DNA of 64,000 nt from Bryobacterales bacterium (GCA_022826925.1 JAJDTX010000176.1:1-64000), one strand, 5' to 3'; counted from the first letter of the stretch, positions 1-64,000 are shown. The notes: generated by a model not told the origin, from the sequence alone. A program made the numbers and translations.

Positions 1-126
1 GCCCCGCTCCTGCACCAGCCTCACGGCCCCTCAACGCGCCTCTCGGATTTCCGCACTATCACCGATTTCCATGCATTCTGCCGTCAGAGCAATGTGAGAA
101 AAAACCCCGCCCTACTGCCGGAATAA
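1..126 (+). CDS. possible C-terminal end of an unknown gene
   Basis: The first reading frame is open from the window edge to a TAA at 124-126, giving about 41 residues that end in NPALLPE. Codon use is less GC-biased than in the phage genes to the right, so this could be the end of a first phage gene or of a host gene interrupted by the prophage. Nothing in it is recognisable. An open frame this short could also be chance. Confidence 0.22.
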   Translation, partial: APLLHQPHGPSTRLSDFRTITDFHAFCRQSNVRKNPALLPE

Positions 127-127
127 T

Positions 128-264
128 GTGACTCTCTACACTGCACGATCAAGCTCTACCGTCGCGTCCTGCAGTGGTTCTCCGACAACTGGCCCGAGGG
201 CGCCGAATGGCCCCCGGACGTCCCGCGTCCCGCGCCCGCGAGCGAGGCCAGGGAGGCTGCCTGA
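128..264 (+). pseudogene. possible frameshifted small phage gene
   Basis: The frame ending at TGA 262-264 encodes a convincing peptide (KLYRRVLQWFSDNWPEGAE, then PPDVPRP) and its stop overlaps the ATG of the next gene, as in the other phage operon junctions. It has no ATG, GTG or TTG start after the in-frame stop at 124. A GTG at 128 begins MTLYT in the neighbouring frame, and a one-base change near 143 would join the two. I read it as a recently frameshifted early gene or a sequence error. The family is unknown to me. Confidence 0.3.
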
Positions 265-524
265 TGGATCTCCGCCGCGAATGGCTCCGCCTGAGCCCGA
301 CCGCCCGAGGCGCGCTCCGCTCCGGCTACGAGGATCCGCTCGGCCGCTGCAGGCCGCCTCGCGCCCTGTCGGGCTCGGCCCTGAATGCGGTCCTGCTGTC
401 GCTCTCCGATCGAGGCCTCGTCCGGGTGGACTGGGCCTTGTCCGGCCGGTCCGTCCATCCCGCCGTGGTCATCGGCCACATCACCCCGGAGGGCCGCGAG
501 ATCGCCAGGGAGGGCCTGTCGTGA
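264..524 (+). CDS. small early phage protein, possible winged helix
   Basis: 86 residues from ATG 264, preceded by GGGAGG at 251-256 and overlapping the preceding stop as TGATG. The pattern of a helix with LSDRGLVRVDW followed by a VVIGHITPEG hairpin looks like a small winged-helix fold, which would suit a DNA-binding early regulator, but I recognise no family. It leads a chain of early genes, each overlapping the next by four bases (GTGA), so it is probably co-transcribed and translationally coupled. Confidence 0.6.
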   Translation: MDLRREWLRLSPTARGALRSGYEDPLGRCRPPRALSGSALNAVLLSLSDRGLVRVDWALSGRSVHPAVVIGHITPEGREIAREGLS

Positions 525-760
525 TCCTCCGCGCCCTCGCCGTCACGGCCATCCTCTGCGGAGGCGCCCTGGCGGCCTCCGCCCTCGATCTCGTTTCCGG
601 CCGGCGCCGCTGGCGCGCCGAGGTGCGCCGCCGCGACTCCCGCCGCTGGATCCTGTGGTGCGACTACTCGCGCCGCTCGGCGGCCCGCCGGGCCGGCTGG
701 TGGATGACGCGCCCCGGCCAGCCCTACGACCGCTACCGCGCGAGGAGGGTCCGGCCGTGA
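521..760 (+). CDS. small membrane-anchored early protein
   Basis: 79 residues from GTG 521, overlapping the preceding stop (GTGA). The N-terminus, about residues 3-22, is one hydrophobic segment rich in Ala, Leu and Ile with few charges, followed by a very Arg-rich cytoplasmic-type tail (GRRRWRAEVRRRDSRRW). This predicts a single-pass inner-membrane protein with its tail inside. No family is recognised. In early operons such proteins may act in superinfection exclusion, but that is only a guess here. Confidence 0.55.
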   Translation: MILRALAVTAILCGGALAASALDLVSGRRRWRAEVRRRDSRRWILWCDYSRRSAARRAGWWMTRPGQPYDRYRARRVRP

Positions 761-1035
761 CGGATACGCTGCTCTGGACCCGGGTCGGCGCCCTGGCATG
801 GGTCGACAGCGCCGCGATATACGTCATCCGCGACCGGGGCTACAGCCGCGACCGCGAGGCGGCGGCGCGCTACGAGGCCAGCGAGATCTGGCCCGAAGCC
901 AGACTGGACCGGGCCGTCGGCGCGTCCGCCTCGCTGGAGGGGGCCAAGGCGCTCTGCCAGGCCCGCCAGGACGAGATCGAAGCCGGGATCGAGGAGATCT
1001 GGGCCCGCAACGCCCGCGAGGGGGAGGCCGCGTGA
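757..1035 (+). CDS. hypothetical early phage protein
   Basis: 92 residues from GTG 757, overlapping the previous gene by four bases. The C-terminal half is strongly helical and acidic (QARQDEIEAGIEEIWARN), compatible with a short coiled coil. No motif or family is recognised. Position and coupling make it part of the early operon. Confidence 0.55.
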   Translation: MTDTLLWTRVGALAWVDSAAIYVIRDRGYSRDREAAARYEASEIWPEARLDRAVGASASLEGAKALCQARQDEIEAGIEEIWARNAREGEAA

Positions 1036-1523
1036 GCGCGGAACCCATGTTCCGCTTCGAGCGTCGCGGCCGCGGCCGCTGGGACGTGCGCTTGGGCCAG
1101 ATTCACCTGGCCGAGCTCTCCGTGCACTCCGGCAACGGCACGAATCCCGGCGAGCGCTGGCGCCTGCGCGCCGTCGGCAGCGAGACTCCCGCCGAGGCCT
1201 GCTGGCCGGCCCATCCCGGCGCCGGTCGCAGCTATCGCCTGCCGGAGCGGATCGAGAGCCATGTGATCAGCCTGATCTCCGCCTGGACGCTGGACGCCCT
1301 CTCCGAGGCCGCGCAGGCCAACGCCCTGCTGCGCCGCCGGCTGGAATCCGCCATCGCCAGGCTGGAGTCCGAGCGCGACATCCTGCGCGACTCCCTCATG
1401 GACTTCGACGGCAACTTCGCATCCGCAGGCGACAAGAGGATCCTCGACGGGTTCGATCGCGAGATCGCCGCCGGCCGCGCCGCCCTCGCGCGCACGCGCA
1501 CGAAAGAAGAGGAGGCCTCGTGA
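1032..1523 (+). CDS. hypothetical early protein with C-terminal coiled coil
   Basis: 163 residues from GTG 1032, four-base overlap on both sides. The first 80 residues look like a small beta-rich domain (FRFERRGRGRWDVRLGQIHL). Residues from about 95 onward are a long amphipathic helix with regular Leu and Arg/Glu heptads (LLRRRLESAIARLESERDIL), a likely coiled coil. No family is recognised. It is in the early operon immediately before a MuA-like winged-helix gene. Confidence 0.55.
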   Translation: MSAEPMFRFERRGRGRWDVRLGQIHLAELSVHSGNGTNPGERWRLRAVGSETPAEACWPAHPGAGRSYRLPERIESHVISLISAWTLDALSEAAQANALLRRRLESAIARLESERDILRDSLMDFDGNFASAGDKRILDGFDREIAAGRAALARTRTKEEEAS

Positions 1524-1930
1524 GCGACGGCTGGCTGACCGCTGCCGAGATCGCGGCCTGCCTGGGGATCACCCAAGGGGGCGTCCTGCTCCGGGCCCGC
1601 CGCGAGGGCTGGCCCTATCGCACGCGCCCCGCGGACGGCATCAGGGGCCCGGCCCCCCGCGCCTTCGAGATCTCCGCCCTGCCGGCAGGCATCCGCCGGA
1701 AGCTCGGAGCCTCGCCCATGGAGCGGCTGCGCGCCGCCGCCCCCGAGCTGCTGGAGCGGCTGGAGATCTCCACGACCGAGCTGGTCGACTACCGCGACGC
1801 GATGCGCGCCGAATGCACGGCGGGCGGCAGGATCCCCGATGCCGGCGACGAAGCCGAGATCTCCTCGCTCTCCCTGGAGATCGAGCGCAACCGGGAAGCC
1901 ATCGCCCGGGCGCGAGGGGTGGAGTCGTGA
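1520..1930 (+). CDS. stand-alone Mu-type winged-helix DNA-binding protein (copy 1)
   Basis: 136 residues from GTG 1520, four-base overlap with the gene before. Residues 4-62 match the HTH_Tnp_Mu_1 pattern shared by the N-terminal domain of MuA and the Mu repressor: WLTAAEIAACLGITQGGVLLRAR, then REGWPYR, then the F/Y-E-I-SALPAGIRRKL ending. In Mu this domain binds operator/enhancer DNA. Here it has no catalytic domain attached, only a C-terminal helical region (about 65-136). It is the first of four such domains in the early region, so it is probably a regulator of transposition or early transcription. The function is inferred from the fold. Confidence 0.72.
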   Translation: MSDGWLTAAEIAACLGITQGGVLLRARREGWPYRTRPADGIRGPAPRAFEISALPAGIRRKLGASPMERLRAAAPELLERLEISTTELVDYRDAMRAECTAGGRIPDAGDEAEISSLSLEIERNREAIARARGVES

Positions 1931-2253
1931 TCCTCCGCCCCGTCCTCGACGTCGCGATCAACCCGCTGGCGATGCGCCGCCCCGACCGGCAAGCCGGAGA
2001 GCTGCTGGCCTGCGCGCTGCTGTTTCCGGAGTTCCTGGGATCCTTCCGGGCCAAGCGCGCGACTCCGGACATGGAGATCGTGGTGCGCGAGTTCGGCCTC
2101 GGAAGGGCCGCGCCGCTGCTGTGCGGCTACGCCGTGAGGGCCATCGCGCGGCCGGACCTGTCCATGCTGGCCATGCGCCAGCCGCGCGGCCGGGCGCTGA
2201 TCGCCGCCGCCATCGACTGCCTCGAGGAGAAGCCATGCTCGACCCCTTCCTGA
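1927..2253 (+). CDS. hypothetical early phage protein
   Basis: 108 residues from GTG 1927, overlapping the previous stop. Mostly helical with an Ala/Leu-rich centre (ELLACALLFPEFLGSF) and no recognised motif. It overlaps the next ATG by 19 bases, consistent with tight packing in the early operon. Confidence 0.5.
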   Translation: MILRPVLDVAINPLAMRRPDRQAGELLACALLFPEFLGSFRAKRATPDMEIVVREFGLGRAAPLLCGYAVRAIARPDLSMLAMRQPRGRALIAAAIDCLEEKPCSTPS

Positions 2254-2516
2254 TCCCGATTCCCGCGGCCGAGATGCAGATGTCCGACCCGGACCCGGCC
2301 CCCGTCCCGCGCTGGGGCCGGGGCTGGGCCGACAGGATCGACATCGCCGCGGCGCTGGGCTGCAGCTCGCCGGCGGTCCGCCGGCGCGCCCGGCGCGAGG
2401 GCTGGATCTGGAAGTCCCGGGTGGTGCGCGGCTATCCGTGCCGCCTCTACCGGATCGCCGATCTGCCGGCCGACGTCCGCGAGGCGCTGGGGGAGCCCGG
2501 GGAGCCAGGGACATGA
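2235..2516 (+). CDS. stand-alone Mu-type winged-helix DNA-binding protein (copy 2)
   Basis: 93 residues from ATG 2235, with GAGGAGAA just upstream. After a proline-rich N-terminus of about 30 residues comes a Mu-type winged helix: IDIAAALGCSSPAVRRRARR, EGWIWKSR, then CRLYRIADLPADVREAL. It lines up with the N-terminal domain of the transposase in this same element (same EGW turn, same LYxxxxLPADxxEAL ending). Probably a small DNA-binding regulator of the phage; which operator it binds cannot be read from the sequence. Confidence 0.7.
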   Translation: MLDPFLIPIPAAEMQMSDPDPAPVPRWGRGWADRIDIAAALGCSSPAVRRRARREGWIWKSRVVRGYPCRLYRIADLPADVREALGEPGEPGT

Positions 2517-2755
2517 CGCGCTATCCCCGGGAAGCTCTGAAAGCCTATGGCCGCGCCCTCGTCGGCGCAGGCTCCCTCGAAGACGTCGGGAATCTTCTCC
2601 CGCCGGGCGCTTGCCCGCAGGAGTGGGTCGACGGATTGCCGGCCGCCTACTTGCGATACGCGCTCGGCCGCCTCTCCAATGGCGAGCTGGCGGGGCTGGC
2701 GGTGAATGCGGCCGCGCTGCTCACGGAGAGCCGAGGAGGGAAAGCTTCCGAATGA
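2513..2755 (+). CDS. hypothetical early phage protein
   Basis: 80 residues from ATG 2513, four-base overlap with the preceding gene. It is helical throughout (REALKAYGRALVGAGSLEDV) with no recognised motif. Its last 35 bases overlap the 3' end of the convergent minus-strand gene at 2721-3038, so the two transcripts would be antisense to one another there. Confidence 0.5.
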   Translation: MTRYPREALKAYGRALVGAGSLEDVGNLLPPGACPQEWVDGLPAAYLRYALGRLSNGELAGLAVNAAALLTESRGGKASE

Positions 2756-3038
2756 CCTCCTCCCAGGGCATCCTCTGGAGCTTCGCGTTGTGCGACTGGC
2801 CTCCCGGGCCCGAGCGAGACCGCTCCGCGAGTTGCTCGAAGTGTTCGGCCAGATCTCTCGCGGAGACCGCCTCCCGCCGCTCGAGCAGCTCCAATACTGC
2901 GGTTCCCAGCGCCCTGTCGGCCAGCTGGGACAGGGCTCGCGCGCCCCTCAGGCTCTCGCGACTCCGCGTGAAGGCTCTGTCTAGTTCGTCCCAGCGCTCG
3001 CGCGCCTCGGGACCCAGTTCCCCTTCGGGGTCAGTCAT
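2721..3038 (-). CDS. minus-strand early protein, possible regulator
   Basis: 105 residues from ATG at 3038, preceded by a near-perfect AGGAGG at good spacing, which fixes this start within a larger open frame. The protein is acidic and helical (EARERWDELDRAF), with SARDLAEHFEQLAERS resembling a helix-turn-helix. It is divergent from the gp16-like regulator gene at 3126 and convergent with 2513-2755. A lone minus-strand gene facing a regulator in the early region is where repressors of transposable phages usually lie, so a lysogeny regulator is a reasonable guess. No family is recognised. Confidence 0.65.
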   Translation of the reverse strand: MTDPEGELGPEARERWDELDRAFTRSRESLRGARALSQLADRALGTAVLELLERREAVSARDLAEHFEQLAERSRSGPGGQSHNAKLQRMPWEEVIRKLSLLGSP

Positions 3039-3125
3039 TTTCGTTTTTCCTCCTGCCCCCGGAGGGACGCGGGGAGGGCCGTTGCAGCGGCCCCCCCGCA
3101 CATCAGTATCGCGCAGGAGGCGCCC
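3039..3125. promoter_or_regulatory. divergent control region with an inverted repeat
   Basis: 87 bases between two divergently transcribed genes, each with its own AGGAGG site (one reads on the minus strand near 3050, one near 3114 on the plus strand). A perfect 6-bp inverted repeat, GGGCCG at 3076-3081 and CGGCCC at 3088-3093, surrounds TTGCAG and could be an operator. No clear minus-10 or minus-35 boxes stand out in this GC-rich stretch. Confidence 0.45.
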
Positions 3126-3491
3126 GTGAGCGTCTCCCGCGAGGTCAAGGGCCGGCGGCGCGAGGCGCTGCGAGAACGGACGCGCCGGGCGGTGGCGGCC
3201 CTTGAGCGCCAAGGCGTGTGCTGGTCCGACTGGGCTCGCGAGCGCGGCTTCGCCCTCCACGCGGTCAAGGACGTCGTGCGCGACCGCAACCCCGCCACGC
3301 GGGGCGAGCTGTTCCAGGTCGCGACCCGGATCCGCATGGAGGCCCCCGTCGCGGGCGAGCGGCCGCGCGGCCCCATGGAGAGGATCCGCGACCTGGAGCT
3401 GCTCGCGGACCGGCTGGACAGCCGCCTGGGCAAGGCCGAATCGGAACTGGCCGCGTTGAAAGCGGCCGTACTGCACGAGGAGGCCTCCTGA
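3126..3491 (+). CDS. BcepMu gp16-family phage regulator
   Basis: 121 residues from GTG 3126, with GCAGGAGG upstream. Residues 29-67 match the BcepMu gp16 family of phage-associated DNA-binding proteins: VCWSDWARERGFALHAVKDVV followed by NPATRGELFQVA, a helix-turn-helix in which a WAxxxGF helix precedes a DRNPxxRG turn. The C-terminal third is a helical segment (DLELLADRLDSRL). It is divergent from the minus-strand gene at 2721-3038 and heads the rightward operon that leads to the transposase. It probably controls the choice between lysogeny and lytic early transcription. Confidence 0.75.
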   Translation: MSVSREVKGRRREALRERTRRAVAALERQGVCWSDWARERGFALHAVKDVVRDRNPATRGELFQVATRIRMEAPVAGERPRGPMERIRDLELLADRLDSRLGKAESELAALKAAVLHEEAS

Positions 3492-3763
3492 TGCACAACG
3501 CCTCCCTGGAGAGCTCTCCCCGCCTGCAGCGCACGCTGGAGGCGCTGCTAGCCGGGGAGCGCACCACGCTGGAGATCGCCATCGAGGCGCAAGTCTGCGC
3601 GGTCAACTCCTGCGTCGCCGAGCTGCGCGAGTGCGGGTTCAAGATCTCCTGCCGGCAGAGCGGCGGAAGGGGCAAGCGCGTCTGGCTGTACAGGCTGGAG
3701 CTGGGCGACGAGGCCACCGCCGAGAAGGTCGCGAAGTTCCGCCAGCTGGAGCTGGAGGCGTGA
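3491..3763 (+). CDS. small winged-helix protein
   Basis: 90 residues from ATG 3491, with GAGGAGG nearby. The order LQRTLEALLAGERTTLEIAI, then VNSCVAELRECGFKISCR, then KRVWLYRLE reads as a classic winged helix: helix, helix-turn-helix and a beta wing. It is a likely DNA-binding protein of the early operon. It is distinct from the Mu-type winged helices around it, since it lacks the EGW turn. Its stop overlaps the next start as TGATG. Confidence 0.62.
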   Translation: MHNASLESSPRLQRTLEALLAGERTTLEIAIEAQVCAVNSCVAELRECGFKISCRQSGGRGKRVWLYRLELGDEATAEKVAKFRQLELEA

Positions 3764-3981
3764 TGGAAGTCGATATCCGGCGCATCGCGAAGGCGCTGGG
3801 CGTGGCGGCCCGGACGGCGCATGCCCGTGCCGCGAGAGAGGGCTGGCCGTATCGCATGTCCGCGGTGCGCGAGGCTCGCGGCGATCAGCCGCACAGCTAT
3901 GCCAGGCGGTCGAGAACGAGGCATCGCCTGTACCCCGTCGAGCGGCTGCCTGCCTACGTCCGGGAGGCCTTGGGATCGTGA
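3763..3981 (+). CDS. stand-alone Mu-type winged-helix DNA-binding protein (copy 3)
   Basis: 72 residues from ATG 3763, with GCTGGAGG upstream and TGATG overlap. The whole protein is one Mu-type winged helix: VDIRRIAKALGVAARTAHAR, REGWPYR, a longer basic wing (SYARRSRTRHRLY), then PVERLPAYVREALGS. It is close in sequence to the N-terminal domain of the transposase only 200 bases downstream. It is essentially the MuA domain I-alpha as a separate gene, so it could compete with the transposase for its enhancer sites or act as a Ner-like regulator. Confidence 0.74.
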   Translation: MEVDIRRIAKALGVAARTAHARAAREGWPYRMSAVREARGDQPHSYARRSRTRHRLYPVERLPAYVREALGS

Positions 3982-4181
3982 CCGTCGACGCGCAGGGCAT
4001 CCATATCGGCTGGGACGACACGTGGGAGTGCGAGTATCCATTCCAAGCGCTCGCCGTGCTGCCGTCCCTGGAGGGTTCCCCGCGCTGGCTGGCGCTGGAC
4101 GAGTGCCTGCGCTCGCTGCTGGCCGGGCCGGTCGACACCCGCGCTGCGATCAAGCATGCGAAGGAGGCTTCCGCCGGATGA
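3978..4181 (+). CDS. hypothetical early phage protein
   Basis: 67 residues from GTG 3978, four-base overlap with both neighbours. The sequence (IHIGWDDTWECEYPFQALAVL) suggests a small mixed alpha/beta fold. No family is recognised. It is coupled to the transposase gene, whose ATG overlaps its stop. Confidence 0.5.
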   Translation: MTVDAQGIHIGWDDTWECEYPFQALAVLPSLEGSPRWLALDECLRSLLAGPVDTRAAIKHAKEASAG

Positions 4182-6118
4182 TCCGGCGGGAGGCGGAGGT
4201 CTCGATGCGCGAGATCGCGGAGGCGCTGGGGGCGAGCCGTGAACGCCTATACGGCCGCGCCCGCGGCGAGGGCTGGCCCTTCCGCGAGGTCTCCGCGCCA
4301 GGCAGGCCGCTCCGCCTCTACGCCGTTGCCGCCCTCCCGGCCGACATCCAAGAGGCCTTGAACGCCCCTTCAACGACGGTAAAACCCCCTGTAACGACGG
4401 CTTCAACGAGTGACAAGATGTCAAAATCCGTCCCGCCGGACCGGGCCCGCGCCCTGCTCGAGCGCTGGGAGTCCCTGCCCGAGTCCCGCCGCGCCGCCGC
4501 CAGGTCCAAGCTGGCCGCGCTCGACGCCGCGATCGCCGTCTCCGGGCGCGAGCGCATCTCCCTGCGCGCCGCCTGCGAGCGCGCCGGGGGCTTCCCGGTC
4601 TCCACGCTGACGCGCGCCTGGCGAGCCGTGCGCGGCCTGCCCGCGCACCTGCGCGCCGCGGCCCTGGCCGATGGCCGCTGCAGCGGCCGGGGCCGCCCTC
4701 CCGCCGAGATCGATCCGGACGCCTGGGACTTCTTCAAGGCCGACTACCTGCGCGCCGAGCAGCCGCCCGCCGCCATGTGCTACCGCACCCTGGCCCGCGT
4801 GGCCGCGAGCAAGGGCTGGCGGATCCCGAAGTCCCCCAAGGCCCTGCTGCGCCGCCTGCGCGCCGAGGTCTCCCCGCAGGCGGTCGTCCTCGCCCGCCAG
4901 GGCCGCGAGGCGCTGGACCGCATGCGCCCGGCCCAGGTCCGCGACCGCACCGCGCTGGAGGTCATGGAGGCGCTCTGCGCCGACGGCCACCGCTTCGACA
5001 CGCGCGTCGACTGGGGCTCCGGCGAGATCGGCCGCCCCCTGCTGGTGGGGTGGCAGGACATCCGCTCCGGCAAGCTGGCCGGCTGGCGCGTCGGCCGCGA
5101 GGAGACCTCCGAGGCCTACCGGCTCTCGCTGGCCGACGTGCTGTGGCGCCACGGCGCGCCGCGCAGCGTCATCGTCGACAACGGCCGCGGCATCGCCTCC
5201 AAGCGCCTCACCGGCGGCACGCCGAACCGCCACCGCGGGCGCGCGCTGGAGTCCGACCCCGTCGGCCTGCTCACGCAGCTGGTCGGCCCGGAGGGCGTGC
5301 ACTGGGCCACGCCCTACTCCGGGCAGTCCAAGCCCATCGAGCGAGCCTTCCGGGACCTGGCCACCGACATCGCCAAGGATCCCCGCCTGGCGGGGGCCTA
5401 CACCGGCAAGGACACCCTGTCCAAGCCGCACAACCACGGCTCTCGCGCCATCCCGATCGCGGACTTCCGCGCCGTCTGCGCCGACATGATCGCGCAGCAC
5501 AACGCCCGCGAGGGCCGCCGCGGCCTCGGCCTGGAGGGCCGCAGCTTCGACCGGGCGTTCGAGGACGGCCTGGAGGGGATCGAGGTCCGCCAGGTGCCCC
5601 CGTCCGAGCTGGCCCGCTGGCTGTTCGACGCGCGCGTGGTGACGGCGCGCGCCTCCGACGGGGCGGTCGCCGTCCACGGGACGCGCTACTGGAGCGAGGA
5701 TCTGGCGACGGCCCTGGCGGGCAAGCCCAGGGACGGGCGGCAGGTGGTCGTGCGCTACGACCCCGGGCGGCTGGACCGGGCGGTGCTGGTCGAGGACGCC
5801 GCCGGCCGCCTGCTCGCGCGGGCCGAGCCGCTGGGGGCGGTGGAGTTCTTCGACCGCGACGCGGCCGAGCGCAGCGCCAAGGCCAAGGCCCGCCTGCGCA
5901 AGGCCGCCCGGGCCGAGCTGGACGCGCTGGCCCCGGTCGCGGCCGGCGAGCTGCTGGCCGAGGTCGCCGGGGGGGCGCCGGAAGAGCCGCCCAACGTCTT
6001 GGAGCTGGAGATCGAGATTCCGGAACCGCATGCGGATCCGGGCCGCGAGGAAGAGGAGCGCGTGATGCGCGAGGCCGAGGAGCGCACGCTGGCGCGGGCG
6101 ATCGGGGGGGCTGATTGA
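4178..6118 (+). CDS. Mu-type DDE transposase A
   Basis: 646 residues, close to the 663 of MuA. It catalyses strand cleavage and transfer during integration and replicative transposition. Domains in order: N-terminal Mu-type winged helix (about 9-62, REIAEALGAS to IQEAL); a Thr/Pro linker (about 63-85); end-binding helices (about 118-232, with a GRGRPP hook); the RNase H-like catalytic core with Asp in CADGHRFD (about 269), Asp in VIVDNGRG (about 334) and Glu in SKPIERAF (about 388). This is almost the spacing of MuA D269, D336 and E392. Next come a beta-barrel (about 475-555) and a basic and acidic C-terminus that in MuA contacts B and ClpX. All catalytic residues are present. Confidence 0.95.
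   Translation: MIRREAEVSMREIAEALGASRERLYGRARGEGWPFREVSAPGRPLRLYAVAALPADIQEALNAPSTTVKPPVTTASTSDKMSKSVPPDRARALLERWESLPESRRAAARSKLAALDAAIAVSGRERISLRAACERAGGFPVSTLTRAWRAVRGLPAHLRAAALADGRCSGRGRPPAEIDPDAWDFFKADYLRAEQPPAAMCYRTLARVAASKGWRIPKSPKALLRRLRAEVSPQAVVLARQGREALDRMRPAQVRDRTALEVMEALCADGHRFDTRVDWGSGEIGRPLLVGWQDIRSGKLAGWRVGREETSEAYRLSLADVLWRHGAPRSVIVDNGRGIASKRLTGGTPNRHRGRALESDPVGLLTQLVGPEGVHWATPYSGQSKPIERAFRDLATDIAKDPRLAGAYTGKDTLSKPHNHGSRAIPIADFRAVCADMIAQHNAREGRRGLGLEGRSFDRAFEDGLEGIEVRQVPPSELARWLFDARVVTARASDGAVAVHGTRYWSEDLATALAGKPRDGRQVVVRYDPGRLDRAVLVEDAAGRLLARAEPLGAVEFFDRDAAERSAKAKARLRKAARAELDALAPVAAGELLAEVAGGAPEEPPNVLELEIEIPEPHADPGREEEERVMREAEERTLARAIGGAD
4366..4412 (+). repeat. short AACGACGG repeats inside the transposase gene
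   Basis: The stretch coding for the linker of the transposase holds CAACGACGG at 4371-4379 and TAACGACGG at 4392-4400, exactly 21 bases apart (two helical turns), then a weaker CAACGAGTG at 4404-4412. The region is less GC-rich than its surroundings. A related CTCAACGCG lies at 30-38. They may be binding sites or simply reflect repeated Thr codons in the linker. Confidence 0.3.
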
Positions 6119-6139
6119 CGGCTCCGGAGCGAGGGGGAA

Positions 6140-6352
6140 ATGACACCCAAAGAAAAGGCGACGCTGCGGAAGCAAGCCGCGGAAGCTGCCGGGAGCGCGG
6201 TCGAGAAAGCGCTCTTCAAGGCCGGCATCCATCTCGCCGACGATACCGAGCTGGCCGCCGAGGCCTTGCTGCTGGCCGTGTCGATCGCCTGCGGCCCGCA
6301 CGAGGCCGCGCGGATGATCGCCTATTGCTCCTCGAGGCACTGGGAAAGGTGA
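6140..6352 (+). CDS. hypothetical early phage protein
   Basis: 70 residues from ATG 6140, with GAGGGGGA upstream at suitable spacing. Helical, Ala-rich (LRKQAAEAAGSAVEKALF) with no recognised family. It lies between transposase A and the B ATPase, and its 3' end overlaps a convergent minus-strand frame. Confidence 0.55.
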   Translation: MTPKEKATLRKQAAEAAGSAVEKALFKAGIHLADDTELAAEALLLAVSIACGPHEAARMIAYCSSRHWER

Positions 6353-6510
6353 GCGCGGATGGCGTCGAACACTGCGAGCGGGTGCGCGGGCTGGGGAATC
6401 CGGGCGGCCGTGATCAATTTCCCGAGATGTCCGGAGTTGTCGCGCAGCAGCTCGATCGCGAGCTGCATCGCGAGCCGCAGGATCTCGATCCGCGCCTGTT
6501 CCGTTCGCAC
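6322..6510 (-). CDS. possible minus-strand small protein between A and B
   Basis: 62 residues from a GTG at 6510 (or fewer from ATG 6468), ending at 6322. The peptide has a clean amphipathic character (ARIEILRLAMQLAIELLRD, then HPLAVFDAIRAHLSQCL), unlike the Arg/Pro-rich shadow frames elsewhere in this GC-rich phage. No Shine-Dalgarno sequence is evident for either start. It is convergent with 6140-6352 and divergent from B at 6529. It may be a small regulator; real expression is uncertain. Confidence 0.4.
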   Translation of the reverse strand: MRTEQARIEILRLAMQLAIELLRDNSGHLGKLITAARIPQPAHPLAVFDAIRAHLSQCLEEQ

Positions 6511-6528
6511 GCGGTGAAGGGGTAATAG

Positions 6529-7509
6529 ATGAACGACGGCAGCATGATCGAGCGAGTGCGCGCCGAGATCGCCCGCGAGGGGCTCTCGCAGGCGGCCGCG
6601 GCGGCCGGCATCGGCATATCCGACGCCGCGCTGAGCCAGTGGCTGCGCGGCAAGTACGGGGGCGACTCCGGCGCGGTCGCCGCCAAGGCCGGCCAGTGGC
6701 TGGCCGCGCAGTCCGAGCGGCGCGACCTGCTGGCGAGATCGCCCGCGCCGCCGGAGTGGGCCGACACGCCGCTGGCCAGGCGCGCCATGGCGGCGCTGGC
6801 GCACGCCCACCTGGCCGCCGACATGTGCGCCGTCTACGGCGCTCCCGGCCTGGGCAAGACGCTTTCCGCCCGGCGCTACGCCGGCCTGCGCCCCAACGTC
6901 TGGATCGCCACCGCCACGCGCGCCACGCGCTCGGTGACCGGCACCCTGCGGCAGGTCGCCGACGCCATGCAGCTGCGCTCGGTGCCGCGGAGGGCGGCCG
7001 ATCTGGAATCGGCCGCCGTCGAGCGCCTGCGCGGCTCCGGCGGCCTGCTGATCGTCGACGAGGCCCAGCACCTGCCGACGGCCTCGCTGGAGGAGCTGCG
7101 CAGCCTGCACGACGCGTCGGCCTGCGGGCTCGCCCTGGTGGGCTCGGACCCGCTCTGGCTGCGCCTGTCGGCCGGCCGCCACCCGGAGCTGGCGCAGCTC
7201 TACAGCCGCGTCGGAAAGCGCGTGCGGCTGGGCGGCGTCACGGCCGCCGACGTCGCCGCGCTGCTGTCGGCCTGGGGCCTGCAAGAGGCCGGGCTGGAGT
7301 TCCACGCCGGCGCGATCGCGGCGCGCCCGGGCGGGCTGCGCAGCCTGGTCAAGGCGCTCTCTCTGGCTCGCTCGGCGGCCGACTCGAAGCCCGTCCGGCC
7401 GCTGCACCTGCGCGCCGCCTGGCGCGACCTGGCGGGCGAGTCGCTGCCCGCGCGAGAGTCACGGGGGGCCACCCCGAAGCACATCAACGAAGGAGATGCA
7501 AATGTCTGA
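6529..7509 (+). CDS. transposition ATPase B
   Basis: 326 residues (MuB has 312), start ATG 6529 after GAAGGGG. N-terminal helix-turn-helix (about 18-45, LSQAAAAAGIGISDAALSQW), then an AAA+ domain with Walker A GAPGLGKT (about 104-111) and Walker B LLIVDEAQ (about 173-180). A GSDPLW sensor region follows, and the helical C-terminus ends near AWRDLAGE. By analogy with MuB it binds DNA in an ATP-dependent way, selects target DNA and activates the transposase. Its 3' end overlaps the next gene by a few bases. Confidence 0.9.
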   Translation: MNDGSMIERVRAEIAREGLSQAAAAAGIGISDAALSQWLRGKYGGDSGAVAAKAGQWLAAQSERRDLLARSPAPPEWADTPLARRAMAALAHAHLAADMCAVYGAPGLGKTLSARRYAGLRPNVWIATATRATRSVTGTLRQVADAMQLRSVPRRAADLESAAVERLRGSGGLLIVDEAQHLPTASLEELRSLHDASACGLALVGSDPLWLRLSAGRHPELAQLYSRVGKRVRLGGVTAADVAALLSAWGLQEAGLEFHAGAIAARPGGLRSLVKALSLARSAADSKPVRPLHLRAAWRDLAGESLPARESRGATPKHINEGDANV

Positions 7510-8065
7510 TACCGATAGAGTTGCCAAACCCAAGATCCCCGCCGGATACGAGCGGGCGGCCGAGCTGTGCAAGGCCTATTTCGACGCTCACGAGCAGCTG
7601 CGCGAGCGCGTCGACGAGATCGCCGAGGCCAAGCGCAAGGCCGGCCGGCGGCTGCTGCCGGGCCTCAAGAAGCGCATCGCCGCGGCCTCGGCCGCGCGCG
7701 ACGAGCTGCGCGCGGCGATCGAGTCCGAGCCCGGCCTGTGGGACAGGCCGCGCACCAGGGCGCTGCACGGCGTCAAGGTCGGGCTGCGCCAGCTGCCCGG
7801 CCGGCTGGAGATCGACGCCGAGACGGCGATCCCGCTCATCCGCAAGCACCTGCCCGAGCGCGCCAAGGCGCTCATCAAGGTCACCGAGAGGCTGCAGGCG
7901 ACCCCGCTGAAGAACCTCCAGCCCGCCATGCTGGCGCGCATCGGCGGCCAGATCGTCGAGCTGGGCGACGAGACCGTGATCCAGATCGCCAAGAGCGACG
8001 TCGACAAGCTGGTCGAGGCCCTGCTGGCCGAGCTGGACAGCGAGGCCGAGACCGACGAGGAGTGA
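7502..8065 (+). CDS. Gam-like host-nuclease inhibitor
   Basis: 187 residues. The start at ATG 7502 has AAGGAG seven bases upstream, whereas an in-frame ATG at 7496 is too close to that site. An N-terminal helical hairpin (about 15-75, AYFDAHEQLRERVDEIAEAK) leads to RTRALHGVKVGLRQLPGRLE, the turn and strand seen in Mu Gam family proteins, then a C-terminal helical part. Gam binds double-strand DNA ends in a Ku-like way and protects phage DNA from host exonucleases. Position just after B matches that role. Assignment rests on pattern, length and order. Confidence 0.62.
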   Translation: MSDTDRVAKPKIPAGYERAAELCKAYFDAHEQLRERVDEIAEAKRKAGRRLLPGLKKRIAAASAARDELRAAIESEPGLWDRPRTRALHGVKVGLRQLPGRLEIDAETAIPLIRKHLPERAKALIKVTERLQATPLKNLQPAMLARIGGQIVELGDETVIQIAKSDVDKLVEALLAELDSEAETDEE

Positions 8066-8068
8066 ACC

Positions 8069-8299
8069 ATGATCGACGGCTACAAGACGGCATTGAAGGC
8101 GCTCGCCCTGCGCAAGGCGGGCTTCGAGGACGCCGCCCGCCACCTGGCGCGGCTGGCGCGCAAGCTGGGATTCCCCGTCCCGCCCAAGACTGTCGAGCTG
8201 CCGGCCCTGACCGGCCTGACGGAACGCGATCTGGACGGGCTGGGCATCCGCTGCCGGCGCACGGGCGACGGTCTGGTCGTGGTCCGGAGGGCGCGATGA
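8069..8299 (+). CDS. hypothetical early phage protein
   Basis: 76 residues from ATG 8069 after GAGGAGTG. An N-terminal helix (TALKALALRKAGFEDAARHL) is followed by a short beta part ending in GDGLVVVRRAR. No family recognised. It overlaps the gemA-like gene by four bases. Confidence 0.55.
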   Translation: MIDGYKTALKALALRKAGFEDAARHLARLARKLGFPVPPKTVELPALTGLTERDLDGLGIRCRRTGDGLVVVRRAR

Positions 8300-8757
8300 G
8301 CGCGAGCCCCAATCCCGATCCGGCCCGCCGCCGGGCCGAGCTGGCCAAGATCCACATCGGCGCGGCGCAGCTGCTGGCGGGCGAGGAGGAGTACCGCGAC
8401 ATGCTCGAGGCGGTCGCGGGCAAGCGCTCCGCGGGCGCCCTCGACGCGGCCGGCCGCCGCAAGGTGCTCGACCACCTCAAGGCCTGCGGGGCGACGTTCG
8501 CGCCGCCGAAGCGGCCCGCCCGGGCGCGCCCGGAGGCCGAGGCCGCCGGGCTGATCGCCAAGGTCGACGCGCTGTGCATCAACCACCCTTCCGGCCGCAA
8601 GTCGCGCGAGTGGGCCGAGGCCATCCTGCGGCAGATGACCAAGCACCCGCACCGGACTCCGCTGGAGTGGGCGGCCCCGGGCCAGCTGCACAGGCTGGTC
8701 CAGGCGATCGAGGTCGACGTCCGGCGCAAGAAGAGGGGGCAGCATGCGACTGCGTGA
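8296..8757 (+). CDS. gemA: GemA-like protein (DUF1018, Mu gp16 family)
   Basis: 153 residues from ATG 8296, overlap ATGA. The N-terminus RRAELAKIHIGAAQLLAGEE followed by YRDMLEAVAGKRSAGALD and RRKVLDHLKACG is the signature of the GemA/DUF1018 family of Mu-like phages, and the C-terminal half has the usual INHPSGRKSREWAEAIL region. In Mu, GemA modulates host DNA gyrase and gene expression. The gene sits in the usual place, between the nuclease inhibitor and the middle regulator. Confidence 0.85.
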   Translation: MSASPNPDPARRRAELAKIHIGAAQLLAGEEEYRDMLEAVAGKRSAGALDAAGRRKVLDHLKACGATFAPPKRPARARPEAEAAGLIAKVDALCINHPSGRKSREWAEAILRQMTKHPHRTPLEWAAPGQLHRLVQAIEVDVRRKKRGQHATA

Positions 8758-9172
8758 CCGGATCTTCCGCCGCGAGGACATCGCCGCCGGCGCCCTGCGC
8801 CGCTGGACCCTGTTTCGGCTGCCGGGCGGCCGGGCGCTGTACCTGCACAATTTCCGCCGCTCGGACGCCCGCTGGCTGCACGACCACCCCAAGCGGTTCG
8901 TGACGATCGGGCTCAAGGGCGGCTATGTCGAGGAATACCTCCTGCCGTGGGAGTGGCTCGCCGCCCGCCCCCTCGCCCGGAGGCAATGCCGGGCGCCGTG
9001 GATCCGCTCCTTCCCGGCCAATCACATCCACCGCGTGCGCGTCTCGCCCCGCGGCTGCTGGACGCTGGCATGGGCCGGGCGCGCGACGCGCGAGTGGGGC
9101 TTCCTGCGCGGCAACCGCTGGATCCACTGGCGGCGCTACGGCGAGGTCTACGGCGAGAGGAGGTGTCCCTGA
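8744..9172 (+). CDS. cupin-like phage protein
   Basis: 142 residues from ATG 8744, overlapping gemA by 14 bases. The order LYLHNFRRSDARWLHDHPKR, then GGYVEEYLLP, then NHIHRVRVS and CWTLAWAG is a cupin-type beta barrel with His in HDHP, Glu in EEY and His in HIHR as probable metal ligands. Small cupins of this DHP type occur in many phages and their substrate is unknown. It starts an accessory cassette (8744-10840) between GemA and the Mor-like activator. Confidence 0.6.
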   Translation: MRLRDRIFRREDIAAGALRRWTLFRLPGGRALYLHNFRRSDARWLHDHPKRFVTIGLKGGYVEEYLLPWEWLAARPLARRQCRAPWIRSFPANHIHRVRVSPRGCWTLAWAGRATREWGFLRGNRWIHWRRYGEVYGERRCP

Positions 9173-10089
9173 TGGCTGACAAGAGCTCCATCGAGTGGAC
9201 CGACGCCACCTGGAACGTGATTACCGGATGCAGCCGCGTCAGCGCCGGCTGCGAGCACTGCTACGCCGAGCGGCTGGCGGCGACGCGCATGAAGAACCAC
9301 ACCAGCCGGCAGCGCCTGACGGACGCCAACGGCCGCTGGAACAGCAACGTGCGCTTCAACGGGCAGTGGCTCGGCCAGCCCTTGCGCTGGCAGCGCCCGC
9401 GCAGGATCTTCACGGTCGCCCACGGCGACCTCTTTCACGAGCGGATCCCGCGGGACTGGGTCGACATGGTCTTCGCTGTCATGGCGATGGCTCCGCGGCA
9501 CCAGTTCCAGATCCTGACCAAGCGGCCGCATAGGATGAGGCACTACCTGCACCGGGAGCTCGGCGACCGGGCCTTCTTCCCGGAATCCTCCGAAGGGGAG
9601 ATTCGCCACTGGCCCCGCGAAGCGGTTCGCTGGGCAGTCGAGATTCACAAGATCCCCGCCCCGGGCGACTGGCAGGCGCAATTCGCCGGGTGCACGTGGC
9701 CGCCGGAGTTCGACTGGCCGCTGCCCAACGTCTGGCTCGGCGTCTCGGTCGAGGACCAGGCCACTGCCGACAGCCGCATCCCGATCCTGCTCGAGACCCC
9801 CGCCGCCGTGCGCTGGCTCAGCGCCGAGCCGCTGCTGGGCCCGATGGAGATCGACGATTTCCTGTGGCCGGCCGAGGGCCGGCCCGCCCTGGACTGGGTC
9901 GTGGCCGGCGGCGAGTCCGGCCCCGGCGCCCGCCCGATGGACCCGAGCTGGCCGCGCTCGCTGCGCAACCAGTGCATCTGCGCCCGGGTGCCGTACTTCT
10001 TCAAGCAATGGGGCGGAACCACTTCCAAGGCCGGCGGTTGCGAGCTCGACGGCCGGACGTGGCGGCAGATGCCGAAGGGGCGCGCGTGA
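9172..10089 (+). CDS. DUF5131 (phage Gp37/Gp68 family) protein
   Basis: 305 residues from ATG 9172 after GAGAGGAGG. It begins SSIEWTDATWNVITGCSRVS and carries the cysteine cluster C20, C27, C30 (GCxxCYAE), then FTVAHGDLFHE, FQILTKRPHRM, NVWLGVSVEDQ, and ends with VPYFFKQWGG. All are hallmarks of the phage Gp37/Gp68 (DUF5131) family. The cysteine cluster recalls radical-SAM-like enzymes but the reaction is not known. It is widespread in phages and mobile elements. Here it lies between a cupin and a DUF1643 gene. Confidence 0.88.
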   Translation: MADKSSIEWTDATWNVITGCSRVSAGCEHCYAERLAATRMKNHTSRQRLTDANGRWNSNVRFNGQWLGQPLRWQRPRRIFTVAHGDLFHERIPRDWVDMVFAVMAMAPRHQFQILTKRPHRMRHYLHRELGDRAFFPESSEGEIRHWPREAVRWAVEIHKIPAPGDWQAQFAGCTWPPEFDWPLPNVWLGVSVEDQATADSRIPILLETPAAVRWLSAEPLLGPMEIDDFLWPAEGRPALDWVVAGGESGPGARPMDPSWPRSLRNQCICARVPYFFKQWGGTTSKAGGCELDGRTWRQMPKGRA

Positions 10090-10622
10090 AAACCGACTTG
10101 ACCATCGAGCGCCGGTTCCCGCAGGAGGTCCCCGGCCACCGCCTGTGGCTGGCTCGCGAGCTGGACGTTCTGCCCGGGCTGTCCTACGACGGCACGGCCC
10201 TGTTCGTGATGCTCAACCCGTCCGTCGCCGACGCGAGCCGCAACGATCCGACGATCACGCGGGTCTGCTGGTTTGCGTTCGAGCGACTGCAGGCCGCGCG
10301 ACTGCTGGTCGGCAACCTGTTCACGGTCCGGGCGACGGATCCGCGCTCGTTCGACCCGGGAGCCGACTGGGCCAACTGCGCCGACGCCGACGCGGCGCTG
10401 GAGTGGATGTCGGCCCAGGCTGACTGCGTGGTGCTGGCCTGGGGCTCCCCCCAGAACACGCGCGACCCCGCCGCGGTCCGGAGCCGGGCGCTCGCCGTCA
10501 AGAAGATCCTTGCCGCGGCCCACCCGGCGGCGCTGACCCTCGGCCTGACCGCGAGCGGCGATCCGCGCCACCCGCTGTACGTCCGCAAGGACGTCGAAAT
10601 GCAATCTGGAGACATCGCGTGA
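10086..10622 (+). CDS. DUF1643 family protein
   Basis: 178 residues from GTG 10086, overlap GTGA. The stretch ALFVMLNPSVADASRNDPT followed by ARLLVGNLFTVRATDP, and later VVLAWGSPQNTRDP and LTASGDPRHPLYV, matches DUF1643, a small family found in phages and sporadically in bacteria next to DUF5131 or nucleic-acid-related genes. The molecular function is not established. Confidence 0.85.
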   Translation: MKTDLTIERRFPQEVPGHRLWLARELDVLPGLSYDGTALFVMLNPSVADASRNDPTITRVCWFAFERLQAARLLVGNLFTVRATDPRSFDPGADWANCADADAALEWMSAQADCVVLAWGSPQNTRDPAAVRSRALAVKKILAAAHPAALTLGLTASGDPRHPLYVRKDVEMQSGDIA

Positions 10623-10840
10623 AGCTGTACGCATCCGAACACAAGATCAAGGACAAGGGCTGGGCCCGGCTCGGGATCTTTGCCGACCAGACGGAGGCGG
10701 AGAACTACTGCTCGAGCGAGTCGGACAATCACTGGCCGGACTGGGACCAGCTGCAGGGAGAGCGCGTTGTCGCGATCGAGGACACCGGCGCGGACTCCGC
10801 GTGGACCCGGCCGGGAGAGGTTGTCTGGGAGGCGGACTGA
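10619..10840 (+). CDS. hypothetical phage protein
   Basis: 73 residues from GTG 10619, overlap GTGA. Acidic and aromatic-rich (SESDNHWPDWDQLQGERVV). No family recognised. It is the last gene before the G-tract and the Mor-like activator. Confidence 0.5.
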   Translation: MKLYASEHKIKDKGWARLGIFADQTEAENYCSSESDNHWPDWDQLQGERVVAIEDTGADSAWTRPGEVVWEAD

Positions 10841-10845
10841 CGAAT

Positions 10846-10855
10846 GGGGGGGGGG
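10846..10855 (+). repeat. homopolymeric G10 tract upstream of the activator gene
   Basis: Ten consecutive G at 10846-10855 end two bases before the ATG of the Mor-like gene, exactly where its Shine-Dalgarno sequence should be. Such runs are prone to slipped-strand length change. A second ATG at 10844 lies just before the tract and changes its frame relation to the downstream sequence with each length change. Confidence 0.85.
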
Positions 10856-10856
10856 C

Positions 10857-11177
10857 ATGGCGCTGAAAGACGAGCTGGCCGAGCTGCTGGGCGAGCAGGG
10901 CCTGGCGGCCCTGTCGAAAGCCCGCGGCGGGCGCCGGGTCCACGTCCCGCGCCGGATCCGCGCCGGCCACTGGCTGGCGGAGCTGCTCGGCCCCGAGGCC
11001 GCGGGGCGGCTGGCATTCCAATACGGCGGCTGCCGGGTCGAAATCCCGTCCCGTCCGCCGCCGGCCTCTCGCGACGCTCGCATCCGCGAGCTGCGCGCGG
11101 CCGGCAGCCCCGTCGCCGCCATCGCCTCCGAGACCGGCCTGTCCAGGCGTCAGGTGTACCGCATCCTAGCGCGCTGA
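10857..11177 (+). CDS. Mor-like middle/late transcription activator
   Basis: 106 residues from ATG 10857. The N-terminal half (LAELLGEQGLAALSKARGG, then VHVPRRIRAGHWLAELLG) resembles the dimerisation part of Mor/C activators, and the C-terminus (RELRAAGSPVAAIASETG, LSRRQVYRILAR) is a helix-turn-helix. In Mu, Mor and C bind dyad-symmetric sites just upstream of a minus-10 box and recruit RNA polymerase. The first of three identical palindromes in the window starts five bases after this gene, so this protein is the best candidate for the factor binding them. Confidence 0.78.
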   Translation: MALKDELAELLGEQGLAALSKARGGRRVHVPRRIRAGHWLAELLGPEAAGRLAFQYGGCRVEIPSRPPPASRDARIRELRAAGSPVAAIASETGLSRRQVYRILAR

Positions 11178-11181
11178 GGGG

Positions 11182-11228
11182 GGGTGACAATGTCACCCTT
11201 CCCCCCGCGCCCGCGCCCGGCCTACCAT
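11182..11228 (+). promoter_or_regulatory. late promoter 1: palindrome plus TACCAT box
   Basis: Perfect 17-bp palindrome GGGTGACAATGTCACCC at 11182-11198, then 24 bases, then TACCAT at 11223-11228, then 7 bases to an ATG at 11236. The same arrangement with the same spacing recurs at 17087 and 21526. There is no minus-35 box; the palindrome centre lies about 45 bases before the expected start of transcription, the place where Mor/C-type activators bind. It drives DUF2730 through gp30. Confidence 0.85.
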
Positions 11229-11235
11229 CGCCTGC

Positions 11236-11265
11236 ATGGACGCTAGGCGGGAGCGCGGGATCTGA
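11236..11265 (+). CDS. nine-residue leader peptide ORF
   Basis: ATG 11236 lies 7 bases after the TACCAT box, in the same position as the start codons of the genes behind the other two late promoters. It opens a frame of nine codons (MDARRERGI) whose TGA overlaps the ATG of the DUF2730 gene (TGATG). If transcription starts at this ATG, the peptide would be translated from a leaderless end and hand ribosomes to the real gene. Expression is inferred from geometry only. Confidence 0.4.
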   Translation: MDARRERGI

Positions 11266-11618
11266 TGGGCGACTGGGACTGGGCCGCAATCGAGTTCTGG
11301 TTCATCTTTATCCAGTTCGTCGTGCTGGGCGTGGGCGGGCTGATCGCCCGCTCGATCCGCGCCAACTCCGAGCGCATCACCCGCCTCAGGCTCGACGTCG
11401 ACTCCCATGACGAGCGGCTCGAGCGCGAGCTCGGCGCCCACGCCGAGCGGCTGGCCCGCCTGGAGGCGGCCCAGGTCACCCACGACGACCTCTCGCGCAT
11501 CTACCAGCGCCTCGACTCCAACGCCGCCGGGCTGGCCGAGGTCAAGGGCACCATGGTCGCGATGCACGGCACCCTGCAGACCATCCAGCAGCACCTGCTG
11601 GACAAGGCGGCCGCGTGA
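11265..11618 (+). CDS. DUF2730 membrane/coiled-coil protein (Mu gp25-like)
   Basis: 117 residues from ATG 11265. One N-terminal transmembrane helix (about 10-30, EFWFIFIQFVVLGVGGLIA), then a long coiled coil (about 35-117, ERITRLRLDVDSHDERLERE). This architecture and its place right before the gp26-like and terminase genes match the DUF2730 family of Mu-like phages. Function unknown; probably an inner-membrane protein acting late. Confidence 0.78.
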   Translation: MGDWDWAAIEFWFIFIQFVVLGVGGLIARSIRANSERITRLRLDVDSHDERLERELGAHAERLARLEAAQVTHDDLSRIYQRLDSNAAGLAEVKGTMVAMHGTLQTIQQHLLDKAAA

Positions 11619-11920
11619 GCAAGTCCGTCTCGCTGCCCGAGCGCATGCGCCGGCTGCGCCGGCTGGCAGCCCTGCAGCTGCTGGCCCAGCAGCACCCGAA
11701 CGCGGTCAACCTGTACATCCTGCGCGACGCGCTGGCCCGCCTCGGCCACTCCATGACGGTGGCCGAGGCGGCCTCGCTGGCCGACTGGCTGCAGTCCGCC
11801 GGCCTGGTCGAGGACATCGCGCCCGGCCCGCCGCCGGCGCTGCTGGCCACCGAGCGCGGCCTGGCCGCCGCCGAGGGCGGCGAGGTCATCGAGGGGCTGG
11901 CGCGCCCGCTGCCCGGCTGA
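11615..11920 (+). CDS. Mu gp26-like small phage protein
   Basis: 101 residues from GTG 11615, overlap GTGA. RLRRLAALQLLAQQHPNAVN, then ILRDALARLGHSMTVAEAAS and LADWLQSAGLVE read as a winged-helix fold. The sequence resembles the small ArsR-like proteins that lie between DUF2730 and the small terminase in Mu-like phages. The role is not known; it is probably DNA-binding. Confidence 0.68.
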   Translation: MSKSVSLPERMRRLRRLAALQLLAQQHPNAVNLYILRDALARLGHSMTVAEAASLADWLQSAGLVEDIAPGPPPALLATERGLAAAEGGEVIEGLARPLPG

Positions 11921-11928
11921 GGGTCCCG

Positions 11929-12498
11929 ATGGGCAGGCCCTCCACGATCAAGCGGCTGCCGCCGCAGGTGCGCGAGCGGCTCAACGACTGGATCCGCGAC
12001 GAGTCGGTCACCCAGTCCGAGGCGGCCGCCCTCGTCAACAAGCTGCTGGCGGAGCTGTACCCGGGCCATCCCCCGGTCTCGCGCAAGGCCGTCAACCGCT
12101 ACGACCTGTCGATGCGCGAGGCGGGCGAGAAGATCCGCCAGGCGCGCGAGATCTCCGAGCTCTGGATCGCGAAGCTGGGCTCGCAGCCCGGCGGCCAGAC
12201 GGGCCACTTGGTCACGGAGATGATCCGCACCATGGTCTACGAGATCATGCTCGAGCTGCACCGGCAAGAGCTCGCCCCGGAGTCGATGCCCGGCATGATC
12301 GCCTCGCTGAAGAGCCTGGCGCTGACGGCCGCGCGCGTCGAGCGAGCCTCGGAGATCTCCGTCAAGCGCGAGCGCCAGATCCGCGAGGAGGAGCGCAAGC
12401 GAGCTTCCGAGGAGGCCGGCAGGGCCGCCTCCGGCCAGGGCCTCTCCGCCGCGACGGTCGACGCCATCCAGCGGCGGATCCTCGGAGTGGGCGAATGA
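11929..12498 (+). CDS. terminase small subunit (DUF3486, Mu gp27-like)
   Basis: 189 residues from ATG 11929. It begins MGRPSTIKRLPPQVRERLND, followed by SEAAALVNKLL and VSRKAVNRYDLSMREAGEKI, the signature of DUF3486. The remainder is helical and charged. The small terminase recognises phage DNA and presents it to the large subunit; in Mu-like phages packaging begins near the left end and runs into flanking host DNA. It overlaps the large subunit gene by four bases. Confidence 0.88.
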   Translation: MGRPSTIKRLPPQVRERLNDWIRDESVTQSEAAALVNKLLAELYPGHPPVSRKAVNRYDLSMREAGEKIRQAREISELWIAKLGSQPGGQTGHLVTEMIRTMVYEIMLELHRQELAPESMPGMIASLKSLALTAARVERASEISVKRERQIREEERKRASEEAGRAASGQGLSAATVDAIQRRILGVGE

Positions 12499-14048
12499 CT
12501 CCGAGCGGGGTCCTGCTGCCCTACCAGCGGCGCTGGCTTGAAGACGGCAGCGAGTGGAAGATCGCCGAGAAGAGCCGGCGCACCGGCCTGACCTGGGCCG
12601 AGGCGGCCGGGGCCGCGCTGGCGGCGGCCGCCTCCAAGCGGGCCGGCGGCTGCAACCACTCCTACGTCGGCTCCGGCAAGGACATGGCCAGGGAGTTCAT
12701 CGACGCCGCCGCCGACTTCGCCCGCGCCTTCGGCCACGCCGCCTCCGAGGTGGGCGAGTCGGTGTTCGTGGACGAAGGCCGCGAGGACCGCGAGATCACC
12801 GTGTTCCGCATCGAGTTCGCCTCCGGCCATCACATCCAGGCGCTGAGCTCGCGGCCGTCCAACCTGCGCGGCCGCAAGGGCAACGTCACGCTGGACGAGG
12901 CGGCCTTCCAGCCGGACCTGGCCGAGGGCGTCAAGGCGGCCTCGGCGCTGACCATGTGGGGCGGCAAGGTGCGCATCATCTCCACCCACAACGGCGACGA
13001 CAACCCCTTCAACGAGCTGCTGGCCGACGCCCGGGCCGGCCGCAAGGACTACTCGGTGCACCGCGTCACCCTCGACGAGGCCTGCGCCGAGGGGCTCTAC
13101 AAGCGCATCTGCGAGACGCGAGGCATCGACTGGAGCCCGGAGGCCGAGGACGGCTGGAAGCGCGGTTTGCGCCGCAACGCCGGCTCGGCCGAGGCGGCCG
13201 CCGAGGAGTACGACTGCGTGCCCGCCCGCGGCGGCGGGGCCTACCTGCCGCGGGCGCTGATCGAGTCCTGCATGCGCGACGCCCCGGTGCTGCGCTTCGA
13301 GGGCTCGGCCCGCTTCAACGCCCTGCCGGAGCGCTTTCGCGAGGCGGAGATGCGCGAGTGGATCGAGCGCGAGCTGGACCCGCTGCTGGCGCTGCTGGAC
13401 CGCAAGCGCCAGCACGTGCTGGGCGAGGACTTCGGCCGCACGGCCGATTTGACCGTGCTGGCGCCGATGGAGATCGGCGAGCGGCTGCGGCGGCGCGTGC
13501 CGTTCCTGGCCGAGCTGCGCAACGTGCCGTTCCGCCAGCAGGAGCAGGTCCTGCGCCGCCTCGGCGACGGCCTGCCGCGCTTCCGCGCGGCCAAGCTCGA
13601 CGCGCGCGGCAACGGCCAGTACCTGGCCGAGCGCGCCCAGGACTTCTGGGGCCGCGGCCGGGTCGAGGCCGTGATGACCTCCCAGGCCTGGTACCTGGAG
13701 CAGATGCCGCCCTTCAAGGCGGCCTTCGAGGACGGGCTGGTCGAGATCCCGCGCGACGACGAGGTGGCCTCGGACCTGCGCGCGCTGCAGGTGGTCAAGG
13801 GCATCCCGCGCGTGCCGGAAGTCCGCACCGGCGCGGAGGGCGACCGCCACGGCGACGCCGCGATCGCGCTGTGCATGGCCCACGCCGCCTCCCGCGCCGA
13901 GGTGCCCGAGTACGCCTACCGCCCGGCCCCGCGCCGGGCCGCGCCCGGGTCCGGACACGGCCGCGACCCCTTCATGTTCCCCGGCCGCTCCGGCGACTAT
14001 CACGGGCCCGGGCGCGGCTACGGGCGCTGGGACCGGGGGGCGCTGTAG
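12495..14048 (+). CDS. terminase large subunit (Mu gp28-like)
   Basis: 517 residues. The ATPase half shows an adenine/P-loop region (YQRRWLEDGSEWKIAEKSRR then TGLTWAEA), a variant Walker A as in Mu gp28, and a Walker B-like NVTLDEAAF. The C-terminal nuclease half has an acidic cluster beginning GEDFGRTADLTVLAP and ending GDRHGDAAIALCMA, the RNase H-like pattern of terminases. It packages DNA into proheads with ATP. The Gly/Arg-rich tail (GRSGDYHGPGRGYGRW) is poorly conserved. Confidence 0.92.
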   Translation: MTPSGVLLPYQRRWLEDGSEWKIAEKSRRTGLTWAEAAGAALAAAASKRAGGCNHSYVGSGKDMAREFIDAAADFARAFGHAASEVGESVFVDEGREDREITVFRIEFASGHHIQALSSRPSNLRGRKGNVTLDEAAFQPDLAEGVKAASALTMWGGKVRIISTHNGDDNPFNELLADARAGRKDYSVHRVTLDEACAEGLYKRICETRGIDWSPEAEDGWKRGLRRNAGSAEAAAEEYDCVPARGGGAYLPRALIESCMRDAPVLRFEGSARFNALPERFREAEMREWIERELDPLLALLDRKRQHVLGEDFGRTADLTVLAPMEIGERLRRRVPFLAELRNVPFRQQEQVLRRLGDGLPRFRAAKLDARGNGQYLAERAQDFWGRGRVEAVMTSQAWYLEQMPPFKAAFEDGLVEIPRDDEVASDLRALQVVKGIPRVPEVRTGAEGDRHGDAAIALCMAHAASRAEVPEYAYRPAPRRAAPGSGHGRDPFMFPGRSGDYHGPGRGYGRWDRGAL

Positions 14049-14049
14049 G

Positions 14050-15597
14050 ATGGCCCGCATGCCCCATCTGTACGGCCCCGACGGCCGGCCGGTGCGCCGC
14101 GAGCAGCTGCTGCGCGAGCGCCTCGGGCCCTCGCTGGCCTCGGTGCGCCAGCCGTGGATGCTCGACGCGGTCGCGGCCGGCCTGACGCCCGCCCGCCTGG
14201 CGGGAGTCATCCGGGCCGCCGACTCCGGAGACACCCGCGAGATGTACGCGCTGGCCGGCGAGCTCGAGGAGCGCCACCCGCGCTACGGCGCCACGCTCGG
14301 CGTGCGCCGCCGGGCGGCCCTGGCGGTGGAGCCGTCGGTGGAGGCCGCCTCCGATTCCGCCGCCGACAAGGCCCTGGCCGAGGAGATCCGCGCGCTGGTT
14401 CGCGCGCCCGCCTTCCGCGCGATGCTGCAGCGCTGCCTGTGGGGGCTGGGCCCGGGCCTGGCCGCGATCGAGATCCTGTGGGACCGCTCCGGGCCGCAGT
14501 GGATGCCGCAGGCCTACGAATGGCGCGACCCGCGCTGGTTCCGCTGGGACCGCGAGGACGCCTCCCGGCTGCGCGCCCTGGTCGACGAGGACCAGGCCGA
14601 GGGCCTGCCGCTGGACCCCTTCAAGTGGATCGTGCACGCGCCCAGCCTGCGGCCGGGCATCCCGGCCCGCGGCGGGCTGGCGCGGCCGGTCGCGGCGCTG
14701 TTCTGCCTGGCCTCGCACGCGCTGGCCGACTGGGCCGGCTGGCTGGAGAACTACGGCCGCCCGATCCGCGTCGGCAAGTACGACCGCGCGGCCACCGACG
14801 AGGAGAAGGACACGCTGCACCGGGCCGTGTCGCTGCTGGGCTCGGACGCCGCCGCGACCATGCCGGCGTCGATGGACGTCGAGCTGCTGGAGGCCTCGCG
14901 CTCGAGCTCCTCGGACGCCTACGAGCGCTTCGCGCGCTGGCTGGACGAGCAGGTCACGATCGCGGTGCTGGGCCAGGCCGGCACGACCCAGGGCACGCCC
15001 GGGCGGCTGGGCTCGGACGAGGCCCAGGCGGACGTGCGCGCCGACATCCTGGCCGGCGACTGCGAGGAGCTGGCCGAGACGCTCAACCGCGACCTGGTGC
15101 GGCCCTATATCGACCTCAACCGCGGCCCGCAGGCCGCCTACCCGCGCATCGTCCTGCGCCCGGAGGACCCGGAGGATGCCGAGCTGCTGGCGAAGACGCT
15201 GCGCATGCTGGTGCCGCTGGGCCTGCGGGTGGAGGCCGCGGAGGTGCGCGGCCGGCTGGGCTGGGCCGACCCGCCCGCCGGGGCGGAGGTGCTCGAAGCC
15301 CCGTCCGGGCCGGCGCCGGCACCGTCCGGATCCGCGCGCTCGGCGGCCGCCGAGTCCGGCTCCCGCCAGAGCCTGCTCGAGGAGCTGGAGGGGCGGGCGC
15401 TGGACGGCTGGGAGCGCGTCATGGACCCGCTGCTGGCGCCGCTGCGCGAGCTGCTGGAGCGCTCGGCGACGCGCGAGGAGTTCCTGGCCGGCATGGCCGG
15501 CGCGCTGGGGGCGATGGACGATTCCGAGCTGCGCCGGGCGCTGGCCGCGGCGACGTTCGCGGCGCGCGGGCTGGGCGACGCCCGCGACGAGGCCTGA
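14050..15597 (+). CDS. portal protein (DUF935, Mu gp29-like)
   Basis: 515 residues from ATG 14050. MLDAVAAGLTPARLAGVIRA, then MYALAGELEERHPRYGATLG and VRRRAALAVEP is the start pattern of DUF935 portal proteins, followed by YEWRDPRWFRWD, WIVHAPSLRPGIPARGGLAR and WLDEQVTIAVLGQAGTTQG. It forms the dodecameric channel through which DNA enters and leaves. Residues 425-510 form a helical tail with the Ala-rich FAARGLGDARDEA end. Confidence 0.93.
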   Translation: MARMPHLYGPDGRPVRREQLLRERLGPSLASVRQPWMLDAVAAGLTPARLAGVIRAADSGDTREMYALAGELEERHPRYGATLGVRRRAALAVEPSVEAASDSAADKALAEEIRALVRAPAFRAMLQRCLWGLGPGLAAIEILWDRSGPQWMPQAYEWRDPRWFRWDREDASRLRALVDEDQAEGLPLDPFKWIVHAPSLRPGIPARGGLARPVAALFCLASHALADWAGWLENYGRPIRVGKYDRAATDEEKDTLHRAVSLLGSDAAATMPASMDVELLEASRSSSSDAYERFARWLDEQVTIAVLGQAGTTQGTPGRLGSDEAQADVRADILAGDCEELAETLNRDLVRPYIDLNRGPQAAYPRIVLRPEDPEDAELLAKTLRMLVPLGLRVEAAEVRGRLGWADPPAGAEVLEAPSGPAPAPSGSARSAAAESGSRQSLLEELEGRALDGWERVMDPLLAPLRELLERSATREEFLAGMAGALGAMDDSELRRALAAATFAARGLGDARDEA

Positions 15598-15607
15598 GGA
15601 GGGAGGG

Positions 15608-15715
15608 GTGGCCGCGAAAGAGCGATGCGAACTCGCCGCGGCGGTCGCGCTGTGCCTGTGGGCGCTGATGCCCTGCATGCGAGTCTCCTGCTCGCTCGCC
15701 GGGCTGGCCGGCTGA
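15608..15715 (+). CDS. possible 35-residue membrane peptide
   Basis: A short frame from GTG 15608, placed after GAGGAGGGAGG and ending three bases before the ATG of the F gene. The centre is hydrophobic and Cys-rich (LAAAVALCLWALMPCMR), a single membrane span. The strong ribosome site and tight fit between two structural genes favour a real small protein; no family is known. Confidence 0.42.
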   Translation: MAAKERCELAAAVALCLWALMPCMRVSCSLAGLAG

Positions 15716-15718
15716 CCG

Positions 15719-17008
15719 ATGGCGCGCAAGCCCAGGCCCGGATTCCGCTTCCCCGGTCCGGTGCCGAAAGAGGCCCTGGAGTTTTTCAAGGCCAAGCAGC
15801 TGCGTCCGTCGTTCTCTTACCTGGACGTCTCCGCCGAGGAGCACGCGCTGGCGTTCACCGTCGCCAAGTCGGCCGGCTTCGACATCCTCGCGGACGTCAA
15901 GGGCGCTCTCGAGGAGCACCTGGAGAAGGGCAAGACGTTCGAGTCGTTCAAGCGGGAGCTGGCGCCGATCCTGCAGAAGAAGGGCTGGTGGGGCGAAAAG
16001 GACGTCACCGATCCGGAGACGGGCGAGAAGCGCCTCGCGCAGCTGGGCAGCCCGCGCCGGCTGCAGACGATCTTCCGCGCCAACATGCGCTCGGCGAGGG
16101 CGGCCGGGCAGTGGCAGCGCATCCAGAGGACGAAGCGCTCCCATCCCTACCTGCTCTACCGGCCGAGCTCGTCGCGCGAGCCCCGCGAGGAGCACGTGCA
16201 GTGGTACGGCACGCTGCTGCCGGCGGACGATCCCTGGTGGCGCGACCACTTCCCGCCCAACGGCTGGGGCTGCAAGTGCTGGGTGCGACAGGTCTCGGCC
16301 AGAGAGGCCGCGAGGCTGGGCGGCGCGACGCCGCGCCCGCCGCGGGACGAGGTCGAGTGGACCAACCCGCGCACCGGCGAGACGATGCGCGTCGACCGCG
16401 GCCTCGACCCCTCCTGGGCGGGCAATCCGGGCATCGACCGGCCGCGCCTGCTGGCGGAGGAGCTCGCCCGGGACGTCGGCGCCCTCGCCGGGGTGTCGGA
16501 CGCGCTGGCTCGCGAGGCGGTCCGGCAGGTCGTGGACAGCTCGCTGCTGGAGCGGCAATTCGCGCCGCTGAAGCCGGGCGAGACGCTCGGGGGCTTGCCG
16601 ATCGCTGTCTTGCCGGAGAAGCGGGCGCGCCAGCTCGGCACGGAAGCTCGCACGCTCGTCCTGACTCGCGAGACGGCCAAGAAGCAGGCGGAGAGCCACC
16701 ATCGGCCGAACAAGCGCTGGCCCGACTCGGCGCCGCTCTCCGTCGATGACTACCGCACGGTGCTGCCGGAGATGCTCGAGCGAGCCAGGGGCGAGCACGT
16801 CGTGCGCAGCGGCGGCCACTTGGGCGCCGACCGCGACGAGCTCCTGCTCGCCTACGAGAAAGACTCCCTGTGGTATCTGCTAGTGGTCGGGCAGGACCGG
16901 GCGGCGGGAGCGAGCCCTCGACTCGTCACCTTCTACAATCTGAGCGAGCGAGCTGCGATGCACAAGCTTGACGAAGCCAAGAGCCGGGCGGCCAAGCCGG
17001 GGAGATAA
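15719..17008 (+). CDS. Mu F-like head morphogenesis protein with C-terminal nuclease-like domain
   Basis: 429 residues. Residues about 110-190 are the phage Mu F-like head domain (TIFRANMRSARAAGQWQRIQ, then HPYLLYRPS and HFPPNGWGCKCWV). Residues about 310-425 are a separate module: LTRETAKKQAESH, SVDDYRTVLPEMLERA, DELLLAYEKDSLWYLLVVGQ, LVTFYNLSER. This matches my memory of the barnase/EndoU/colicin-E5/RelE-like (PBECR) domains fused to many F proteins. The head part is a minor capsid component. The tail module may be a toxin delivered with the virion or a structural relic; I cannot point to catalytic residues with certainty. Confidence 0.86.
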   Translation: MARKPRPGFRFPGPVPKEALEFFKAKQLRPSFSYLDVSAEEHALAFTVAKSAGFDILADVKGALEEHLEKGKTFESFKRELAPILQKKGWWGEKDVTDPETGEKRLAQLGSPRRLQTIFRANMRSARAAGQWQRIQRTKRSHPYLLYRPSSSREPREEHVQWYGTLLPADDPWWRDHFPPNGWGCKCWVRQVSAREAARLGGATPRPPRDEVEWTNPRTGETMRVDRGLDPSWAGNPGIDRPRLLAEELARDVGALAGVSDALAREAVRQVVDSSLLERQFAPLKPGETLGGLPIAVLPEKRARQLGTEARTLVLTRETAKKQAESHHRPNKRWPDSAPLSVDDYRTVLPEMLERARGEHVVRSGGHLGADRDELLLAYEKDSLWYLLVVGQDRAAGASPRLVTFYNLSERAAMHKLDEAKSRAAKPGR

Positions 17009-17028
17009 GGTTACCGGGATTACGGCGT

Positions 17029-17042
17029 GAGCCTTCGGGCTC
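17029..17042 (+). terminator. possible stem-loop after the head gene F
   Basis: GAGCC (17029-17033), tetraloop TTCG, GGCTC (17038-17042), about 20 bases after the F stop codon and before late promoter 2. UUCG-type hairpins are stable, but no T-run follows, so it would be a weak or factor-dependent terminator or an mRNA end protector. Confidence 0.35.
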
Positions 17043-17086
17043 CCGGCGGGCCATTCGCATTCTAGCACGGCCCCGGCCCGGACAGG

Positions 17087-17133
17087 GGGTGACAATGTCA
17101 CCCTTCCCGCGCCTGTCGCGCCCGGCCTAACAT
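17087..17133 (+). promoter_or_regulatory. late promoter 2: palindrome plus TAACAT box
   Basis: The palindrome GGGTGACAATGTCACCC at 17087-17103, 24 bases, TAACAT at 17128-17133, then 7 bases to ATG 17141. The geometry is identical to the promoters at 11182 and 21526. It would start the cargo and lysis block in step with the head genes. Confidence 0.85.
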
Positions 17134-17140
17134 GGGCTCG

Positions 17141-17425
17141 ATGGAGCCCGTCGACGTCTCGAAGCTGTACGGCTCGCGGCCGCTGGGCCCGCTGCGCGAC
17201 AAGCGCTCGGTCGACATTTCGACGGCCGACCACGTCGACGAGGGCGGATTCGTCTGCCAGGTCGCCAAGGCGGGCGAGCTGACCTACCGCACGGTCGCCG
17301 GCGAGACCGACGAGACCGAGACGCTCGAGGCGGGCGCGTCCGTCCAGGCCGCCGGCGTCCCGGTGCTGCTCAAGGCGGTCCGCGCCAGCGCCGCGATCGG
17401 CACGATCGTGATCGGCAAGCTGTGA
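17141..17425 (+). CDS. small phage protein, possible spike-base type
   Basis: 94 residues from ATG 17141. An upstream in-frame ATG at 17132 overlaps the promoter box and cannot be used if that promoter is real. With the expected start of transcription the message would be leaderless. The C-terminal half (ASVQAAGVPVLLKAVRASAA, then GTIVIGKL) is beta-rich, recalling small spike or decoration proteins of phage particles. No firm family. Confidence 0.6.
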   Translation: MEPVDVSKLYGSRPLGPLRDKRSVDISTADHVDEGGFVCQVAKAGELTYRTVAGETDETETLEAGASVQAAGVPVLLKAVRASAAIGTIVIGKL

Positions 17426-17431
17426 GCTGAC

Positions 17432-17551
17432 ATGTCCGCCGCCGCCCGCTTCGTGTTCTGGTGGCGCTCCCGCTCCGGATCCGGCGGCTCGGTCCCGGCC
17501 GCGCCGGCCGGGCGGCGCTTCTCGCGACGCTTCTCGCGCAGGTTCGCCTGA
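17432..17551 (+). CDS. possible 39-residue basic peptide
   Basis: A short frame from ATG 17432, whose TGA overlaps the next ATG (TGATG), as at many junctions in this phage. Sequence MSAAARFVFWWRSRSGSGGS continues to an Arg/Phe repeat end (FSRRFSRRF). The overlap favours translation; the composition alone would not. No function suggested. Confidence 0.35.
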   Translation: MSAAARFVFWWRSRSGSGGSVPAAPAGRRFSRRFSRRFA

Positions 17552-18132
17552 TGGCAGTCAAGACCGCCGCCAAGCTCAAAGAGGCCGCGCTGGCGCTGCT
17601 GGCGGACACCGGGCCGGATTACGACATCGACCCCTCCGAGGTGCGCGGCCTGCTGGACGACATCGTCGACTCGGTGCCCTCGCTGGGCCTGCGCAAGATC
17701 TACTCCGGCGCCCAGGCGGCCGCGGGCAGCGACAGGACGGGCGCCCCGCTGGACGGCGCGGCCGCCAGCCTGGTCCTGCCGTCGGCGCCGTCCGTGATGA
17801 TGGTCCGCGCCGGATGGCGGCTCTACCGCACCTTCCGCGGCGACCAGGTCGTCGACACCGAGGGCTACTCCGAGGGCCTCTACGCCGGGGGCGACACGCA
17901 CGTGCGGGCGCACTTCGGCAACGTCAACTGGACGGAGTTCGAGAATATCGGACTGCTCTCGGCAGAGTCTCCGGCGGTGTCTGTCGGCCTGCTGAGCGAC
18001 GACCTCAGCTACACCAACGCCTTCACGATCGAGTACAAGCCGTCGACGCGAGAGCTGTCGTTCGCGGCCGTGAACGATCCGGCGTCGGCGCGGATACCCG
18101 TCGTGCACAGCCTGATCGTGGCGGGGAGCTGA
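17551..18132 (+). CDS. hypothetical phage protein, possibly virion-associated
   Basis: 193 residues from ATG 17551. N-terminal helical part (KLKEAALALLADTGPDYDID), then a beta-rich C-terminal domain (SVMMVRAGWRLYRTFRGDQV and onward to IPVVHSLIVAGS). This layout, a helical base followed by a beta sandwich, is common in small fibre or decoration proteins. No family is recognised. It belongs to the cargo block behind late promoter 2. Confidence 0.55.
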   Translation: MAVKTAAKLKEAALALLADTGPDYDIDPSEVRGLLDDIVDSVPSLGLRKIYSGAQAAAGSDRTGAPLDGAAASLVLPSAPSVMMVRAGWRLYRTFRGDQVVDTEGYSEGLYAGGDTHVRAHFGNVNWTEFENIGLLSAESPAVSVGLLSDDLSYTNAFTIEYKPSTRELSFAAVNDPASARIPVVHSLIVAGS

Positions 18133-18135
18133 TCG

Positions 18136-18387
18136 ATGCCGCTGCATCTCGCCAGCCTCGCCTCGGGCTCGGCGCTGCTGGCGTTCCGCAGCCCCCCGGA
18201 CATCTTCTCCGCGAACGGCAAGAAGGCCGCGAGGCGCAAGCGCGACGCGGCGATCCCCGACACGAGCGCGTTCGACGCGGCGCCGCACCTGTGCGTCGAG
18301 CTGCGCTGGGGAAACGAGGCGGTCAGGCAGGTGCGCAAGGGCGGAGCGTGGATCGACCTGTGCATGCTCCCGGACAAGGACGACTAG
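18136..18387 (+). CDS. hypothetical phage protein
   Basis: 83 residues from ATG 18136, four bases after the preceding stop. Contains a basic patch (SANGKKAARRKRDAAIPD) and ends in an acidic tail (MLPDKDD). No family recognised. Its upstream spacing and shared direction place it in the cargo operon. Confidence 0.5.
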   Translation: MPLHLASLASGSALLAFRSPPDIFSANGKKAARRKRDAAIPDTSAFDAAPHLCVELRWGNEAVRQVRKGGAWIDLCMLPDKDD

Positions 18388-18408
18388 GGAAAGCGAGGAG
18401 GTAGTCCA

Positions 18409-19173
18409 ATGCTATCCAATACAAATCTCAAGCTGCGACTCCCGTGCGCGCTGATTCTCGGGGGGCTGGCGCTGCTGGCGCCGGCGGCCCGCTCCGGCCG
18501 CGCGCAGGTAACCGACTGCTCGGCCAGGCCCGAGATGGTCAACCTGGCCCAGCGCTACCACGACGCCAACGCGGCCAAGCCGAGCTACAAGGGGAACTGG
18601 CTGCGCGTGCTCAAGGCGTTCGGCGCCACGAGCGCGAACGTGACGGCCTACACGGTATCGGAGGCCGAGACGTCCGTGACGGTCTGGCGCGGCTGGAATC
18701 CGTTCCTGCTGGAGCTGAAGCGCATCAAGAAATGTCGCGCGGACCAAGCGGCGCGACAGGAATCGTCACAGGACACGGTCGAGACCCAAGACCCTCCGCC
18801 GATCCAGTATTCGTCGGGCACGGACCAGATCACCCCTCCGACCATCAGCGGCTTCAGGTTTATCGAGGACCGCAGCCGATCCTGGGTGGACATCCTCAGG
18901 TACGGCAGCGCCGACTGGAAAGAGATGCTGCTGATGCGGCGGCCCGGGGACACTCGCTGGACGCGCACGACCTGCCTAGGCGATCTGGCGGCCTTCGACC
19001 GCGACCTGCCGGACTATCGCTTCAACACGTGTCGGATCTGGGCGGAAAGCGTCACCGACGACAACTACACGCCCTCCGGGGCGCGCTGCCGATACATGCC
19101 CGCAGGCGTGACCTATCGGATCTTCTTCCGGTACGCGGGCGACATCCTGTGGCTGGAGGTCGCATGCCCCTGA
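18409..19173 (+). CDS. secreted protein with signal peptide, cargo gene
   Basis: 254 residues from ATG 18409 with GAGGAGG upstream. Signal peptide: basic start (NTNLKLR), hydrophobic core (ALILGGLALLAPAARS), likely cleavage after Ala near residue 32. The mature part starts with a module VNLAQRYHDANAAKPSYKGN, then WLRVLKAFGA, TAYTVSEAE and WRGWNPFLLELKRI. I recall similar modules in large exported proteins of marine gammaproteobacteria but cannot confirm that. The rest has paired Cys (KKC, TTC, NTC, GARC, VAC) suited to the periplasm. An exported protein expressed with lysis genes could act in the envelope. Confidence 0.6.
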   Translation: MLSNTNLKLRLPCALILGGLALLAPAARSGRAQVTDCSARPEMVNLAQRYHDANAAKPSYKGNWLRVLKAFGATSANVTAYTVSEAETSVTVWRGWNPFLLELKRIKKCRADQAARQESSQDTVETQDPPPIQYSSGTDQITPPTISGFRFIEDRSRSWVDILRYGSADWKEMLLMRRPGDTRWTRTTCLGDLAAFDRDLPDYRFNTCRIWAESVTDDNYTPSGARCRYMPAGVTYRIFFRYAGDILWLEVACP

Positions 19174-19214
19174 GACCGCCCAACCCCTCGCCCGGCCGCA
19201 AGCCAGGAGACATC

Positions 19215-20396
19215 ATGAAACCCCTTCCAGAATTCGACTTCCCGCCCCTGGCGGCCGTGCGCGAGCGCATGCGGCAGGTCATCGGCGAGCACCCCCTGCC
19301 GCGCTGCGAGGCGCCGCAGTCCCTGCGGCAGACCGGCCAGCAGGTCGAAGCCTTCGTCGAGCAGGCCAACCATCCGGACACGGGCTGCGCCCCGGACCTG
19401 CACGGGCTGCGCCCGGACCGGGCGATGACCCAGCAGGCGCTGATCGAGCGCATCGCGGCCCTGCCGCGCGGCGCCGGCGGGCCCACGCCCGAGAGCTGGG
19501 GAGAGTGGCCCGTGCCGCAGGCCCCGGCCCCGGCGGGCGAGACCGCCGACCGGGGCTACTACCTGGCCCCGGACCGCGAGGACGCGCTGGTCATCGGCGG
19601 TGCCGCCGTCGGCCCGCACTCGCCCTCCTTCGAGCATCGCGGCCGGACCGTCAAGCGCGACGGCGACGACCGCTGGACGGTCTCGTCGGCCTGCCCGAAC
19701 CTGTCCTGGAAGTTCTGGCGCGTGCCCTCCAACCCGACCCTGGAGTGGCTGGCCGGCGGCGATCTGACGGTCCCGCGGCCGGGCTTCGACGCCTCCGGGC
19801 TCGACCCCTCGCTGCCGCCGGAGGTTTTCGCGGAGGCGTCCAGCGTGCCGCTGTCGGTCCATCCCGAGCGCGGCGAGGACGCCATCGACCTGTATCCCGA
19901 CGTGGACGTGTCGTACTGGGGCGAGCTGCGGATCTACTCCCACCGCGTCTACGGCCGCGACCGGATGGGCTGGCAGAAGCTCGGCTTCTGGGCGGCCCTG
20001 GACGTGGCGATCAACTGGTTCGAGGCCCTGGAATGGGCCTACGGCGCGGCCGGGCGGCCGGCCTGGCTGGACGGCGCGGCCGGTCCCGCGCGCGAGGCGC
20101 GGGAGATCGGCCCCGGGGATGCCCCGGCGCCGCTGCCCGCGGACGCCGATCCGGACCCGCTGCTGGACACCCTGGAGAGGGTCGTCGCCAGCCGCAAGAA
20201 GGCCCGCGCCGAGCTCGCCGAGTGCCGCGCCGCCGCGGCGGAATCCGAGCGGCTGCAGGCCGAGGCGGACGCGGCCCGCGAGAGGGCCGCGAAGGCCGGG
20301 GAGCGAGCCGAGCCCGCGCGCCGCGCCATCCGCGAGAGCGCCGGGCAGCTGCTCGAGCTGCTCAAGGCCGACGAGGATTTTCCGGGGATCGAGTAG
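19215..20396 (+). CDS. large hypothetical phage protein with C-terminal coiled coil
   Basis: 393 residues from ATG 19215 (AGGAGA upstream); an alternative in-frame ATG at 19164 has GGAGG four bases before it and would overlap the previous gene. The middle is Trp-rich (SWKFWRVPSNPTLEWLAGG, YWGELRIYSHRV, GFWAALDVAINWFEALEWAY), and the last 90 residues form a helical coiled coil (AELAECRAAAAESERLQAEA). It is upstream of lysozyme in the cargo block. No family recognised; a virion or lysis-related function is possible. Confidence 0.6.
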   Translation: MKPLPEFDFPPLAAVRERMRQVIGEHPLPRCEAPQSLRQTGQQVEAFVEQANHPDTGCAPDLHGLRPDRAMTQQALIERIAALPRGAGGPTPESWGEWPVPQAPAPAGETADRGYYLAPDREDALVIGGAAVGPHSPSFEHRGRTVKRDGDDRWTVSSACPNLSWKFWRVPSNPTLEWLAGGDLTVPRPGFDASGLDPSLPPEVFAEASSVPLSVHPERGEDAIDLYPDVDVSYWGELRIYSHRVYGRDRMGWQKLGFWAALDVAINWFEALEWAYGAAGRPAWLDGAAGPAREAREIGPGDAPAPLPADADPDPLLDTLERVVASRKKARAELAECRAAAAESERLQAEADAARERAAKAGERAEPARRAIRESAGQLLELLKADEDFPGIE

Positions 20397-20401
20397 CCGC
20401 G

Positions 20402-21229
20402 ATGCCCGGGTGGAAGAAGCGCCTGGCCGGGCGCCTCGGCAGGGTCGCGGCCTCGGCCGCGACCGGGGGCATGTCCGAGCAGGCGCTGGCCGGCGCGCGA
20501 CTGATGCGCCGGAAGCAGGAGGAGAGAGCCATGGACCACGCGCAAGCGGTTCTGATCGCGCTGGACGACGAGCGCGTCCAGCAGAAGCTGGCCGATCTCG
20601 TGATCGAGATCGTCGAGGCGGCGGAGGATCCGCCCGGTCCCGCGCCGAGCGCTCCCGGCGGCCCGGTCCCGCCCGCCGTGCTCTCGCTGCCGTTCCGGAA
20701 GAGGGTGGAGGAGCACGAGGGGCTGCGGCTCGACGTGCACCTGGTGGACGGCATCCCGCACGTCGGGATCGGCCACAACTGCTCCACCGACAGCATCCCC
20801 GACGAAGAGCAGCAGCTCGGCATGACGATCTCGATGGAACTCTGCCGGGAGCTGTTCGAGGACGATCTCGACGACGCCGAGCACAAGGCCCGCCGGACCT
20901 GCCGGCAGATGGGCGCCGACTTCGACTCGTTCTCGCCAGCGGTGCGCGAGGCGCTGCACGAGATGTGTTTCCAGATGGGCTCGGTCAAGTGGAGCGGAAT
21001 GTTCTCGCGCCTCAAGTCCGGCAATTACGCCGAGGCCGCCCGCGAGGCGCTGCGCTCCGGGCTGGTGCAGGGCAAGCCGTCCAGGTGGTTCCTGCAGACG
21101 CCGCAGCGCTGCCTGAACGTGTGCCACTTCCTCAGCGACCGGCAGCTGCTGTTCGAAGTCGGGCCTGCAGCGACCTTTGCCGACGGCTCGAGCGGCCCGA
21201 CCGTGATCGAGCATCCGTGGGCCGGCTGA
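20402..21229 (+). CDS. phage lysozyme (GH24-like endolysin) with N-terminal extension
   Basis: 275 residues. The last 180 form a T4-type lysozyme domain: RKRVEEHEGLRLDVHL with catalytic Glu at about 106, then VDGIPHVGIGHNCSTD with the usual Asp and G-x-G-H turn, and VREALHEMCFQMGSVKWSG later. The position normally held by Thr in the Glu-Asp-Thr triad is His (IPHVGIGH), a variant seen in other phage lysozymes. Residues 1-85 are an extra helical segment with an acidic, Pro-rich linker. It cleaves peptidoglycan for host lysis and is followed by a holin-like gene. Confidence 0.82.
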   Translation: MPGWKKRLAGRLGRVAASAATGGMSEQALAGARLMRRKQEERAMDHAQAVLIALDDERVQQKLADLVIEIVEAAEDPPGPAPSAPGGPVPPAVLSLPFRKRVEEHEGLRLDVHLVDGIPHVGIGHNCSTDSIPDEEQQLGMTISMELCRELFEDDLDDAEHKARRTCRQMGADFDSFSPAVREALHEMCFQMGSVKWSGMFSRLKSGNYAEAAREALRSGLVQGKPSRWFLQTPQRCLNVCHFLSDRQLLFEVGPAATFADGSSGPTVIEHPWAG

Positions 21230-21519
21230 AGCCGTCAGTGTCGGTGCGCGCGCCGGCGCGGCCGGATCCGGACCGGCCTGCCGGCTCGCCGCCGCCCGGG
21301 CCGAGGCCTGCGGCGCCCCCCGCGTGGGCGCTGCTGCTGGTCCGGCTGGCGCTGGCGCTGGCGGCCTGCGCGCTGTTCGCGGGCGTCGCCTGGCCGCTGC
21401 TCTACCGGGAGATGGGCCTCGACCCTGCCGACAAGTTCTTCCTGATCGGCCAGATCCTGGCATTCGTCGCCGGCTACATGGCGGCGGTCTTCCAGTTCCA
21501 CTTCCCCCAGAACGACTGA
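21217..21519 (+). CDS. putative holin
   Basis: About 100 residues if started at GTG 21217 (other GTG candidates are at 21238 and 21244). A Pro/Arg-rich N-terminus is followed by two transmembrane helices: AWALLLVRLALALAACALFA and FFLIGQILAFVAGYMAAVF, with a short polar end HFPQND. Two-span proteins immediately after an endolysin gene are typical of class II holins, which open the inner membrane so that lysozyme can reach the cell wall. The start is uncertain. Confidence 0.62.
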   Translation: MGRLKPSVSVRAPARPDPDRPAGSPPPGPRPAAPPAWALLLVRLALALAACALFAGVAWPLLYREMGLDPADKFFLIGQILAFVAGYMAAVFQFHFPQND

Positions 21520-21525
21520 AACAGG

Positions 21526-21572
21526 GGGTGACAATGTCACCCTTCCCCTCGCTCCCCCGCCCGTCCTACCAT
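21526..21572 (+). promoter_or_regulatory. late promoter 3: palindrome plus TACCAT box
   Basis: GGGTGACAATGTCACCC at 21526-21542, 24 bases, TACCAT at 21567-21572, 7 bases, ATG 21580. Identical spacing to the other two. It starts seven bases after the holin stop and probably drives the capsid and tail genes, since no further copy of the palindrome is visible before the end of the phage. Confidence 0.85.
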
Positions 21573-21579
21573 CGCAGGC

Positions 21580-21816
21580 ATGACCCCCGAAGACCGCCCC
21601 GAGCGCTCCGAGATCCGGCCCAACGTGATCCTGCTGGCGGCGCTCGCCGCCGGCGCGATCGCCGTCGCCGCGCTGTGCGGCATGGACGCGGGCCAGCTCG
21701 TGTCGGCCTACGTCGGCGGCATCATCGGGCTGGCCGGGCGCCTGCTCGACCCGCCCCCCGAGGAGAACATCCCCGCCTCCTCGCTGAAGGACATCCTGGA
21801 GGCGGCCCGCCGCTAG
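21580..21816 (+). CDS. small two-span membrane protein
   Basis: 78 residues from ATG 21580, the codon 7 bases after the TACCAT box, so the mRNA is predicted to be leaderless. Two hydrophobic segments, NVILLAALAAGAIAVAALCG and LVSAYVGGIIGLAGRLL, then an acidic end. It could be a second holin/antiholin or a membrane anchor for head assembly. No family is recognised. Confidence 0.6.
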   Translation: MTPEDRPERSEIRPNVILLAALAAGAIAVAALCGMDAGQLVSAYVGGIIGLAGRLLDPPPEENIPASSLKDILEAARR

Positions 21817-21817
21817 C

Positions 21818-22870
21818 ATGGCCCCCTCCCGCGCCCTGCCGATCGCCCTCGCGGCCGCCCTGGCGGCGACCGCCGCGCGGGCTTTCTGCGCCGAGATCCG
21901 GCTCGAGGACGGCCGCGCCCCGGAGTGGGTGCAGCTGTTCCCGGCAGGCCCGGAGCTGAAAGCTTCCGACGGCCGTCGCTGGCGGCTGTCCGATCCCGGA
22001 TCCGTGGCCCGTCGCAGCGACGAGCGGCGCGGCGGCCGGGACCTGCCGATCGACTGGGAGCACGCCCAGGACCGCCGCGCGCCCATGGGCGAGCGCGCCG
22101 ACGCGGCCGCCTGGATCAAGGAATTCGCGGTCCGCGACGGCGCCCTGGCGGCGCGCGTGGAATGGACCGAGGCCGGGCGCGCCAGCGTCGAGGGCCGCTC
22201 CTACCGCTACATCTCCCCGAGCTTCGGCCACACGGTCGAGATCGGGCCCCGGGGCAACCTGGACGGAGGCGACGTGACCTACGTCGCCGGAGCGGGGCTG
22301 GTCAACCGCCCCGCGTTCGACATGCCGGCGCTGGCCGGCGAGGAGGGATCCGTGAACGAGTTTCTGAAGAAGGTGCTGGAGGCGCTCTCGCTGGCGAGCG
22401 ATCACGGCGAGGACAAGGCCCTCGCCGCGATCGCGGCGCTGCGCTCCGAGCGCGACGAGGCGCGCTCGCAGGCCGCCGCCGATCCGCCGGCCGACAAGTT
22501 CGTGCCGCGCGAGATGTACTCCTCGGCCCTGGCGCGCGCCACCGCCGCCGAGAGCAAGCTGGCCGAGCAGGCGCAGGCGTCGCTCGAGGGCGAGGTCAAG
22601 CGCGAGCTGGACGCCGCCCAGGAGGCGGGCAAGGTCACGCCGGCCACGCGTCCCTGGTTCGAGTCCCAGTGCCGCACCGATGGCGGGCTCGAGGAGGTCC
22701 GCAAGCTTCTCGCGATCGCCCCCGCGACCGGCGAGCCCTCCGGCGTCACCGGCAGCCCGCCGGAGGGCTCCGGCGGCTTCGCCTCCGCCGAGGAGCGCTC
22801 CATCGCGGGCATCTTCGGCCGCGACGCCAGGTTCCTCGACGAGCACGCGCCGTCCCAGGGGGCCAGCTGA
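21818..22870 (+). CDS. head maturation protease/scaffold (Mu I-like)
   Basis: 350 residues from ATG 21818. The N-terminal 175 residues match the Mu gpI protease family: WVQLFPAGPELKASDGRRW, DLPIDWEHAQDRRAP with the conserved DWEH, AAWIKEFAVRDGALAARVEW, YRYISPSFGHT. The C-terminal half (from about 180) is helical and charged, the scaffold portion. In Mu the protease degrades scaffold during head maturation. An internal start at 22352 would make the scaffold alone. Confidence 0.88.
   Translation: MAPSRALPIALAAALAATAARAFCAEIRLEDGRAPEWVQLFPAGPELKASDGRRWRLSDPGSVARRSDERRGGRDLPIDWEHAQDRRAPMGERADAAAWIKEFAVRDGALAARVEWTEAGRASVEGRSYRYISPSFGHTVEIGPRGNLDGGDVTYVAGAGLVNRPAFDMPALAGEEGSVNEFLKKVLEALSLASDHGEDKALAAIAALRSERDEARSQAAADPPADKFVPREMYSSALARATAAESKLAEQAQASLEGEVKRELDAAQEAGKVTPATRPWFESQCRTDGGLEEVRKLLAIAPATGEPSGVTGSPPEGSGGFASAEERSIAGIFGRDARFLDEHAPSQGAS
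22352..22870 (+). CDS. nested scaffold protein (Mu Z-like), internal start
   Basis: A GTG at 22352 in the frame of the protease gene is preceded by GCGAGGAGGG (22338-22347), a full-strength ribosome site at four to five bases. Translation from it gives a 172-residue protein that is exactly the scaffold half (VNEFLKKVLEALSLASDHG onward). Mu makes its scaffold Z from an internal start in gene I in the same way. Not proven here, but position and signal fit well. Confidence 0.7.
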   Translation: MNEFLKKVLEALSLASDHGEDKALAAIAALRSERDEARSQAAADPPADKFVPREMYSSALARATAAESKLAEQAQASLEGEVKRELDAAQEAGKVTPATRPWFESQCRTDGGLEEVRKLLAIAPATGEPSGVTGSPPEGSGGFASAEERSIAGIFGRDARFLDEHAPSQGAS

Positions 22871-22871
22871 C

Positions 22872-23273
22872 ATGGCGGCCCTGGCAAAAGACCGCAGCAC
22901 GCCCGAGCGCGAGGGCGTGCTCTTCCGCGCCCCCGTCAAGAAGGGCGTCACCATCCACGCCGGATCGCTGGTCGCCAAGGCGGCCGACGGCTACGCCGAG
23001 CCGGCCTCCAAGGCCGCGAGCCTGGTCGTGCTGGGCCGCGCCGAGGAGGCCGCCAAGGGCGGCTCCGCCAACGGCGACACGACCGTGCTGGTGCGGCGCG
23101 GCACCTTCAAGTGGGCCAACGACTCCGCCGCCCCGGTCACCGCGGCCGAGGTCGGCGAGGAGAAGGCCTTCATCGTCGACGACCAGACCGTGACCAAGAC
23201 CGCCTCGGGCTCGACCGCCGCGGGCAAGGTCATCGCCGTGGAATCCGACGGCGTCTGGGTGGAAACCCTCTAG
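22872..23273 (+). CDS. head decoration / capsid cement protein
   Basis: 133 residues from ATG 22872. KKGVTIHAGSLVAKAADGYA, then LVVLGRAEEAAKGGSANGDT and KVIAVESDGVWVETL is the beta-tulip-like pattern of small capsid cement proteins, and the gene sits between scaffold and capsid as expected. It probably stabilises the expanded head. Confidence 0.75.
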   Translation: MAALAKDRSTPEREGVLFRAPVKKGVTIHAGSLVAKAADGYAEPASKAASLVVLGRAEEAAKGGSANGDTTVLVRRGTFKWANDSAAPVTAAEVGEEKAFIVDDQTVTKTASGSTAAGKVIAVESDGVWVETL

Positions 23274-23289
23274 CGAGCCGGGAGGCATC

Positions 23290-24210
23290 ATGATCGTCAA
23301 CAGGGCAGCCCTCGACGGGCTCTTCCGAAACCTGCGGGCGGAGTTCAACTCCGCCTACTCCGAGGCCGCGGTCACCTGGATGGTGATCGCCACGCTGGTG
23401 CAGTCCTCGACCGGGCGGGAGGACTACCGCTGGTTCAGCCGCTTCCCGCAGATGCGCAAGTGGGTCGGCGAGCGCGCCGTGAAGTCCCTCGCCGCGTTCG
23501 GCTACAACGTGCCCAACGAGCCCTTCGAGGCCACTATCGCGGTCGACCGCGACGACCTCGAGGACGACATCCTGGGCATCTACCAGGCCCAGGCGCGCAT
23601 GGCCGGCATCTCCGCCAAGCTGTGGCCCGACGAGCTGGTCTACGGCGCCGTCAACAACTCCTTCGACGCCGACAAGGGCAAGTGCCACGACGGCAAGGCC
23701 TTCTTCGCGGACGACCACCCGCTGACCGAGGGGGCGGCCTTCTCCAACAAGCTGCAGAAGGCGCTCAAGGCCGACTCGCTGGCCAACGCGCAGGCCAGCT
23801 TCGGCAAGGCCCGCACGATGCTGGAGACGATGAAAGACGAGGAGGGCCGCCCGATGGGCACCACGGCGGACGTGCTGCTGGTGCCGCCCGCCCTGCGCGA
23901 CACGGCCTCGATCCTGCTCAACTCCGACAGGCTCGGCGGCGAGGACCCCAACCCCTACAAGGGCGCGGCCGAGCTGGCGGTCTCGCCGCGGCTGAGCTCG
24001 GCCACGGCCTGGTTCCTGCTGCACACCTCTGGGCCGCTGAAGCCCTTCATCTTCCAGCAGCGCAAGGCGCCGGAGCTGGTCTCGCAGATGGACCCGCAGA
24101 TGCACGAGCGCGCCTTCATGCGCAAGGAGTACCTGTTCGGGGCCGACTCGCGCGGCGCGGCGGCCTACGCCCTGCCGCAGTGCGCGGTGGGCTCGGACGG
24201 CACCAAGTAG
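23290..24210 (+). CDS. major capsid protein (Mu T-like)
   Basis: 306 residues, the usual size of Mu gpT (305). ALDGLFRNLRAEFNSAYSEA, WFSRFPQMRKWVGERAVKSL, YNVPNEPFEATIAVDRDDLE and DILGIYQAQARMAGISAKLW are diagnostic of the Mu-like major head subunit, as is the central ALRDTASILLNSDRLGGEDP. HK97-type fold known for this family. GGGAGGCATC precedes the ATG. Confidence 0.95.
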   Translation: MIVNRAALDGLFRNLRAEFNSAYSEAAVTWMVIATLVQSSTGREDYRWFSRFPQMRKWVGERAVKSLAAFGYNVPNEPFEATIAVDRDDLEDDILGIYQAQARMAGISAKLWPDELVYGAVNNSFDADKGKCHDGKAFFADDHPLTEGAAFSNKLQKALKADSLANAQASFGKARTMLETMKDEEGRPMGTTADVLLVPPALRDTASILLNSDRLGGEDPNPYKGAAELAVSPRLSSATAWFLLHTSGPLKPFIFQQRKAPELVSQMDPQMHERAFMRKEYLFGADSRGAAAYALPQCAVGSDGTK

Positions 24211-24222
24211 CCGATCTGCCCC

Positions 24223-24654
24223 ATGGCCTATTCCGGCGTCCAGGACTGCATCGACCGCCGCGGCGAGGAGAGTCTCCGCCCGCTGGCCGACGACCCGCAC
24301 GCCGGCACGCCGGCCTGGGACGAGCTGGAGGCGGCCCTGGAGGACGCCTCCGACGAGATCGACGCCTACGTCGGCGCGCGCCACGAGCTGCCGCTGGACC
24401 CGGTCCCGCGAGTGCTGCAGCGGCTGTGTGTGGAGATCGGCATCTACCGCCGGGCCGACTCGGCCGACCGCGGCACCGAGGAGATGCGCCGGCGCTACGA
24501 GGACGGCATCCGCCTGCTGAAGGACATCCAGTCCGGCCGCGCCTCGCTGGGCCCGTCCGACCCGGACCCGCCCGCCCGCTCGGATATGCCCGCGGTCTCG
24601 ATCGAGGCCGAGCCGCGCTCGATGACGCGCGAGGACCTGGGGAGGATCCTGTAG
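24223..24654 (+). CDS. DUF1320 protein (Mu gp36-like)
   Basis: 143 residues from ATG 24223. MAYSGVQDCIDRRGEESLRP, then AALEDASDEIDAYVGARHEL and RVLQRLCVEIGIYRRADSAD are characteristic of DUF1320, a head-completion (connector) protein placed right after the capsid gene in Mu-like phages. Confidence 0.9.
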   Translation: MAYSGVQDCIDRRGEESLRPLADDPHAGTPAWDELEAALEDASDEIDAYVGARHELPLDPVPRVLQRLCVEIGIYRRADSADRGTEEMRRRYEDGIRLLKDIQSGRASLGPSDPDPPARSDMPAVSIEAEPRSMTREDLGRIL

Positions 24655-24655
24655 C

Positions 24656-25135
24656 GTGTCCGCCGCCCTGGAGATCTCGGTGACGTCTCCGGCCCTGGAA
24701 GGGCTGCAGGCGCGCATCCGCAAGCTGGCGGCCGGCATGGCCGACACCGGCCCCCTGCTGGAGGCGCTCGGCGCGGAGCTGGAGAGCCAGGCGAGAAGGC
24801 GCATCGATTCCGGGGGCCCGGCCCCCGACGGCGAGAGCTGGCAGCCCTGGTCCGACGCCTACGCGGAGACTCGTCGCGGCGGCCAGCGCATGCTGATCTC
24901 GGAGCAGGGCCTGCTGGACTCGATTCAGAGCCTGGTGTCGGGCGACATCCTCGAGACCGGCTCGAACCTGGTCTACGCCGCCATCCAGCAGTTCGGCGGC
25001 ACGGCCGGCATGGCACCCGGCCCGGCCGCGGTGCCGGCCCGGCCCTGGCTGGGCATCTCTGCCGATGACGAGCGCGACCTCGACGCCGTCATCGGCGACC
25101 ACTTCGAATCCCTGGCCGCGGAGGCGCTGGCATGA
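24656..25135 (+). CDS. virion morphogenesis protein (Mu G-like)
   Basis: 159 residues from GTG 24656. ALGAELESQARRRIDSGGPA, GESWQPWSDAYAETRR, LLDSIQSLVSGD, and VYAAIQQFGGTAG followed by ARPWLGISADDE match the phage virion morphogenesis family (gpG), thought to act in tail completion or head-tail joining. It overlaps the next ATG by four bases. Confidence 0.88.
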   Translation: MSAALEISVTSPALEGLQARIRKLAAGMADTGPLLEALGAELESQARRRIDSGGPAPDGESWQPWSDAYAETRRGGQRMLISEQGLLDSIQSLVSGDILETGSNLVYAAIQQFGGTAGMAPGPAAVPARPWLGISADDERDLDAVIGDHFESLAAEALA

Positions 25136-25767
25136 CGTCCGGCCCCGCCGCCCGGCTGCTGGCCGGCTTCTGCGCGCTGGCCGGGGGCTGGCTCGCCAGC
25201 GAGAAGGTGCGCTGCGAGATCTACGGCGGCCGCTTCGACGGCGCCGAGCTGGAGCGCGTCTCGCTCAAGGCCCCGGCCGTGCGGGCCGGCTGCCTGGCGA
25301 TCGCCTCCGTCGAAGATCGCGGGGACGGCGCCGTGGAATGCGATTTCCAGCTGGCGGCCGTCGCGATCAGCCGCAAGACCTCCGAGGGCGAGCCCTCCGG
25401 GGGCATGGCCGCCCGGCTGGCGGCGCGCGTCGCGTTCGAGCTGGCGCAAGCGCAGGGCTGGCCCGGCGCCGTGTTCTCGGCGGCCGAGCTGGACCCGGAA
25501 GCGACCCAATGCCCGCGCGGCCGCCACGTCGGCGACCCGCGCCAGATCCAAGCGGCCAACATGTACCGGGCCGGCATCGACAAGGCCGGCTTCTCGCTCT
25601 GGGCGGTGACCTGGAGGCAGCGATTCATGGCTCTCGCGAGCGACTTCGACCTGCCGGCCTCCGAGCCGCCCGCGCTGCCGGAGACCGTGCTGGCCGGGAC
25701 GGACCCCGAGATCGGGCGCGAGCACGAAGCGGACTACGAGCAGGTGGCGCCGGAGGTCTCCCGGTGA
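25132..25767 (+). CDS. DUF1834 protein (Mu gp37-like)
   Basis: 211 residues from ATG 25132. The pattern CLAIASVEDRGDGAVECDFQ, then RLAARVAFELAQAQGW and RQIQAANMYRAGIDKAGFSL followed by WAVTWRQRF resembles gp37/DUF1834 proteins, small tail-terminator-type components at this position in Mu-like phages. The last 35 residues are acidic and variable. Confidence 0.7.
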   Translation: MTSGPAARLLAGFCALAGGWLASEKVRCEIYGGRFDGAELERVSLKAPAVRAGCLAIASVEDRGDGAVECDFQLAAVAISRKTSEGEPSGGMAARLAARVAFELAQAQGWPGAVFSAAELDPEATQCPRGRHVGDPRQIQAANMYRAGIDKAGFSLWAVTWRQRFMALASDFDLPASEPPALPETVLAGTDPEIGREHEADYEQVAPEVSR

Positions 25768-26441
25768 GGCCCGCCGCCGAGCTGCTCGACTTGGTCGAGG
25801 CCCTGCGCAGGCTCTCCAACGTGGTGCGCTACGGCCGCGTCGCCGAGACCGACCCGGCGCGCGGCCTCGCGCGGGTCGCCTGGGCGAGCCGCGACATCGG
25901 CGACGACACGCTCAGCGCCTGGCTGCCGTGGCTGTCGCCGGCGGCCGGCGAGGACCGCTCCTGGCGAGCGCCCTCCGTCGGCGAGCGCGTCGCGATCCTC
26001 TCCCCGGACGGCGAGATCGCCTCCGGCTTCGTGCTGGCCGGCTTCGCCTCCCAGGCCTTCCCGGCGCCGGAGTCCTCCGGCGCCAAGAGCGTGACCGCCT
26101 ATCGCGACGGCGCGGTCGTCTCCTACGACGCCGAGGCGCACGAGCTCTCCGCGGTGCTGCCGGACGGCGGCACCGCGGAGATCACGGCTCCCGGCGGGCT
26201 CGCGGTCACCGGCGACACCGAGATCGACGGGGACGTGACGATCGACGGCAATCTCTCCGTCACCGGCAAGATCGACGCCGACGGCGACATCGCGTCGCAG
26301 GGGAGCGTCTCGGCCCGCGACGATGTCTCCGACTGGAACGGCGACATTCGGACGATGCGCCGCATCTACAACCTGCACACGCACCTGCTGCCGGGGCCGC
26401 CGCCGAAGCCCTCGCCGCCGCCGTCCCAGAAGATGACATGA
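25764..26441 (+). CDS. baseplate spike protein V (P2 gpV-like)
   Basis: 225 residues from GTG 25764. OB-fold N-terminus (VVRYGRVAETDPARGLARVA, VGERVAILSPDGEIASGFVL), then a repeating beta-helix (EIDGDVTIDGNLSVTGKIDA) and an apex with the H-x-H motif NLHTHLLPG at about 205-207. In P2 gpV and relatives these histidines hold an iron ion at the tip of the membrane-piercing spike. The Pro-rich tail PPPKPSPPPSQK is unusual in reaching past the apex. First gene of the P2-like tail block. Confidence 0.9.
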   Translation: MRPAAELLDLVEALRRLSNVVRYGRVAETDPARGLARVAWASRDIGDDTLSAWLPWLSPAAGEDRSWRAPSVGERVAILSPDGEIASGFVLAGFASQAFPAPESSGAKSVTAYRDGAVVSYDAEAHELSAVLPDGGTAEITAPGGLAVTGDTEIDGDVTIDGNLSVTGKIDADGDIASQGSVSARDDVSDWNGDIRTMRRIYNLHTHLLPGPPPKPSPPPSQKMT

Positions 26442-26788
26442 CGGGCATCGACGCATCCACCGGCAGGGCACTGGGCGGCATCGCCCACGTGCGCCAATCG
26501 GTCCGCGACATCCTGCTCACGCCCGTCGGCAGCCGCGTGCTGCTGCGGGACTACGGCTCGCGCCTGCTCGAGCTGGTCGACCGGCCGCTGTCGGCCGGCC
26601 TGCTGGCGGACATCCAGGCCGAGGCCGCCGACGCGCTGGCGCGCAGGGAGCCGCGCCTGCGGCTGCGCGGCGTCGCCGCCAGCGCCGCCGGCGCGCGCGT
26701 CGAGGTCGACCTCGCGGGCGTGTACCTGCCCGAGGGCCGGCCGGTGCTGCTGGAAGGCATCCGGCTGGCCCTGGCGGAGGAGGGCTGA
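26438..26788 (+). CDS. baseplate wedge protein W (gp25-like)
   Basis: 116 residues from ATG 26438, overlap ATGA. GRALGGIAHVRQSVRDILLT, PVGSRVLLRDYGSRLLELVD is the classical GPW/gp25 motif including the R-D-Y-G-S turn. It forms part of the baseplate wedge next to J. Confidence 0.93.
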   Translation: MTGIDASTGRALGGIAHVRQSVRDILLTPVGSRVLLRDYGSRLLELVDRPLSAGLLADIQAEAADALARREPRLRLRGVAASAAGARVEVDLAGVYLPEGRPVLLEGIRLALAEEG

Positions 26789-26791
26789 TCG

Positions 26792-27688
26792 ATGGGCACG
26801 CCCGCGATCGACCTCTCGCAGGTCCGGCCGCCGGACGCGGTCGAGGCTCTCGACCTCGACGCGCTGGTAGCGCAGTGGCGCGCGCGCGCCGCGGCGGACG
26901 TGCCCGAGATCGCGGAGCTGGACTCCGAAGCCGACCCGGCCGCCAAGTGGATGCGCACCGGCGCCTACCGCGAGGGCCTGCTGCGCGAGCGCGTCAACGA
27001 AGCCGCGCGCGCGGTCATGCTGGCCAGCGCGCAAGGCGCGGACCTGGAGAACCTGGCAGCCCTGTTCGGGCTGCGCCGCGAGACCCTGGTCGAGGCCGAT
27101 CCGGACGCGGACCCGCCCGTGGCGGAGGTGCTCGAGTCCGACGGGCGGCTCAGGCGCCGCGCGCAGCTGTTCCCGTCCTCGATCTCCTCGGCCGGCCCCG
27201 CGTCGGCCTACCGCTTCCACGCGCTCGGAGCCAGCGCCCTGGTCAAGGACGTCGCGGTCGCCTCGCCCATGCCGGGCAGCGTGACCGTCACGGTCCTGCG
27301 CGAGATCGTGGCTGCCGGCGACACCGGGGCCGCCCCGAATTCCCTGCTCGCCCTCGTCCGGGCCGCCCTGAGCGATGAGACGGTCCGCCCCATGGGCGAC
27401 CGGCTGACGGTGCGGTCGGCCGCGATCGTCGACTACGAGATCGAGGCCGCGCTGACGATCGGCCCCGGGCCCGACTCCTCGGCGGTGCTGGCGGCGGCAC
27501 GGGGGTCGGTCGCCGCGGCCGCGCTGGCGGCGCACCGGATCGGGGCCGGCTCGCCCCGCAGCGCGCTGATCGCGGCCCTGCACGCGCCCGGCGTGGCCAG
27601 GGTCGACTTGAAGAAACCCGCCGCCGACGTGGCCGCCACGGCGGCCCAGGCGGCGCATGCCAGCGCGATCAAGGTGGAGGCCGCATGA
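26792..27688 (+). CDS. baseplate protein J
   Basis: 298 residues from ATG 26792. AKWMRTGAYREGLLRERVNE, ARAVMLASAQGADLENLAAL, FPSSISSAGPASAYRFHALG and VRPMGDRLTVRSAAIVDYEI are hallmarks of P2 gpJ. Wedge component that links W to I and the sheath start. Confidence 0.93.
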   Translation: MGTPAIDLSQVRPPDAVEALDLDALVAQWRARAAADVPEIAELDSEADPAAKWMRTGAYREGLLRERVNEAARAVMLASAQGADLENLAALFGLRRETLVEADPDADPPVAEVLESDGRLRRRAQLFPSSISSAGPASAYRFHALGASALVKDVAVASPMPGSVTVTVLREIVAAGDTGAAPNSLLALVRAALSDETVRPMGDRLTVRSAAIVDYEIEAALTIGPGPDSSAVLAAARGSVAAAALAAHRIGAGSPRSALIAALHAPGVARVDLKKPAADVAATAAQAAHASAIKVEAA

Positions 27689-28218
27689 CGGACCTGCTGC
27701 CCATCGGCGCCACGCCGCTGGAGCGGGCCGTCGACGGCGCCTCGGCGCGCATCGACGAGCTGGACGTGCCCGTGCGCGACCTGTGGAACCCCCGCAAGTG
27801 CCCGCTGGCGCTGCTGCCCTGGCTGGCCTGGGCGCTGGGCGTGGAGACCTGGGATCCGGACTGGCCCGAAGCGGTCAAGCGGCAATTCTGCGCCGAGGCC
27901 TTCGAGGTGCACAAAGAGAAGGGCACGGCGGCCGCGATCCGGCGCGTGCTGGGCCTGATCGGCGCCGTCTACGACTACGTCGAGGGGCCGGACGGCGGCC
28001 TGGACCCGATGACGGCCAAGGTCAGCGTCCTCAATTCCGAGGCCATCAACCTGGACGGCCTCGACGACGTGAAGGGCGCCCTGGACCGCGTCAAGCGCGC
28101 CAGCGTGCACCTGACCGTAGAGTTCCGGACAGGCTTCGAGGGCTCGCTGCATCTCGCCGCCGGGCTGGGGGCGCTGCAGGCGATCGACTTCGGCGCCGCC
28201 GAGGGAGGCCCGCGATGA
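27685..28218 (+). CDS. tail protein I (P2 gpI-like)
   Basis: 177 residues from ATG 27685, overlap ATGA. LERAVDGASARIDELDVPVR, DLWNPRKCPLALLPWLAWAL, VETWDPDWPEAVKRQFCAEA and HKEKGTAAAIRRVLG match phage tail protein I. Baseplate component that carries the tail fibre. Confidence 0.93.
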   Translation: MTDLLPIGATPLERAVDGASARIDELDVPVRDLWNPRKCPLALLPWLAWALGVETWDPDWPEAVKRQFCAEAFEVHKEKGTAAAIRRVLGLIGAVYDYVEGPDGGLDPMTAKVSVLNSEAINLDGLDDVKGALDRVKRASVHLTVEFRTGFEGSLHLAAGLGALQAIDFGAAEGGPR

Positions 28219-29960
28219 ACCTGCGCTGGACGTCCGCGGGCCTGGCGGCGCTGGCCGACGCGGCCAACACCGGCACCGCCCAGCTGCGGCTCACGCACCT
28301 GGCGATCGGCGACGGCCAGGGCGCCGGGGGAGCGGGCGACGACGGCCGCGCGGCCCTGCGCGGCGAGCGGCACCGCGCCGTGATCAGGGGCACCGACGCG
28401 ACAGCCGGGCGCATCGCCTTCCGCGCGGACTTCGCCCCGGACGCCGACTACGGCATCACCGAGGCGGGCGTGTTCGGCACGGCCGGGGACCCGCCGTCCA
28501 AGGCCGCGCTGTACCTGTACTGGACCGACGGCGGGGCCAAGGCGGGCCAGGCCGCCGACGGCACGGCCCTGGCGATCGGCGCGACGGTCGACTTTCAGGC
28601 CGCGGCCGCGGACGTGGCCGTGACCGTCGGCGGCAAGATCGAGTTCGGCGACCCGCCGGACAACGCGACCGAGCTGAAGTTCGGGCTGACGCGCTACGCG
28701 ACGGCGGCCGAAACCGACGGCTCGTCCGGCGAGCGCGCCGTGACGCCGAAGGGGCTGCGCGCGAAGTTCGGGGCGCTGCTGGCCCGCCTGATCGGCAAGC
28801 AAGCGGCCGACGGAACGATCTACCAGCTCAAGGGCCGGTCTGACGGCACGCTGGAGATCGAGGAGCGCACGCAGGACGCGGCGACGTCGACGGCCCTGGC
28901 GGGGCTCCGGCGATCCGTGCAAGGCAACAGCGCCGCTATCGCCCGCAAGGCTGACCCCTCCGACCTGCCCGGCGACGCCTCGGCAACGCAGAAAGGCATC
29001 GTCGAGCTGGCCACCGGCGACGAGGCCAAGGCCGGCACCGACGCCGAGCGGGCGGTCACGCCCAAGGCGCTCAAGGCGGCCACCGACGCGCTGAGCGTGC
29101 CGGCCGCCCCGGCGACCGCCACGACGGCCAAGAAGGGCATCGTCGAGCTGGCCACCGACGCCGAGGCCAAGAGCGGCACCGACGCCGAACGGGCGGTCAC
29201 GCCCAAGGCGCTCAAGGCGGCGATCGCCGGCAAGGCTGATTCCTCCGACCTGCCTGCCGATGCCAGCACGTCCAAGAAGGGCATCGTCGAGCTGGCCACC
29301 GACGCCGAGGCCAAGAGCGGCACCGACACCGCGCGAGTCGTCACGCCCAAGGGCGCGAGGGCGGCCGTGCCGCCCGCCATCGCGGCCCTGCTGGCCTCCG
29401 GCTCGATCGAGAACGGCAAGCGGTACGCCTTCGAGGGCGTCACGGGAGGTGGTCTCCGGCTCGTCCGGAGCAACTTTCTGAGCAAGAGCGGCACGATCAA
29501 GTGGAGGGAGCGCTCGTGGAGTATCGACGAAGACGAGGAGTCCGGCACATACTCCGAATCCGGCGCGCTGCGAGAGCTCCTCTCGGGCGGCCCCTCCGTC
29601 ACGCTGGGAGCGGGCCTGTGGCTGCTGGCCGGATGGTCCGACGATCCGACGTTCCCGCTCGGCCGCAGCTCGACAGCGAACCTGTCCGGCGCGGCCGGCG
29701 TCATCCTGACGTTCAACCCGGACTTCACTTACGAGGCCGCGGCGAAAGGCGGAGGCCGGCTGCCGATCGGCTACGACCCTGCCGCGAAGTGGGAGGCCGG
29801 CGTGGTCCGGCTGACTGCGGATTCGACTCGCACCCTGACCGCCACGGTGCAGAGCGACACTTCGAGCCAGCGTCCCGACGGCCGCTACGACCGCTTCGGA
29901 CAGTGGGCGAGCCATAGCGTGACAGTGCAAGTCCTGGCGGTCAAGCTGGACGGAGTCTAG
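28215..29960 (+). CDS. tail fibre protein (P2 gpH-like) with repeats
   Basis: 581 residues from ATG 28215. N-terminal baseplate-binding domain (about 1-145): LRWTSAGLAALADAANTGTA, THLAIGDGQG, DYGITEAGVFG. Then four phage-fibre repeats (about 156-180, 258-288, 306-337, 353-383) of the form KGIVELATDAEAKSGTDAER, then AVTPKALKA. The unique C-terminus (about 390-581) ends ASHSVTVQVLAVKLDGV and is the probable receptor-binding tip. No fibre-assembly chaperone gene follows; the sheath gene comes next. Confidence 0.9.
   Translation: MNLRWTSAGLAALADAANTGTAQLRLTHLAIGDGQGAGGAGDDGRAALRGERHRAVIRGTDATAGRIAFRADFAPDADYGITEAGVFGTAGDPPSKAALYLYWTDGGAKAGQAADGTALAIGATVDFQAAAADVAVTVGGKIEFGDPPDNATELKFGLTRYATAAETDGSSGERAVTPKGLRAKFGALLARLIGKQAADGTIYQLKGRSDGTLEIEERTQDAATSTALAGLRRSVQGNSAAIARKADPSDLPGDASATQKGIVELATGDEAKAGTDAERAVTPKALKAATDALSVPAAPATATTAKKGIVELATDAEAKSGTDAERAVTPKALKAAIAGKADSSDLPADASTSKKGIVELATDAEAKSGTDTARVVTPKGARAAVPPAIAALLASGSIENGKRYAFEGVTGGGLRLVRSNFLSKSGTIKWRERSWSIDEDEESGTYSESGALRELLSGGPSVTLGAGLWLLAGWSDDPTFPLGRSSTANLSGAAGVILTFNPDFTYEAAAKGGGRLPIGYDPAAKWEAGVVRLTADSTRTLTATVQSDTSSQRPDGRYDRFGQWASHSVTVQVLAVKLDGV
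28986..29363 (+). repeat. in-frame repeats in the tail fibre gene
   Basis: Three near-identical coding units (AAGAAGGGCATCGTCGAGCT, followed by GGCCACCGACGCCGAGGCCA) separated by variable spacers of about 138-153 bases. They can recombine with one another or with other fibre genes and change fibre length. Confidence 0.8.
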
Positions 29961-29973
29961 AGAGGAGTCAATC

Positions 29974-31590
29974 ATGTCCACCAATTTCCTGCACGGGGCC
30001 GAGGTCCTGGAAGCGTCCGGCGGGGCGCGCCGGCCCGAGTCTCCGGGATCCACGGCCATCGGCCTGGTCGGCACGGCCTACGGCCTCGACCACGATGACC
30101 TGCGCCTGGTGAGGGGCCTGCGGGCCGCTCGCGAGATCTACGCCGGCGGCGGGACGATCCTGCCCGCGATCGAGGCGATCTACGCCCAGGGAGCCGCGCC
30201 CCCGATCGCCGTGGTGCAGGCGCTGGACCCGGCCGCGGACCTGGCGGAAGTCGCCGGCGAGGCGGCGGCCTGGGTCCCGATCGACGACACCGTCCAGCTG
30301 GCCCATCGCAGGGTCTCCGGCGTGAGCGTGACGCTCGCGCCCGTCGATGTCGCGGTGGTCGACGAGGAAGTCGGCTGGGTGCCGGTCAGCAATGTCATCC
30401 AGCTGGGCCACATGCCCATCAAGCCGGGCTCGGTGTCGGTCGAGACGAAGTCCGGATCCACCCCCGTCCCCGCCGACGACTACAAGGTCGACGAGGCCGC
30501 CGGCACGATCACGGTGCTGGACGTCTCCGTCGCCAGCGACAAGGCCAAGGTGCTGGTCGACTACAGCTGGATCAAGTCCACGCCCGTCCCGGCCGGCGAC
30601 TACGAGGTCGACGAGGATGCCGGCACGATCACGGTGAAATCCGTGACGACCGCCGCGGACGCCGCCCCGGTCGCCGTCAGCTACTCGTATGCCGACGCGG
30701 CCGACGTGACCGCCGCGGAGGCGGTCGCTGCCGCGGCCCGCCTGCTCGACGCGCAGTCCGAGCTGGGCGTGCTGCCGGAGATCCTGATCGCCCCGGGCTT
30801 CACCTCGGCGGTGTCGCGCGGGGCGTCGAACGAGGTCACGGGCGCGCCCGGCGCGAGCGGGCTGGCGGCGATCGCCGAGCGCCTGCGCGGCATCGTCGTC
30901 GCGGACGGCCCCGGCGCGACCCGGGCCGACGCGCTGGCCTTCCGCCAGGCCCTCGACTCCCGGCGCGTGCTGCTGGTCGATCCCGCCGTCAAGGTCGCCA
31001 ACGCCGACGGCACGACGTCCGAGGCGCCCGCCTCGGCCTACGTCGCGGGCCTGATCGCCCGCAGCGACCGCGATCCGGAGCGCGGCTGGTGGGTCTCGCC
31101 CTCCAACCAGGCCCTGCTCGGCATCGTCGGCACGTCCCGGCCGGTCAGCTTCGTGCTCGGCGACGCCGACTCGGAGGCCAACGCCCTCAACGAGGCGCAC
31201 GTCTCGACCATCGTGCGCCAGGACGGCTGGCGCCTGTGGGGCGGCCGCACCCTGTCCTCGGACCCGCAGTGGAAGTTCGTGTCGGTGGTCCGCACGGCGG
31301 ACCGCATCACCCGCGCGCTGCTGGAGTCGCACCTGTGGGCGGTCGACCGCAACATCCGCGCCACCTACGTCAGCGCGGTCGTGGAGGGCGTCAACAGCTT
31401 CCTGCGCGACCTGGTGCGGGACGGCGCCATCCTGGGCGGCCGCTGCTGGGCCGATCCGGAGCTGAACACGCCCGAATCGATCGCGGCGGGCCGCATCTAC
31501 TTCGACTTCGACTGGACGCCGGCCTACCCGGCCGAGCGCATCACGTTCCGGTCCGCGATCACCGACGACTACGTCGAGACCATCTTCTAG
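29974..31590 (+). CDS. tail sheath protein (P2 FI-like) with inserted beta domain
   Basis: 538 residues, about 140 longer than P2 FI (396). N-terminus FLHGAEVLEASGGARRPESP and C-terminal part WWVSPSNQALLGIVGTSRPV, ALNEAHVSTIVRQDGWRLWG, RITRALLESHLWAVDRN are sheath-typical. Residues about 95-245 are an insertion with two similar blocks, GSTPVPADDYKVDEAAGTIT and KSTPVPAGDYEVDEDAGTIT, a likely Ig-like or beta-sandwich decoration on the sheath surface. The sheath contracts to drive the tube through the envelope. Confidence 0.92.
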   Translation: MSTNFLHGAEVLEASGGARRPESPGSTAIGLVGTAYGLDHDDLRLVRGLRAAREIYAGGGTILPAIEAIYAQGAAPPIAVVQALDPAADLAEVAGEAAAWVPIDDTVQLAHRRVSGVSVTLAPVDVAVVDEEVGWVPVSNVIQLGHMPIKPGSVSVETKSGSTPVPADDYKVDEAAGTITVLDVSVASDKAKVLVDYSWIKSTPVPAGDYEVDEDAGTITVKSVTTAADAAPVAVSYSYADAADVTAAEAVAAAARLLDAQSELGVLPEILIAPGFTSAVSRGASNEVTGAPGASGLAAIAERLRGIVVADGPGATRADALAFRQALDSRRVLLVDPAVKVANADGTTSEAPASAYVAGLIARSDRDPERGWWVSPSNQALLGIVGTSRPVSFVLGDADSEANALNEAHVSTIVRQDGWRLWGGRTLSSDPQWKFVSVVRTADRITRALLESHLWAVDRNIRATYVSAVVEGVNSFLRDLVRDGAILGGRCWADPELNTPESIAAGRIYFDFDWTPAYPAERITFRSAITDDYVETIF

Positions 31591-31608
31591 CCTGGGAGGG
31601 AAGAGCTC

Positions 31609-32109
31609 ATGGAACACCTGCTGAGAAACGTCAACCTCGAGGTCGACGGCCGCGCCTACCCGCGCAAGGTCAAGTCGCTCGCCCCGCCCAACCTCTCCAT
31701 CCAGACCGAGCAATACCGGGCCGGCGGCATGGACTCCGCGGTCGACATCGACATGGGCCTGGAGCAGATGGAGGCCTCGTTCACGATGTCCTCCATCGAC
31801 GCCGAGCTGCTCAAGCACTTCGGCCTGGTGTCGGAGAAGTCCGTGCCGCTGGTGTTTCGCGGCGCCCTGCGCGACGACGACGGGGCGGTCAAGGCGGTCG
31901 CGGTGCACCTGCGCGGCCAGGTCAAGCAGATCGACTGGGGCGAGTGGGAGCCGGGCAGCGTGTCGGAGACGAAGTACATGGTCTCGGCGCGCTACTACAA
32001 GCTCGAGCACGACGGCGCGACGGTGCACGAGATCGACGTCGAGAACATGATCCGCACCATCGACGGCACCGACCAGCTCGAAGAGATGCGCCGGGCGCTG
32101 GGGCTTTAA
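31609..32109 (+). CDS. tail tube protein (P2 FII-like)
   Basis: 166 residues from ATG 31609. LRNVNLEVDGRAYPRKVKSL, QYRAGGMDSAVDIDMGLEQM, and YYKLEHDGATVHEIDVENMI match the P2 FII tube family. It forms the inner tube of the contractile tail. TGGGAGGGAAG precedes the start. Confidence 0.93.
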   Translation: MEHLLRNVNLEVDGRAYPRKVKSLAPPNLSIQTEQYRAGGMDSAVDIDMGLEQMEASFTMSSIDAELLKHFGLVSEKSVPLVFRGALRDDDGAVKAVAVHLRGQVKQIDWGEWEPGSVSETKYMVSARYYKLEHDGATVHEIDVENMIRTIDGTDQLEEMRRALGL

Positions 32110-32141
32110 GCGGAGATTCAAGGGAGCTTTAAGGAGACGAC

Positions 32142-32441
32142 ATGAAGTACGAAGACCTGCCGCGCGATCCGGAGACCAAGGGCATCCTGATCGAGCAGGT
32201 GGAATTCCCGGTCCGCTACACGCTGCTGACGCCGATCGAGGTGGCCGGGGTCGAGACGTCCGAGATCGACATCGAGGAGCCGACCGTGGCCGACCTGAAG
32301 CTGGCCCGCAAGGCCGACGACAACGTCGACCGCTCCGTGCGGCTGCTGTGCTGCGTCTCGCCGCTGGCCGAGAGCGACGCGCAGCGCATGGGCACGCGGG
32401 ACTTCAACCGCCTCAGCGAGGCGCTGGGCTCTTTTTTGTAG
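32142..32441 (+). CDS. tail assembly protein E
   Basis: 99 residues from ATG 32142 (AAGGAGACG upstream). IEQVEFPVRYTLLTPIEVAG, IDIEEPTVADLKLARKADD and NRLSEALGSFL match the P2 gpE-like tail assembly chaperone. It ends at TAG 32439-32441 right after a T6G slippery site, and a minus-one shift extends it into E'. Confidence 0.9.
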   Translation: MKYEDLPRDPETKGILIEQVEFPVRYTLLTPIEVAGVETSEIDIEEPTVADLKLARKADDNVDRSVRLLCCVSPLAESDAQRMGTRDFNRLSEALGSFL

Positions 32442-32611
32442 CCTGGGGCCCGGAGCTGCTGCATGCTCTCGTCTCCGACCTGGCCGCGGCGTACCGCTGG
32501 CAGCCCTCCGAGATCGGGGCGCTGCCGGTCAGCGAGGCGCTGGCCTTCCGCCGCGACGCGCTGCGCCGCGCGAAGGCGCTGCGCCGCGCGAAGGCGCTGC
32601 GGAGGCGGTGA
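32142..32611 (+). CDS. E+E' tail assembly fusion made by -1 frameshift
   Basis: A minus-one shift on TTTTTTG at 32432-32438 lets ribosomes pass the E stop and read SFFVAWGPELLHALVSDLAA, then YRWQPSEIGALPVSEALAFR, to TGA at 32609-32611. In P2 and lambda-like tails the frameshifted product is the assembly chaperone that loads the tape measure, and the gene for that tape measure follows here too. The E' part ends with a duplicated LRRAKALRRAKALRR. Confidence 0.82.
32432..32438 (+). promoter_or_regulatory. -1 ribosomal frameshift slippery site T TTT TTG
   Basis: The zero-frame codons TTT-TTG are preceded by T, giving the same heptamer that P2 uses for its E/E' shift. The zero-frame stop TAG follows immediately, which favours slippage. 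A GC-rich stretch downstream may pair, but I did not compute a structure. Confidence 0.82.
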
Positions 32612-32614
32612 TTG

Positions 32615-32863
32615 TCAGGGACGGGAGCGGCGAAACCCCAGCAGGTCCAGCATCGCGTCCCGCATTTCCGCCAGGCACTCCCAGGCAGCCAGCGCCGCGC
32701 CCGCGACAGCCGCGGCGAGGAGCAGGCTCGCAAGGTACGCGATGACGAAGGAGCTCGCAAGCTCGAGGATGCCGGAGCCCGGGGCTGCGGCCAGCCACAG
32801 CGCCCCGGCCGCCGGCACGAGGGCCAGGCCGAACACCCAGTGGGGGCGGGCAGGATCGCTCAT
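32615..32863 (-). CDS. minus-strand two-span membrane protein (moron candidate)
   Basis: 82 residues from ATG at 32863 on the minus strand, between E/E' and the tape measure gene. Two clear membrane helices: HWVFGLALVPAAGALWLAAA and ASSFVIAYLASLLLAAAVAG (continuing AALAAW), then a charged end MRDAMLDLLGFRRSRP. The plus strand here has only Arg-rich shadow frames. No strong Shine-Dalgarno is seen. An opposite-strand membrane gene in a late tail operon is typical of morons expressed in the lysogen, for example in superinfection exclusion. Function unknown. Confidence 0.6.
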   Translation of the reverse strand: MSDPARPHWVFGLALVPAAGALWLAAAPGSGILELASSFVIAYLASLLLAAAVAGAALAAWECLAEMRDAMLDLLGFRRSRP

Positions 32864-32879
32864 GCGTAGAGGATAGCGC

Positions 32880-35459
32880 ATGGCGGAGCTGACAGCCAAG
32901 GTCCAGATCCGCGCCGAGGACCGCTTCAGCGGCGTCGCGAGCAAGGTCTCGGCAGCCGGCGGCAAGCTGGCCGGATCCTTCGACAAGGTCGGCAGCGAGC
33001 TGGCCGACCTGGACCGCCGGGGAGCGGCGGCAAAGCGGCTGGAGACGCTCGGGGCCCGCCTCGGCAAGACCGGCCAGGCGCTGGACCAGGCCCGCCGCAA
33101 GACGGCCGAGCTCGGCCGCAAGATCGCGGCCGCCGGGGATCCGGCCGCGAAGAAGCTGCAGCGCGAGTTCGACGCGGCCCGCCGCAAGAGCGACGCGCTG
33201 AAGCGCTCCCACCGGCAGCAGCGGGACGAGGTCCGCAGCCTGGGCGAGCAGCTGCGCTCGGCCGGCATCGACACTCGCAAGCTGGGCGACGCGCAGCGCG
33301 GCATCGCCGCCGACATGGACCGGGCGACGCGCAAGATGGAGCGCATGGCCGAGGCCGCCGATCAAGTGTCGGCCGCCCAAGGGCGAGTGGACAAATGGTC
33401 GCAGCGAGCCGCTCGCGGGGCGCTCGTCTCCGGGGAGCTGCGAAACTTCGGGCGGGGCACGCTGAACATGCTCGCCGGACCCGTGGAGGCGATCCGCGAG
33501 CTGAGCGCCGCCCGAGGATCGCTGGCGCGGCTCGGCATGGAGCGGGCCGGGATCGACGCCGTGTCAGCGCGCGGCCGCGCGCTGGCCGTCGACGTGGCCG
33601 GGATCGACCCGGCGGCCTTCGTGCGCTCCGCCTACGACATCCGCAGCGGGATCTCCGCCCTGGACGCGGGCGGAGTCGCCGATTTCACCGAGCTCTCCGC
33701 CATTACCGCGCGAGCGACCGAGGCGAGCGCCGAAGAGATGACCGGCCTGTTCGCCACGGGCTACGGCATGTTCAAGAGGACGCTGTTCGCCGACGCGACC
33801 GACCGGGAGTTCGGCGAGACGTTCGCCGCGCAGCTGGCCAAGTCGGTGCAGGCGTTCAAGACCAACGGCGGGAAGATGCAGCAGGCCATCCAGTCGGCGG
33901 GCGCGGCAATGGCCAACGCGGGCGTGTCGATGGAGTCGCAGTTCGCGGCGCTGGGCATGCTGCAGTCGAAGATGGAGGCCGGAGAGGCCGGCACGGCCCT
34001 GAAGGCGGTGGCGGCCAACGCCGCCAAGGCCGACGAGTACTTCCGCGAGCAGGGCCTGGGCGTCCGGACGCTGGACGCGCGCGGGAACGTCCTGCCGCTG
34101 GCGGAGCTGCTGGGGCAGGTCCAGCGCGAGTTCCGCGGGATGGGCGCGAGCGAGCGCGGCGAGTCCCTCAGGCAGGCCTTCGGGTCCGAGGAGGCCGTGC
34201 GCTTCTTCGATTCGCTGTGGGGCCAGGCCGACGCGCTGCGAGCCGCCGAGGCCGACATCCGCGCTGCCGGCGAGGGAGGCGCGCAAGCGGTGCGCGACGC
34301 GGTCGACGCGGCCGACGAAGGCAACTTCGACGCCAGGATGGACAAGCTGGAGGCGCGCTGGAACGAGGTCGGCCTGAAGATCGGGGAGGCGCTGATACCC
34401 TCGCTGGAGGCGGCCGCTCCGATGGTCGAGTGGCTGGCGGAAAAGATCTCCGGCTTCGCGGAGGGGTCGCCCGTCTGGACGCGGATCCTCGCCGGCTCCG
34501 TAGCCGCCGTCGGGGGTATCGCCCTAGTCGCCGCGCCGGTGGTTACCGCGGTCACCAACCTGGGCCTGGCGATCGCGCTCCTCGGGAGACACAGCCGCAG
34601 GAGCAAGGCAGCGGTGCTCGCGGATGCCATCGGCGGCCCGGCCGGGGGCGCTCCCCCGGGCAAGCCGGGGCGGGGCGGATTCCGGGGCCTGGGGGACAAG
34701 CTAGGAGGCCTGCGCAAGGGAGGATTCCGGGGCCTCGCCGGCAAGGTCGGGGAGTTCGGCCGGTCAGCGGGCCCGAAGGCGCTCGGCATGCTCAAGGGCA
34801 AGGCCGGCATCGCGGGCGCCCTGATCGGGGCGGCCGCCATAGGCAGCACGCTGCTCGACAAGAAGCTTGGCGCCGGGGAGAAGGCGGCCGGGGTGACGAA
34901 AGAGGCCGGCGGCATCGGCGGCGCCATGGCCGGCGCGGCGCTGGGAGCGGCCCTGGGGTCGGTCGTGCCGGTCGTCGGGACAGTGATCGGCGGGCTCCTC
35001 GGCAGCGTGGCGGGCGGGCTCGCCGGCCACAAGATCGGATCCTTCGCGGGCAGGGCGTTCCACGATCCGGCCCTCGCAGGGAAGATCGAAAACGCCGGCG
35101 TCGAGGAGCCCGGCAAGCCGGCCGCGCGACAGCTGGGAGGCAGGCGCCTCCCCCGCCTGGCGACAGCCGCTGCCGGGGCGGCGCTGGCGGTCCCGCTGGC
35201 GGCCGCGGGAATCCCCGCGGGCGCTCCGGACGCGGCTCCGGACCTCTCTCCGCTGCCGGCAGCGGAGAGCCCGGCCGGGGCCTCCGGGGCTCGCCCCGCG
35301 GAGCCTGCGGCCGCTCGCCCTTCCGTCACCTGGAACGTCACGATATCGATCCAGCAGCTGCCCGGCGAGAGCGCCGAAGATCTGGCGGACCGCGTGATCG
35401 AGAAGCTCGAGGACGCCCAGCGGCAGGGCCGCCTGGAGGGGCTCTACGATGCCGGATGA
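32880..35459 (+). CDS. tail tape measure protein
   Basis: 859 residues, the longest phage protein. Long helical N-terminus (KVQIRAEDRFSGVASKVSAA, then heptads to KMERMAEAADQVSAAQG), a conserved centre (FVRSAYDIRSGISALDAGGV, MANAGVSMESQFAALGMLQS, EKISGFAEGSPVW), a hydrophobic segment (VAAVGGIALVAAPVVTAVTN, about 540-570) and a Gly/Ala-rich, glycine-zipper-like part (GAMAGAALGAALGSVVPVVG). It sets tail length and is ejected with the DNA. The end VTWNVTISIQQLPGESAEDL overlaps the U gene start by 11 bases. Confidence 0.92.
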   Translation: MAELTAKVQIRAEDRFSGVASKVSAAGGKLAGSFDKVGSELADLDRRGAAAKRLETLGARLGKTGQALDQARRKTAELGRKIAAAGDPAAKKLQREFDAARRKSDALKRSHRQQRDEVRSLGEQLRSAGIDTRKLGDAQRGIAADMDRATRKMERMAEAADQVSAAQGRVDKWSQRAARGALVSGELRNFGRGTLNMLAGPVEAIRELSAARGSLARLGMERAGIDAVSARGRALAVDVAGIDPAAFVRSAYDIRSGISALDAGGVADFTELSAITARATEASAEEMTGLFATGYGMFKRTLFADATDREFGETFAAQLAKSVQAFKTNGGKMQQAIQSAGAAMANAGVSMESQFAALGMLQSKMEAGEAGTALKAVAANAAKADEYFREQGLGVRTLDARGNVLPLAELLGQVQREFRGMGASERGESLRQAFGSEEAVRFFDSLWGQADALRAAEADIRAAGEGGAQAVRDAVDAADEGNFDARMDKLEARWNEVGLKIGEALIPSLEAAAPMVEWLAEKISGFAEGSPVWTRILAGSVAAVGGIALVAAPVVTAVTNLGLAIALLGRHSRRSKAAVLADAIGGPAGGAPPGKPGRGGFRGLGDKLGGLRKGGFRGLAGKVGEFGRSAGPKALGMLKGKAGIAGALIGAAAIGSTLLDKKLGAGEKAAGVTKEAGGIGGAMAGAALGAALGSVVPVVGTVIGGLLGSVAGGLAGHKIGSFAGRAFHDPALAGKIENAGVEEPGKPAARQLGGRRLPRLATAAAGAALAVPLAAAGIPAGAPDAAPDLSPLPAAESPAGASGARPAEPAAARPSVTWNVTISIQQLPGESAEDLADRVIEKLEDAQRQGRLEGLYDAG

Positions 35460-35853
35460 CGCCCACCTGCTGAAGCTCGGAGAGTACGCTTTCTCGGTCT
35501 CTACGGCGGCCTACGGCGAGCTGTCCCGCACGCAGGAATACCGCTGGCGCCGGCAGGACCGCGTCGGCCGGACGCCGGCGCGCCAGTGGCTGGGGCCGGG
35601 AGACGACACGATCGATCTGCGCGGGACGATCTACCCGGCCTGGCGCGGGGGCCTGGGCCAGCTGGACGCGATGCGCGCGGAGGCCGCCAGGGGCGAGCCG
35701 CTGCGGCTGGTGGGCGGCGACGGCAAGGTGCTCGGCCTGTGGGTGATCACGCGGATCCGCGAGACCGGCAGCGCGCACCTGGCCGGCGGGGCGCCCCGGA
35801 AGGTCGAATTCCAGATCTCGCTCGCGTTCTACGGAGAGGACGGGGAGGGCTGA
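35449..35853 (+). CDS. tail protein U (P2 gpU-like)
   Basis: 134 residues from ATG 35449 after TGGAGGGG. LLKLGEYAFSVSTAAYGELS, YRWRRQDRVGRTPARQWLGP, TIDLRGTIYPAWRGGLGQLD match gpU, the tail terminator family. Follows the tape measure as in P2. Confidence 0.93.
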   Translation: MPDDAHLLKLGEYAFSVSTAAYGELSRTQEYRWRRQDRVGRTPARQWLGPGDDTIDLRGTIYPAWRGGLGQLDAMRAEAARGEPLRLVGGDGKVLGLWVITRIRETGSAHLAGGAPRKVEFQISLAFYGEDGEG

Positions 35854-35854
35854 C

Positions 35855-36064
35855 ATGGCCGCGTACCTGACCAGCGAGGGCGACATGGTCGACGCCATCA
35901 GCCGCCGGCATTACGGCCCGCGGCCCGGCGCGGCCGAGGCCGTGCTGGAGGCCAATCCCGGGCTGGCGGACAGGGGCCCGCTGCTGCCGGCCGGAGTGCT
36001 CATCGAGCTGCCGGAGCTGCCCGCCGAGAGCAGGCGGAGCGAGGCCGTGAGGCTCTGGGAGTGA
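35855..36064 (+). CDS. tail protein X (P2 gpX-like, LysM-type)
   Basis: 69 residues from ATG 35855. YLTSEGDMVDAISRRHYG and AVLEANPGLADRGPLLPAGV followed by LIELPEL is the tail protein X/LysM-like pattern. Small baseplate hub component between U and D. Confidence 0.92.
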   Translation: MAAYLTSEGDMVDAISRRHYGPRPGAAEAVLEANPGLADRGPLLPAGVLIELPELPAESRRSEAVRLWE

Positions 36065-36068
36065 TCGC

Positions 36069-37046
36069 GTGACGCCCGATTTCCGCATCGAGGTCGACGG
36101 GTCGCAGGACGCCACGGCGGCGATCCGCGACCGCCTGCTGCAGCTGTCGGTGACCGACGAGGCGGGCGAGCAGTCCGACTCGGCCGAGATCCGGATCGAT
36201 GATCGCGGCGGGGCCGTGGCGCTGCCGCGCAAGGGCTCCCGGCTGTCGATCTCGCTGGGCTGGCTGGACGGGAAGATGACTCCGGCCGGAGAGTTCACGG
36301 TCGACGAGACGGCCCTGGAGGGGCCGCCGGACACGCTGGTGATCCGCGCCAGGGGAGCCGACATGCGCAGCTCCCTGAAGTCCCGCAAGTCGCGCTCCTG
36401 GAGCGATGTCTCGCTCGGCGAGCTGGTCGCCGGGATCGCCTCCGAGCACGGCCTCGAAGGTCGCGTCGGAGAGTCCCTGCGAGCGGTGCGGATCCCCCAC
36501 CTGGACCAGACCGAGGAGTCCGACCTGCACCTGCTGACCAGGGTCGCCCGCGACTACGACGCGATCGCGAAGCCGGCTTCGGGGAAGCTGCTGCTGGTGC
36601 CGCGCGGGGAGGCCTCCAGCGCCACCGGCAGGCGCATGCCGGCCGTCGAGATCGAGCCGGCCGACGCCTCGCGCTGGCGAGCCTCGCTGGCCGACAGGGG
36701 CGACTACAGCGCCGTGACGGCGCGCTGGCGCGACGCCGAGGCGGCCGGCAGCGTCACCGAGGAGGCCGGATCGGGAGAGCCCGTCTATGCCCTCCGGCGG
36801 CTGTATCCGAGCTCCGGAGAGGCGCGCGACGCCGCCCGCGCGAAGCTGCGGGAGCTGCTGCGCGGCACCGGCCGGCTGGCGATCACGCTGGAGCCCGGAA
36901 AGCCGGAGATCGCGGCCGAGGCGGAGCTCCTGCTGAAGGGTTTCAGGGACGGGCTCGAGGGTCGCTGGATCTGCACGCGAGCGGTGCACCGCATCGGCGA
37001 CGGGGGGTATTCCACCAGCGTCACGGCGGAGCTTCCGACGGCATGA
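36069..37046 (+). CDS. late control protein D (baseplate hub, P2 gpD-like)
   Basis: 325 residues from GTG 36069. DATAAIRDRLLQLSVTDEAG, EQSDSAEIRIDDRG, DTLVIRARGADMRSSLKSRK, SRSWSDVSLGELVAGIASEH and DLHLLTRVARDYDAIAKPAS match phage late control D, the hub on which spike V sits. Last gene of the tail operon. Confidence 0.93.
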   Translation: MTPDFRIEVDGSQDATAAIRDRLLQLSVTDEAGEQSDSAEIRIDDRGGAVALPRKGSRLSISLGWLDGKMTPAGEFTVDETALEGPPDTLVIRARGADMRSSLKSRKSRSWSDVSLGELVAGIASEHGLEGRVGESLRAVRIPHLDQTEESDLHLLTRVARDYDAIAKPASGKLLLVPRGEASSATGRRMPAVEIEPADASRWRASLADRGDYSAVTARWRDAEAAGSVTEEAGSGEPVYALRRLYPSSGEARDAARAKLRELLRGTGRLAITLEPGKPEIAAEAELLLKGFRDGLEGRWICTRAVHRIGDGGYSTSVTAELPTA

Positions 37047-37077
37047 CTCCCGGCTCGGAGGTGACTTTGAACGGCCC

Positions 37078-37104
37078 TTGAAAGCCCTTTTTGAGGAGTA
37101 TAAT
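37078..37104 (+). promoter_or_regulatory. sigma70-type promoter near the right end
   Basis: TTGAAA at 37078-37083, a 15-base spacer and a consensus TATAAT at 37099-37104, with an ATG at 37112. The spacer is short of the ideal 17. It is AT-rich against a GC-rich background and lies right after the tail operon, so it probably gives the downstream regulator-like gene its own expression, perhaps in the lysogen. Confidence 0.6.
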
Positions 37105-37111
37105 TGTCCCC

Positions 37112-37543
37112 ATGCCGAGCTACGACAGAACCTTCAGGGCTAATTGCTTGAGCGATTGCGACCGACTGGCCGCTAGCGGCATGAGCTGGACCGCGGCGGC
37201 CGTAATCGTCGCGAGCAAGCGCAACGTCTCCCGGAGCACCCTGTGCGCTTGGGGGCGGTTGCGACGCAACAATCCCGGCAACCCGCGAGCGCTAGACCGT
37301 AATCGGGGCGTCCCGTGCGGCGGCCGTCCTAGGGTCGAGATGCCCGCTGCGGCCTTGCAGCTGCTCGCGGCCGAATACCGGCGAGTCCCGCGATCGAGCG
37401 TTGCTGCCGCCCTCCGCCGCTACCAATCCGAAGCGGCGAAGCGCGGCTACCCAGTGCTGTCGCATCCCGCCCTGCGACGGCGCCTGTCGGACCTCCGGAT
37501 AGTTGAATCTGACCGCCTGGCCCGAGGCTTCCTGCGCTTCTGA
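37112..37543 (+). CDS. stand-alone protein resembling the transposase end-binding domains
   Basis: 143 residues from ATG 37112, just after the TATAAT box (a start at 37091 would overlap the promoter). The sequence SWTAAAVIVASKRNVSRSTL, then GGRPRVEMPAAALQLLAAEY, RRVPRSSVAAALRRYQSEAA and KRGYPVLSHPALRRRLSDL follows the transposase region at about 127-232 block by block (GRGRPPAEIDPDAW, FFKADYLRAEQPPAAMCYRT, ASKGWRIPKSPKALLRRL). It lacks the winged helix in front and the DDE core behind. It could bind the phage ends and repress or modulate transposition. Lower GC than the tail genes. Confidence 0.68.
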   Translation: MPSYDRTFRANCLSDCDRLAASGMSWTAAAVIVASKRNVSRSTLCAWGRLRRNNPGNPRALDRNRGVPCGGRPRVEMPAAALQLLAAEYRRVPRSSVAAALRRYQSEAAKRGYPVLSHPALRRRLSDLRIVESDRLARGFLRF

Positions 37544-37626
37544 TCGAGCCTGAAAACGCCGGCGTCGAGACCTCGTTAACGCCTACCCCAAGGGTCGCCT
37601 CCCAACCGTTCTCAGGCCCGCACTAC

Positions 37627-37644
37627 ACCACTACATATAGTGGT
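37627..37644. repeat. palindrome at the phage/island boundary
   Basis: ACCACTA-CATA-TAGTGGT, a perfect 7-bp inverted repeat with a four-base loop, in the AT-rich stretch where composition changes from phage to island. It may be an operator, a terminator without T-run, or a remnant of an element end. No match elsewhere in the window was noticed. Confidence 0.45.
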
Positions 37645-38045
37645 TGTCAGAAACTGTGCTGAGGTATCACTTTAAGGCGTGTTCGCGATCTAGTGTCTCG
37701 CGAGCTCAAATATTACGTCTCCCTACACCGGCATTTTTTGACGTCGAGCCCTTGCCAAACGTCGTTCAGGTCGCCTTCAACACAAACCACCCTGTTCACT
37801 CCCATCTTTGGGAAGTCATGCATCCGAATATCAGCGAAGAGATGACCGCCGCTGAACTTCAGGACCACCTTGAGAAGACGGCTATGGCGTTCCGGGTTCT
37901 TGTCTTCTCCTGGGCCCGATACGAGGAAGAGCAGACCGAACGCGGCAGGCGTGCCGTCCGGAATGCTAGGTTCGAGTGGGGCAAGTACGCCGAGGAGTTC
38001 TTTGACGAAGGCGACGAGGGACCCGACCCAACGGATCTTGCCTAA
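37644..38045 (+). pseudogene. C-terminal remnant of an ATPase-like protein
   Basis: An open frame of about 133 codons ending at 38045. Its second half, NVVQVAFNTNHPVHSHLWEV then AMAFRVLVFSWARYEEEQ and ARFEWGKYAEEFFDEGDEG, resembles the end of large GHKL-type (HSP90/MutL-like) ATP-binding proteins found in defence islands, where NTxHP is conserved. The first 15-20 codons after TTG 37644 are not protein-like. The rest of the gene is missing, probably removed or separated when the prophage inserted or by a deletion. It is followed 9 bases later by the phospholipase D-like gene. Confidence 0.5.
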
Positions 38046-38054
38046 GGTCCATTC

Positions 38055-38957
38055 ATGTCAATCTCCACTAACACACATGGGAATCGCATACGCGAACTCT
38101 TCCGCGATGCGTCTAGTGTCACCATCGTCGCGCCATTCATCAAGACGAACGCATTCCGATCTTTGCTCGACGCGATACCACTCAACGTGCCCCTCCGTTG
38201 TGTCACGAGGTGGCTTCCGGCGGAAATCGCCGCTGGCGTTTCTGACCCGGAAGTCATTGACATGCTCGAGCAGAGGGGAGCATACGAACTATTGCTTGCC
38301 GATCGACTGCACGCCAAGCTATACATTGCGGATAACCGATGTCTTGCCGGCTCCGCGAACGTCACACTCGCTGGACTGGGCGAAAGCAACGAGTCCGGCA
38401 ACATCGAGGTCCTGGTCGATACGGACCTTGGCCATCCATCAGTCGTCGATGCATTGCGCAGTATCGAGCGCGACGCTGTTGCAGCAACCCAATCGATGGC
38501 CAAGGCCGTCCGTCGCCTCGCCAGCGCTTTGCGCCAGACTCCCGGCGCCTTCAATTCAGGGTGGTATCCGGTGAGCCGACACGCCGAGCAGGCCTATCGT
38601 CTTTACCACGATCCGCCAATGGGATTCCTCAGTGCCGCCAATCAGATCTTGCTAGCAGACGTCGCCCGATCCAATCTCAGGCCAGGACTCGACGAGCAGG
38701 GCTTCCGTGCCGCTATCCGGGATCTTCTTGCTGCGATACCGATTGCGGCCACACTCCTGGATGCGAGCGAAGACAAACTCCTCACACGTGCGGACGCCAA
38801 TCCTTACATCGAAACGTTGACTACGGACGATTATGGATCAAGAGACCTGTGGGCGGCATTCGTCGACTGGATGGCTTATTTTTATGACGATATCGTCATG
38901 AAACAAGAAATATCCGAAATCGCGTTGCGCCGAGCGCAGCTATTGAACGACCCATGA
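38055..38957 (+). CDS. phospholipase D-like (HKD) protein
   Basis: 300 residues from ATG 38055. A single HKD-type motif: LHAKLYIADNRCLAGSANVT, with His86, Lys88, Gly99, Ser100 and Asn102, after a beta-strand SVTIVAPFIKTNAF. Single-motif PLD proteins of this size (for example DrmC of DISARM) dimerise and act as nucleases or phospholipases in defence gene clusters. The C-terminal half is helical with no known motif. It is directly downstream of the ATPase remnant, so the two were probably parts of one defence operon of which only this gene is whole. Confidence 0.72.
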   Translation: MSISTNTHGNRIRELFRDASSVTIVAPFIKTNAFRSLLDAIPLNVPLRCVTRWLPAEIAAGVSDPEVIDMLEQRGAYELLLADRLHAKLYIADNRCLAGSANVTLAGLGESNESGNIEVLVDTDLGHPSVVDALRSIERDAVAATQSMAKAVRRLASALRQTPGAFNSGWYPVSRHAEQAYRLYHDPPMGFLSAANQILLADVARSNLRPGLDEQGFRAAIRDLLAAIPIAATLLDASEDKLLTRADANPYIETLTTDDYGSRDLWAAFVDWMAYFYDDIVMKQEISEIALRRAQLLNDP

Positions 38958-40304
38958 TTGGCCAGCCTGCCATTCATCTCGCACCAAGAGCGGAGTGCCG
39001 GAAGAGCATGCCGTTACCGATATACGGCCACCTCAAGACTGATTGCCGTCCGTGCACGGGACGGGTCGCCGGTACGGATGTGCAAGGAGATCGGGGCCAA
39101 CGCGGTGCCGCGCCTAGACTAAGAATCGGAGGATAAGGCGTCGAAGGGGCAGGCGATCATGGAGGCCCGTCTGACGGCACATCGGGCGACTAGACGTGGC
39201 GCATCAGGTCGCTGCGCCGCGCTACAGCATTAGAGTGGAGACCGGCGCGAATGGTGGTGACGCTGAAACGGTGAGCTGGGAACGCTAGCCGGCCACCAGC
39301 TTCAGCGCAACAAATCAGGAAGGGGACCGTCTTGGCACGAACGGGATGCAGATCAACTTGGAGGTGGTGTCCTGATTGCTGAAGAGCGAGCTGGGGCTGA
39401 TTCGATCTGCCATTCCCTGGGCGCCCACCTCTCCAAGGGCTCTCCAGCCTGAAGGCCGTGCCTAGGGTCGGCCGGTCCGGTCCATGTCCAGCACGATCTC
39501 CTCCCAGTAGCTCTACCTAGCTATCTCGGAGCAGCACAGTCCGCAACGCATCGAGCCTTGTTGTGCCCCGGCTTCATCTCGCCTGAAGCGTTCTAGGGGC
39601 CTTTGGGTAAGCCCTAGCTCGAGGCAACTAAAGGTGCCGAAACTGACGAGCAGGTGGAGCCGCTCCTGTTCATGCAACGGCGTTTCGATGCTGGTCACAG
39701 CTAGCGCGAATGAGCTGTCTTCGTGCGATTGGTCGTGACGTTCTCATGTCTGAGCGCGAGCCCCAAGAGACTCCGGAGGGAACACTAGTAGCGGCGTGGA
39801 TCACGGCGTGGATCCGGAAAGGAGGCTGGGCAGCTGCCGTGTCACGTCAAAGTTGCTGGACGGCTGCACTGGTCCATGGTCCGGCTTGGCGAGATTGACG
39901 GTGGTGCATTGCGGGAGCATTAGAGGTGTTTCTGGTTGAACCTAAATTACTGATAAGAAATTCTTTACCGCGAATTCACACCCCATCTCCGCTCTCTTGG
40001 CGATATATCCGGGCTAGAATAACCGGCTATGTCCAACCCGCTGGCGATTCTGCTGTCGTTGGACAACCGGAGGCAGAATACCCGCCTTGGCTGGTGGTGT
40101 CCCTGCGGTCGCACGTCGACTGGTCAGGCAAGAACGAGTTCACAATTCGGAATCGTTGCTCCATCGCACGTCACGCCTGATCGCGAATTGTGCACACTTG
40201 GACTCCATGTGCATGCGACTCCGAGCGCAGGTGCGCGTTCATCGTAGGATGAAGCCCTGGGCCACTCCGGATGGACTCAGCGAACTATCTTGAATCTCAC
40301 CACC
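38958..40304. other. decayed or non-coding island sequence
   Basis: About 1.35 kb without a convincing gene. Open frames are short (up to about 80 codons) and none has both a ribosome site and plausible composition. Mixed GC and many stops in all frames suggest decayed genes. An inverted-repeat-like CTGAAACGGTGAGCTGGG to CCACCAGCTTCAG lies near 39,260-39,310. I could not identify the origin. Confidence 0.6.
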
Positions 40305-40886
40305 ATGACCGAGTCTGAGATCCGCTCGGCGCTTCATCGCAAGCGCCTTCGAAATCAGAAGTCGAATCCCGCTACCCTAGTCATCGATGAGCTCGGTCTG
40401 GCTCATGCACGAAGCCGGATCGACATAGCCGTGATCAATGGGCATATCCATGGTTACGAGATCAAGAGTGCCCAAGACAACCTAGGTCGTTTGGATCGCC
40501 AGTTGGAAGTCTATAGGCAGACGCTTCAGAAACTGACGATCGTTTCCGTACCCGTGCACATGCCGAGGATCCTGCATGCAGTACCAACTTGGTGTGGATT
40601 GATTGAAGTTGAGCGAGGACCACGGGCTGGGATACGGTTAAGACCAGTCAGGCCAGCCAGCTTCAATCCCGACGTAGTTCCCGTCATGCTGGCGCACCTT
40701 CTTTGGAGGCCGGAGGCCGTCAATTTGCTCACCAGGATTGGATATTCGCCAAAGGACCTGCGTCATCCGCGGAAGCGTCTCTACGAAATGCTATGCGAGG
40801 GCTTGACAACGAAAGAATTGACCACAGCTATCCGCGAATTCATGGCACTCCGCCATACGTGGCGAGATCATCCAATACGTGTGTAA
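40305..40886 (+). CDS. sce7726-family protein
   Basis: 193 residues from ATG 40305 (an upstream in-frame TTG at 40290 is less likely). SEIRSALHRKRLRNQKSNPA, VIDELGLAHARSRIDIAVIN, GHIHGYEIKSAQDNLGRLDR and QLEVYRQTLQKLTIVSVPVH match the sce7726 family, whose D-x-A-V and E-I-K-S residues form a PD-(D/E)xK-like nuclease core. The family occurs in accessory regions, often with sce7725 or beta-family genes, and a beta-family gene lies convergent here with a 47-base overlap. Probably a nuclease of a defence or competition locus. Confidence 0.78.
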   Translation: MTESEIRSALHRKRLRNQKSNPATLVIDELGLAHARSRIDIAVINGHIHGYEIKSAQDNLGRLDRQLEVYRQTLQKLTIVSVPVHMPRILHAVPTWCGLIEVERGPRAGIRLRPVRPASFNPDVVPVMLAHLLWRPEAVNLLTRIGYSPKDLRHPRKRLYEMLCEGLTTKELTTAIREFMALRHTWRDHPIRV

Positions 40887-41946
40887 TGTGATGATTGATG
40901 CCTATCCCCTTCCATCGAGTTGGATTACTAGGGGATGCCTTCCCAACAGCGCAGTCTGAGATGTAGGTGTCCCCCACAGAATAATGCGGCCCCCTGAAAA
41001 CACCGCTGTGCACGAGTTGAGCACAATGATTGTGCATTTGCCCGGGGTCATCTCGAAATGCCTTACCTTTGATCATCACCCAACTATCAGGCGTCGTATA
41101 GATTATTCTTGCGGCTGACTTAATCATTCGCATGTCGACTGCTGAAAATCTAGGATGAACAATCGTATAGTCACCAAATATCGGACGTCTAGTTCCAGCC
41201 GGAAGTCCCGACTTCAGCGTTTGATAGAATAACCAATCATGCCGTGGGATCACACTAATCCCCCTCTTCAATTTTCCGAAGGATTCGGGCAGCGCTGTCC
41301 CAATCATCACAAGATTCCGGTACGTCTGTAGATTGCCAAGTCTAGAGAGGTTTGCAATCAGACCCTTGGCAAACTCCTCATAGGGACTGAAGTTTGGAGC
41401 ACCAATATCTGCGATCAAATCGATATCATCGGATCTGATACCCAATGAGGAGATAATGAACTGAATCCGAGCAAGCAGTTTGGGATGCATTAGCTCTTCG
41501 ATTCGAATCAATATGGCTACTCCAAGCTTGTCGAAATTCACAATCGATGAGACGGATCTTAGTGTATTCGCGTCGACGTCAAGAGGAATTGCCGGGACTG
41601 CATTGGCCATTCTCATACGTAACTCATCGAAGACATAGGTAAAAACGTCCCGGCCATCGGCCATATGCCCCTGCACAATGTTCTTGTTCACTCCAACCCA
41701 TGCTGGCCGATGCCTCCACCTTTGGCTGTAACGCGAGGGGAATGGTCTGACGTGGTCTCGGATAGATCTTCTTGGACGCCATAGAGAAAAATCAAACTCG
41801 ATCTCTGGAATAGTGATCAAAGGCACGATCCGATCCTTGAGTGAGGGGGGAAGATCAAGGAGAGCCTGAGATTCCGCCTCGCGCCACCTCAACGCAGGAA
41901 CGTACGAAGTGCCAGATAGGGGTATTACGCTCTTAGGCGGTATCAT
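40840..41946 (-). CDS. beta-family protein (T4-type Beta domain)
   Basis: 368 residues from ATG at 41946; a start at 41988 would overlap the upstream gene by 56 bases. SYVPALRWREAESQALLDLP, SLKDRIVPLITIPEIEFDF at the N-terminus, then DWLFYQTLKSG, RRPIFGDYTIVHPRF and CAQLVHSGVFRGPHYSVGDT are typical of the beta protein family. The function is not established; members are found in phages and accessory loci, commonly with XRE-ImmA/IrrE and sce7725/7726 genes. Last gene of a three-gene minus-strand operon. Confidence 0.8.
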   Translation of the reverse strand: MIPPKSVIPLSGTSYVPALRWREAESQALLDLPPSLKDRIVPLITIPEIEFDFSLWRPRRSIRDHVRPFPSRYSQRWRHRPAWVGVNKNIVQGHMADGRDVFTYVFDELRMRMANAVPAIPLDVDANTLRSVSSIVNFDKLGVAILIRIEELMHPKLLARIQFIISSLGIRSDDIDLIADIGAPNFSPYEEFAKGLIANLSRLGNLQTYRNLVMIGTALPESFGKLKRGISVIPRHDWLFYQTLKSGLPAGTRRPIFGDYTIVHPRFSAVDMRMIKSAARIIYTTPDSWVMIKGKAFRDDPGQMHNHCAQLVHSGVFRGPHYSVGDTYISDCAVGKASPSNPTRWKGIGINHHITHVLDDLATYGGVP

Positions 41947-43210
41947 GACCTGTACCCTCGAACTGCTGGCGAACCTTGTCTTGGCCAACTAGCGTACTGA
42001 GAATCGAATAGTTACAACGCTCTTTGCGAATGCGGCCTGCGATGATGCACGGATTAAGGCCAAGTTGTTCGGCATCAATTGTGACCGCTTCCTCCGAAAG
42101 TGCGAAACGAGACAAACACAATTCCCAAGTGCTCTCGGGAATTAGTGTGTTCAGTGCAAACCGATCTGCTTCAGCCTCTATCGTATCGGCTTCTAGATGA
42201 CCCTCTTCATCGAAGAAATCAAAGCGTAGACCACCTAGCAAATGCAAGAAAATGTGGCCAATCTCGTGGAGGAGAACAAACCAGAAATTGTCTAGCCGAT
42301 CATATCGGAGTGTGAGACCAATAATCGGTCGCCCTGTTTCAGAGATCATGGCTGCACCATCGAGATACGATCCAGATAGTTGACGCTCCAAGACCAATGC
42401 GATACCCTTCTCAGCGAGTAGCTCATTCGCTTGCCTTGGACCGTCTGTACATGTCGTCAGGCTGACCAACTCAGGTAGCCAACGATCATCGAACTCAAAA
42501 TCTGCAAGCATCTGTTTGGAGTCCAAGTGCCGGGCCTTCTCGAGGATCCGTGCCTGCCAAGCCAAAAGAGCATATTCATTTGGCAGGCTTCCGCCGCGCA
42601 TCTTCTTTCGATGATATGCAGTCGCAAACTGTGGACCAGCATTGCCTAAGAAATATTCTTTAACCTTATCCAATGGATTCTCATGTTGTGATACACTAAA
42701 CCACTTTCGATCAATCATTTCCCTGTAGGGAAACTCGCCCCAAGCAATATCTCTTACATCATTCCACACAAATACAGAGCCGGTAGCCTGTCCAGACTTC
42801 TCGAAGAGACCGGAGGTCTTTACGCCAAGTATACGGGAGACTTCAATTAGTCTGCTAAGGCTCGCACCCATGTAGTCAGTTGCTTCGTACCGTTGGATCT
42901 GTTGAGGCTTCATATTGAGCTTGCGAGCGAGATCTGTCTGGCTCAATCCACCGGCAATCCTAGCTTGAACTAGTATGCGTGGTAGTTCTTCAAGAGCGTA
43001 TGTTTTTGAAAAGGAGATCTGCCCGGACTTGACGAGCTTGTACTCTGAGAGTTCTGCCTCGATCTCCGCGATCTGGCTCTTGATGGCATCGATTTCAGCT
43101 CGCTTCAACCATAACTGAGTCGTTTCCCGAGCTTCCGCATCTGCGAGTGCTGTCTTCAGCTTCTTGAGTGCCGTGCTTGAGATGCTGTATTGCTTGTTGC
43201 TGTAGATCAT
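41933..43210 (-). CDS. XRE regulator fused to ImmA/IrrE metallopeptidase
   Basis: 425 residues from ATG at 43210 (overlap ATGA with the gene before). An N-terminal coiled coil (about 15-60, IDAIKSQIAEIEAELSEYKL), an XRE helix-turn-helix (about 75-130, ARIAGGLSQTDLARKLNMKP), then an ImmA/IrrE peptidase with HEIGH at about 315-319 (FVLLHEIGHIFLHLLGG) and a third ligand in IEAEADRFALNTLIP. Such proteins cleave repressors or antitoxins. Here the regulator is within the same chain, and the flanking DUF6932 and beta genes are the likely partners. The last 14 bases overlap the beta gene. Confidence 0.85.
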   Translation of the reverse strand: MIYSNKQYSISSTALKKLKTALADAEARETTQLWLKRAEIDAIKSQIAEIEAELSEYKLVKSGQISFSKTYALEELPRILVQARIAGGLSQTDLARKLNMKPQQIQRYEATDYMGASLSRLIEVSRILGVKTSGLFEKSGQATGSVFVWNDVRDIAWGEFPYREMIDRKWFSVSQHENPLDKVKEYFLGNAGPQFATAYHRKKMRGGSLPNEYALLAWQARILEKARHLDSKQMLADFEFDDRWLPELVSLTTCTDGPRQANELLAEKGIALVLERQLSGSYLDGAAMISETGRPIIGLTLRYDRLDNFWFVLLHEIGHIFLHLLGGLRFDFFDEEGHLEADTIEAEADRFALNTLIPESTWELCLSRFALSEEAVTIDAEQLGLNPCIIAGRIRKERCNYSILSTLVGQDKVRQQFEGTGHDTA

Positions 43211-43686
43211 GGCTGCCCCTTCCGTAATAGAACTGGATCGGTCGAAAGCGAAACAGAAAGGATTCCCTTCGTCCTTCTGGTGAAGCGATCTAACTGAAAA
43301 AACTCGAGATATGTCCGACTGACATCAGTACACAACATGGACGAGGGGAAGAATTCTCCTTTGAACGCTGCTTTCTGCGCAGTTCGGCCATCGTCGAATT
43401 CGAGAAAGACCGGGTCGAGCTTCTTGCGATCGACCCCGACGGGATCCCAACAGCCGTCAAAGTCCCTTGGTAGTGGCTTGTTTGTCACGTAGCTTCCACC
43501 CAGGTAGATCAGTAGACATCCGGCTGATTGAAGTTGTCGTGCTGCTACTACCAATCCGGTGAATAGGTCGCGCCGCCACGGGTTCGTGGCGAAGGTGGTC
43601 TGAACGTCGTCAAGACCGGCTTGGTGGATGCCCGGTGGCAGAACCTTCCAAGGCGACCCCTCTAGATCGACAAGTCGGGGAATCAC
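43207..43686 (-). CDS. DUF6932 family protein (nucleotidyltransferase-like)
   Basis: 159 residues from GTG at 43686. A longer frame to a TTG at 43722 would begin inside the minus-35 box and is unlikely. VLPPGIHQAGLDDVQTTFAT, RRDLFTGLVVAARQLQSAGC, LLIYLGGSYVTNKPLPRDFD and GCWDPVGVD form the pattern of DUF6932, in which GSYVTxKPxPxDFD recalls the G-S...D-x-D active site of minimal nucleotidyltransferases. First gene of the operon with XRE-ImmA/IrrE and beta, overlapping the second by ATGA. The pair resembles a toxin with its regulator. Confidence 0.75.
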   Translation of the reverse strand: MIPRLVDLEGSPWKVLPPGIHQAGLDDVQTTFATNPWRRDLFTGLVVAARQLQSAGCLLIYLGGSYVTNKPLPRDFDGCWDPVGVDRKKLDPVFLEFDDGRTAQKAAFKGEFFPSSMLCTDVSRTYLEFFQLDRFTRRTKGILSVSLSTDPVLLRKGQP

Positions 43687-43693
43687 TATTACA

Positions 43694-43722
43694 ACAATAA
43701 TATTGTATTGCGGCGTTGTCAA
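43694..43722 (-). promoter_or_regulatory. promoter of the DUF6932 / ImmA-IrrE / beta operon
   Basis: On the minus strand TTGACA (43722-43717), a 17-base spacer, then TATTGT (43699-43694). The expected start of transcription falls at about 43,687, one base from the GTG start, so the mRNA would be leaderless or nearly so. The flanking AATATTATTGTTGTAAT stretch is AT-rich. Confidence 0.65.
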
Positions 43723-44003
43723 GACTTAGCGGACGAGAACTCAGAATTGCTGAGAACAGCGTCGTTTGGAGCGTCGGTGGTGGTACCGCCTCTCTCCACA
43801 GCCGTATAGCTGAACCGGAGATTCATCCTTCTCCTTCTTCGCTGCCTGTTTCTTCCCCGCCGAAGGTGAGGACACTGCGCGGAGCGTGGTCCACAGGAAT
43901 GAACGAGCCGGTACGAATTCGACCAGCTGAACACCACTTCAGATATCCAGTGGAACAAGGGCAGTTTGGGTCAGTATAACTTCTTTATTATCAAATATAT
44001 AGT
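43723..44003. other. intergenic stretch between island operon and tRNA
   Basis: 280 bases without a convincing gene. A minus-strand frame (about 43,830-43,985) reads DPNCPCSTGYLKWCSAGRIR then TGSFIPVDHAP, with protein-like cysteines but no start codon, perhaps a remnant. The last 30 bases before the tRNA are AT-rich (TTATTATCAAATATATAG). Confidence 0.5.
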
Positions 44004-44094
44004 GGCGGAGAGGGAGGGATTCGAACCCTCGTTAGAGTTACCCCTAAACACGCTTTCCAAGCGTGCGCCTTAAGCCACTCGGCCACCTCTCCGC
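44004..44094 (-). tRNA. tRNA-Ser (anticodon GGA)
   Basis: Read on the minus strand the 91 bases form a class II tRNA: acceptor GCGGAGA with TCTCCGC, D-arm containing GTGGCCGAGTGG, anticodon stem CACGC with GCGTG around loop TTGGAAA (anticodon GGA), a long variable arm (TTTAGGGGTAACTCTAACG), and T-arm GAGGGTTCGAATCCCTC. The 3' CCA is not encoded. It decodes UCC and UCU. Its 3' end faces the accessory island, the side at which integrating elements normally insert. Confidence 0.95.
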
Positions 44095-44188
44095 AACGAG
44101 GGCTAGGCGAGATCTTTCGCCCGCTCACTCATTGTAACGATCTCTTTGGGGCCATTGCGTCGCACCGTGTCGCCGTGGTCGCGACCCA

Positions 44189-46420
44189 CTACGCGCCGGA
44201 GAACACTCGCCGCTGCACCGCGAGAGTATCGGAGTCGGCACATGTCGCGGCATACGCATGGAAGGCCCGCCGCACCAAGATGCGAGCATCTGGCCCGTAC
44301 GGCCGCAAGGTTTCGTCGACCCACGTGCAAAGTTCCCGTTCCGAAGCGGAGCTCTCCACAGCGGCTTCGGCGCGCCTTCGAAACTCCGGTAGGAACCGGT
44401 CGCAGAAGTCCACCTTGTATTGCAGGGGTACGAGATCGGAGATCTCAAATGCGTACTCTGGCACCGACACGCCGATCAGAGCGAGCATCTGGGCAAGGAA
44501 CTTGTTCGAAAACTCCTTGACCTCTTGGTCCACCGCCTGGCGGTGTTCGTTGAACTCCTCCAGTGAGGCGTCTGGACCCAGCGGAGCGGCCGCCAGTTCG
44601 AGATAGAGCTTGTTCTTCGGCTCAGTGCCCGACGGGCGGATCGTCGCCTTGATCCCCCCTTCCACGGTGTAGCTGATCAGGTTGCGCGAACTCTTGTCGG
44701 TTTCCGAAAGAAACGGTCCATACTTAACCTCATCCCAATAGTCGTTGACGCTCAAGACCGCGCGCCCTCCAATTACTTTCGGCGGGTCGCTGCGCAGCAG
44801 TTGCTGGATCTTGCGGATGTCGGCCGAGCCCTTGGCCCCCTGCATCACGGTCGACCTCACAGTGTTGGCGTGGTAGCCGTACCGCTTGTATGTGTCGACC
44901 AAGTAGTCGTAGACCGTCTCTCCGCGCTCAGCCAATTCCGATGTCAGCTCGGCCAGCACCACCGCCGCGCCGGCGGCGTCCTTGTCGCGGACTTCGGGTG
45001 TGAGCATGAAACCGTGGCTCTCTTCGGCGGCGAGCACGAAATCGTCCAGCGACGCTCGAATGTCGCGGTACTCGCCGGTACGTTCAAGCGATCCCAACAC
45101 CGCGGCAACGTACTTGAATCCCACCAGCAGATCGCCGACCACCACCCCGTTACGCGATTCAATGAGCCGCCGGATCAGGTCGGTGGTGACCTCGGTCTTG
45201 ATGCCCAAGGGCCGCTCGGGAAGACGTCCTGTAGCTTCCAGCGCGTCCAGCCTGTGCCGGGCTAGAATCGCGGCGAACTCGTTGCCGGTCAGAAAGGCGT
45301 AGCCGTCTCCGCAGCGGGTCGCTCCGCCCAAGCGATCTGCGTCGGGATCGGTCGCCAAGAGCAAATCGCCGCCGACCTTACCAGCCAACTCGATGCCCAT
45401 CTGTAGGGACTCGGGCACTTCCGGGTTTGGGCTGCGGAACGTGACGTGCTTGAAGTCGCTCCGGATCTCGCACTGTTGATCGACGTAGAAGAGCTGACGC
45501 CCTTTGGCGTAGCCCATTTCCTCTAAGCAGCGCCCAACCGTGTCGACCCCAGTGCCGTGCAAGCTAGTAAAGACAAACTTTCCTGCGCCCCCAGGCCTCC
45601 GCAAGCGCAACGCAAGGTTCATGTCAATGAATGCCTGCCTCGCCTCGGGAGGAATCGCGTGAATCAGGTGGGAGTTGCGGGCTCCAGCCTCTGCAGGGAT
45701 GTTGATCTCCTTGACGCGCTCGACGATGGCTGCCAGTCTCTCATCGTCAGGCGGGATCTCCTGGCCTCCCTCGGCGTTGTAGAACTTGCTGCCGTTGTCA
45801 TCGGGATGGTTGTGCGACGCGCTGACGTTAATCCCACCCTGGGCACCGACCCAGCGGATTAGGAAGGACAGCTCTGGCGTAGAAATGTAGCCCCCGTCAC
45901 TCGAGGGCAGGGCATAGACCTCGACCCCGGCCGAGGAGTATACCGCGGCCGCGATACGTGCGAAGTCCCTGGAGCTCAACTCCAGCAATGGGTTTTCCAA
46001 GTCGTTCGGGTAAGTCCCGCGGATGTCATGGAAGGCGCGCACGTCGTTCGCGATGACGACCCTCAGCCTCTCCGCCTCGCCGAAGCGCTGGCGGAGGTAT
46101 TCGACGTGGCCTTGCACCGACGAGGCGATCGTGTAGGGATTGATGCGATTCGGACCCACTCCGACGGGACCGCGCCGCCCGCCAGTTCCGAAGGGGATCA
46201 CTTGGTAGAAGCTGTCGATCAAGAGGTCGAACTTCTCTGCTTCGACCATCCAGCGCAGAATCGCGCCGTAGTCGCTGTGCGGGACTAACCCAGCGAGCTT
46301 GTCCGTTCCGAGCCAGTCCTCGAAATTCGCCAGCGCCGAGTGCTTGATCTCCTCAGGCAGGTTGATCGACTCCACGCCCTGCCTGGCTCGGGCGAGGAGG
46401 CTGTCAAGGTCTGTGCTCAT
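44189..46420 (-). CDS. phosphosugar mutase (phosphoglucomutase/phosphomannomutase family) with C-terminal extension
   Basis: 743 residues. Four signatures of alpha-D-phosphohexomutases in order: the phosphoserine loop INVSASHNHPDDNGSK; metal loop LLATDPDADRLGG; sugar-binding loop LAAEESHGFM; phosphate-binding loop TIRPSGTEPKNKLYL. It interconverts hexose 1- and 6-phosphates through a phosphoserine. The chain is about 170 residues longer than typical PGM2-type enzymes, with a helical tail (EVKEFSNKFLAQMLALIGVS, and on to AFHAYAATCADSDTL) of unknown role. It is coupled (ATGA) to a sugar nucleotidyltransferase upstream, so the two probably feed polysaccharide synthesis. Confidence 0.9.
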   Translation of the reverse strand: MSTDLDSLLARARQGVESINLPEEIKHSALANFEDWLGTDKLAGLVPHSDYGAILRWMVEAEKFDLLIDSFYQVIPFGTGGRRGPVGVGPNRINPYTIASSVQGHVEYLRQRFGEAERLRVVIANDVRAFHDIRGTYPNDLENPLLELSSRDFARIAAAVYSSAGVEVYALPSSDGGYISTPELSFLIRWVGAQGGINVSASHNHPDDNGSKFYNAEGGQEIPPDDERLAAIVERVKEINIPAEAGARNSHLIHAIPPEARQAFIDMNLALRLRRPGGAGKFVFTSLHGTGVDTVGRCLEEMGYAKGRQLFYVDQQCEIRSDFKHVTFRSPNPEVPESLQMGIELAGKVGGDLLLATDPDADRLGGATRCGDGYAFLTGNEFAAILARHRLDALEATGRLPERPLGIKTEVTTDLIRRLIESRNGVVVGDLLVGFKYVAAVLGSLERTGEYRDIRASLDDFVLAAEESHGFMLTPEVRDKDAAGAAVVLAELTSELAERGETVYDYLVDTYKRYGYHANTVRSTVMQGAKGSADIRKIQQLLRSDPPKVIGGRAVLSVNDYWDEVKYGPFLSETDKSSRNLISYTVEGGIKATIRPSGTEPKNKLYLELAAAPLGPDASLEEFNEHRQAVDQEVKEFSNKFLAQMLALIGVSVPEYAFEISDLVPLQYKVDFCDRFLPEFRRRAEAAVESSASERELCTWVDETLRPYGPDARILVRRAFHAYAATCADSDTLAVQRRVFSGA

Positions 46421-47130
46421 GGTTGACTCACGTGACGGCTGGCTGGCTCGAGATCTTCGGGGCGGCCCACGTCGCGCCAGAAACCAGGAACCTCGAAGAA
46501 ACGCACAGTCTTTCCCGAACTCACGACCTGGGAAATCGCGTCCGTCAGGTCATATTCGCCCCGAGCAGACAGGCTCAATCCGGCCAAGGACTCGAAGATG
46601 CGGTCACGGAACAGGTAGACCCCGGCGCACAAGAAATTGGTCGTCGATGTACCTTTCGGGGGCTTCTCCACGATCCTCACGACGCGGTCCGCTTCCACGT
46701 ATACCGCGCCTCCCCTATACGGATCGTCGACATGGGTCAGCGCCAAGACCATCTCCGCGCCGGATCCGCGTGCGATCAGCTCGCTGTAGACCTGGGGATC
46801 AACGATGATGTCTCCAAATGTGAGCAAGAATGGACCGTCGCCGACGAAGTCCTTCGCGAGAAGAGCGGCGCTGCCGGTGCCGTTCGGCTCGTGCTGAACG
46901 ACGTAACTCAGCTTGATGCCGGCGGGCGGATTCTCCGCGAAGTACTCGCGGATCATCTCGCCCTTGTAGCCGATCACGATACAGGCTTCGTCTACTCCGG
47001 CAGTTGCGAACCGTTCCAGCTGATGAGCCAGCATGGGCCGGCCGGCCAGCGGCAGCATTGGCTTGGGGCAGTCGGCGGTCAGGGCCTTCATGCGCGTGCC
47101 CCGGCCCGCTGCGAGAACTACCGCCTTCAT
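46417..47130 (-). CDS. sugar-phosphate nucleotidyltransferase
   Basis: 237 residues from ATG at 47130, chosen because MKAVVLAAGRGTRMKALTAD is the canonical start of the family; the open frame further upstream is not protein-like. Signatures: GxGTRM nucleotide loop, CPKPMLPLAGRPM, LTFGDIIVDP (metal-binding Asp), VRIVEKPPKGTSTTNF. It makes NDP-sugars from a sugar 1-phosphate, the product of the coupled mutase gene. Substrate not determined. Confidence 0.9.
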   Translation of the reverse strand: MKAVVLAAGRGTRMKALTADCPKPMLPLAGRPMLAHQLERFATAGVDEACIVIGYKGEMIREYFAENPPAGIKLSYVVQHEPNGTGSAALLAKDFVGDGPFLLTFGDIIVDPQVYSELIARGSGAEMVLALTHVDDPYRGGAVYVEADRVVRIVEKPPKGTSTTNFLCAGVYLFRDRIFESLAGLSLSARGEYDLTDAISQVVSSGKTVRFFEVPGFWRDVGRPEDLEPASRHVSQP

Positions 47131-47472
47131 CAAGCTATCCGCGAAAGGCCGCCGGAATTCGAGCGCGCCTAGACCCCTAATCGTAGCGAATGACGGAGCG
47201 CCGATTAGGCCGAGCATTTTGGAGCCAGAGATGGTGAAGTGGCTGTGATCGGAGTTGCCCGGAGAGCCCGAACGAGTTCCGCCAGCACTCGTAGAAACGC
47301 AACGCTACCTGCCGAGTCTGAGCGCGTCCTCAGAGAGACAGTAGCCGCGATTGTGGAGCAAGGACACGGCTTGGCCGTTGATGCCTCGATTTGGTTGATC
47401 GTGAACTGGGACCGGCGCGGTTCCCGGCTGACGCAAGCAGCAAGAGCTGCTCTGCAATGACCGGCCCCACGC
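47131..47472. other. intergenic region before the first Fic gene's 3' end
   Basis: About 340 bases. Only short frames without ribosome sites are seen; the longest on the plus strand (47239-47460) has no family resemblance. It must contain the promoter of the minus-strand nucleotidyltransferase operon, but no clear boxes stand out. Confidence 0.5.
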
Positions 47473-48615
47473 CTATCGCCAGTCGGTGTTCCCGTCGGCC
47501 TCGGAGAAGAGGTCCACTAACCGAGTATTGACGTAGTAGTTCCCCCTGCCCGCAGATCTCTTGCTGAGGAAGCCCTCCTCGGTCAGGGCTTCGAGGTAGC
47601 GAGCGGCTGTGGGTCGGGATACCCGCACTTCGCGCCGAACGAAGTCGATCTTGGTATAGGGGTTGCGGAAAATATTGTTCACCAACTCGTGTGAGTAGAT
47701 CCTCGGGAGCTTCGAGCGGATCGCATGCTTGTATTCCGCCATCAGTTCGCGAATTTGTTCCACGATGACTAGTGTGCGGCGAGCTGTCTCCGAGACAGCT
47801 TGCAACATGTACAGCAGCCAACCTTCCCAATGCCCCTCATCGCGAACCCCTTGAAGGGCTCGGTAGTAGTCAGCTCTGTTCCGCGCGATGAATCCGCTCA
47901 GGCAAAGGATCGGGGATTCCAGCAGACCGCTACGCACTAGGTACAAGACGTTAATGATCCGCCCAACCCTGCCGTTTCCATCCGCGAACGGATGGATGCT
48001 CTCGAACTGATGGTGGATCACGGCCATCTTCACTAACGGATCCAACGAAGACAGCTCCTTGTCGTTAGTGAATCGCTCCAGTTCAATCATCCTTGTGACA
48101 ACCTCGTTCGGGTCTTGGGGTGGCACGTGAACGATCTCGCCGGTGTAAGCGTTCCCGATTACCGTCCCAGGTTCGGTGCGGAAGCCATTGGCGCGAGAGG
48201 TCACCAGCTGGTAGAGCTCAATCAAGAGGTCGTTGGTCAATCGGCTGTTCTCCGACCGAAGCCAATCGAAGCCTCGCTTGACCGCGGTTCGATATCGAGC
48301 GACTTCTTTGGCTGCCGGATCTACCGCTGAGTCGGGGAATAAGTCGGCTCGGTACAACCAGTCTTGGGTAGTGAGGATGTTCTCGACCTCGCAGCTTGCG
48401 CGGGCCTCCTGCAGGGTCAGTGTGTCCAGCAGTATCGTTGGGTTGGGAACGGAGGCCGCTCGGCCCTTCAGTTCAGCTAGATGTCTATGGGCTCGAGCAG
48501 ACGCTCTAAGGACTGCGGGCGTCTCGATTGAGGTCGGCAGCGGCAGCAACGGAACTTCGTAGGTTGTTGGGAGCATTTCCGCGCTCTGGTGAATAGTGTT
48601 GGTACCGGGTTCCAT
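47473..48615 (-). CDS. Fic protein with N-terminal inhibitory helix and C-terminal winged helix (Fic 1)
   Basis: 380 residues from ATG at 48615 (another possible start is ATG 48576). Inhibitory motif S-x-x-x-E-N at about 74-79 (ASCEVENIL), as in class II Fic proteins. Fic motif HPFADGNGRVGR at about 208-219, with all catalytic residues, for AMP (or other NMP) transfer to protein hydroxyls. C-terminal winged helix: YTKIDFVRREVRVSRPTAAR, YLEALTEEGFLSKRSAGRGN. Such Fic-HTH proteins may bind their own promoter. The 72-bp tandem array at 48628 lies directly upstream, within 13 bases of the start codon. Confidence 0.92.
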   Translation of the reverse strand: MEPGTNTIHQSAEMLPTTYEVPLLPLPTSIETPAVLRASARAHRHLAELKGRAASVPNPTILLDTLTLQEARASCEVENILTTQDWLYRADLFPDSAVDPAAKEVARYRTAVKRGFDWLRSENSRLTNDLLIELYQLVTSRANGFRTEPGTVIGNAYTGEIVHVPPQDPNEVVTRMIELERFTNDKELSSLDPLVKMAVIHHQFESIHPFADGNGRVGRIINVLYLVRSGLLESPILCLSGFIARNRADYYRALQGVRDEGHWEGWLLYMLQAVSETARRTLVIVEQIRELMAEYKHAIRSKLPRIYSHELVNNIFRNPYTKIDFVRREVRVSRPTAARYLEALTEEGFLSKRSAGRGNYYVNTRLVDLFSEADGNTDWR

Positions 48616-48627
48616 TTCGTCTCTGAT

Positions 48628-49059
48628 GTGTCAAGCTTTCAGTGATTTCTTTCCATGAGGAGCCTGACGTGTCACCTGTCTTGACACGTCCGCAGCGATG
48701 CGTCAAGGTTCCGCTGATTTCTTTCTACAACAAGCTTGACGTGTAAACGGTCTTGACATGTCAGCGAGGTCGTGTCAAGCCTTTGGCGATTTCTTTCCAT
48801 GACGAGTCCGACCTGTCAACCGTCTTGACACGTCAGCAGTGACCTGTCAAGATTCTGCGGGTTTCTTTCTACGACAAGCTTGACGTGTAAACGGTCTTGA
48901 CGTGTCAGCGAGGTCGTGTCAAGCTTTCGGCGATTTCTTTCCATGACGAGTCCGACGTGTCAACCGTCTTGACATGTCAGCAGTGACCTGTCAAGATTCT
49001 GCGGATTTCTTTCTACGACAAGCCTGACGTGTAATCGGTCTTGGCATGTCAGCGGGGAG
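48628..49059. repeat. array of six 72-bp repeats upstream of Fic 1
   Basis: Units start at 48628, 48700, 48772, 48844, 48916 and 48988, each exactly 72 bases. Units 1, 3, 5 resemble each other (TTTCTTTCCATGA-SGAGTCCGAC type), as do 2, 4, 6 (TTTCTTTCTACRACAAGCYT type), so there is a 144-bp higher order. Every unit carries TGTCAAG at its start and CTTGACA near its end. CTTGACA of one unit and TGTCAAG of the next are exact inverted repeats about 14 bases apart. TGACATGTCA/TGACACGTCA palindromes recur. No spacers and no cas genes, so not CRISPR. Confidence 0.93.
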
Positions 49060-49101
49060 TACCTCGTTAGGGATGTCCAAGCAGCGATCGTTCAACTGCG
49101 C

Positions 49102-50100
49102 TCAGCACGAGCCCTGATACAAGTCGCGGCCGGTCACCAGCGCCTGCATCTTGCGGTCCGCAACACTCCGGGAGAGCATCCAGAACCCACAGTCCGGATT
49201 GACGAATTGGATGCGTTCCTCGCCCAAGATCTTGGCGGCCTGTTCGATGCGCGACGCGATCAGATCCGCAGCCTCGACCTCGTTGTCCTTGATGTCAACG
49301 ACGCTGAGTCCGAGCCCTGCTGACGGATTGAGATCCTTGAGGACGTGAAGTTCGTCGTATCCTCGCCTAGCGAACTCCAGCAGGAAGAAGTCGCAGCGCA
49401 GGGCATTGAGGTAGGGCAGCAAGTCATTCCAAATGCCGGCTTGGATCTGCTGCCCGCCGTAGTTGCCGAAGCACAGATGCACTCCCTTACGCCTGCCGAC
49501 TCCGTCGAGCACATGATTGAGGGCCGCAGCAGCCCATTCCGACTCTTCCGGGTGGCCGGTGATATTCGCCTCATCGAGTTGGATCACATCCGCCGGAATT
49601 CGCTCCAGCTGCGAGCGCAAGACGCCGGCGACCGCCATGCAGAGTTCCTCGCGGCTTCCGTAGTGGCGATCGGTCAGCGTCTTGGTGAGCATGTGCGGCC
49701 CCGTGCAGGTGAACTTCAACGGCCTAGTCGCAAGGTCCCGCACGAACTCATAGTCGGCCGGCAGGTTGAGCGTGCCTTCTCCAATCTGCTCGGTGACGAC
49801 CCCCGCAGGGGCCGTCCTAAAGGCCATGCCGACCTCAGCCTGGAACAGATCCAGATCGCTGATCGAGTATTCTGTGCGAACGCCGGAGAACTGGCTCACG
49901 AAGTAGTCGATCATCCCGTTCGTCTCGGGATGCGAGGGATCGAAACGGTTCAATTCGCCATCGGCCACCACGTCGATGCCGATCCGCTCTTGCGTGTGCA
50001 GGACTACCGACACCGCGTCGCGCAGCGTGCCCTTCGAGCTGTCGCCGTACAGCCATAGCGGGATCGGGTAGCTGCCCACGACGGTGGTCTGAATTGCCAT
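49102..50100 (-). CDS. MetE-like cobalamin-independent methyltransferase
   Basis: 332 residues, the size of the C-terminal catalytic half of MetE alone. TTVVGSYPIPLWL start, RIGIDVVADGELNRFD, VIQLDEANITGHPEE, then the zinc ligands: His and Cys in GVHLCFGNYGG, Glu in LLEFARRGYDEL, Cys in FVNPDCGFWMLSRS. Core-MetE proteins of this size transfer a methyl group to a thiol such as homocysteine; the donor may differ from methyl-folate in stand-alone forms. It is downstream of rlmN on the same strand. Substrate is an inference. Confidence 0.82.
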   Translation of the reverse strand: MAIQTTVVGSYPIPLWLYGDSSKGTLRDAVSVVLHTQERIGIDVVADGELNRFDPSHPETNGMIDYFVSQFSGVRTEYSISDLDLFQAEVGMAFRTAPAGVVTEQIGEGTLNLPADYEFVRDLATRPLKFTCTGPHMLTKTLTDRHYGSREELCMAVAGVLRSQLERIPADVIQLDEANITGHPEESEWAAAALNHVLDGVGRRKGVHLCFGNYGGQQIQAGIWNDLLPYLNALRCDFFLLEFARRGYDELHVLKDLNPSAGLGLSVVDIKDNEVEAADLIASRIEQAAKILGEERIQFVNPDCGFWMLSRSVADRKMQALVTGRDLYQGSC

Positions 50101-50209
50101 ATCGCGATTATACGGGCGCGCCTTGGACGCCGATGCATGCGGGATCCGCTAGTGAGCAGGGGTCGCTCGGTACATAGCACCAGTGGCGAGACACCCCCTG
50201 CGGCACTGC

Positions 50210-51280
50210 CTACGCTGTTGAGGTCTGTTCCGGTGCCGCTTCGCTGGTCCGGCGCAGCTGGCCGCAAGCGGCGAAGATATCGCGTCCTCGCGGTCTGCGC
50301 ACAAAGCAGGGAATACGCGGGTGCAAGATCGCCCGAAAGGCCCGGACGCGCCGTTCCTCGGGAGTCTCGTAGGGGATGCCCTCGCCGGGATTGAGGGCGA
50401 TCAGGTTGACTGAGCACTTCAGTCCCGCCACCAAACTCAGCACGCGCCGCGCATCGTCGTCCGAATCGTTGACATCCCGCAACAGTACGTACTCGAAAGT
50501 GAGCTTCTCCCACGGCCTCAGCGGGTACTCGTGGCAGGCCTGCAGCAGATCCTCCAATCGGTATTTGGCCGTCACCGGCATGATTTCCGTGCGCTGCTGC
50601 TGACTGGAAGCGTTCAATGAGATCGCGAGCTTGCCCCGCACCGGGTGGCTCCCAAACTCCGCGATCTTGGGCACGATGCCTGCGGTCGAGACCGTGATCC
50701 TGCGCTGCGGAATGCCCACGCCATCGGGATCCACCAGCAGACGCGTGGCCTTCATTACCGAGCCGAGGTTGAGCAGCGGCTCACCCATGCCCATCATCAC
50801 GACGTTGATCGGCCGTCGCCGAGCGTCGAGCCCTTGGTCCATCGATATGGCCAGTACCTGCCCGACGATCTCCCCCGCTGTCAGGTTGCGTTCCAGTCCC
50901 ATCAGTGCCGTGAGGCAGAACTTGCAGTCCACTGCGCAGCCGACCTGGCTGGAGATGCAGAGCGTGTCGCGGTCGGATTCGGGAATGAAGACCGCTTCGA
51001 CGGTGCGTTCGTCCGCCAGGCGGAGCAGGTAACGCACGGTGCCGTCGGCCGACGTAAAGCGGGAATGGACCGCAGGCTGCCCGCTGCCGTGATCCCGCTC
51101 CAAGGCTTCCCGCAAGCTCAAGGGCAGCGTCGAAATCGCAGAGACGGCTCCGACCTGATCGCGGTACAGGCCTTGGTAGATCTGACGGGCCCGGTACGGG
51201 GCTTCGCCGAGCGATCGGATCAGATCGCTGAGCTCGTCAAGGTCCTGCCCGACCAAGGGTGTATGCGCCGGTGCTTCCAC
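50210..51280 (-). CDS. rlmN: 23S rRNA/tRNA adenine-C2 methyltransferase RlmN
   Basis: 356 residues. Radical-SAM motif C-x3-C-x2-C at about 115-122 ([17 protein letters not shown]), [66 protein letters not shown], and the C-terminal Cys in FAACGQLR used for the methyl-protein intermediate. It methylates A2503 of 23S rRNA and A37 of some tRNAs. Next to ileS on the same strand. Near family length. Confidence 0.95.
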
Positions 51281-51316
51281 GGTTCATCGCGCCTGCTTAG
51301 ATTCGCGCACCCGCCA

Positions 51317-54300
51317 TTACAGCGGCAGCATCTCCAATCGGATCTGCTCGCCATCAATCTGAAAAGCTTCGCTGATGGCGTCCGTCTCGCTGATAGGCGA
51401 TTCGGCCAGCTTCGTGCAAAGAGTCTCCGCCATCAGGTGCTCCCGGTTTTGGGCCACGATCCGGGCCGTCCGGTCCGATCCCTCCACGAAGAGTCCAATG
51501 CGCCGCGTGTACTCGATGTCCGCGGTCTTGCGCAGATTCTGCACGCGGTGCAGGAGTTCGCGATAGAAGCCTTCGTCGAGCAGCTCCTCGTCGAGTTCGG
51601 TGCTCAGAACCGCAACCATCGTCGAGTCGCCTGCGGCGGCGAAGCTCTCCTCAGCCTCGACGCTCACTTGGACATCCTCGCTATCTAGGACTAGATCCTC
51701 GCCATCAAAGTCGATGCTAGTTGTCCCGTTGGCAAGCAGGCTCGCCCGGAGCCTGGCGGCGTCGAGCTCCTCGAAGATCCGCTTGGCCTGCTTCATCTTC
51801 GGTCCTAGCCTCGGTCCGAGCCGCCGGAAGTTTGGCTTGACCACGTATCTGACATGGGCCTGGCCGCCGTCCACAAAGGCGGCCTCGTGGACGTTCAACT
51901 CGTCCTCCACCAAGGCAGAGTACGGCTTGACGCGCTCGCGCAGGTCTGGATCGGCGATCACGACCTCCGCCCTGCGCAGCGGCTGGCGCACCTTCAGCTG
52001 GTGGTCCGTCCGCACCCTCAGGCCCAGCGAGACGATCCCGCGCACCGCGGCCATTTCTTCGGAGAGGCTCTGATCGATGCGACCCAGGCTGACGGGCAGG
52101 TCGCACAGGTGAACGCTCTCCCGTCCTGCCACGCCCGCTCCTCGGACGATGTTCTGGTAGATCTCTTCCGCCATGAACGGCGTGAAGGCGGCGCTGAGCT
52201 TGGCTACGCTTACCAAGCACTCATACAGCGTCGCGTACGCATCCGACTTGTAAGCGTCGAACTCGCCTTTCCAGAATCGCTGGCGGCTGCGGCGCACGTA
52301 CCAGTTCGAAAGCGCGTCGACGAACTTGCCGAGTTCCGCCGCGGCTTCGTACGCGAGGAAGGCATCCATGTTCTTCCGCACCCGGCCCGCCAAGATGTCG
52401 AGCTCGGACAGGATCCAGCGGTCCAGCAGGGCTCGTTCCGCGGCGGGGCGGCCCGGCATCGTGCTGGGGTCGAAGCCGTCGATCTCGGCGTAGATGGTGA
52501 AGAAGGAATAAACGTTCCTGAGCTTGAGCGGAAACTCCTTCTGGATCATGCGAACGTTCGCCAGCGAGTGGCGCGTCGGCGACCATGGCGGGTTGCCGGC
52601 CAAGAAGAACCAGCGGAATGCATCCGCGCCGGGCGGAGGCGAGGGCGCTGTCAGCGTCACGCGCTCGCTTGCGGGCAAGCGGGGAACATCGTTCGGCGCG
52701 ATCTTGGCCGCCCGCGCGACCCGTGCGCCGATGGATTCCAAGTCGCGGGCTGACGCTAGCAGCGACCGTCGCGGCACGAACTTCGCGGGCTGCACCGTCA
52801 CATCGGTGCGTCTTGTGTCGGAGTCGCACGCCACCAGCGTGACCTTATCGCCCGCCTTCAGATCAAGTGCATCGAGATCCTGCCTCGAGATCAGGACTTC
52901 GCCATCCGCGGGCTGCTTCTGGACATCCGCTGCGGACATCACCGCGAAGTCTTGGGCCACGGCGTCGAAGATCACTTCCGGGGGCGTGTAGTTGCCCAAG
53001 GACTTGGACTCCTTCTTGCCAGTGGCGTCGGCCACGTGGCCAAGCACGATGCAATTGCGGAACGGATGCGGATAAGCAGCCGGCTCGATGCCCAGGTCTC
53101 GGCTGCACTGCTCGTCGAAGACCAGCGTGGATACCATCAATTGCGAGTAGAACCAGCCGCGCGTCTGGTCGATGGCCTCGGTGATGTAGTCCGCGGGGAA
53201 GCGCGATTCGAACTCTCGCCGCCCGTCGTGCGGATAGCCGAACTGCGCGAACGGCATGCACCCGGAATCGAACCAGCAGTCGATGACTTCCGGCACGCGC
53301 CGGTAGACACCGTCCTCTCCCGGCTCGCTCCAGGTGACTTCGTCGATCCAGGGCTTGTGAACCATCAGATGGTCGGACAAGGATGGATCGGCAGCCTTGG
53401 CGCGGTGAAAGTGGCCGAAGGCCGCTGGGTTCTTGGCGAGGATCTCGGCGGACGACGCGGGAACTGCCATCGCGCCGGTCACATCGTTAATCCAGACGTT
53501 GAGGGGAGTTCCCCAGTAGCGCTCCCGCGACAGCGCCCAGTCGACGTTGTTGCGCAGGAAGTCTCCGAACCTGCCGGTCCCGATGTGCTCGGGAAGCCAA
53601 TTGATCGTGTCGTTATTTGCCAAGACCTGCCGGTTGCGGGCAGTGGTCTTGACGAACCACGCCGGGCGTGCGTACTGAATCAGAGGATCCTCGTCTGCGC
53701 GCCAGCAGAACGGATAGTCGTGGCGATAGTTCTCGCGGTGGACGAGATGGCCGCTGTCCCGGAGCATGCGGATCAGCGTTCGGTCGGCCTGCTTCACCCA
53801 CTGGCCCGCAACTTCCGTGACGTCGTCATCAAACGTGCCGTCGGGCCGGACCGGACAGAGCAAGGGAACTTGGGACGGATCCAAATAGCGATTGGCGGTC
53901 TCCTTGTGTACCTCGTAGTCCACCTCGCCGAAGGCGGGCGCTTGGTGCACGAGGCCGGTGCCGCTGTCGAGCGTGACGAAGTCGCCAGAGAGCACCTTCC
54001 ACAGGTAGGCTTCCTGCCCTCCGCCGCTCAGTGCGCCGTCCTTGTCCCAGTAAGCCTGTTTGAAATGTTCGAATGGCGGGTGGTAGCGCAGGCCCAGCAG
54101 AGCCTCGCCACTCAGCGATTCCTCGACCGGCAGCGAGTGGCCCAGCTTTTGCTCCAGAGTCTCGCGCAGAGCTGCTGCCAGGATCAGCGCCCTGTCGCCC
54201 GCCCGCACTTTCACGTAGTCGTAGTCGGGCCGGACCGCGACGTACTGGTTGGCCGGCAGTGTCCACGGCGTGGTCGTCCAGACCAGCAGCGATGTGGAAG

Positions 54301-54958
54301 GATCGTCCGCGAGCGGAAGCGCCACGTACACGGACGGATCCTCCACCGCCTTGTACCCGAGGCCTACCTCGCCGGCGGACAGCGCCGTCCCGCCTTGGGG
54401 CCACCACCAGACGATCTTGTGGCCGCGGTAGAGCAGTCCCTGTTGATAGAGCCGGCTAAGTGCCCACCATACGCTCTCGACATAGGACTTGTGGTATGTC
54501 ACGTAGGCGTCGGAGAGGTCAACCCAGAAGCCCACCCGGCGGGTCATCTTCTCCCACTCCTCGGTGTACCGGAACACCGAGTCCATGCACTTGCGGATGA
54601 AGCCCTCTACGCCGTAGTCCTCGATAGCCTCCTTGCCGTGGATGCCGAGTTCCTTTTCGACTTCTACCTCTACCGGTAGCCCGTGCGTGTCCCATCCCGC
54701 CTTGCGCGGAACGTAGCGGCCCGCCATGGTCCTGTAGCGCAGGAACACGTCCTTGAACACGCGCGTGAGCACGTGGCCGTTATGGGGCAGCCCGTTTGCA
54801 GTCGGTGGCCCCTCGTTGAAAATGAAGCGCTCGGCACCCTCGCGGAGCTGCAGGCTCTTGTCGAAGATCTGCTGCTCGTCCCAGAACTTGCTGATCTCGC
54901 GTTCACTTGCAGCGAAATCGACAATCGGCTTGGCGCGCTGGAATCGGGGCTTGCTCAT
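51317..54958 (-). CDS. ileS: isoleucyl-tRNA synthetase, long variant
   Basis: 1213 residues. HIGH motif as HNGH (about 59-62, PTANGLPHNGHVL), CP1 editing domain (VWTTTPWTLPANQY, DSGTGLVHQAPAFGEVDY), RGWFYSQLMVS, and the KMSKS signature as KKESKSLGN (about 648-656). Between the signature loop and GADAFRWFFLAGNPPWS there is an extra segment of about 105 residues (about 667-775, starting FAVMSAADVQKQPADG) instead of the usual ten or so. Such an insert is what I remember from IleRS of planctomycetes, myxobacteria and acidobacteria. It charges tRNA-Ile. No C-terminal zinc finger, so IleS2-like. Confidence 0.94.
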   Translation of the reverse strand: MSKPRFQRAKPIVDFAASEREISKFWDEQQIFDKSLQLREGAERFIFNEGPPTANGLPHNGHVLTRVFKDVFLRYRTMAGRYVPRKAGWDTHGLPVEVEVEKELGIHGKEAIEDYGVEGFIRKCMDSVFRYTEEWEKMTRRVGFWVDLSDAYVTYHKSYVESVWWALSRLYQQGLLYRGHKIVWWWPQGGTALSAGEVGLGYKAVEDPSVYVALPLADDPSTSLLVWTTTPWTLPANQYVAVRPDYDYVKVRAGDRALILAAALRETLEQKLGHSLPVEESLSGEALLGLRYHPPFEHFKQAYWDKDGALSGGGQEAYLWKVLSGDFVTLDSGTGLVHQAPAFGEVDYEVHKETANRYLDPSQVPLLCPVRPDGTFDDDVTEVAGQWVKQADRTLIRMLRDSGHLVHRENYRHDYPFCWRADEDPLIQYARPAWFVKTTARNRQVLANNDTINWLPEHIGTGRFGDFLRNNVDWALSRERYWGTPLNVWINDVTGAMAVPASSAEILAKNPAAFGHFHRAKAADPSLSDHLMVHKPWIDEVTWSEPGEDGVYRRVPEVIDCWFDSGCMPFAQFGYPHDGRREFESRFPADYITEAIDQTRGWFYSQLMVSTLVFDEQCSRDLGIEPAAYPHPFRNCIVLGHVADATGKKESKSLGNYTPPEVIFDAVAQDFAVMSAADVQKQPADGEVLISRQDLDALDLKAGDKVTLVACDSDTRRTDVTVQPAKFVPRRSLLASARDLESIGARVARAAKIAPNDVPRLPASERVTLTAPSPPPGADAFRWFFLAGNPPWSPTRHSLANVRMIQKEFPLKLRNVYSFFTIYAEIDGFDPSTMPGRPAAERALLDRWILSELDILAGRVRKNMDAFLAYEAAAELGKFVDALSNWYVRRSRQRFWKGEFDAYKSDAYATLYECLVSVAKLSAAFTPFMAEEIYQNIVRGAGVAGRESVHLCDLPVSLGRIDQSLSEEMAAVRGIVSLGLRVRTDHQLKVRQPLRRAEVVIADPDLRERVKPYSALVEDELNVHEAAFVDGGQAHVRYVVKPNFRRLGPRLGPKMKQAKRIFEELDAARLRASLLANGTTSIDFDGEDLVLDSEDVQVSVEAEESFAAAGDSTMVAVLSTELDEELLDEGFYRELLHRVQNLRKTADIEYTRRIGLFVEGSDRTARIVAQNREHLMAETLCTKLAESPISETDAISEAFQIDGEQIRLEMLPL

Positions 54959-55063
54959 GGTGGCTTGGGCCTGCAGTATTTTTTAGTGTCTCGCACCGCT
55001 GCCGCGCGCTCGGATTGGCAGGAAAGGGAGACCCATCTCAAGAAACGACCAACTTGCGCGGAG

Positions 55064-56977
55064 TCAGCGAGACCGCTCGAACAGCTCAGTGAGGGGAGGC
55101 GCTGCGCTGTCAGCCTGCGTCAACGGACGCAAGCCGAGCAGCCACTCGATGGTGCGCAGCACCGTAGGTGCCGTGGTAAGTCCCTCACGGATGGATTCCG
55201 CCTTCACTGCACCGCCGGCCGCCGCCGCTCCGGCTCGCTCGCCCGTGGATACTACGAAGATTGCTGTGGCAGCGTATGCCTTGTGGTCCAGCAGCGCCGC
55301 GAGTAGGCGTTCCAAATCTCCCTCTTGCCGTTCGCCAGAGCCGCTCAGGCGCACCACGGCTAGCCTTGGAAGGCTTCCTTCAGCCTCGAGGTTCGCAACG
55401 AAGGCGCTCGGTGGGCGCCCGCCTCCGATCCCGTAGGTCTCCGTGGAGATCGATGCTTGCATTGCGTTAGTCCAGAGCGTGCCGGCGGCCGGGGCTGCAG
55501 CCCTTCCCGCGCGTGCCAGATCTTGCGCCGAGAGCCGGCCCGCATGGACTGCTGGGCCGAGCTTCACGAAGAAGTCTGTCGCTATCCCGCCTGTGAGCCA
55601 CGCGACTTGTCCCAGTGACTCTCGGGTCGGGGGGACATAGCCCTTGAGGTAGGCGGAATCCGCCAGCGGTTCCCGCCAAGCTGATGCCGGCACATCGGTC
55701 AGCGCAAGCACGACGTGCCGGACCGCTTCTGGCGGGGCGGAACTCGTCGTCTCTGGGCCGGGCAGATTCTCCACAGCTGCCGCGGTCAGAAACTCCAGCT
55801 GTTCGCCCGTCAGAGGTGGCAACAGTCCAACCAGCCCCGGGTTTTCGAAGTCCCCCTTGCCGCTGAGGTAGGCCAGCGCACCGTCGTCAAGGCCGACCAC
55901 GGCGGTTGGAAACCAGCCCGTAGGCAAGGCTCCTTGGGGCTCGGGAAGTGCCTCTTCGATGTTGACTGCCAAGATGATGTTGTTCCCGGCGTTGGCGATG
56001 TAGAGCCTGCGCTTGTCCTTGCTCACGCCAAGGGCCGACGGCAGGGAGCCAATGGGGGAGTCAGGTCGTGGCGCGACGCTGCGAGCGTCCAGCAAGTCGA
56101 AGCGATTGTTAGGCGTAATGCCGTAGGTCCAGAGGTTGTCCGAATGCGCGCACGCCACGAACAGCCGGGCGGGGTAGGTGAGCACCTCGTCCTCGTCCGC
56201 GCCAGGAACTTCAACTTCGCCGACCACCACTTGGAGGTCCGTGGGGTGCTCGCCCACGGGGATCCTCTCCACTAGGCGCTGGTCCGCCAGTCGGTACAGG
56301 CCGACCGAGGCTTCTCCCCAGTGGCTGACAAGCAGGTGTTTGCCGTCAGGTGTCTGTCTGGCGCGATAAGGCGCAATTCCCGTCTTGAACTCGCCCAGCA
56401 CGAGTCCGGACTGCGAGTTGACAACGATTACCCGATCGCGCAGCACATCCAGCGCGTAGAGGGTCCGATCATCCCTGTCCAAGATCACGTCTCCGATCAG
56501 TGACGAGCAGTTGCCGACGCACTCTCCCGGAATGGGAAACTCTCGCTCGAGCCGCAGTTCGCCGGAGCGGAACGATAGCTCCCAGACGCTCGCGCGCGCC
56601 CCGCCGCTCACGTAGATTCGATCCCCCGCCTCGCTCAATGCCAGGCCGAGCCAGGCATCGGCCAGTTCGACGCGGCCACGCAGACTCTGCGCCTGAGTGT
56701 CAAGCACGCTGATCGAGGGCGTCTCGTATCCCGACTGCAGTACAAGCAGATGACGCCCGTCACGTGACGCTGCTGCCGCGATGGGCATGCTGTTGACCAC
56801 GACTTGCGTGCCAGCCGGCGTGATTCGCTGCCCCGTCGGCAAGATGACGCTGGCGTCAGGCTGGCGACCGATCTTGACCTGCGCAGGAGCTAGGCCTGCA
56901 AACGCTCCAGCCGCAGCCAGGCTGGCGGCGATCAGGGCTTCTGCGCAACCAAGGCGGCTGTGGCTTCGAAGTCGCAT
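55064..56977 (-). CDS. secreted YncE-like propeller with phosphatase-like C-terminus
   Basis: 637 residues from ATG at 56977. Signal peptide (AEALIAASLAAAGAFAGLAP). Residues about 60-390 are YVTN/YncE beta-propeller blades (DGRHLLVLQSGYETPSISVL, RDRVIVVNSQSGLVLGEFKT, KRRLYIANAGNNIILAVNIE). The C-terminal part has the end signature of the bifunctional YncE/alkaline-phosphatase family (TAPTVLRTIEWLLGLRPLTQ, ADSAAPPLTELF), but the metal-binding Asp/His motifs of that domain are not visible, so it may be inactive. It overlaps the methyltransferase gene by 46 bases. Confidence 0.75.
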   Translation of the reverse strand: MRLRSHSRLGCAEALIAASLAAAGAFAGLAPAQVKIGRQPDASVILPTGQRITPAGTQVVVNSMPIAAAASRDGRHLLVLQSGYETPSISVLDTQAQSLRGRVELADAWLGLALSEAGDRIYVSGGARASVWELSFRSGELRLEREFPIPGECVGNCSSLIGDVILDRDDRTLYALDVLRDRVIVVNSQSGLVLGEFKTGIAPYRARQTPDGKHLLVSHWGEASVGLYRLADQRLVERIPVGEHPTDLQVVVGEVEVPGADEDEVLTYPARLFVACAHSDNLWTYGITPNNRFDLLDARSVAPRPDSPIGSLPSALGVSKDKRRLYIANAGNNIILAVNIEEALPEPQGALPTGWFPTAVVGLDDGALAYLSGKGDFENPGLVGLLPPLTGEQLEFLTAAAVENLPGPETTSSAPPEAVRHVVLALTDVPASAWREPLADSAYLKGYVPPTRESLGQVAWLTGGIATDFFVKLGPAVHAGRLSAQDLARAGRAAAPAAGTLWTNAMQASISTETYGIGGGRPPSAFVANLEAEGSLPRLAVVRLSGSGERQEGDLERLLAALLDHKAYAATAIFVVSTGERAGAAAAGGAVKAESIREGLTTAPTVLRTIEWLLGLRPLTQADSAAPPLTELFERSR

Positions 56978-57504
56978 GTCTCGCGATAGAGCAAGTGCCG
57001 AAAGTCGGCAAAGAGCTCGGGGAGTTCTTTCTCCTCCAGCAGGTAGTCGGGCTTGCGCGGGCCCGTGCCGAACTGCAGCTGCTTGCGGGTGAAGGTCTTA
57101 TAGATGATGATCCCGCCTGGTCTGGCGATGCGCTTCAACAACGGTACCAGCGGCCGGTGCAGGTACCGGAAAACGGCGACCACGTCGAAGCGGGAGTCGC
57201 CCCAGTCCGCATCAGTGCCTTCCAAGTCAATGCAACGAGTCTCGACCGCGAGTCCTTTCTCCGCGGCCAGCTCGGCACAGAGCCGCAAGGCCTCCGACGA
57301 GTAGTCCACTGCCACGGTCTTCAGGCCATGGGCCGCCAGAGCGAGGCTGTTCTGCCCTCTTCCGCACGCGATGTCAACAGCGTCCGCCGCAGTTGGCGCA
57401 GCCAGCCGGACGTGCTCCAGCGCCTCGCCCAGGAATGGGTCGGGGTCCGGAATCACGCCTCGGGCGGTTCTGTACCTAGCCTCCCAATCGAACCGGGATG
57501 CCAT
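56932..57504 (-). CDS. class I SAM-dependent methyltransferase (TehB-like)
   Basis: 190 residues from ATG at 57504 (MASRFDWEARYRTARGVIPD). SAM-binding motif I AVDIACGRGQNSLALAAHG, acidic residue after strand 2 (KTVAVDYSSEALRL), motif IV RFDVVAVFRYLHRPL, then LLKRIARPGGIIIYKTFTRK. The fold and the YLHRPL and TFTRKQLQFGTGPRKPDYLL stretches match the TehB-like group. Substrate unknown. Its 3' end overlaps the propeller gene start. Confidence 0.85.
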   Translation of the reverse strand: MASRFDWEARYRTARGVIPDPDPFLGEALEHVRLAAPTAADAVDIACGRGQNSLALAAHGLKTVAVDYSSEALRLCAELAAEKGLAVETRCIDLEGTDADWGDSRFDVVAVFRYLHRPLVPLLKRIARPGGIIIYKTFTRKQLQFGTGPRKPDYLLEEKELPELFADFRHLLYRETCDFEATAALVAQKP

Positions 57505-57554
57505 TGAGAGGACAGGAAGCGCCTGAATGTCGCTTCCGCAGAGAGGAGCGAAGC

Positions 57555-57878
57555 CTAGGCGTTGAAGGAGCTGCCGCAGCCGCAGGTCGAGGTGACGTTC
57601 GGGTTGTCGAACTTGAAGCCCGCGCCCTCCATCGTTTCGACGTAGTCGACCCTGCAATTGTCGAGGTAGAGCAAGCTGGCTTGGTCCACATAGACCTGCA
57701 GGCCGTCATAGTTGAAGACCTTGTCCAGCGGCAGCTGGTTGTTCTCGAACGCCATCGAGTACTGGAAGCCGGAACAGCCACCACCGACCACGGAAAGCCG
57801 CAGTCCCTTTGGCTGGGGTTCCTGCTGCCCGAGGATCTCGTTCACCTTCGAAATGGCAGTTTCGGTCATTTGGATCAT
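57555..57878 (-). CDS. iron-sulfur cluster insertion protein (IscA/ErpA family)
   Basis: 107 residues from ATG at 57878 (MIQMTETAISKVNEILGQQE); the 12 residues before it in frame are not conserved in the family. Three conserved cysteines: one in LSVVGGGCSGFQYSMAFE and two in the C-terminal TSTCGCGSSFNA. These A-type carriers deliver Fe-S clusters to client proteins. Full length. Confidence 0.93.
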   Translation of the reverse strand: MIQMTETAISKVNEILGQQEPQPKGLRLSVVGGGCSGFQYSMAFENNQLPLDKVFNYDGLQVYVDQASLLYLDNCRVDYVETMEGAGFKFDNPNVTSTCGCGSSFNA

Positions 57879-57994
57879 TGCAGATGCCCTCCTAGCTGAC
57901 GCCCGAAGCCTCATTATAACTTGGTCTGCGAGCCGCCGTCGAATCGACTTTGGTGGGGGGTGGAAGTAACGGACGGACCGAGTGCCTCCAAGGC

Positions 57995-58280
57995 CACTCT
58001 TCTGGTTCGGCGTTCACTCTGGCGGAGGGAAGCAAATCAAGTTACCTCTCACAAATGGGACGAAATGAGATGCAACGCCGCTCGTCTCTCACCCGTGAGA
58101 AGCAAATCTAGTTGTCTCTCACGATTCAGGTAATATGAGATGTAATCTGGATTGTCTCCCGCCCGCGGGGCGCAATCCCCACAGTCTCTCACGTGGGCGC
58201 CTAAATGAGATACAGCATCGTTAGTTTCTCAACTGTGAGAAGCAAATCCCTTGGTTTATCACTAATCAGCCAATATGAGA
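57995..58280. repeat. array of 70-bp-period repeats upstream of Fic 2
   Basis: ATGAGA recurs at 58065, 58135, 58205 and 58275, and AAGCAAATC (or the variant GCGCAATCC) at 58030, 58100, 58170 and 58240, so the period is exactly 70; the unit from 57995 is degenerate. Each unit has a near-palindrome: TCTCACCCGTGAGA in the second, TCCCGCCCGCGGGG in the third, TCTCAACTGTGAGA in the fourth. In the third unit both arms changed together, keeping the pairing. A second inverted pair TCTCA...TGAGA spans each unit boundary. Confidence 0.88.
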
Positions 58281-58547
58281 CACTATTTAGATGAAGGGAC
58301 GCAACCGCTTGACGATCATCTGCAGCAACGGAACAACCAATACAACGATTCGGTGGCGTCACCGGCGGGATACCTTGACAGAAGCGGTAAGGCCGAAGGA
58401 GCCACAGCGCAACTGTTCATCAGGTCTAGCTCCGGGCCTTCACATAGCAGGAGGGCTTCACCTACCTGGCCAACAGCATGGTGGCTCTGGATTAGGATGC
58501 TGGCGAGGCAAGGCAAGTTCGGACCTCAACACGAAAGCGGATAGAAC
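58281..58547. other. leader region between the array and Fic 2
   Basis: 267 bases without a convincing gene. Two overlapping plus-strand frames (from ATG 58275 and ATG 58291) lack ribosome sites and look random. Probably the promoter and 5' untranslated region of Fic 2; no clear minus-10 and minus-35 pair was found. Confidence 0.45.
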
Positions 58548-59651
58548 ATGAAGCCTGTCCAATACCATCAAGGGCGGTTCCCGCCTGAAGATCAGCTCGA
58601 CTGGCAAAGACTGCTTCCACTTATCGGACCGGCGACGAGTGCGCTGGCTCGATACGACGGGATGCTCGCGTCCATGCCGAACCGAAGTGTGCTGTTGGCA
58701 CCCCTGAGCACCCGCGAAGCAGTGCTCTCGTCGCGTATTGAGGGGATCCAAGCGACCATGAGCGAGGTACTGGGCTTTGAGGCAGGAGATCGTGCCGCTT
58801 CCCCGCAGCGTCTCAGCGACATCCACGAGATCATCAACTTTCGCAGAGCTGTACGACTTGCACAGGAGATGTTGGAGGATCTTCCGCTTTCGGGTCAAGT
58901 CATTCGTGCGGCGCACGAGACACTGCTCTCGGGAATCCGGGGAGACAACGAAGGTCCAGGCCAGTACCGGCGTATCCCGAACTGGATTGGCCCTCCGGGA
59001 TGCACGATCGAGGAAGCCAAGTACGTTCCCATCAGACCGGAAGGGCTTGATGACGCCATGAGTAGATGGGAACGCTATATCCACGAAGACAAACCTGACT
59101 TGCTCGTGCAGGCCGCGAACCTACATGCCGAATTCGAAGCCTTGCATCCGTTTCTGGACGGAAACGGCCGCGTAGGGCGCATGCTGATACCGCTGGGCCT
59201 GTGGCAGCGAGGCTGCATCCAATTCCCAATGTTCTATATCAGCGCCTACTTCGAGGCCAACCGATATGCCTACTACGAGAGGCTGCTCGCTGTATCCCGC
59301 GACAATGACTGGACCGGCTGGTGCATGTTCTTCCTCAAGGCTGTACAGAACCAAGCCAACGATAACTTAACAAGAACCCAATGCATTCTTGATCTCCACG
59401 AGAAGATGAAGCATCGGATAGACGCCGCTACAAGGTCCCGCCATGCGATTCGCACGCTGGATTGGATCTTCCAACAGCCGGTCTTCTCCAGCACGAACTT
59501 CGTGGAGCGAACGGGCATACCGGTACCATCCGCTCACCGCATCCTAGGAAGCTTGCGAAAGCATGGCATTTTGGAAAACATCTCGCCTGCGAGTGGCAGC
59601 CGACCAGCCGTTTTCTCGTTCCCAAGACTCTTGGAAATCGTAGATGCGTAG
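58548..59651 (+). CDS. Fic protein with N-terminal inhibitory helix and C-terminal winged helix (Fic 2)
   Basis: 367 residues from ATG 58548. Inhibitory motif S-x-x-x-E-G at about 61-66 (LSSRIEGIQAT) in a Fic_N domain (YDGMLASMPNRSVLLAPLST). Fic motif HPFLDGNGRVGR at about 200-211 with the catalytic His, Asp-Gly-Asn-Gly and Arg. C-terminal winged helix: FSSTNFVERTGIPVPSAHRI, LGSLRKHGILENISP. Same architecture as Fic 1 but clearly a different subfamily. The 70-bp array lies 270 bases upstream. Likely an AMP-transferase; target unknown. Confidence 0.92.
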   Translation: MKPVQYHQGRFPPEDQLDWQRLLPLIGPATSALARYDGMLASMPNRSVLLAPLSTREAVLSSRIEGIQATMSEVLGFEAGDRAASPQRLSDIHEIINFRRAVRLAQEMLEDLPLSGQVIRAAHETLLSGIRGDNEGPGQYRRIPNWIGPPGCTIEEAKYVPIRPEGLDDAMSRWERYIHEDKPDLLVQAANLHAEFEALHPFLDGNGRVGRMLIPLGLWQRGCIQFPMFYISAYFEANRYAYYERLLAVSRDNDWTGWCMFFLKAVQNQANDNLTRTQCILDLHEKMKHRIDAATRSRHAIRTLDWIFQQPVFSSTNFVERTGIPVPSAHRILGSLRKHGILENISPASGSRPAVFSFPRLLEIVDA

Positions 59652-59843
59652 TGGCTTGCGGTGACGCAGGCTAAGACTTACACCGGATCGATGAGGTTGA
59701 TCTTATTGCTGAGTATCAACCGGCGTTGCAGCGAGCATCTGTGATTGAGCTAGTACTTGGAGGGCGTGTGTCAGGCTGTAGGCCAGAATCGTTCGCGTGC
59801 TTTCCAGGCGATCACCCCCTCGGCGAAGGCGCTGCCCGGACTC
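59652..59843. other. intergenic, convergent
   Basis: 192 bases between the 3' ends of Fic 2 and the PQQ dehydrogenase gene. No gene or obvious hairpin terminator was seen. Confidence 0.5.
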
Positions 59844-62123
59844 TTAATCCTTTCGAAGTCGAAACGCCACTAGCCGCGCGGGTTCGGCCGCCCCTCCGAC
59901 ACCGATAACGATGTATTGTTGACCATCGGCCATGTAGGTTATCGGCGCGGCATTGTGATGCCGGCCGGGAAGCTCGTGCTCCCAGAGGGTCTTCCCGGAA
60001 GCCTTGTCGTACGCCCGCAGGTAGGCCGGCTCGCCCGCATGGCCGCGGTCGCCCACGAATAGCAGCGTGCGAGTGACCAACGTGCCTGCGGCGTTCGGGT
60101 TGCCTAGCGGAGGGAGATCAAGGTCCTTGAGCAGCGGATGCTGGCGCGGGCCATTTCCGTGAGGCGTCTGCCAGGCGATCTCTCCTCGATTCATGTCGTA
60201 CGCCGTCAAGGTTCCGTAGGGCGGCTTGACGATCTGCAGGCCATCCACAGCCGCTCTGTAGAACTTGTGCTCGTTGTCGTAGCCGCGAACGTCGGGGTCG
60301 TCGACCGGCTGCATCCCGACGACTATGTACTGCCGGCGCGAGGACAGGTAGAGATAACCGGTTTCAGGGTCGAATCCGCTACCGCCCCAATTTGCGCCGC
60401 CACCCCAGCCCGGTACTTGAATCGTGCCTTGTCGGGATGGAGGCTCATACAGCGGCCCGAGGCGATACGGCTTGGCCGCCTCAAGGGCAAGCGCCTTGAT
60501 CTTCGGCGTGAAGTCGATCAAGTCGTCCTCACTGACGCCTTGCATCTCAAATGGTGGCGGCTTGACGGGAAACGGCTGGGTCTTCGCCGCCGTCTCGATC
60601 TCGCTCGGGGGCACCGGCCGCTCTTCGATGGGCCAGACCGGCTCTCCAGTTCGCCGGTCGAACACGAACACGAAGCCTGTCTTGGTGACTTGTGCGAGTG
60701 CAGGGATGGACTTGCCGCCCACAGTGATGTCGATGAGGCTGGGAGCCGCCGGCAGATCCCAGTCCCAGATGTCGTGACGGATCGTCTGGAAGTGCCAAAC
60801 CCGCTCGCCGGTCTTGGCGTTGAGGCAGACGATGCTGTTCGAGAACAGGTTGTCGCCGGGCCGGAACTCTCCCGCGAAATTGAATGTAGGGCCGGTTACC
60901 GGGAGATAGACGAGGCCCCGCTCCTCGTCCGCGCTCATCATGGACCAGACGTTGGTGTTACCCATCCATTTCCACGAGTCTCCCTCCCAGGTGTCGTTGC
61001 CGAACTCCCCTTCTTGCGGGATGGTGTGGAATGTCCACAAGCGCTTGCCCGTGCGGATGTCGTAGCCGCGGACATCACCGACCGGCCAATTCTCTTTCCA
61101 GTTCGGGCCGCCGCTGCGTGCGCTCTTTCCGGGCGGGCCGTCTGCGATCTGATTTCCGACCACAGCCACGTCGCCAATGATGGTCGGCGGAGCACTGCAA
61201 TTGATCAGCGAGCGGATCAGAGGACGCCGCGAGCCGACAGTCAGGTCGGTGCGACCGTTGTCGCCGAAGCTCTGGATGGGTTCTCCGGTCGCCGGGTCTA
61301 GCGCGACCAGGTAGCTGTCGCCGGTGCAGAGCAGTATGCGCGCTTCGTCTCCGTCGCTCCAATAGCCGAGTCCGCGAGTGGCGAATCCGAAAATCCCAGG
61401 ACGGCCCCAGGCAGAGGTTCCCGGATCGTGCGTCCATAGGGTCGCACCTGTTGCAGGATCGATGGCTGCGACCCCGCTGAAATTTGTGCGGATGAAGAGC
61501 TTGCCACCGACCATGAGCGGCGTGGCCTTGAAACCATCTGGAAATCTCGCCCGCTCGGCCCGGGTGGGCTCGCGGTTCGTCGGGGTCCCTGGCTTGATGT
61601 AGTTCGAGTTGTCGAAGGCGTCCCAGGTCCATGCGACTTCCAGATCTGTGACATTCTCTCCTTGGATCTGATCGAGAGGGGAGTACTTCGACGATGCGAC
61701 ATCGCCCGAGTACTGCGGCCATTCGCCGTCGGCGGTGGTGTACTTGCCCCGAGAGTCGATCCAGCGCTGCAACGCAGCTTCGTTCTTGACCGGCTCGAAG
61801 AAGGGGCCCTGATGGTAGGTTTCCGGGACGTTGCGCGGACCCGTACCGACTCCCTCCGGCCCCGCCACGGGGCTGATTTCAGCGGCTGACGGCGCCACAT
61901 AGTCTTCCAGCCAGCTGACGGCGACGGTCTCTTGGCCACTCTCTTGCTTGCGGGCCATGAGCCAGTGCCCGCGGTCGTTCCACGTGCGCCCGCCGCCGGG
62001 CTCGGTGTGGCAAAAGAGGCAGTCCTTGGCACCGAAGGCGATAGCTTCGGCGAAGAATTCCGGCATTGCCTGAGCCGCGGGGGTCAGGATGAGCAGAATC
62101 AAGACTCCGACTAGGGGGCACAT
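59844..62123 (-). CDS. PQQ-dependent dehydrogenase with N-terminal haem-c motif (copy 1)
   Basis: 759 residues from ATG at 62123. Signal peptide (LVGVLILLILTPAAQAMPEF), then a CxxCH haem-c site (KDCLFCHTEPGGG) in a short N-terminal domain, then the eight-bladed quinoprotein propeller (about 130-755): EWPQYSGDVASSKYSPLDQI, W-motifs such as LFIRTNFSGVAAIDPATGAT, LWTHDPG, GERVWHFQTIRHDIWDWDLP, TRTLLFVGDRGHAGEPAYLR and YIVIGVGGAAEPARLVAF. Periplasmic oxidation of an alcohol or sugar with PQQ, electrons passing to cytochrome. Substrate not known. The partial copy 2 at the window end is nearly identical. Confidence 0.9.
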   Translation of the reverse strand: MCPLVGVLILLILTPAAQAMPEFFAEAIAFGAKDCLFCHTEPGGGRTWNDRGHWLMARKQESGQETVAVSWLEDYVAPSAAEISPVAGPEGVGTGPRNVPETYHQGPFFEPVKNEAALQRWIDSRGKYTTADGEWPQYSGDVASSKYSPLDQIQGENVTDLEVAWTWDAFDNSNYIKPGTPTNREPTRAERARFPDGFKATPLMVGGKLFIRTNFSGVAAIDPATGATLWTHDPGTSAWGRPGIFGFATRGLGYWSDGDEARILLCTGDSYLVALDPATGEPIQSFGDNGRTDLTVGSRRPLIRSLINCSAPPTIIGDVAVVGNQIADGPPGKSARSGGPNWKENWPVGDVRGYDIRTGKRLWTFHTIPQEGEFGNDTWEGDSWKWMGNTNVWSMMSADEERGLVYLPVTGPTFNFAGEFRPGDNLFSNSIVCLNAKTGERVWHFQTIRHDIWDWDLPAAPSLIDITVGGKSIPALAQVTKTGFVFVFDRRTGEPVWPIEERPVPPSEIETAAKTQPFPVKPPPFEMQGVSEDDLIDFTPKIKALALEAAKPYRLGPLYEPPSRQGTIQVPGWGGGANWGGSGFDPETGYLYLSSRRQYIVVGMQPVDDPDVRGYDNEHKFYRAAVDGLQIVKPPYGTLTAYDMNRGEIAWQTPHGNGPRQHPLLKDLDLPPLGNPNAAGTLVTRTLLFVGDRGHAGEPAYLRAYDKASGKTLWEHELPGRHHNAAPITYMADGQQYIVIGVGGAAEPARLVAFRLRKD

Positions 62124-62355
62124 GGTGCTCGCTCAGGCAGTATACCCACAACGTCTTCCATAGCGTGCAGCGTAACGCTGTGCTCGCTGGGTTGTTGTCT
62201 AAGAGTGCGCTGGCAGTAACCGAGTGCGCTGTCAATCGGGAAGAGGGCGAAGCAACGGAGAAATGATTCTACAATCGGACTTCTTTCTTGGCATTTGCTC
62301 TGCTCTGATCCTCCCCCCGTGAATTGGTCCATGTTGAAGTTAAGGAGGACTATCA

Positions 62356-62634
62356 ATGGCGAGGAAGCGTTACAAGCCCGAGGAGATCGTCGGCAAGCTG
62401 CGGCAGGCGGAGGTTTTGCATGGCCAGGGCATGGCGATGGCGGAGCCGATCCGGCAACTCGGGATCAGCGAGGTCACGTTCTACCGGTGGCGCAACGAGT
62501 ACGGCGGGATGAGCGGGCATCAGCTCAGCCGGCTCAAGCAGCTCGAGAAGAAGAACGAGCGGCTGCGGCGCGCGGTGGCCGACCTGACGCTGGACAAGCA
62601 GATCCTGGCGGAGGCGGCCCGGGGAAACTTCTGA
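62356..62634 (+). CDS. IS3-family transposase OrfA
   Basis: 92 residues from ATG 62356 after AAGGAGG. KRYKPEEIVGKLRQAEVLHG, then GISEVTFYRWRNEYGGMSGH and QLEKKNERLRRAVADLTLDK (leucine zipper) are diagnostic of HTH_Tnp_1 OrfA proteins. In intact elements it is fused to OrfB by a minus-one frameshift. Complete, but its partner is truncated. Confidence 0.93.
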   Translation: MARKRYKPEEIVGKLRQAEVLHGQGMAMAEPIRQLGISEVTFYRWRNEYGGMSGHQLSRLKQLEKKNERLRRAVADLTLDKQILAEAARGNF

Positions 62635-62795
62635 GCCCCTCCCGGCGGCGCCAGTGCATCGAGCATTTCCGTAGCGGGCTGGGGATCTCGGAGCGGCGAG
62701 CCTGCCGGGTGCTGGGGCAGCACCGCTGCACGCAGCGCCATATCCCTCGCGGCCGTGAGGACGACGACCGCCTGGTGGCGGAGATGCTGCCCTGA
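62598..62795 (+). pseudogene. OrfB N-terminal fragment of the IS3-family transposase
   Basis: In the frame minus one to OrfA, LLSPSRRRQCIEHFRSGLGI, SERRACRVLGQHRCTQRHIP and RGREDDDRLVAEML match the start of OrfB of this IS group. The frame stops at 62,793-62,795, before any DDE residues. The integrase core is missing. Confidence 0.88.
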
Positions 62796-62798
62796 TTC

Positions 62799-64000
62799 CT
62801 AAGCTCTTGGAAGCCGAAATGCGACGAGCCGCGCGGGCTCGGCTGCTCCTCCGACGCCGATGACAATGTACTGCCTGCCATCGGCCATGTAAGTAATCGG
62901 TGCGGCGTTGTGATGACGCCCCGGTAGTTCGTGCTCCCAGAGCGTCTCTCCGGAAGCCTTGTCGTACGCCCGCAGATAGGCCGACTCGTCCGCATGGCCG
63001 CCGTCGCCGACAAATAGCAGAGTGCGGGTCACCAAAGTACCCGCGGCGTTCGGGTTGCCCAGCGGAGGGAGATCAAGGTCCTTGAGCAGCGGATGCTGGC
63101 GCGGACCGTTGCCGTGCGGCGTCTGCCATGCGATCTCTCCCCGATTCATGTCGTACGCCGTCAAGGTTCCGTATGGCGGCTTTACGATTTGCAAGCCATC
63201 CACCGCCACCTGGTAGAACTTGTATTCGTTGTCGTAACCACGAACCTCGGGATCGTCGACAGGCTGCATCCCGACCACGATGTACTCCCGACGCGAGGAC
63301 AAGTAGAGATAACCGGTTTCAGGGTCGAATCCGCTACCGCCCCAATTCGCGCCACCGAGCCAGCCTGGTACTTGGATCGTGCCTTGCCGGGAAGGTGGCT
63401 CATACAGCGGTCCGAGGCGATAAGGCTTGGCCGCTTCAAGGGCCAGCGCCTTGATCTTCGGTGTGAAGTCGATCAAGTCGTCTTCGCTGACGCCTTGCAT
63501 CTCGAATGGCGGCGGCTTGACTGGGAACGGCTGCGTCTTGGCCGCCGTCTCGATCTCGCTCGGCGGCACGGGCCGCTCTTCGATCGGCCAGACAGGCTCT
63601 CCAGTTCGCCGGTCGAACACGAAGAGGAAGCCAGCCTTGGTGACTTGTGCCAGTGCAGGGATGGACTTGCCGTCCACGGTGATGTCGATGAGGCTGGGAG
63701 CCGCCGGCAGGTCCCAGTCCCAGATATCGTGATGGATCGTCTGGAAGTGCCAGACCCGCTCTCCGGTCTTGGCGTTGAGGCAGACGACGCTGTTCGAGAA
63801 CAGGTTGTCGCCGGGCCGGAAGTCTCCCGCGAAATTGAATGTGGGGCCGGTTACCGGGAGATAGACAAGGCCCCGCTTCTCGTCCGCGCTCATCATGGAC
63901 CAGACGTTGGTGTTACCCATCCATTTCCACGAGTCCCCCTCCCAGGTGTCGTTGCCGAACTCCCCTTCTTGCGGGATGGTGTGGAACGTCCACAGGCGCT
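62799..64000 (-). CDS. PQQ-dependent dehydrogenase (copy 2), partial
   Basis: The C-terminal 400 residues of a second PQQ dehydrogenase; the gene runs off the window edge, so its start is not seen. It aligns without gaps to residues about 360-757 of copy 1 with only scattered changes (for example GWLGGANWG for GWGGGANWG, GDGGHADESAYL for GDRGHAGEPAYL), and the DNA is nearly identical. Homology starts at the stop codon, exactly next to the truncated IS. A tandem duplication. Confidence 0.93.
   Translation of the reverse strand, partial: RLWTFHTIPQEGEFGNDTWEGDSWKWMGNTNVWSMMSADEKRGLVYLPVTGPTFNFAGDFRPGDNLFSNSVVCLNAKTGERVWHFQTIHHDIWDWDLPAAPSLIDITVDGKSIPALAQVTKAGFLFVFDRRTGEPVWPIEERPVPPSEIETAAKTQPFPVKPPPFEMQGVSEDDLIDFTPKIKALALEAAKPYRLGPLYEPPSRQGTIQVPGWLGGANWGGSGFDPETGYLYLSSRREYIVVGMQPVDDPEVRGYDNEYKFYQVAVDGLQIVKPPYGTLTAYDMNRGEIAWQTPHGNGPRQHPLLKDLDLPPLGNPNAAGTLVTRTLLFVGDGGHADESAYLRAYDKASGETLWEHELPGRHHNAAPITYMADGRQYIVIGVGGAAEPARLVAFRLPRA

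Follow-up and report, generated by a model that had tools for sequence, protein, structure and literature searches.

The window, a 64,000-nucleotide stretch of DNA from a Bryobacterales bacterium, holds three exact copies of a perfect 8+1+8 dyad, GGGTGACAATGTCACCC, each standing before a block of phage genes, and the question raised by this locus is what the copies are for and which protein reads them. The earlier note had proposed three late promoters of invariant layout under one regulator.

Three identical sites in a Mu-like prophage

All three copies are present where the earlier note had placed them (Table 1), and each is followed by exactly 24 nt, a box (TACCAT, TAACAT, and TACCAT at sites 1, 2, and 3, respectively), 7 nt, and an ATG. 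Site 2 has two in-frame ATGs, of which the second is in register. The start of the TAMCAT box is 33 nt from the dyad centre at all three sites, a -35 hexamer is absent, and the conserved block is slightly wider than the palindrome itself (GGG-palindrome-TTCCC...CCGNCCTAMCAT). With TAMCAT placed as a -10 box (-12 to -7), the dyad would span approximately -53 to -37 with its centre near -45, and the ATG would fall at approximately +2 of the predicted start, a coincidence that the earlier note had passed over.

Scanning the window with up to three mismatches gave no match beyond the three copies, while the dinucleotide-shuffled control of the window gave a mean of 0.11 matches and a maximum of 2. 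The earlier note had named many unrelated genomic copies as an argument against its reading; in the whole genome (5.97 Mb), there is no exact copy outside the three. The next best genomic match (two mismatches, on another contig, C28) precedes a lysR-type gene and was judged unrelated, and the viral contigs scanned contained no exact match. As judged from the sequence, the triplicate is a real, non-random regulatory element.

The host region is a prophage of 70-75% G+C in surroundings of lower G+C. It encodes a MuA-type transposase (3821-6118; DDE_2, 5.7e-36), MuB (6529-7509; Phage-MuB_C, 1.2e-15), and Mu head proteins (Phage_Mu_Gp27, 2.8e-36; Mu-like_gpT, 6.2e-75), the combination by which it was classed as a Mu-like transposable phage. 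Each palindrome heads a separate block, again as first described: packaging, cargo/lysis, and capsid/tail. Gene calls in the second block are uncertain at 70% G+C. In the early region, a gene at 8744-9172 matches phrog_4786 (annotated as cysteine dioxygenase) and is conserved in three relatives, the prophages G252 and G247 and the IMG/VR contig L049.

Table 1. Coordinates of the activator gene, its predicted sites, and the late operons in the window.
Feature	Position	Strand	Basis
Mor/C-family late activator gene, 106 aa, predicted palindrome binder	10857..11177	+	Pfam Mor, phrog_836
Activator site 1 (predicted), GGGTGACAATGTCACCC	11182..11198	+	exact repeat, fixed spacing
Predicted -10 box TACCAT, late promoter 1	11223..11228	+	24-nt spacer, kept in G252, G247, L049
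Predicted transcript 1 start region and 9-codon ORF (ATG 11237, MDARRERGI and stop)	11236..11266	+	
Late operon 1: gp25/26-like ORFs, gp27 small terminase, TerL, portal gp29, gp30	11265..17008	+	
Activator site 2 (predicted)	17087..17103	+	exact repeat, fixed spacing
Predicted -10 box TAACAT, late promoter 2	17128..17133	+	in-register ATG at 17141
Late operon 2: small unknown ORFs and lysozyme-domain ORF (Phage_lysozyme 2.6e-7)	17141..21519	+	
Activator site 3 (predicted)	21526..21542	+	exact repeat; symmetric swap in G249
Predicted -10 box TACCAT, late promoter 3	21567..21572	+	ATG at 21580
Late operon 3: ORF, head protease I, major head gpT, sheath, tape measure, further tail genes	21580..37046	+	

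The ATG at site 1 opens a 9-codon ORF only, which overlaps the ATG of the next gene at 11265. At that place, G252 and G247 have full-length dksA/traR zinc-finger genes (PF01258, 3e-11 and 3e-12), and the short ORF appears to be an internally deleted dksA/traR-like remnant, with the middle lost and the start and stop kept. It may have been retained as if a leaderless start and translational coupling had value.

A Mor-family activator and its counterparts in phage Mu

The mor-like gene stops at 11177, leaving four bases between it and the first palindrome. Its 106-aa product matches Pfam Mor (PF08765) at 2.2e-7 with 31.3 bits (cut-off 24.9) and phrog_836, "late transcriptional activator", at 5.4e-21, and has a C-terminal helix-turn-helix (HTH_7, 1.2e-9); a Mor domain together with such a helix-turn-helix is what places it in the Mor/C activator family. 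In its own genome, the gene is the sole match to a Mor profile (A1) made from the window protein and two relatives. Three identical sites and one profile match would fit a single activator serving several operons, while the second Mor-type protein of a two-step cascade, such as the separate Mor and C of Mu, was not among the matches to this profile in the genome. The protein as a single query against the genome contigs gave no match, and a Pfam Mor search of the same genome returned nothing, a search judged insensitive because a direct scan of the protein does exceed the cut-off. A run of approximately ten G residues (10847-10856) directly precedes the mor ATG, and an N gap and a G run occur at the same place in G247; such a run may be a reason for the absence of mor from another relative, G249.

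The kind of system is already known. The Mu Mor dimer binds a 16-bp dyad from -51 to -36 (centre -43.5), replacing the -35 element for sigma-70 polymerase at Pm, where a -10 box is present (PMC4390567, PMC4287176). Related dyads at the lys, I, P, and mom promoters, all four of them late, are occupied by Mu C, and cross-activation does not occur (PMC4390567, PMC4287176, PMC4461284); the C sites differ among promoters (PMC4461284). The earlier note had cited C as one activator of several late promoters with differing sites, which holds, but the parallel is closer than it had claimed, since the Mor dyad of Mu also replaces the -35 element. Pm and the window share a Mor-family protein, a dyad near -43 to -45 (from a predicted start in the window), a -10 hexamer, and the lack of a -35 element. 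Mu Mor, however, serves one middle promoter and C then serves the late ones, whereas the window protein appears to serve all late operons; it is only weakly related in sequence to Mu Mor (1rr7), and in Mu the two 5-bp repeats of the dyad are set 6 bp apart rather than in the 8+1+8 arrangement. With the C-dependent promoters (Plys, PI, PP, and Pmom), the window shares a predicted single activator and several predicted late promoters with upstream dyads, and PI precedes the protease gene, as does site 3; the window differs in having three exact copies and a first late ORF approximately 45 nt from the dyad centre. The window is best read as a variant of Mor/C activation.

For D3112-like phages, a published account gives promoters and no palindrome (PMC4378225). 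Pseudomonas phage JBD26, which is D3112-like, encodes a Pfam Mor protein and has GTTGAACCCCTTC before its first late gene and its protease gene, with the ATG 44.5-45.5 nt from the element centre, but its dyad is shorter and less perfect than that of the window. Alteromonadaceae phage B23 also has related elements before these two genes. A third dyad copy in B23 (L085, 28421), GCTGAAGGGCTTCAGG, is flanked by the DNA circulation gene and a tail protein gene, close to the position of the P promoter in Mu.

One layout with many palindromes

Prophages of the same genus were retrieved by their portal protein and by a Mor profile. The close relatives keep the site position, spacer, and -10 box, yet their palindromes (GGCTGAAACTTTCAGCC, GGCTGAACAGTTCAGCC) differ from that of the window and stay perfectly symmetric. 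The reading in the earlier note needs correction here, in that the site is not a one-off but one spelling of a shared architecture. In G252, the perfect 17-bp dyad is GGCTGAAACTTTCAGCC, with four copies: two flank mor, the second of them immediately behind it, a third follows gp30, and the last precedes the protease gene. G247 has two copies of GGCTGAACAGTTCAGCC, one overlapping the stop codon of mor and the other following gp30, at the end of the contig. A 24-nt spacer leads to TANNAT at three of the four G252 sites and one of the two G247 sites; site 2 of each is without a clean TANNAT at 24 nt. The additional G252 copy 5' of mor (C92:244212-244228; L071 and L019) has TATCAT and a short leader, and predicts self-activation in that phage. 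No site precedes mor in the window, but the feedback-free expression proposed in the earlier note is not general.

In L049, the first late gene is the same and is preceded by GGCTGAACTCTTCAGCC; the leader is longer, with the ATG at 52 nt from the dyad centre. An additional gene separates mor from the site in this contig, and the site has remained beside the late operon, to which it would therefore belong. The Mor recognition helix of L049 (SERWVYKI) is almost that of G247 (SERWVYKV), and the window protein reads SRRQVYR there. A matching of helix to half-site is suggestive: R at the third helix position goes with a GA core, and SERW goes with TGAAC in G247 and L049. The pattern GG.TGA.....TCA.CCTT-22-TA, scanned over 257 genomes of the order, gave 12 matches; eight are in these phages and all perfectly symmetric, while none of the four in other genomes is. 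No clear repeated palindrome was found in the Mor-like-gene carriers G254, G241, G242, G284, and Rhodovulum RhkS_P1, some of whose contigs are cut or rearranged (as are the mor loci of G241, G242, and G254).

The late module of G249 is highly similar to that of the window (mcp 98%, protease 94%, and neighbours 92-97% identical), and its third site reads GGCTGAACAGTTCAGCC. Relative to site 3 of the window, substitutions at 3/15, 7/11, and 8/10 make six changes in three mirror pairs, all still complementary, for which a simple model gives a chance of 0.0003; in the flanks, 26/28 and 38/43 positions are identical. This is the pattern expected, at the level of sequence, from selection on a dimer-binding site of altered specificity. 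The Mor protein of G249, the gene for which is absent from the assembly, is predicted to have changed to match.

A Mor alignment search extended the comparison to 15 viral contigs. Private palindromes occur in POA1180/L088 (GCCTGACACTGTCAGGC), L089 (GGTCCGAAATCGGACC), L097 (GGTAACATATGTTACC), L098 (GGGCTGACACCTGTCAGCCC), and L101 (CCGGACATGTGTCCGG); in all of these, the palindrome starts within approximately 7 bp of the mor stop and recurs approximately 8 kb downstream, before another late operon. L095 has a weaker pair; in L096 and L100, a palindrome follows mor, and no second copy was found within the contig sequence examined. In POA1180 (L105), the tail sheath gene (CDS at 19556) has a third copy a short distance 5' of it, at 19462. 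The activators of L015, L089, L095, L097, L098, L101, and L105 all match phrog_836, and several of the distant ones fall short of Pfam Mor. In L015, a Maritimibacter prophage, the site was picked first by the dyad-box-ATG rule alone; the phrog_836 gene was then found, with a second copy of the palindrome shortly 3' of it. In the gaps inspected in Mu, martha 12B12, Shewanella MuM16-2, and Rhodovulum RhkS_P1, no perfect dyad was clearly repeated.

In 19 of 29 sites, the ATG is 44-46 nt from the dyad centre, vs 3.6% among the 2,947 other dyads and 3.2% over all positions; an ATG and TAnnnT occur jointly at 9 of the 29, vs 0.03%, in a set where sites within a lineage are non-independent and where sight of the box or ATG partly guided the choice of the B23 and JBD26 sites. 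Nearly every lineage gives at least one site with an ATG at the expected offset, and the ten sites without one are mostly those directly after mor in distant phages. The first gene of a late block is thus predicted usually to start almost exactly at the transcription start, and this offset, like the 7-nt distance from box to ATG in the window, predicts near-leaderless late mRNAs.

Probable activation of the late operons and competing readings

GGGTGACAATGTCACCC is very probably where the Mor/C-family activator encoded by this phage binds as a dimer, which would replace the -35 element and fire the three late operons. The repeats, their geometry and conservation, the symmetric substitution, and the co-occurrence with an activator gene are observed; binding, activation, transcription starts, and recognition pairing are what we infer, at the window sites from protein family and geometry. 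A dimer of the 106-aa protein would bind the palindrome at approximately -45, stand in for the absent -35 element, and recruit host main-sigma RNA polymerase to the TANNAT -10 box, so that packaging, cargo/lysis, and capsid/tail operons would be expressed together. Transcription would start at the ATG of the first ORF or 1-2 nt from it, giving leaderless or near-leaderless mRNAs. The earlier note's promoters without a -35 box and under one regulator are borne out, as predictions, by the geometry and the relatives, and its choice of the adjacent gene as the likely regulator agrees with the Pfam Mor and phrog_836 matches and with co-occurrence in relatives.

Perfect dyads are also typical of repressor operators and the element is a prophage, which would suit a palindrome that silences the late operons in the lysogen through the phage repressor. 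This is improbable, in that the sites lie upstream of a promoter core that, with no -35 element, would be too weak unaided; no copy occurs in the early/repressor region of the window, the sites of the relatives were found by the mor gene and late operons only, and the spelling varies with each phage having its own phrog_836 gene. There is a similarly slim chance that mor is a bystander and that a host factor or an unrecognised phage protein binds the palindrome, Mor binding having been deduced from family and neighbourhood. A shared host factor does not explain palindromes that vary by phage even within one host genus, a phrog_836 gene beside the site is common to unrelated phages, and G256, which has relatives of portal, gp30, protease, and mcp and in which mor was not detected, shows no such palindrome. 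A terminator or processing hairpin is very improbable: the sites do mark operon borders, two follow stop codons closely, and the transcribed sequence could fold into a 6-bp stem closed by a 5-nt loop, but the single-base centre is more in keeping with a protein dimer than with a hairpin, the palindrome is not followed by a T-run, the distance to the downstream -10 box and ATG is fixed, and the L049 site remains with its late operon where a gene parts it from mor.

Under activation by Mor, activator and site would diverge together between phages, and each phage would then answer solely to its own activator. Whether this extends to the phrog_836 transposable phages as a whole is evenly balanced: they may share one portable late-promoter design, with a private symmetric site at the mor stop and ahead of further late operons, a missing -35 element, and a transcript that starts at the ATG, in which activator and palindrome drift in symmetric steps and coexisting or superinfecting Mu-like phages do not trigger one another's late genes.

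What is new relative to Mu is a predicted single-activator late regulon with private symmetric operators and near-leaderless geometry. It offers a simple annotation rule for late operons in transposable phages, the lead genes of which are predicted to be translated from almost leaderless mRNA. Activator and sites can be read in pairs from sequence, giving a natural set of matched protein-DNA specificities; with G249 and the window as an operator changed by three mirror pairs within largely conserved flanks, how a regulator and all of its sites shift specificity without breaking the circuit becomes directly testable.
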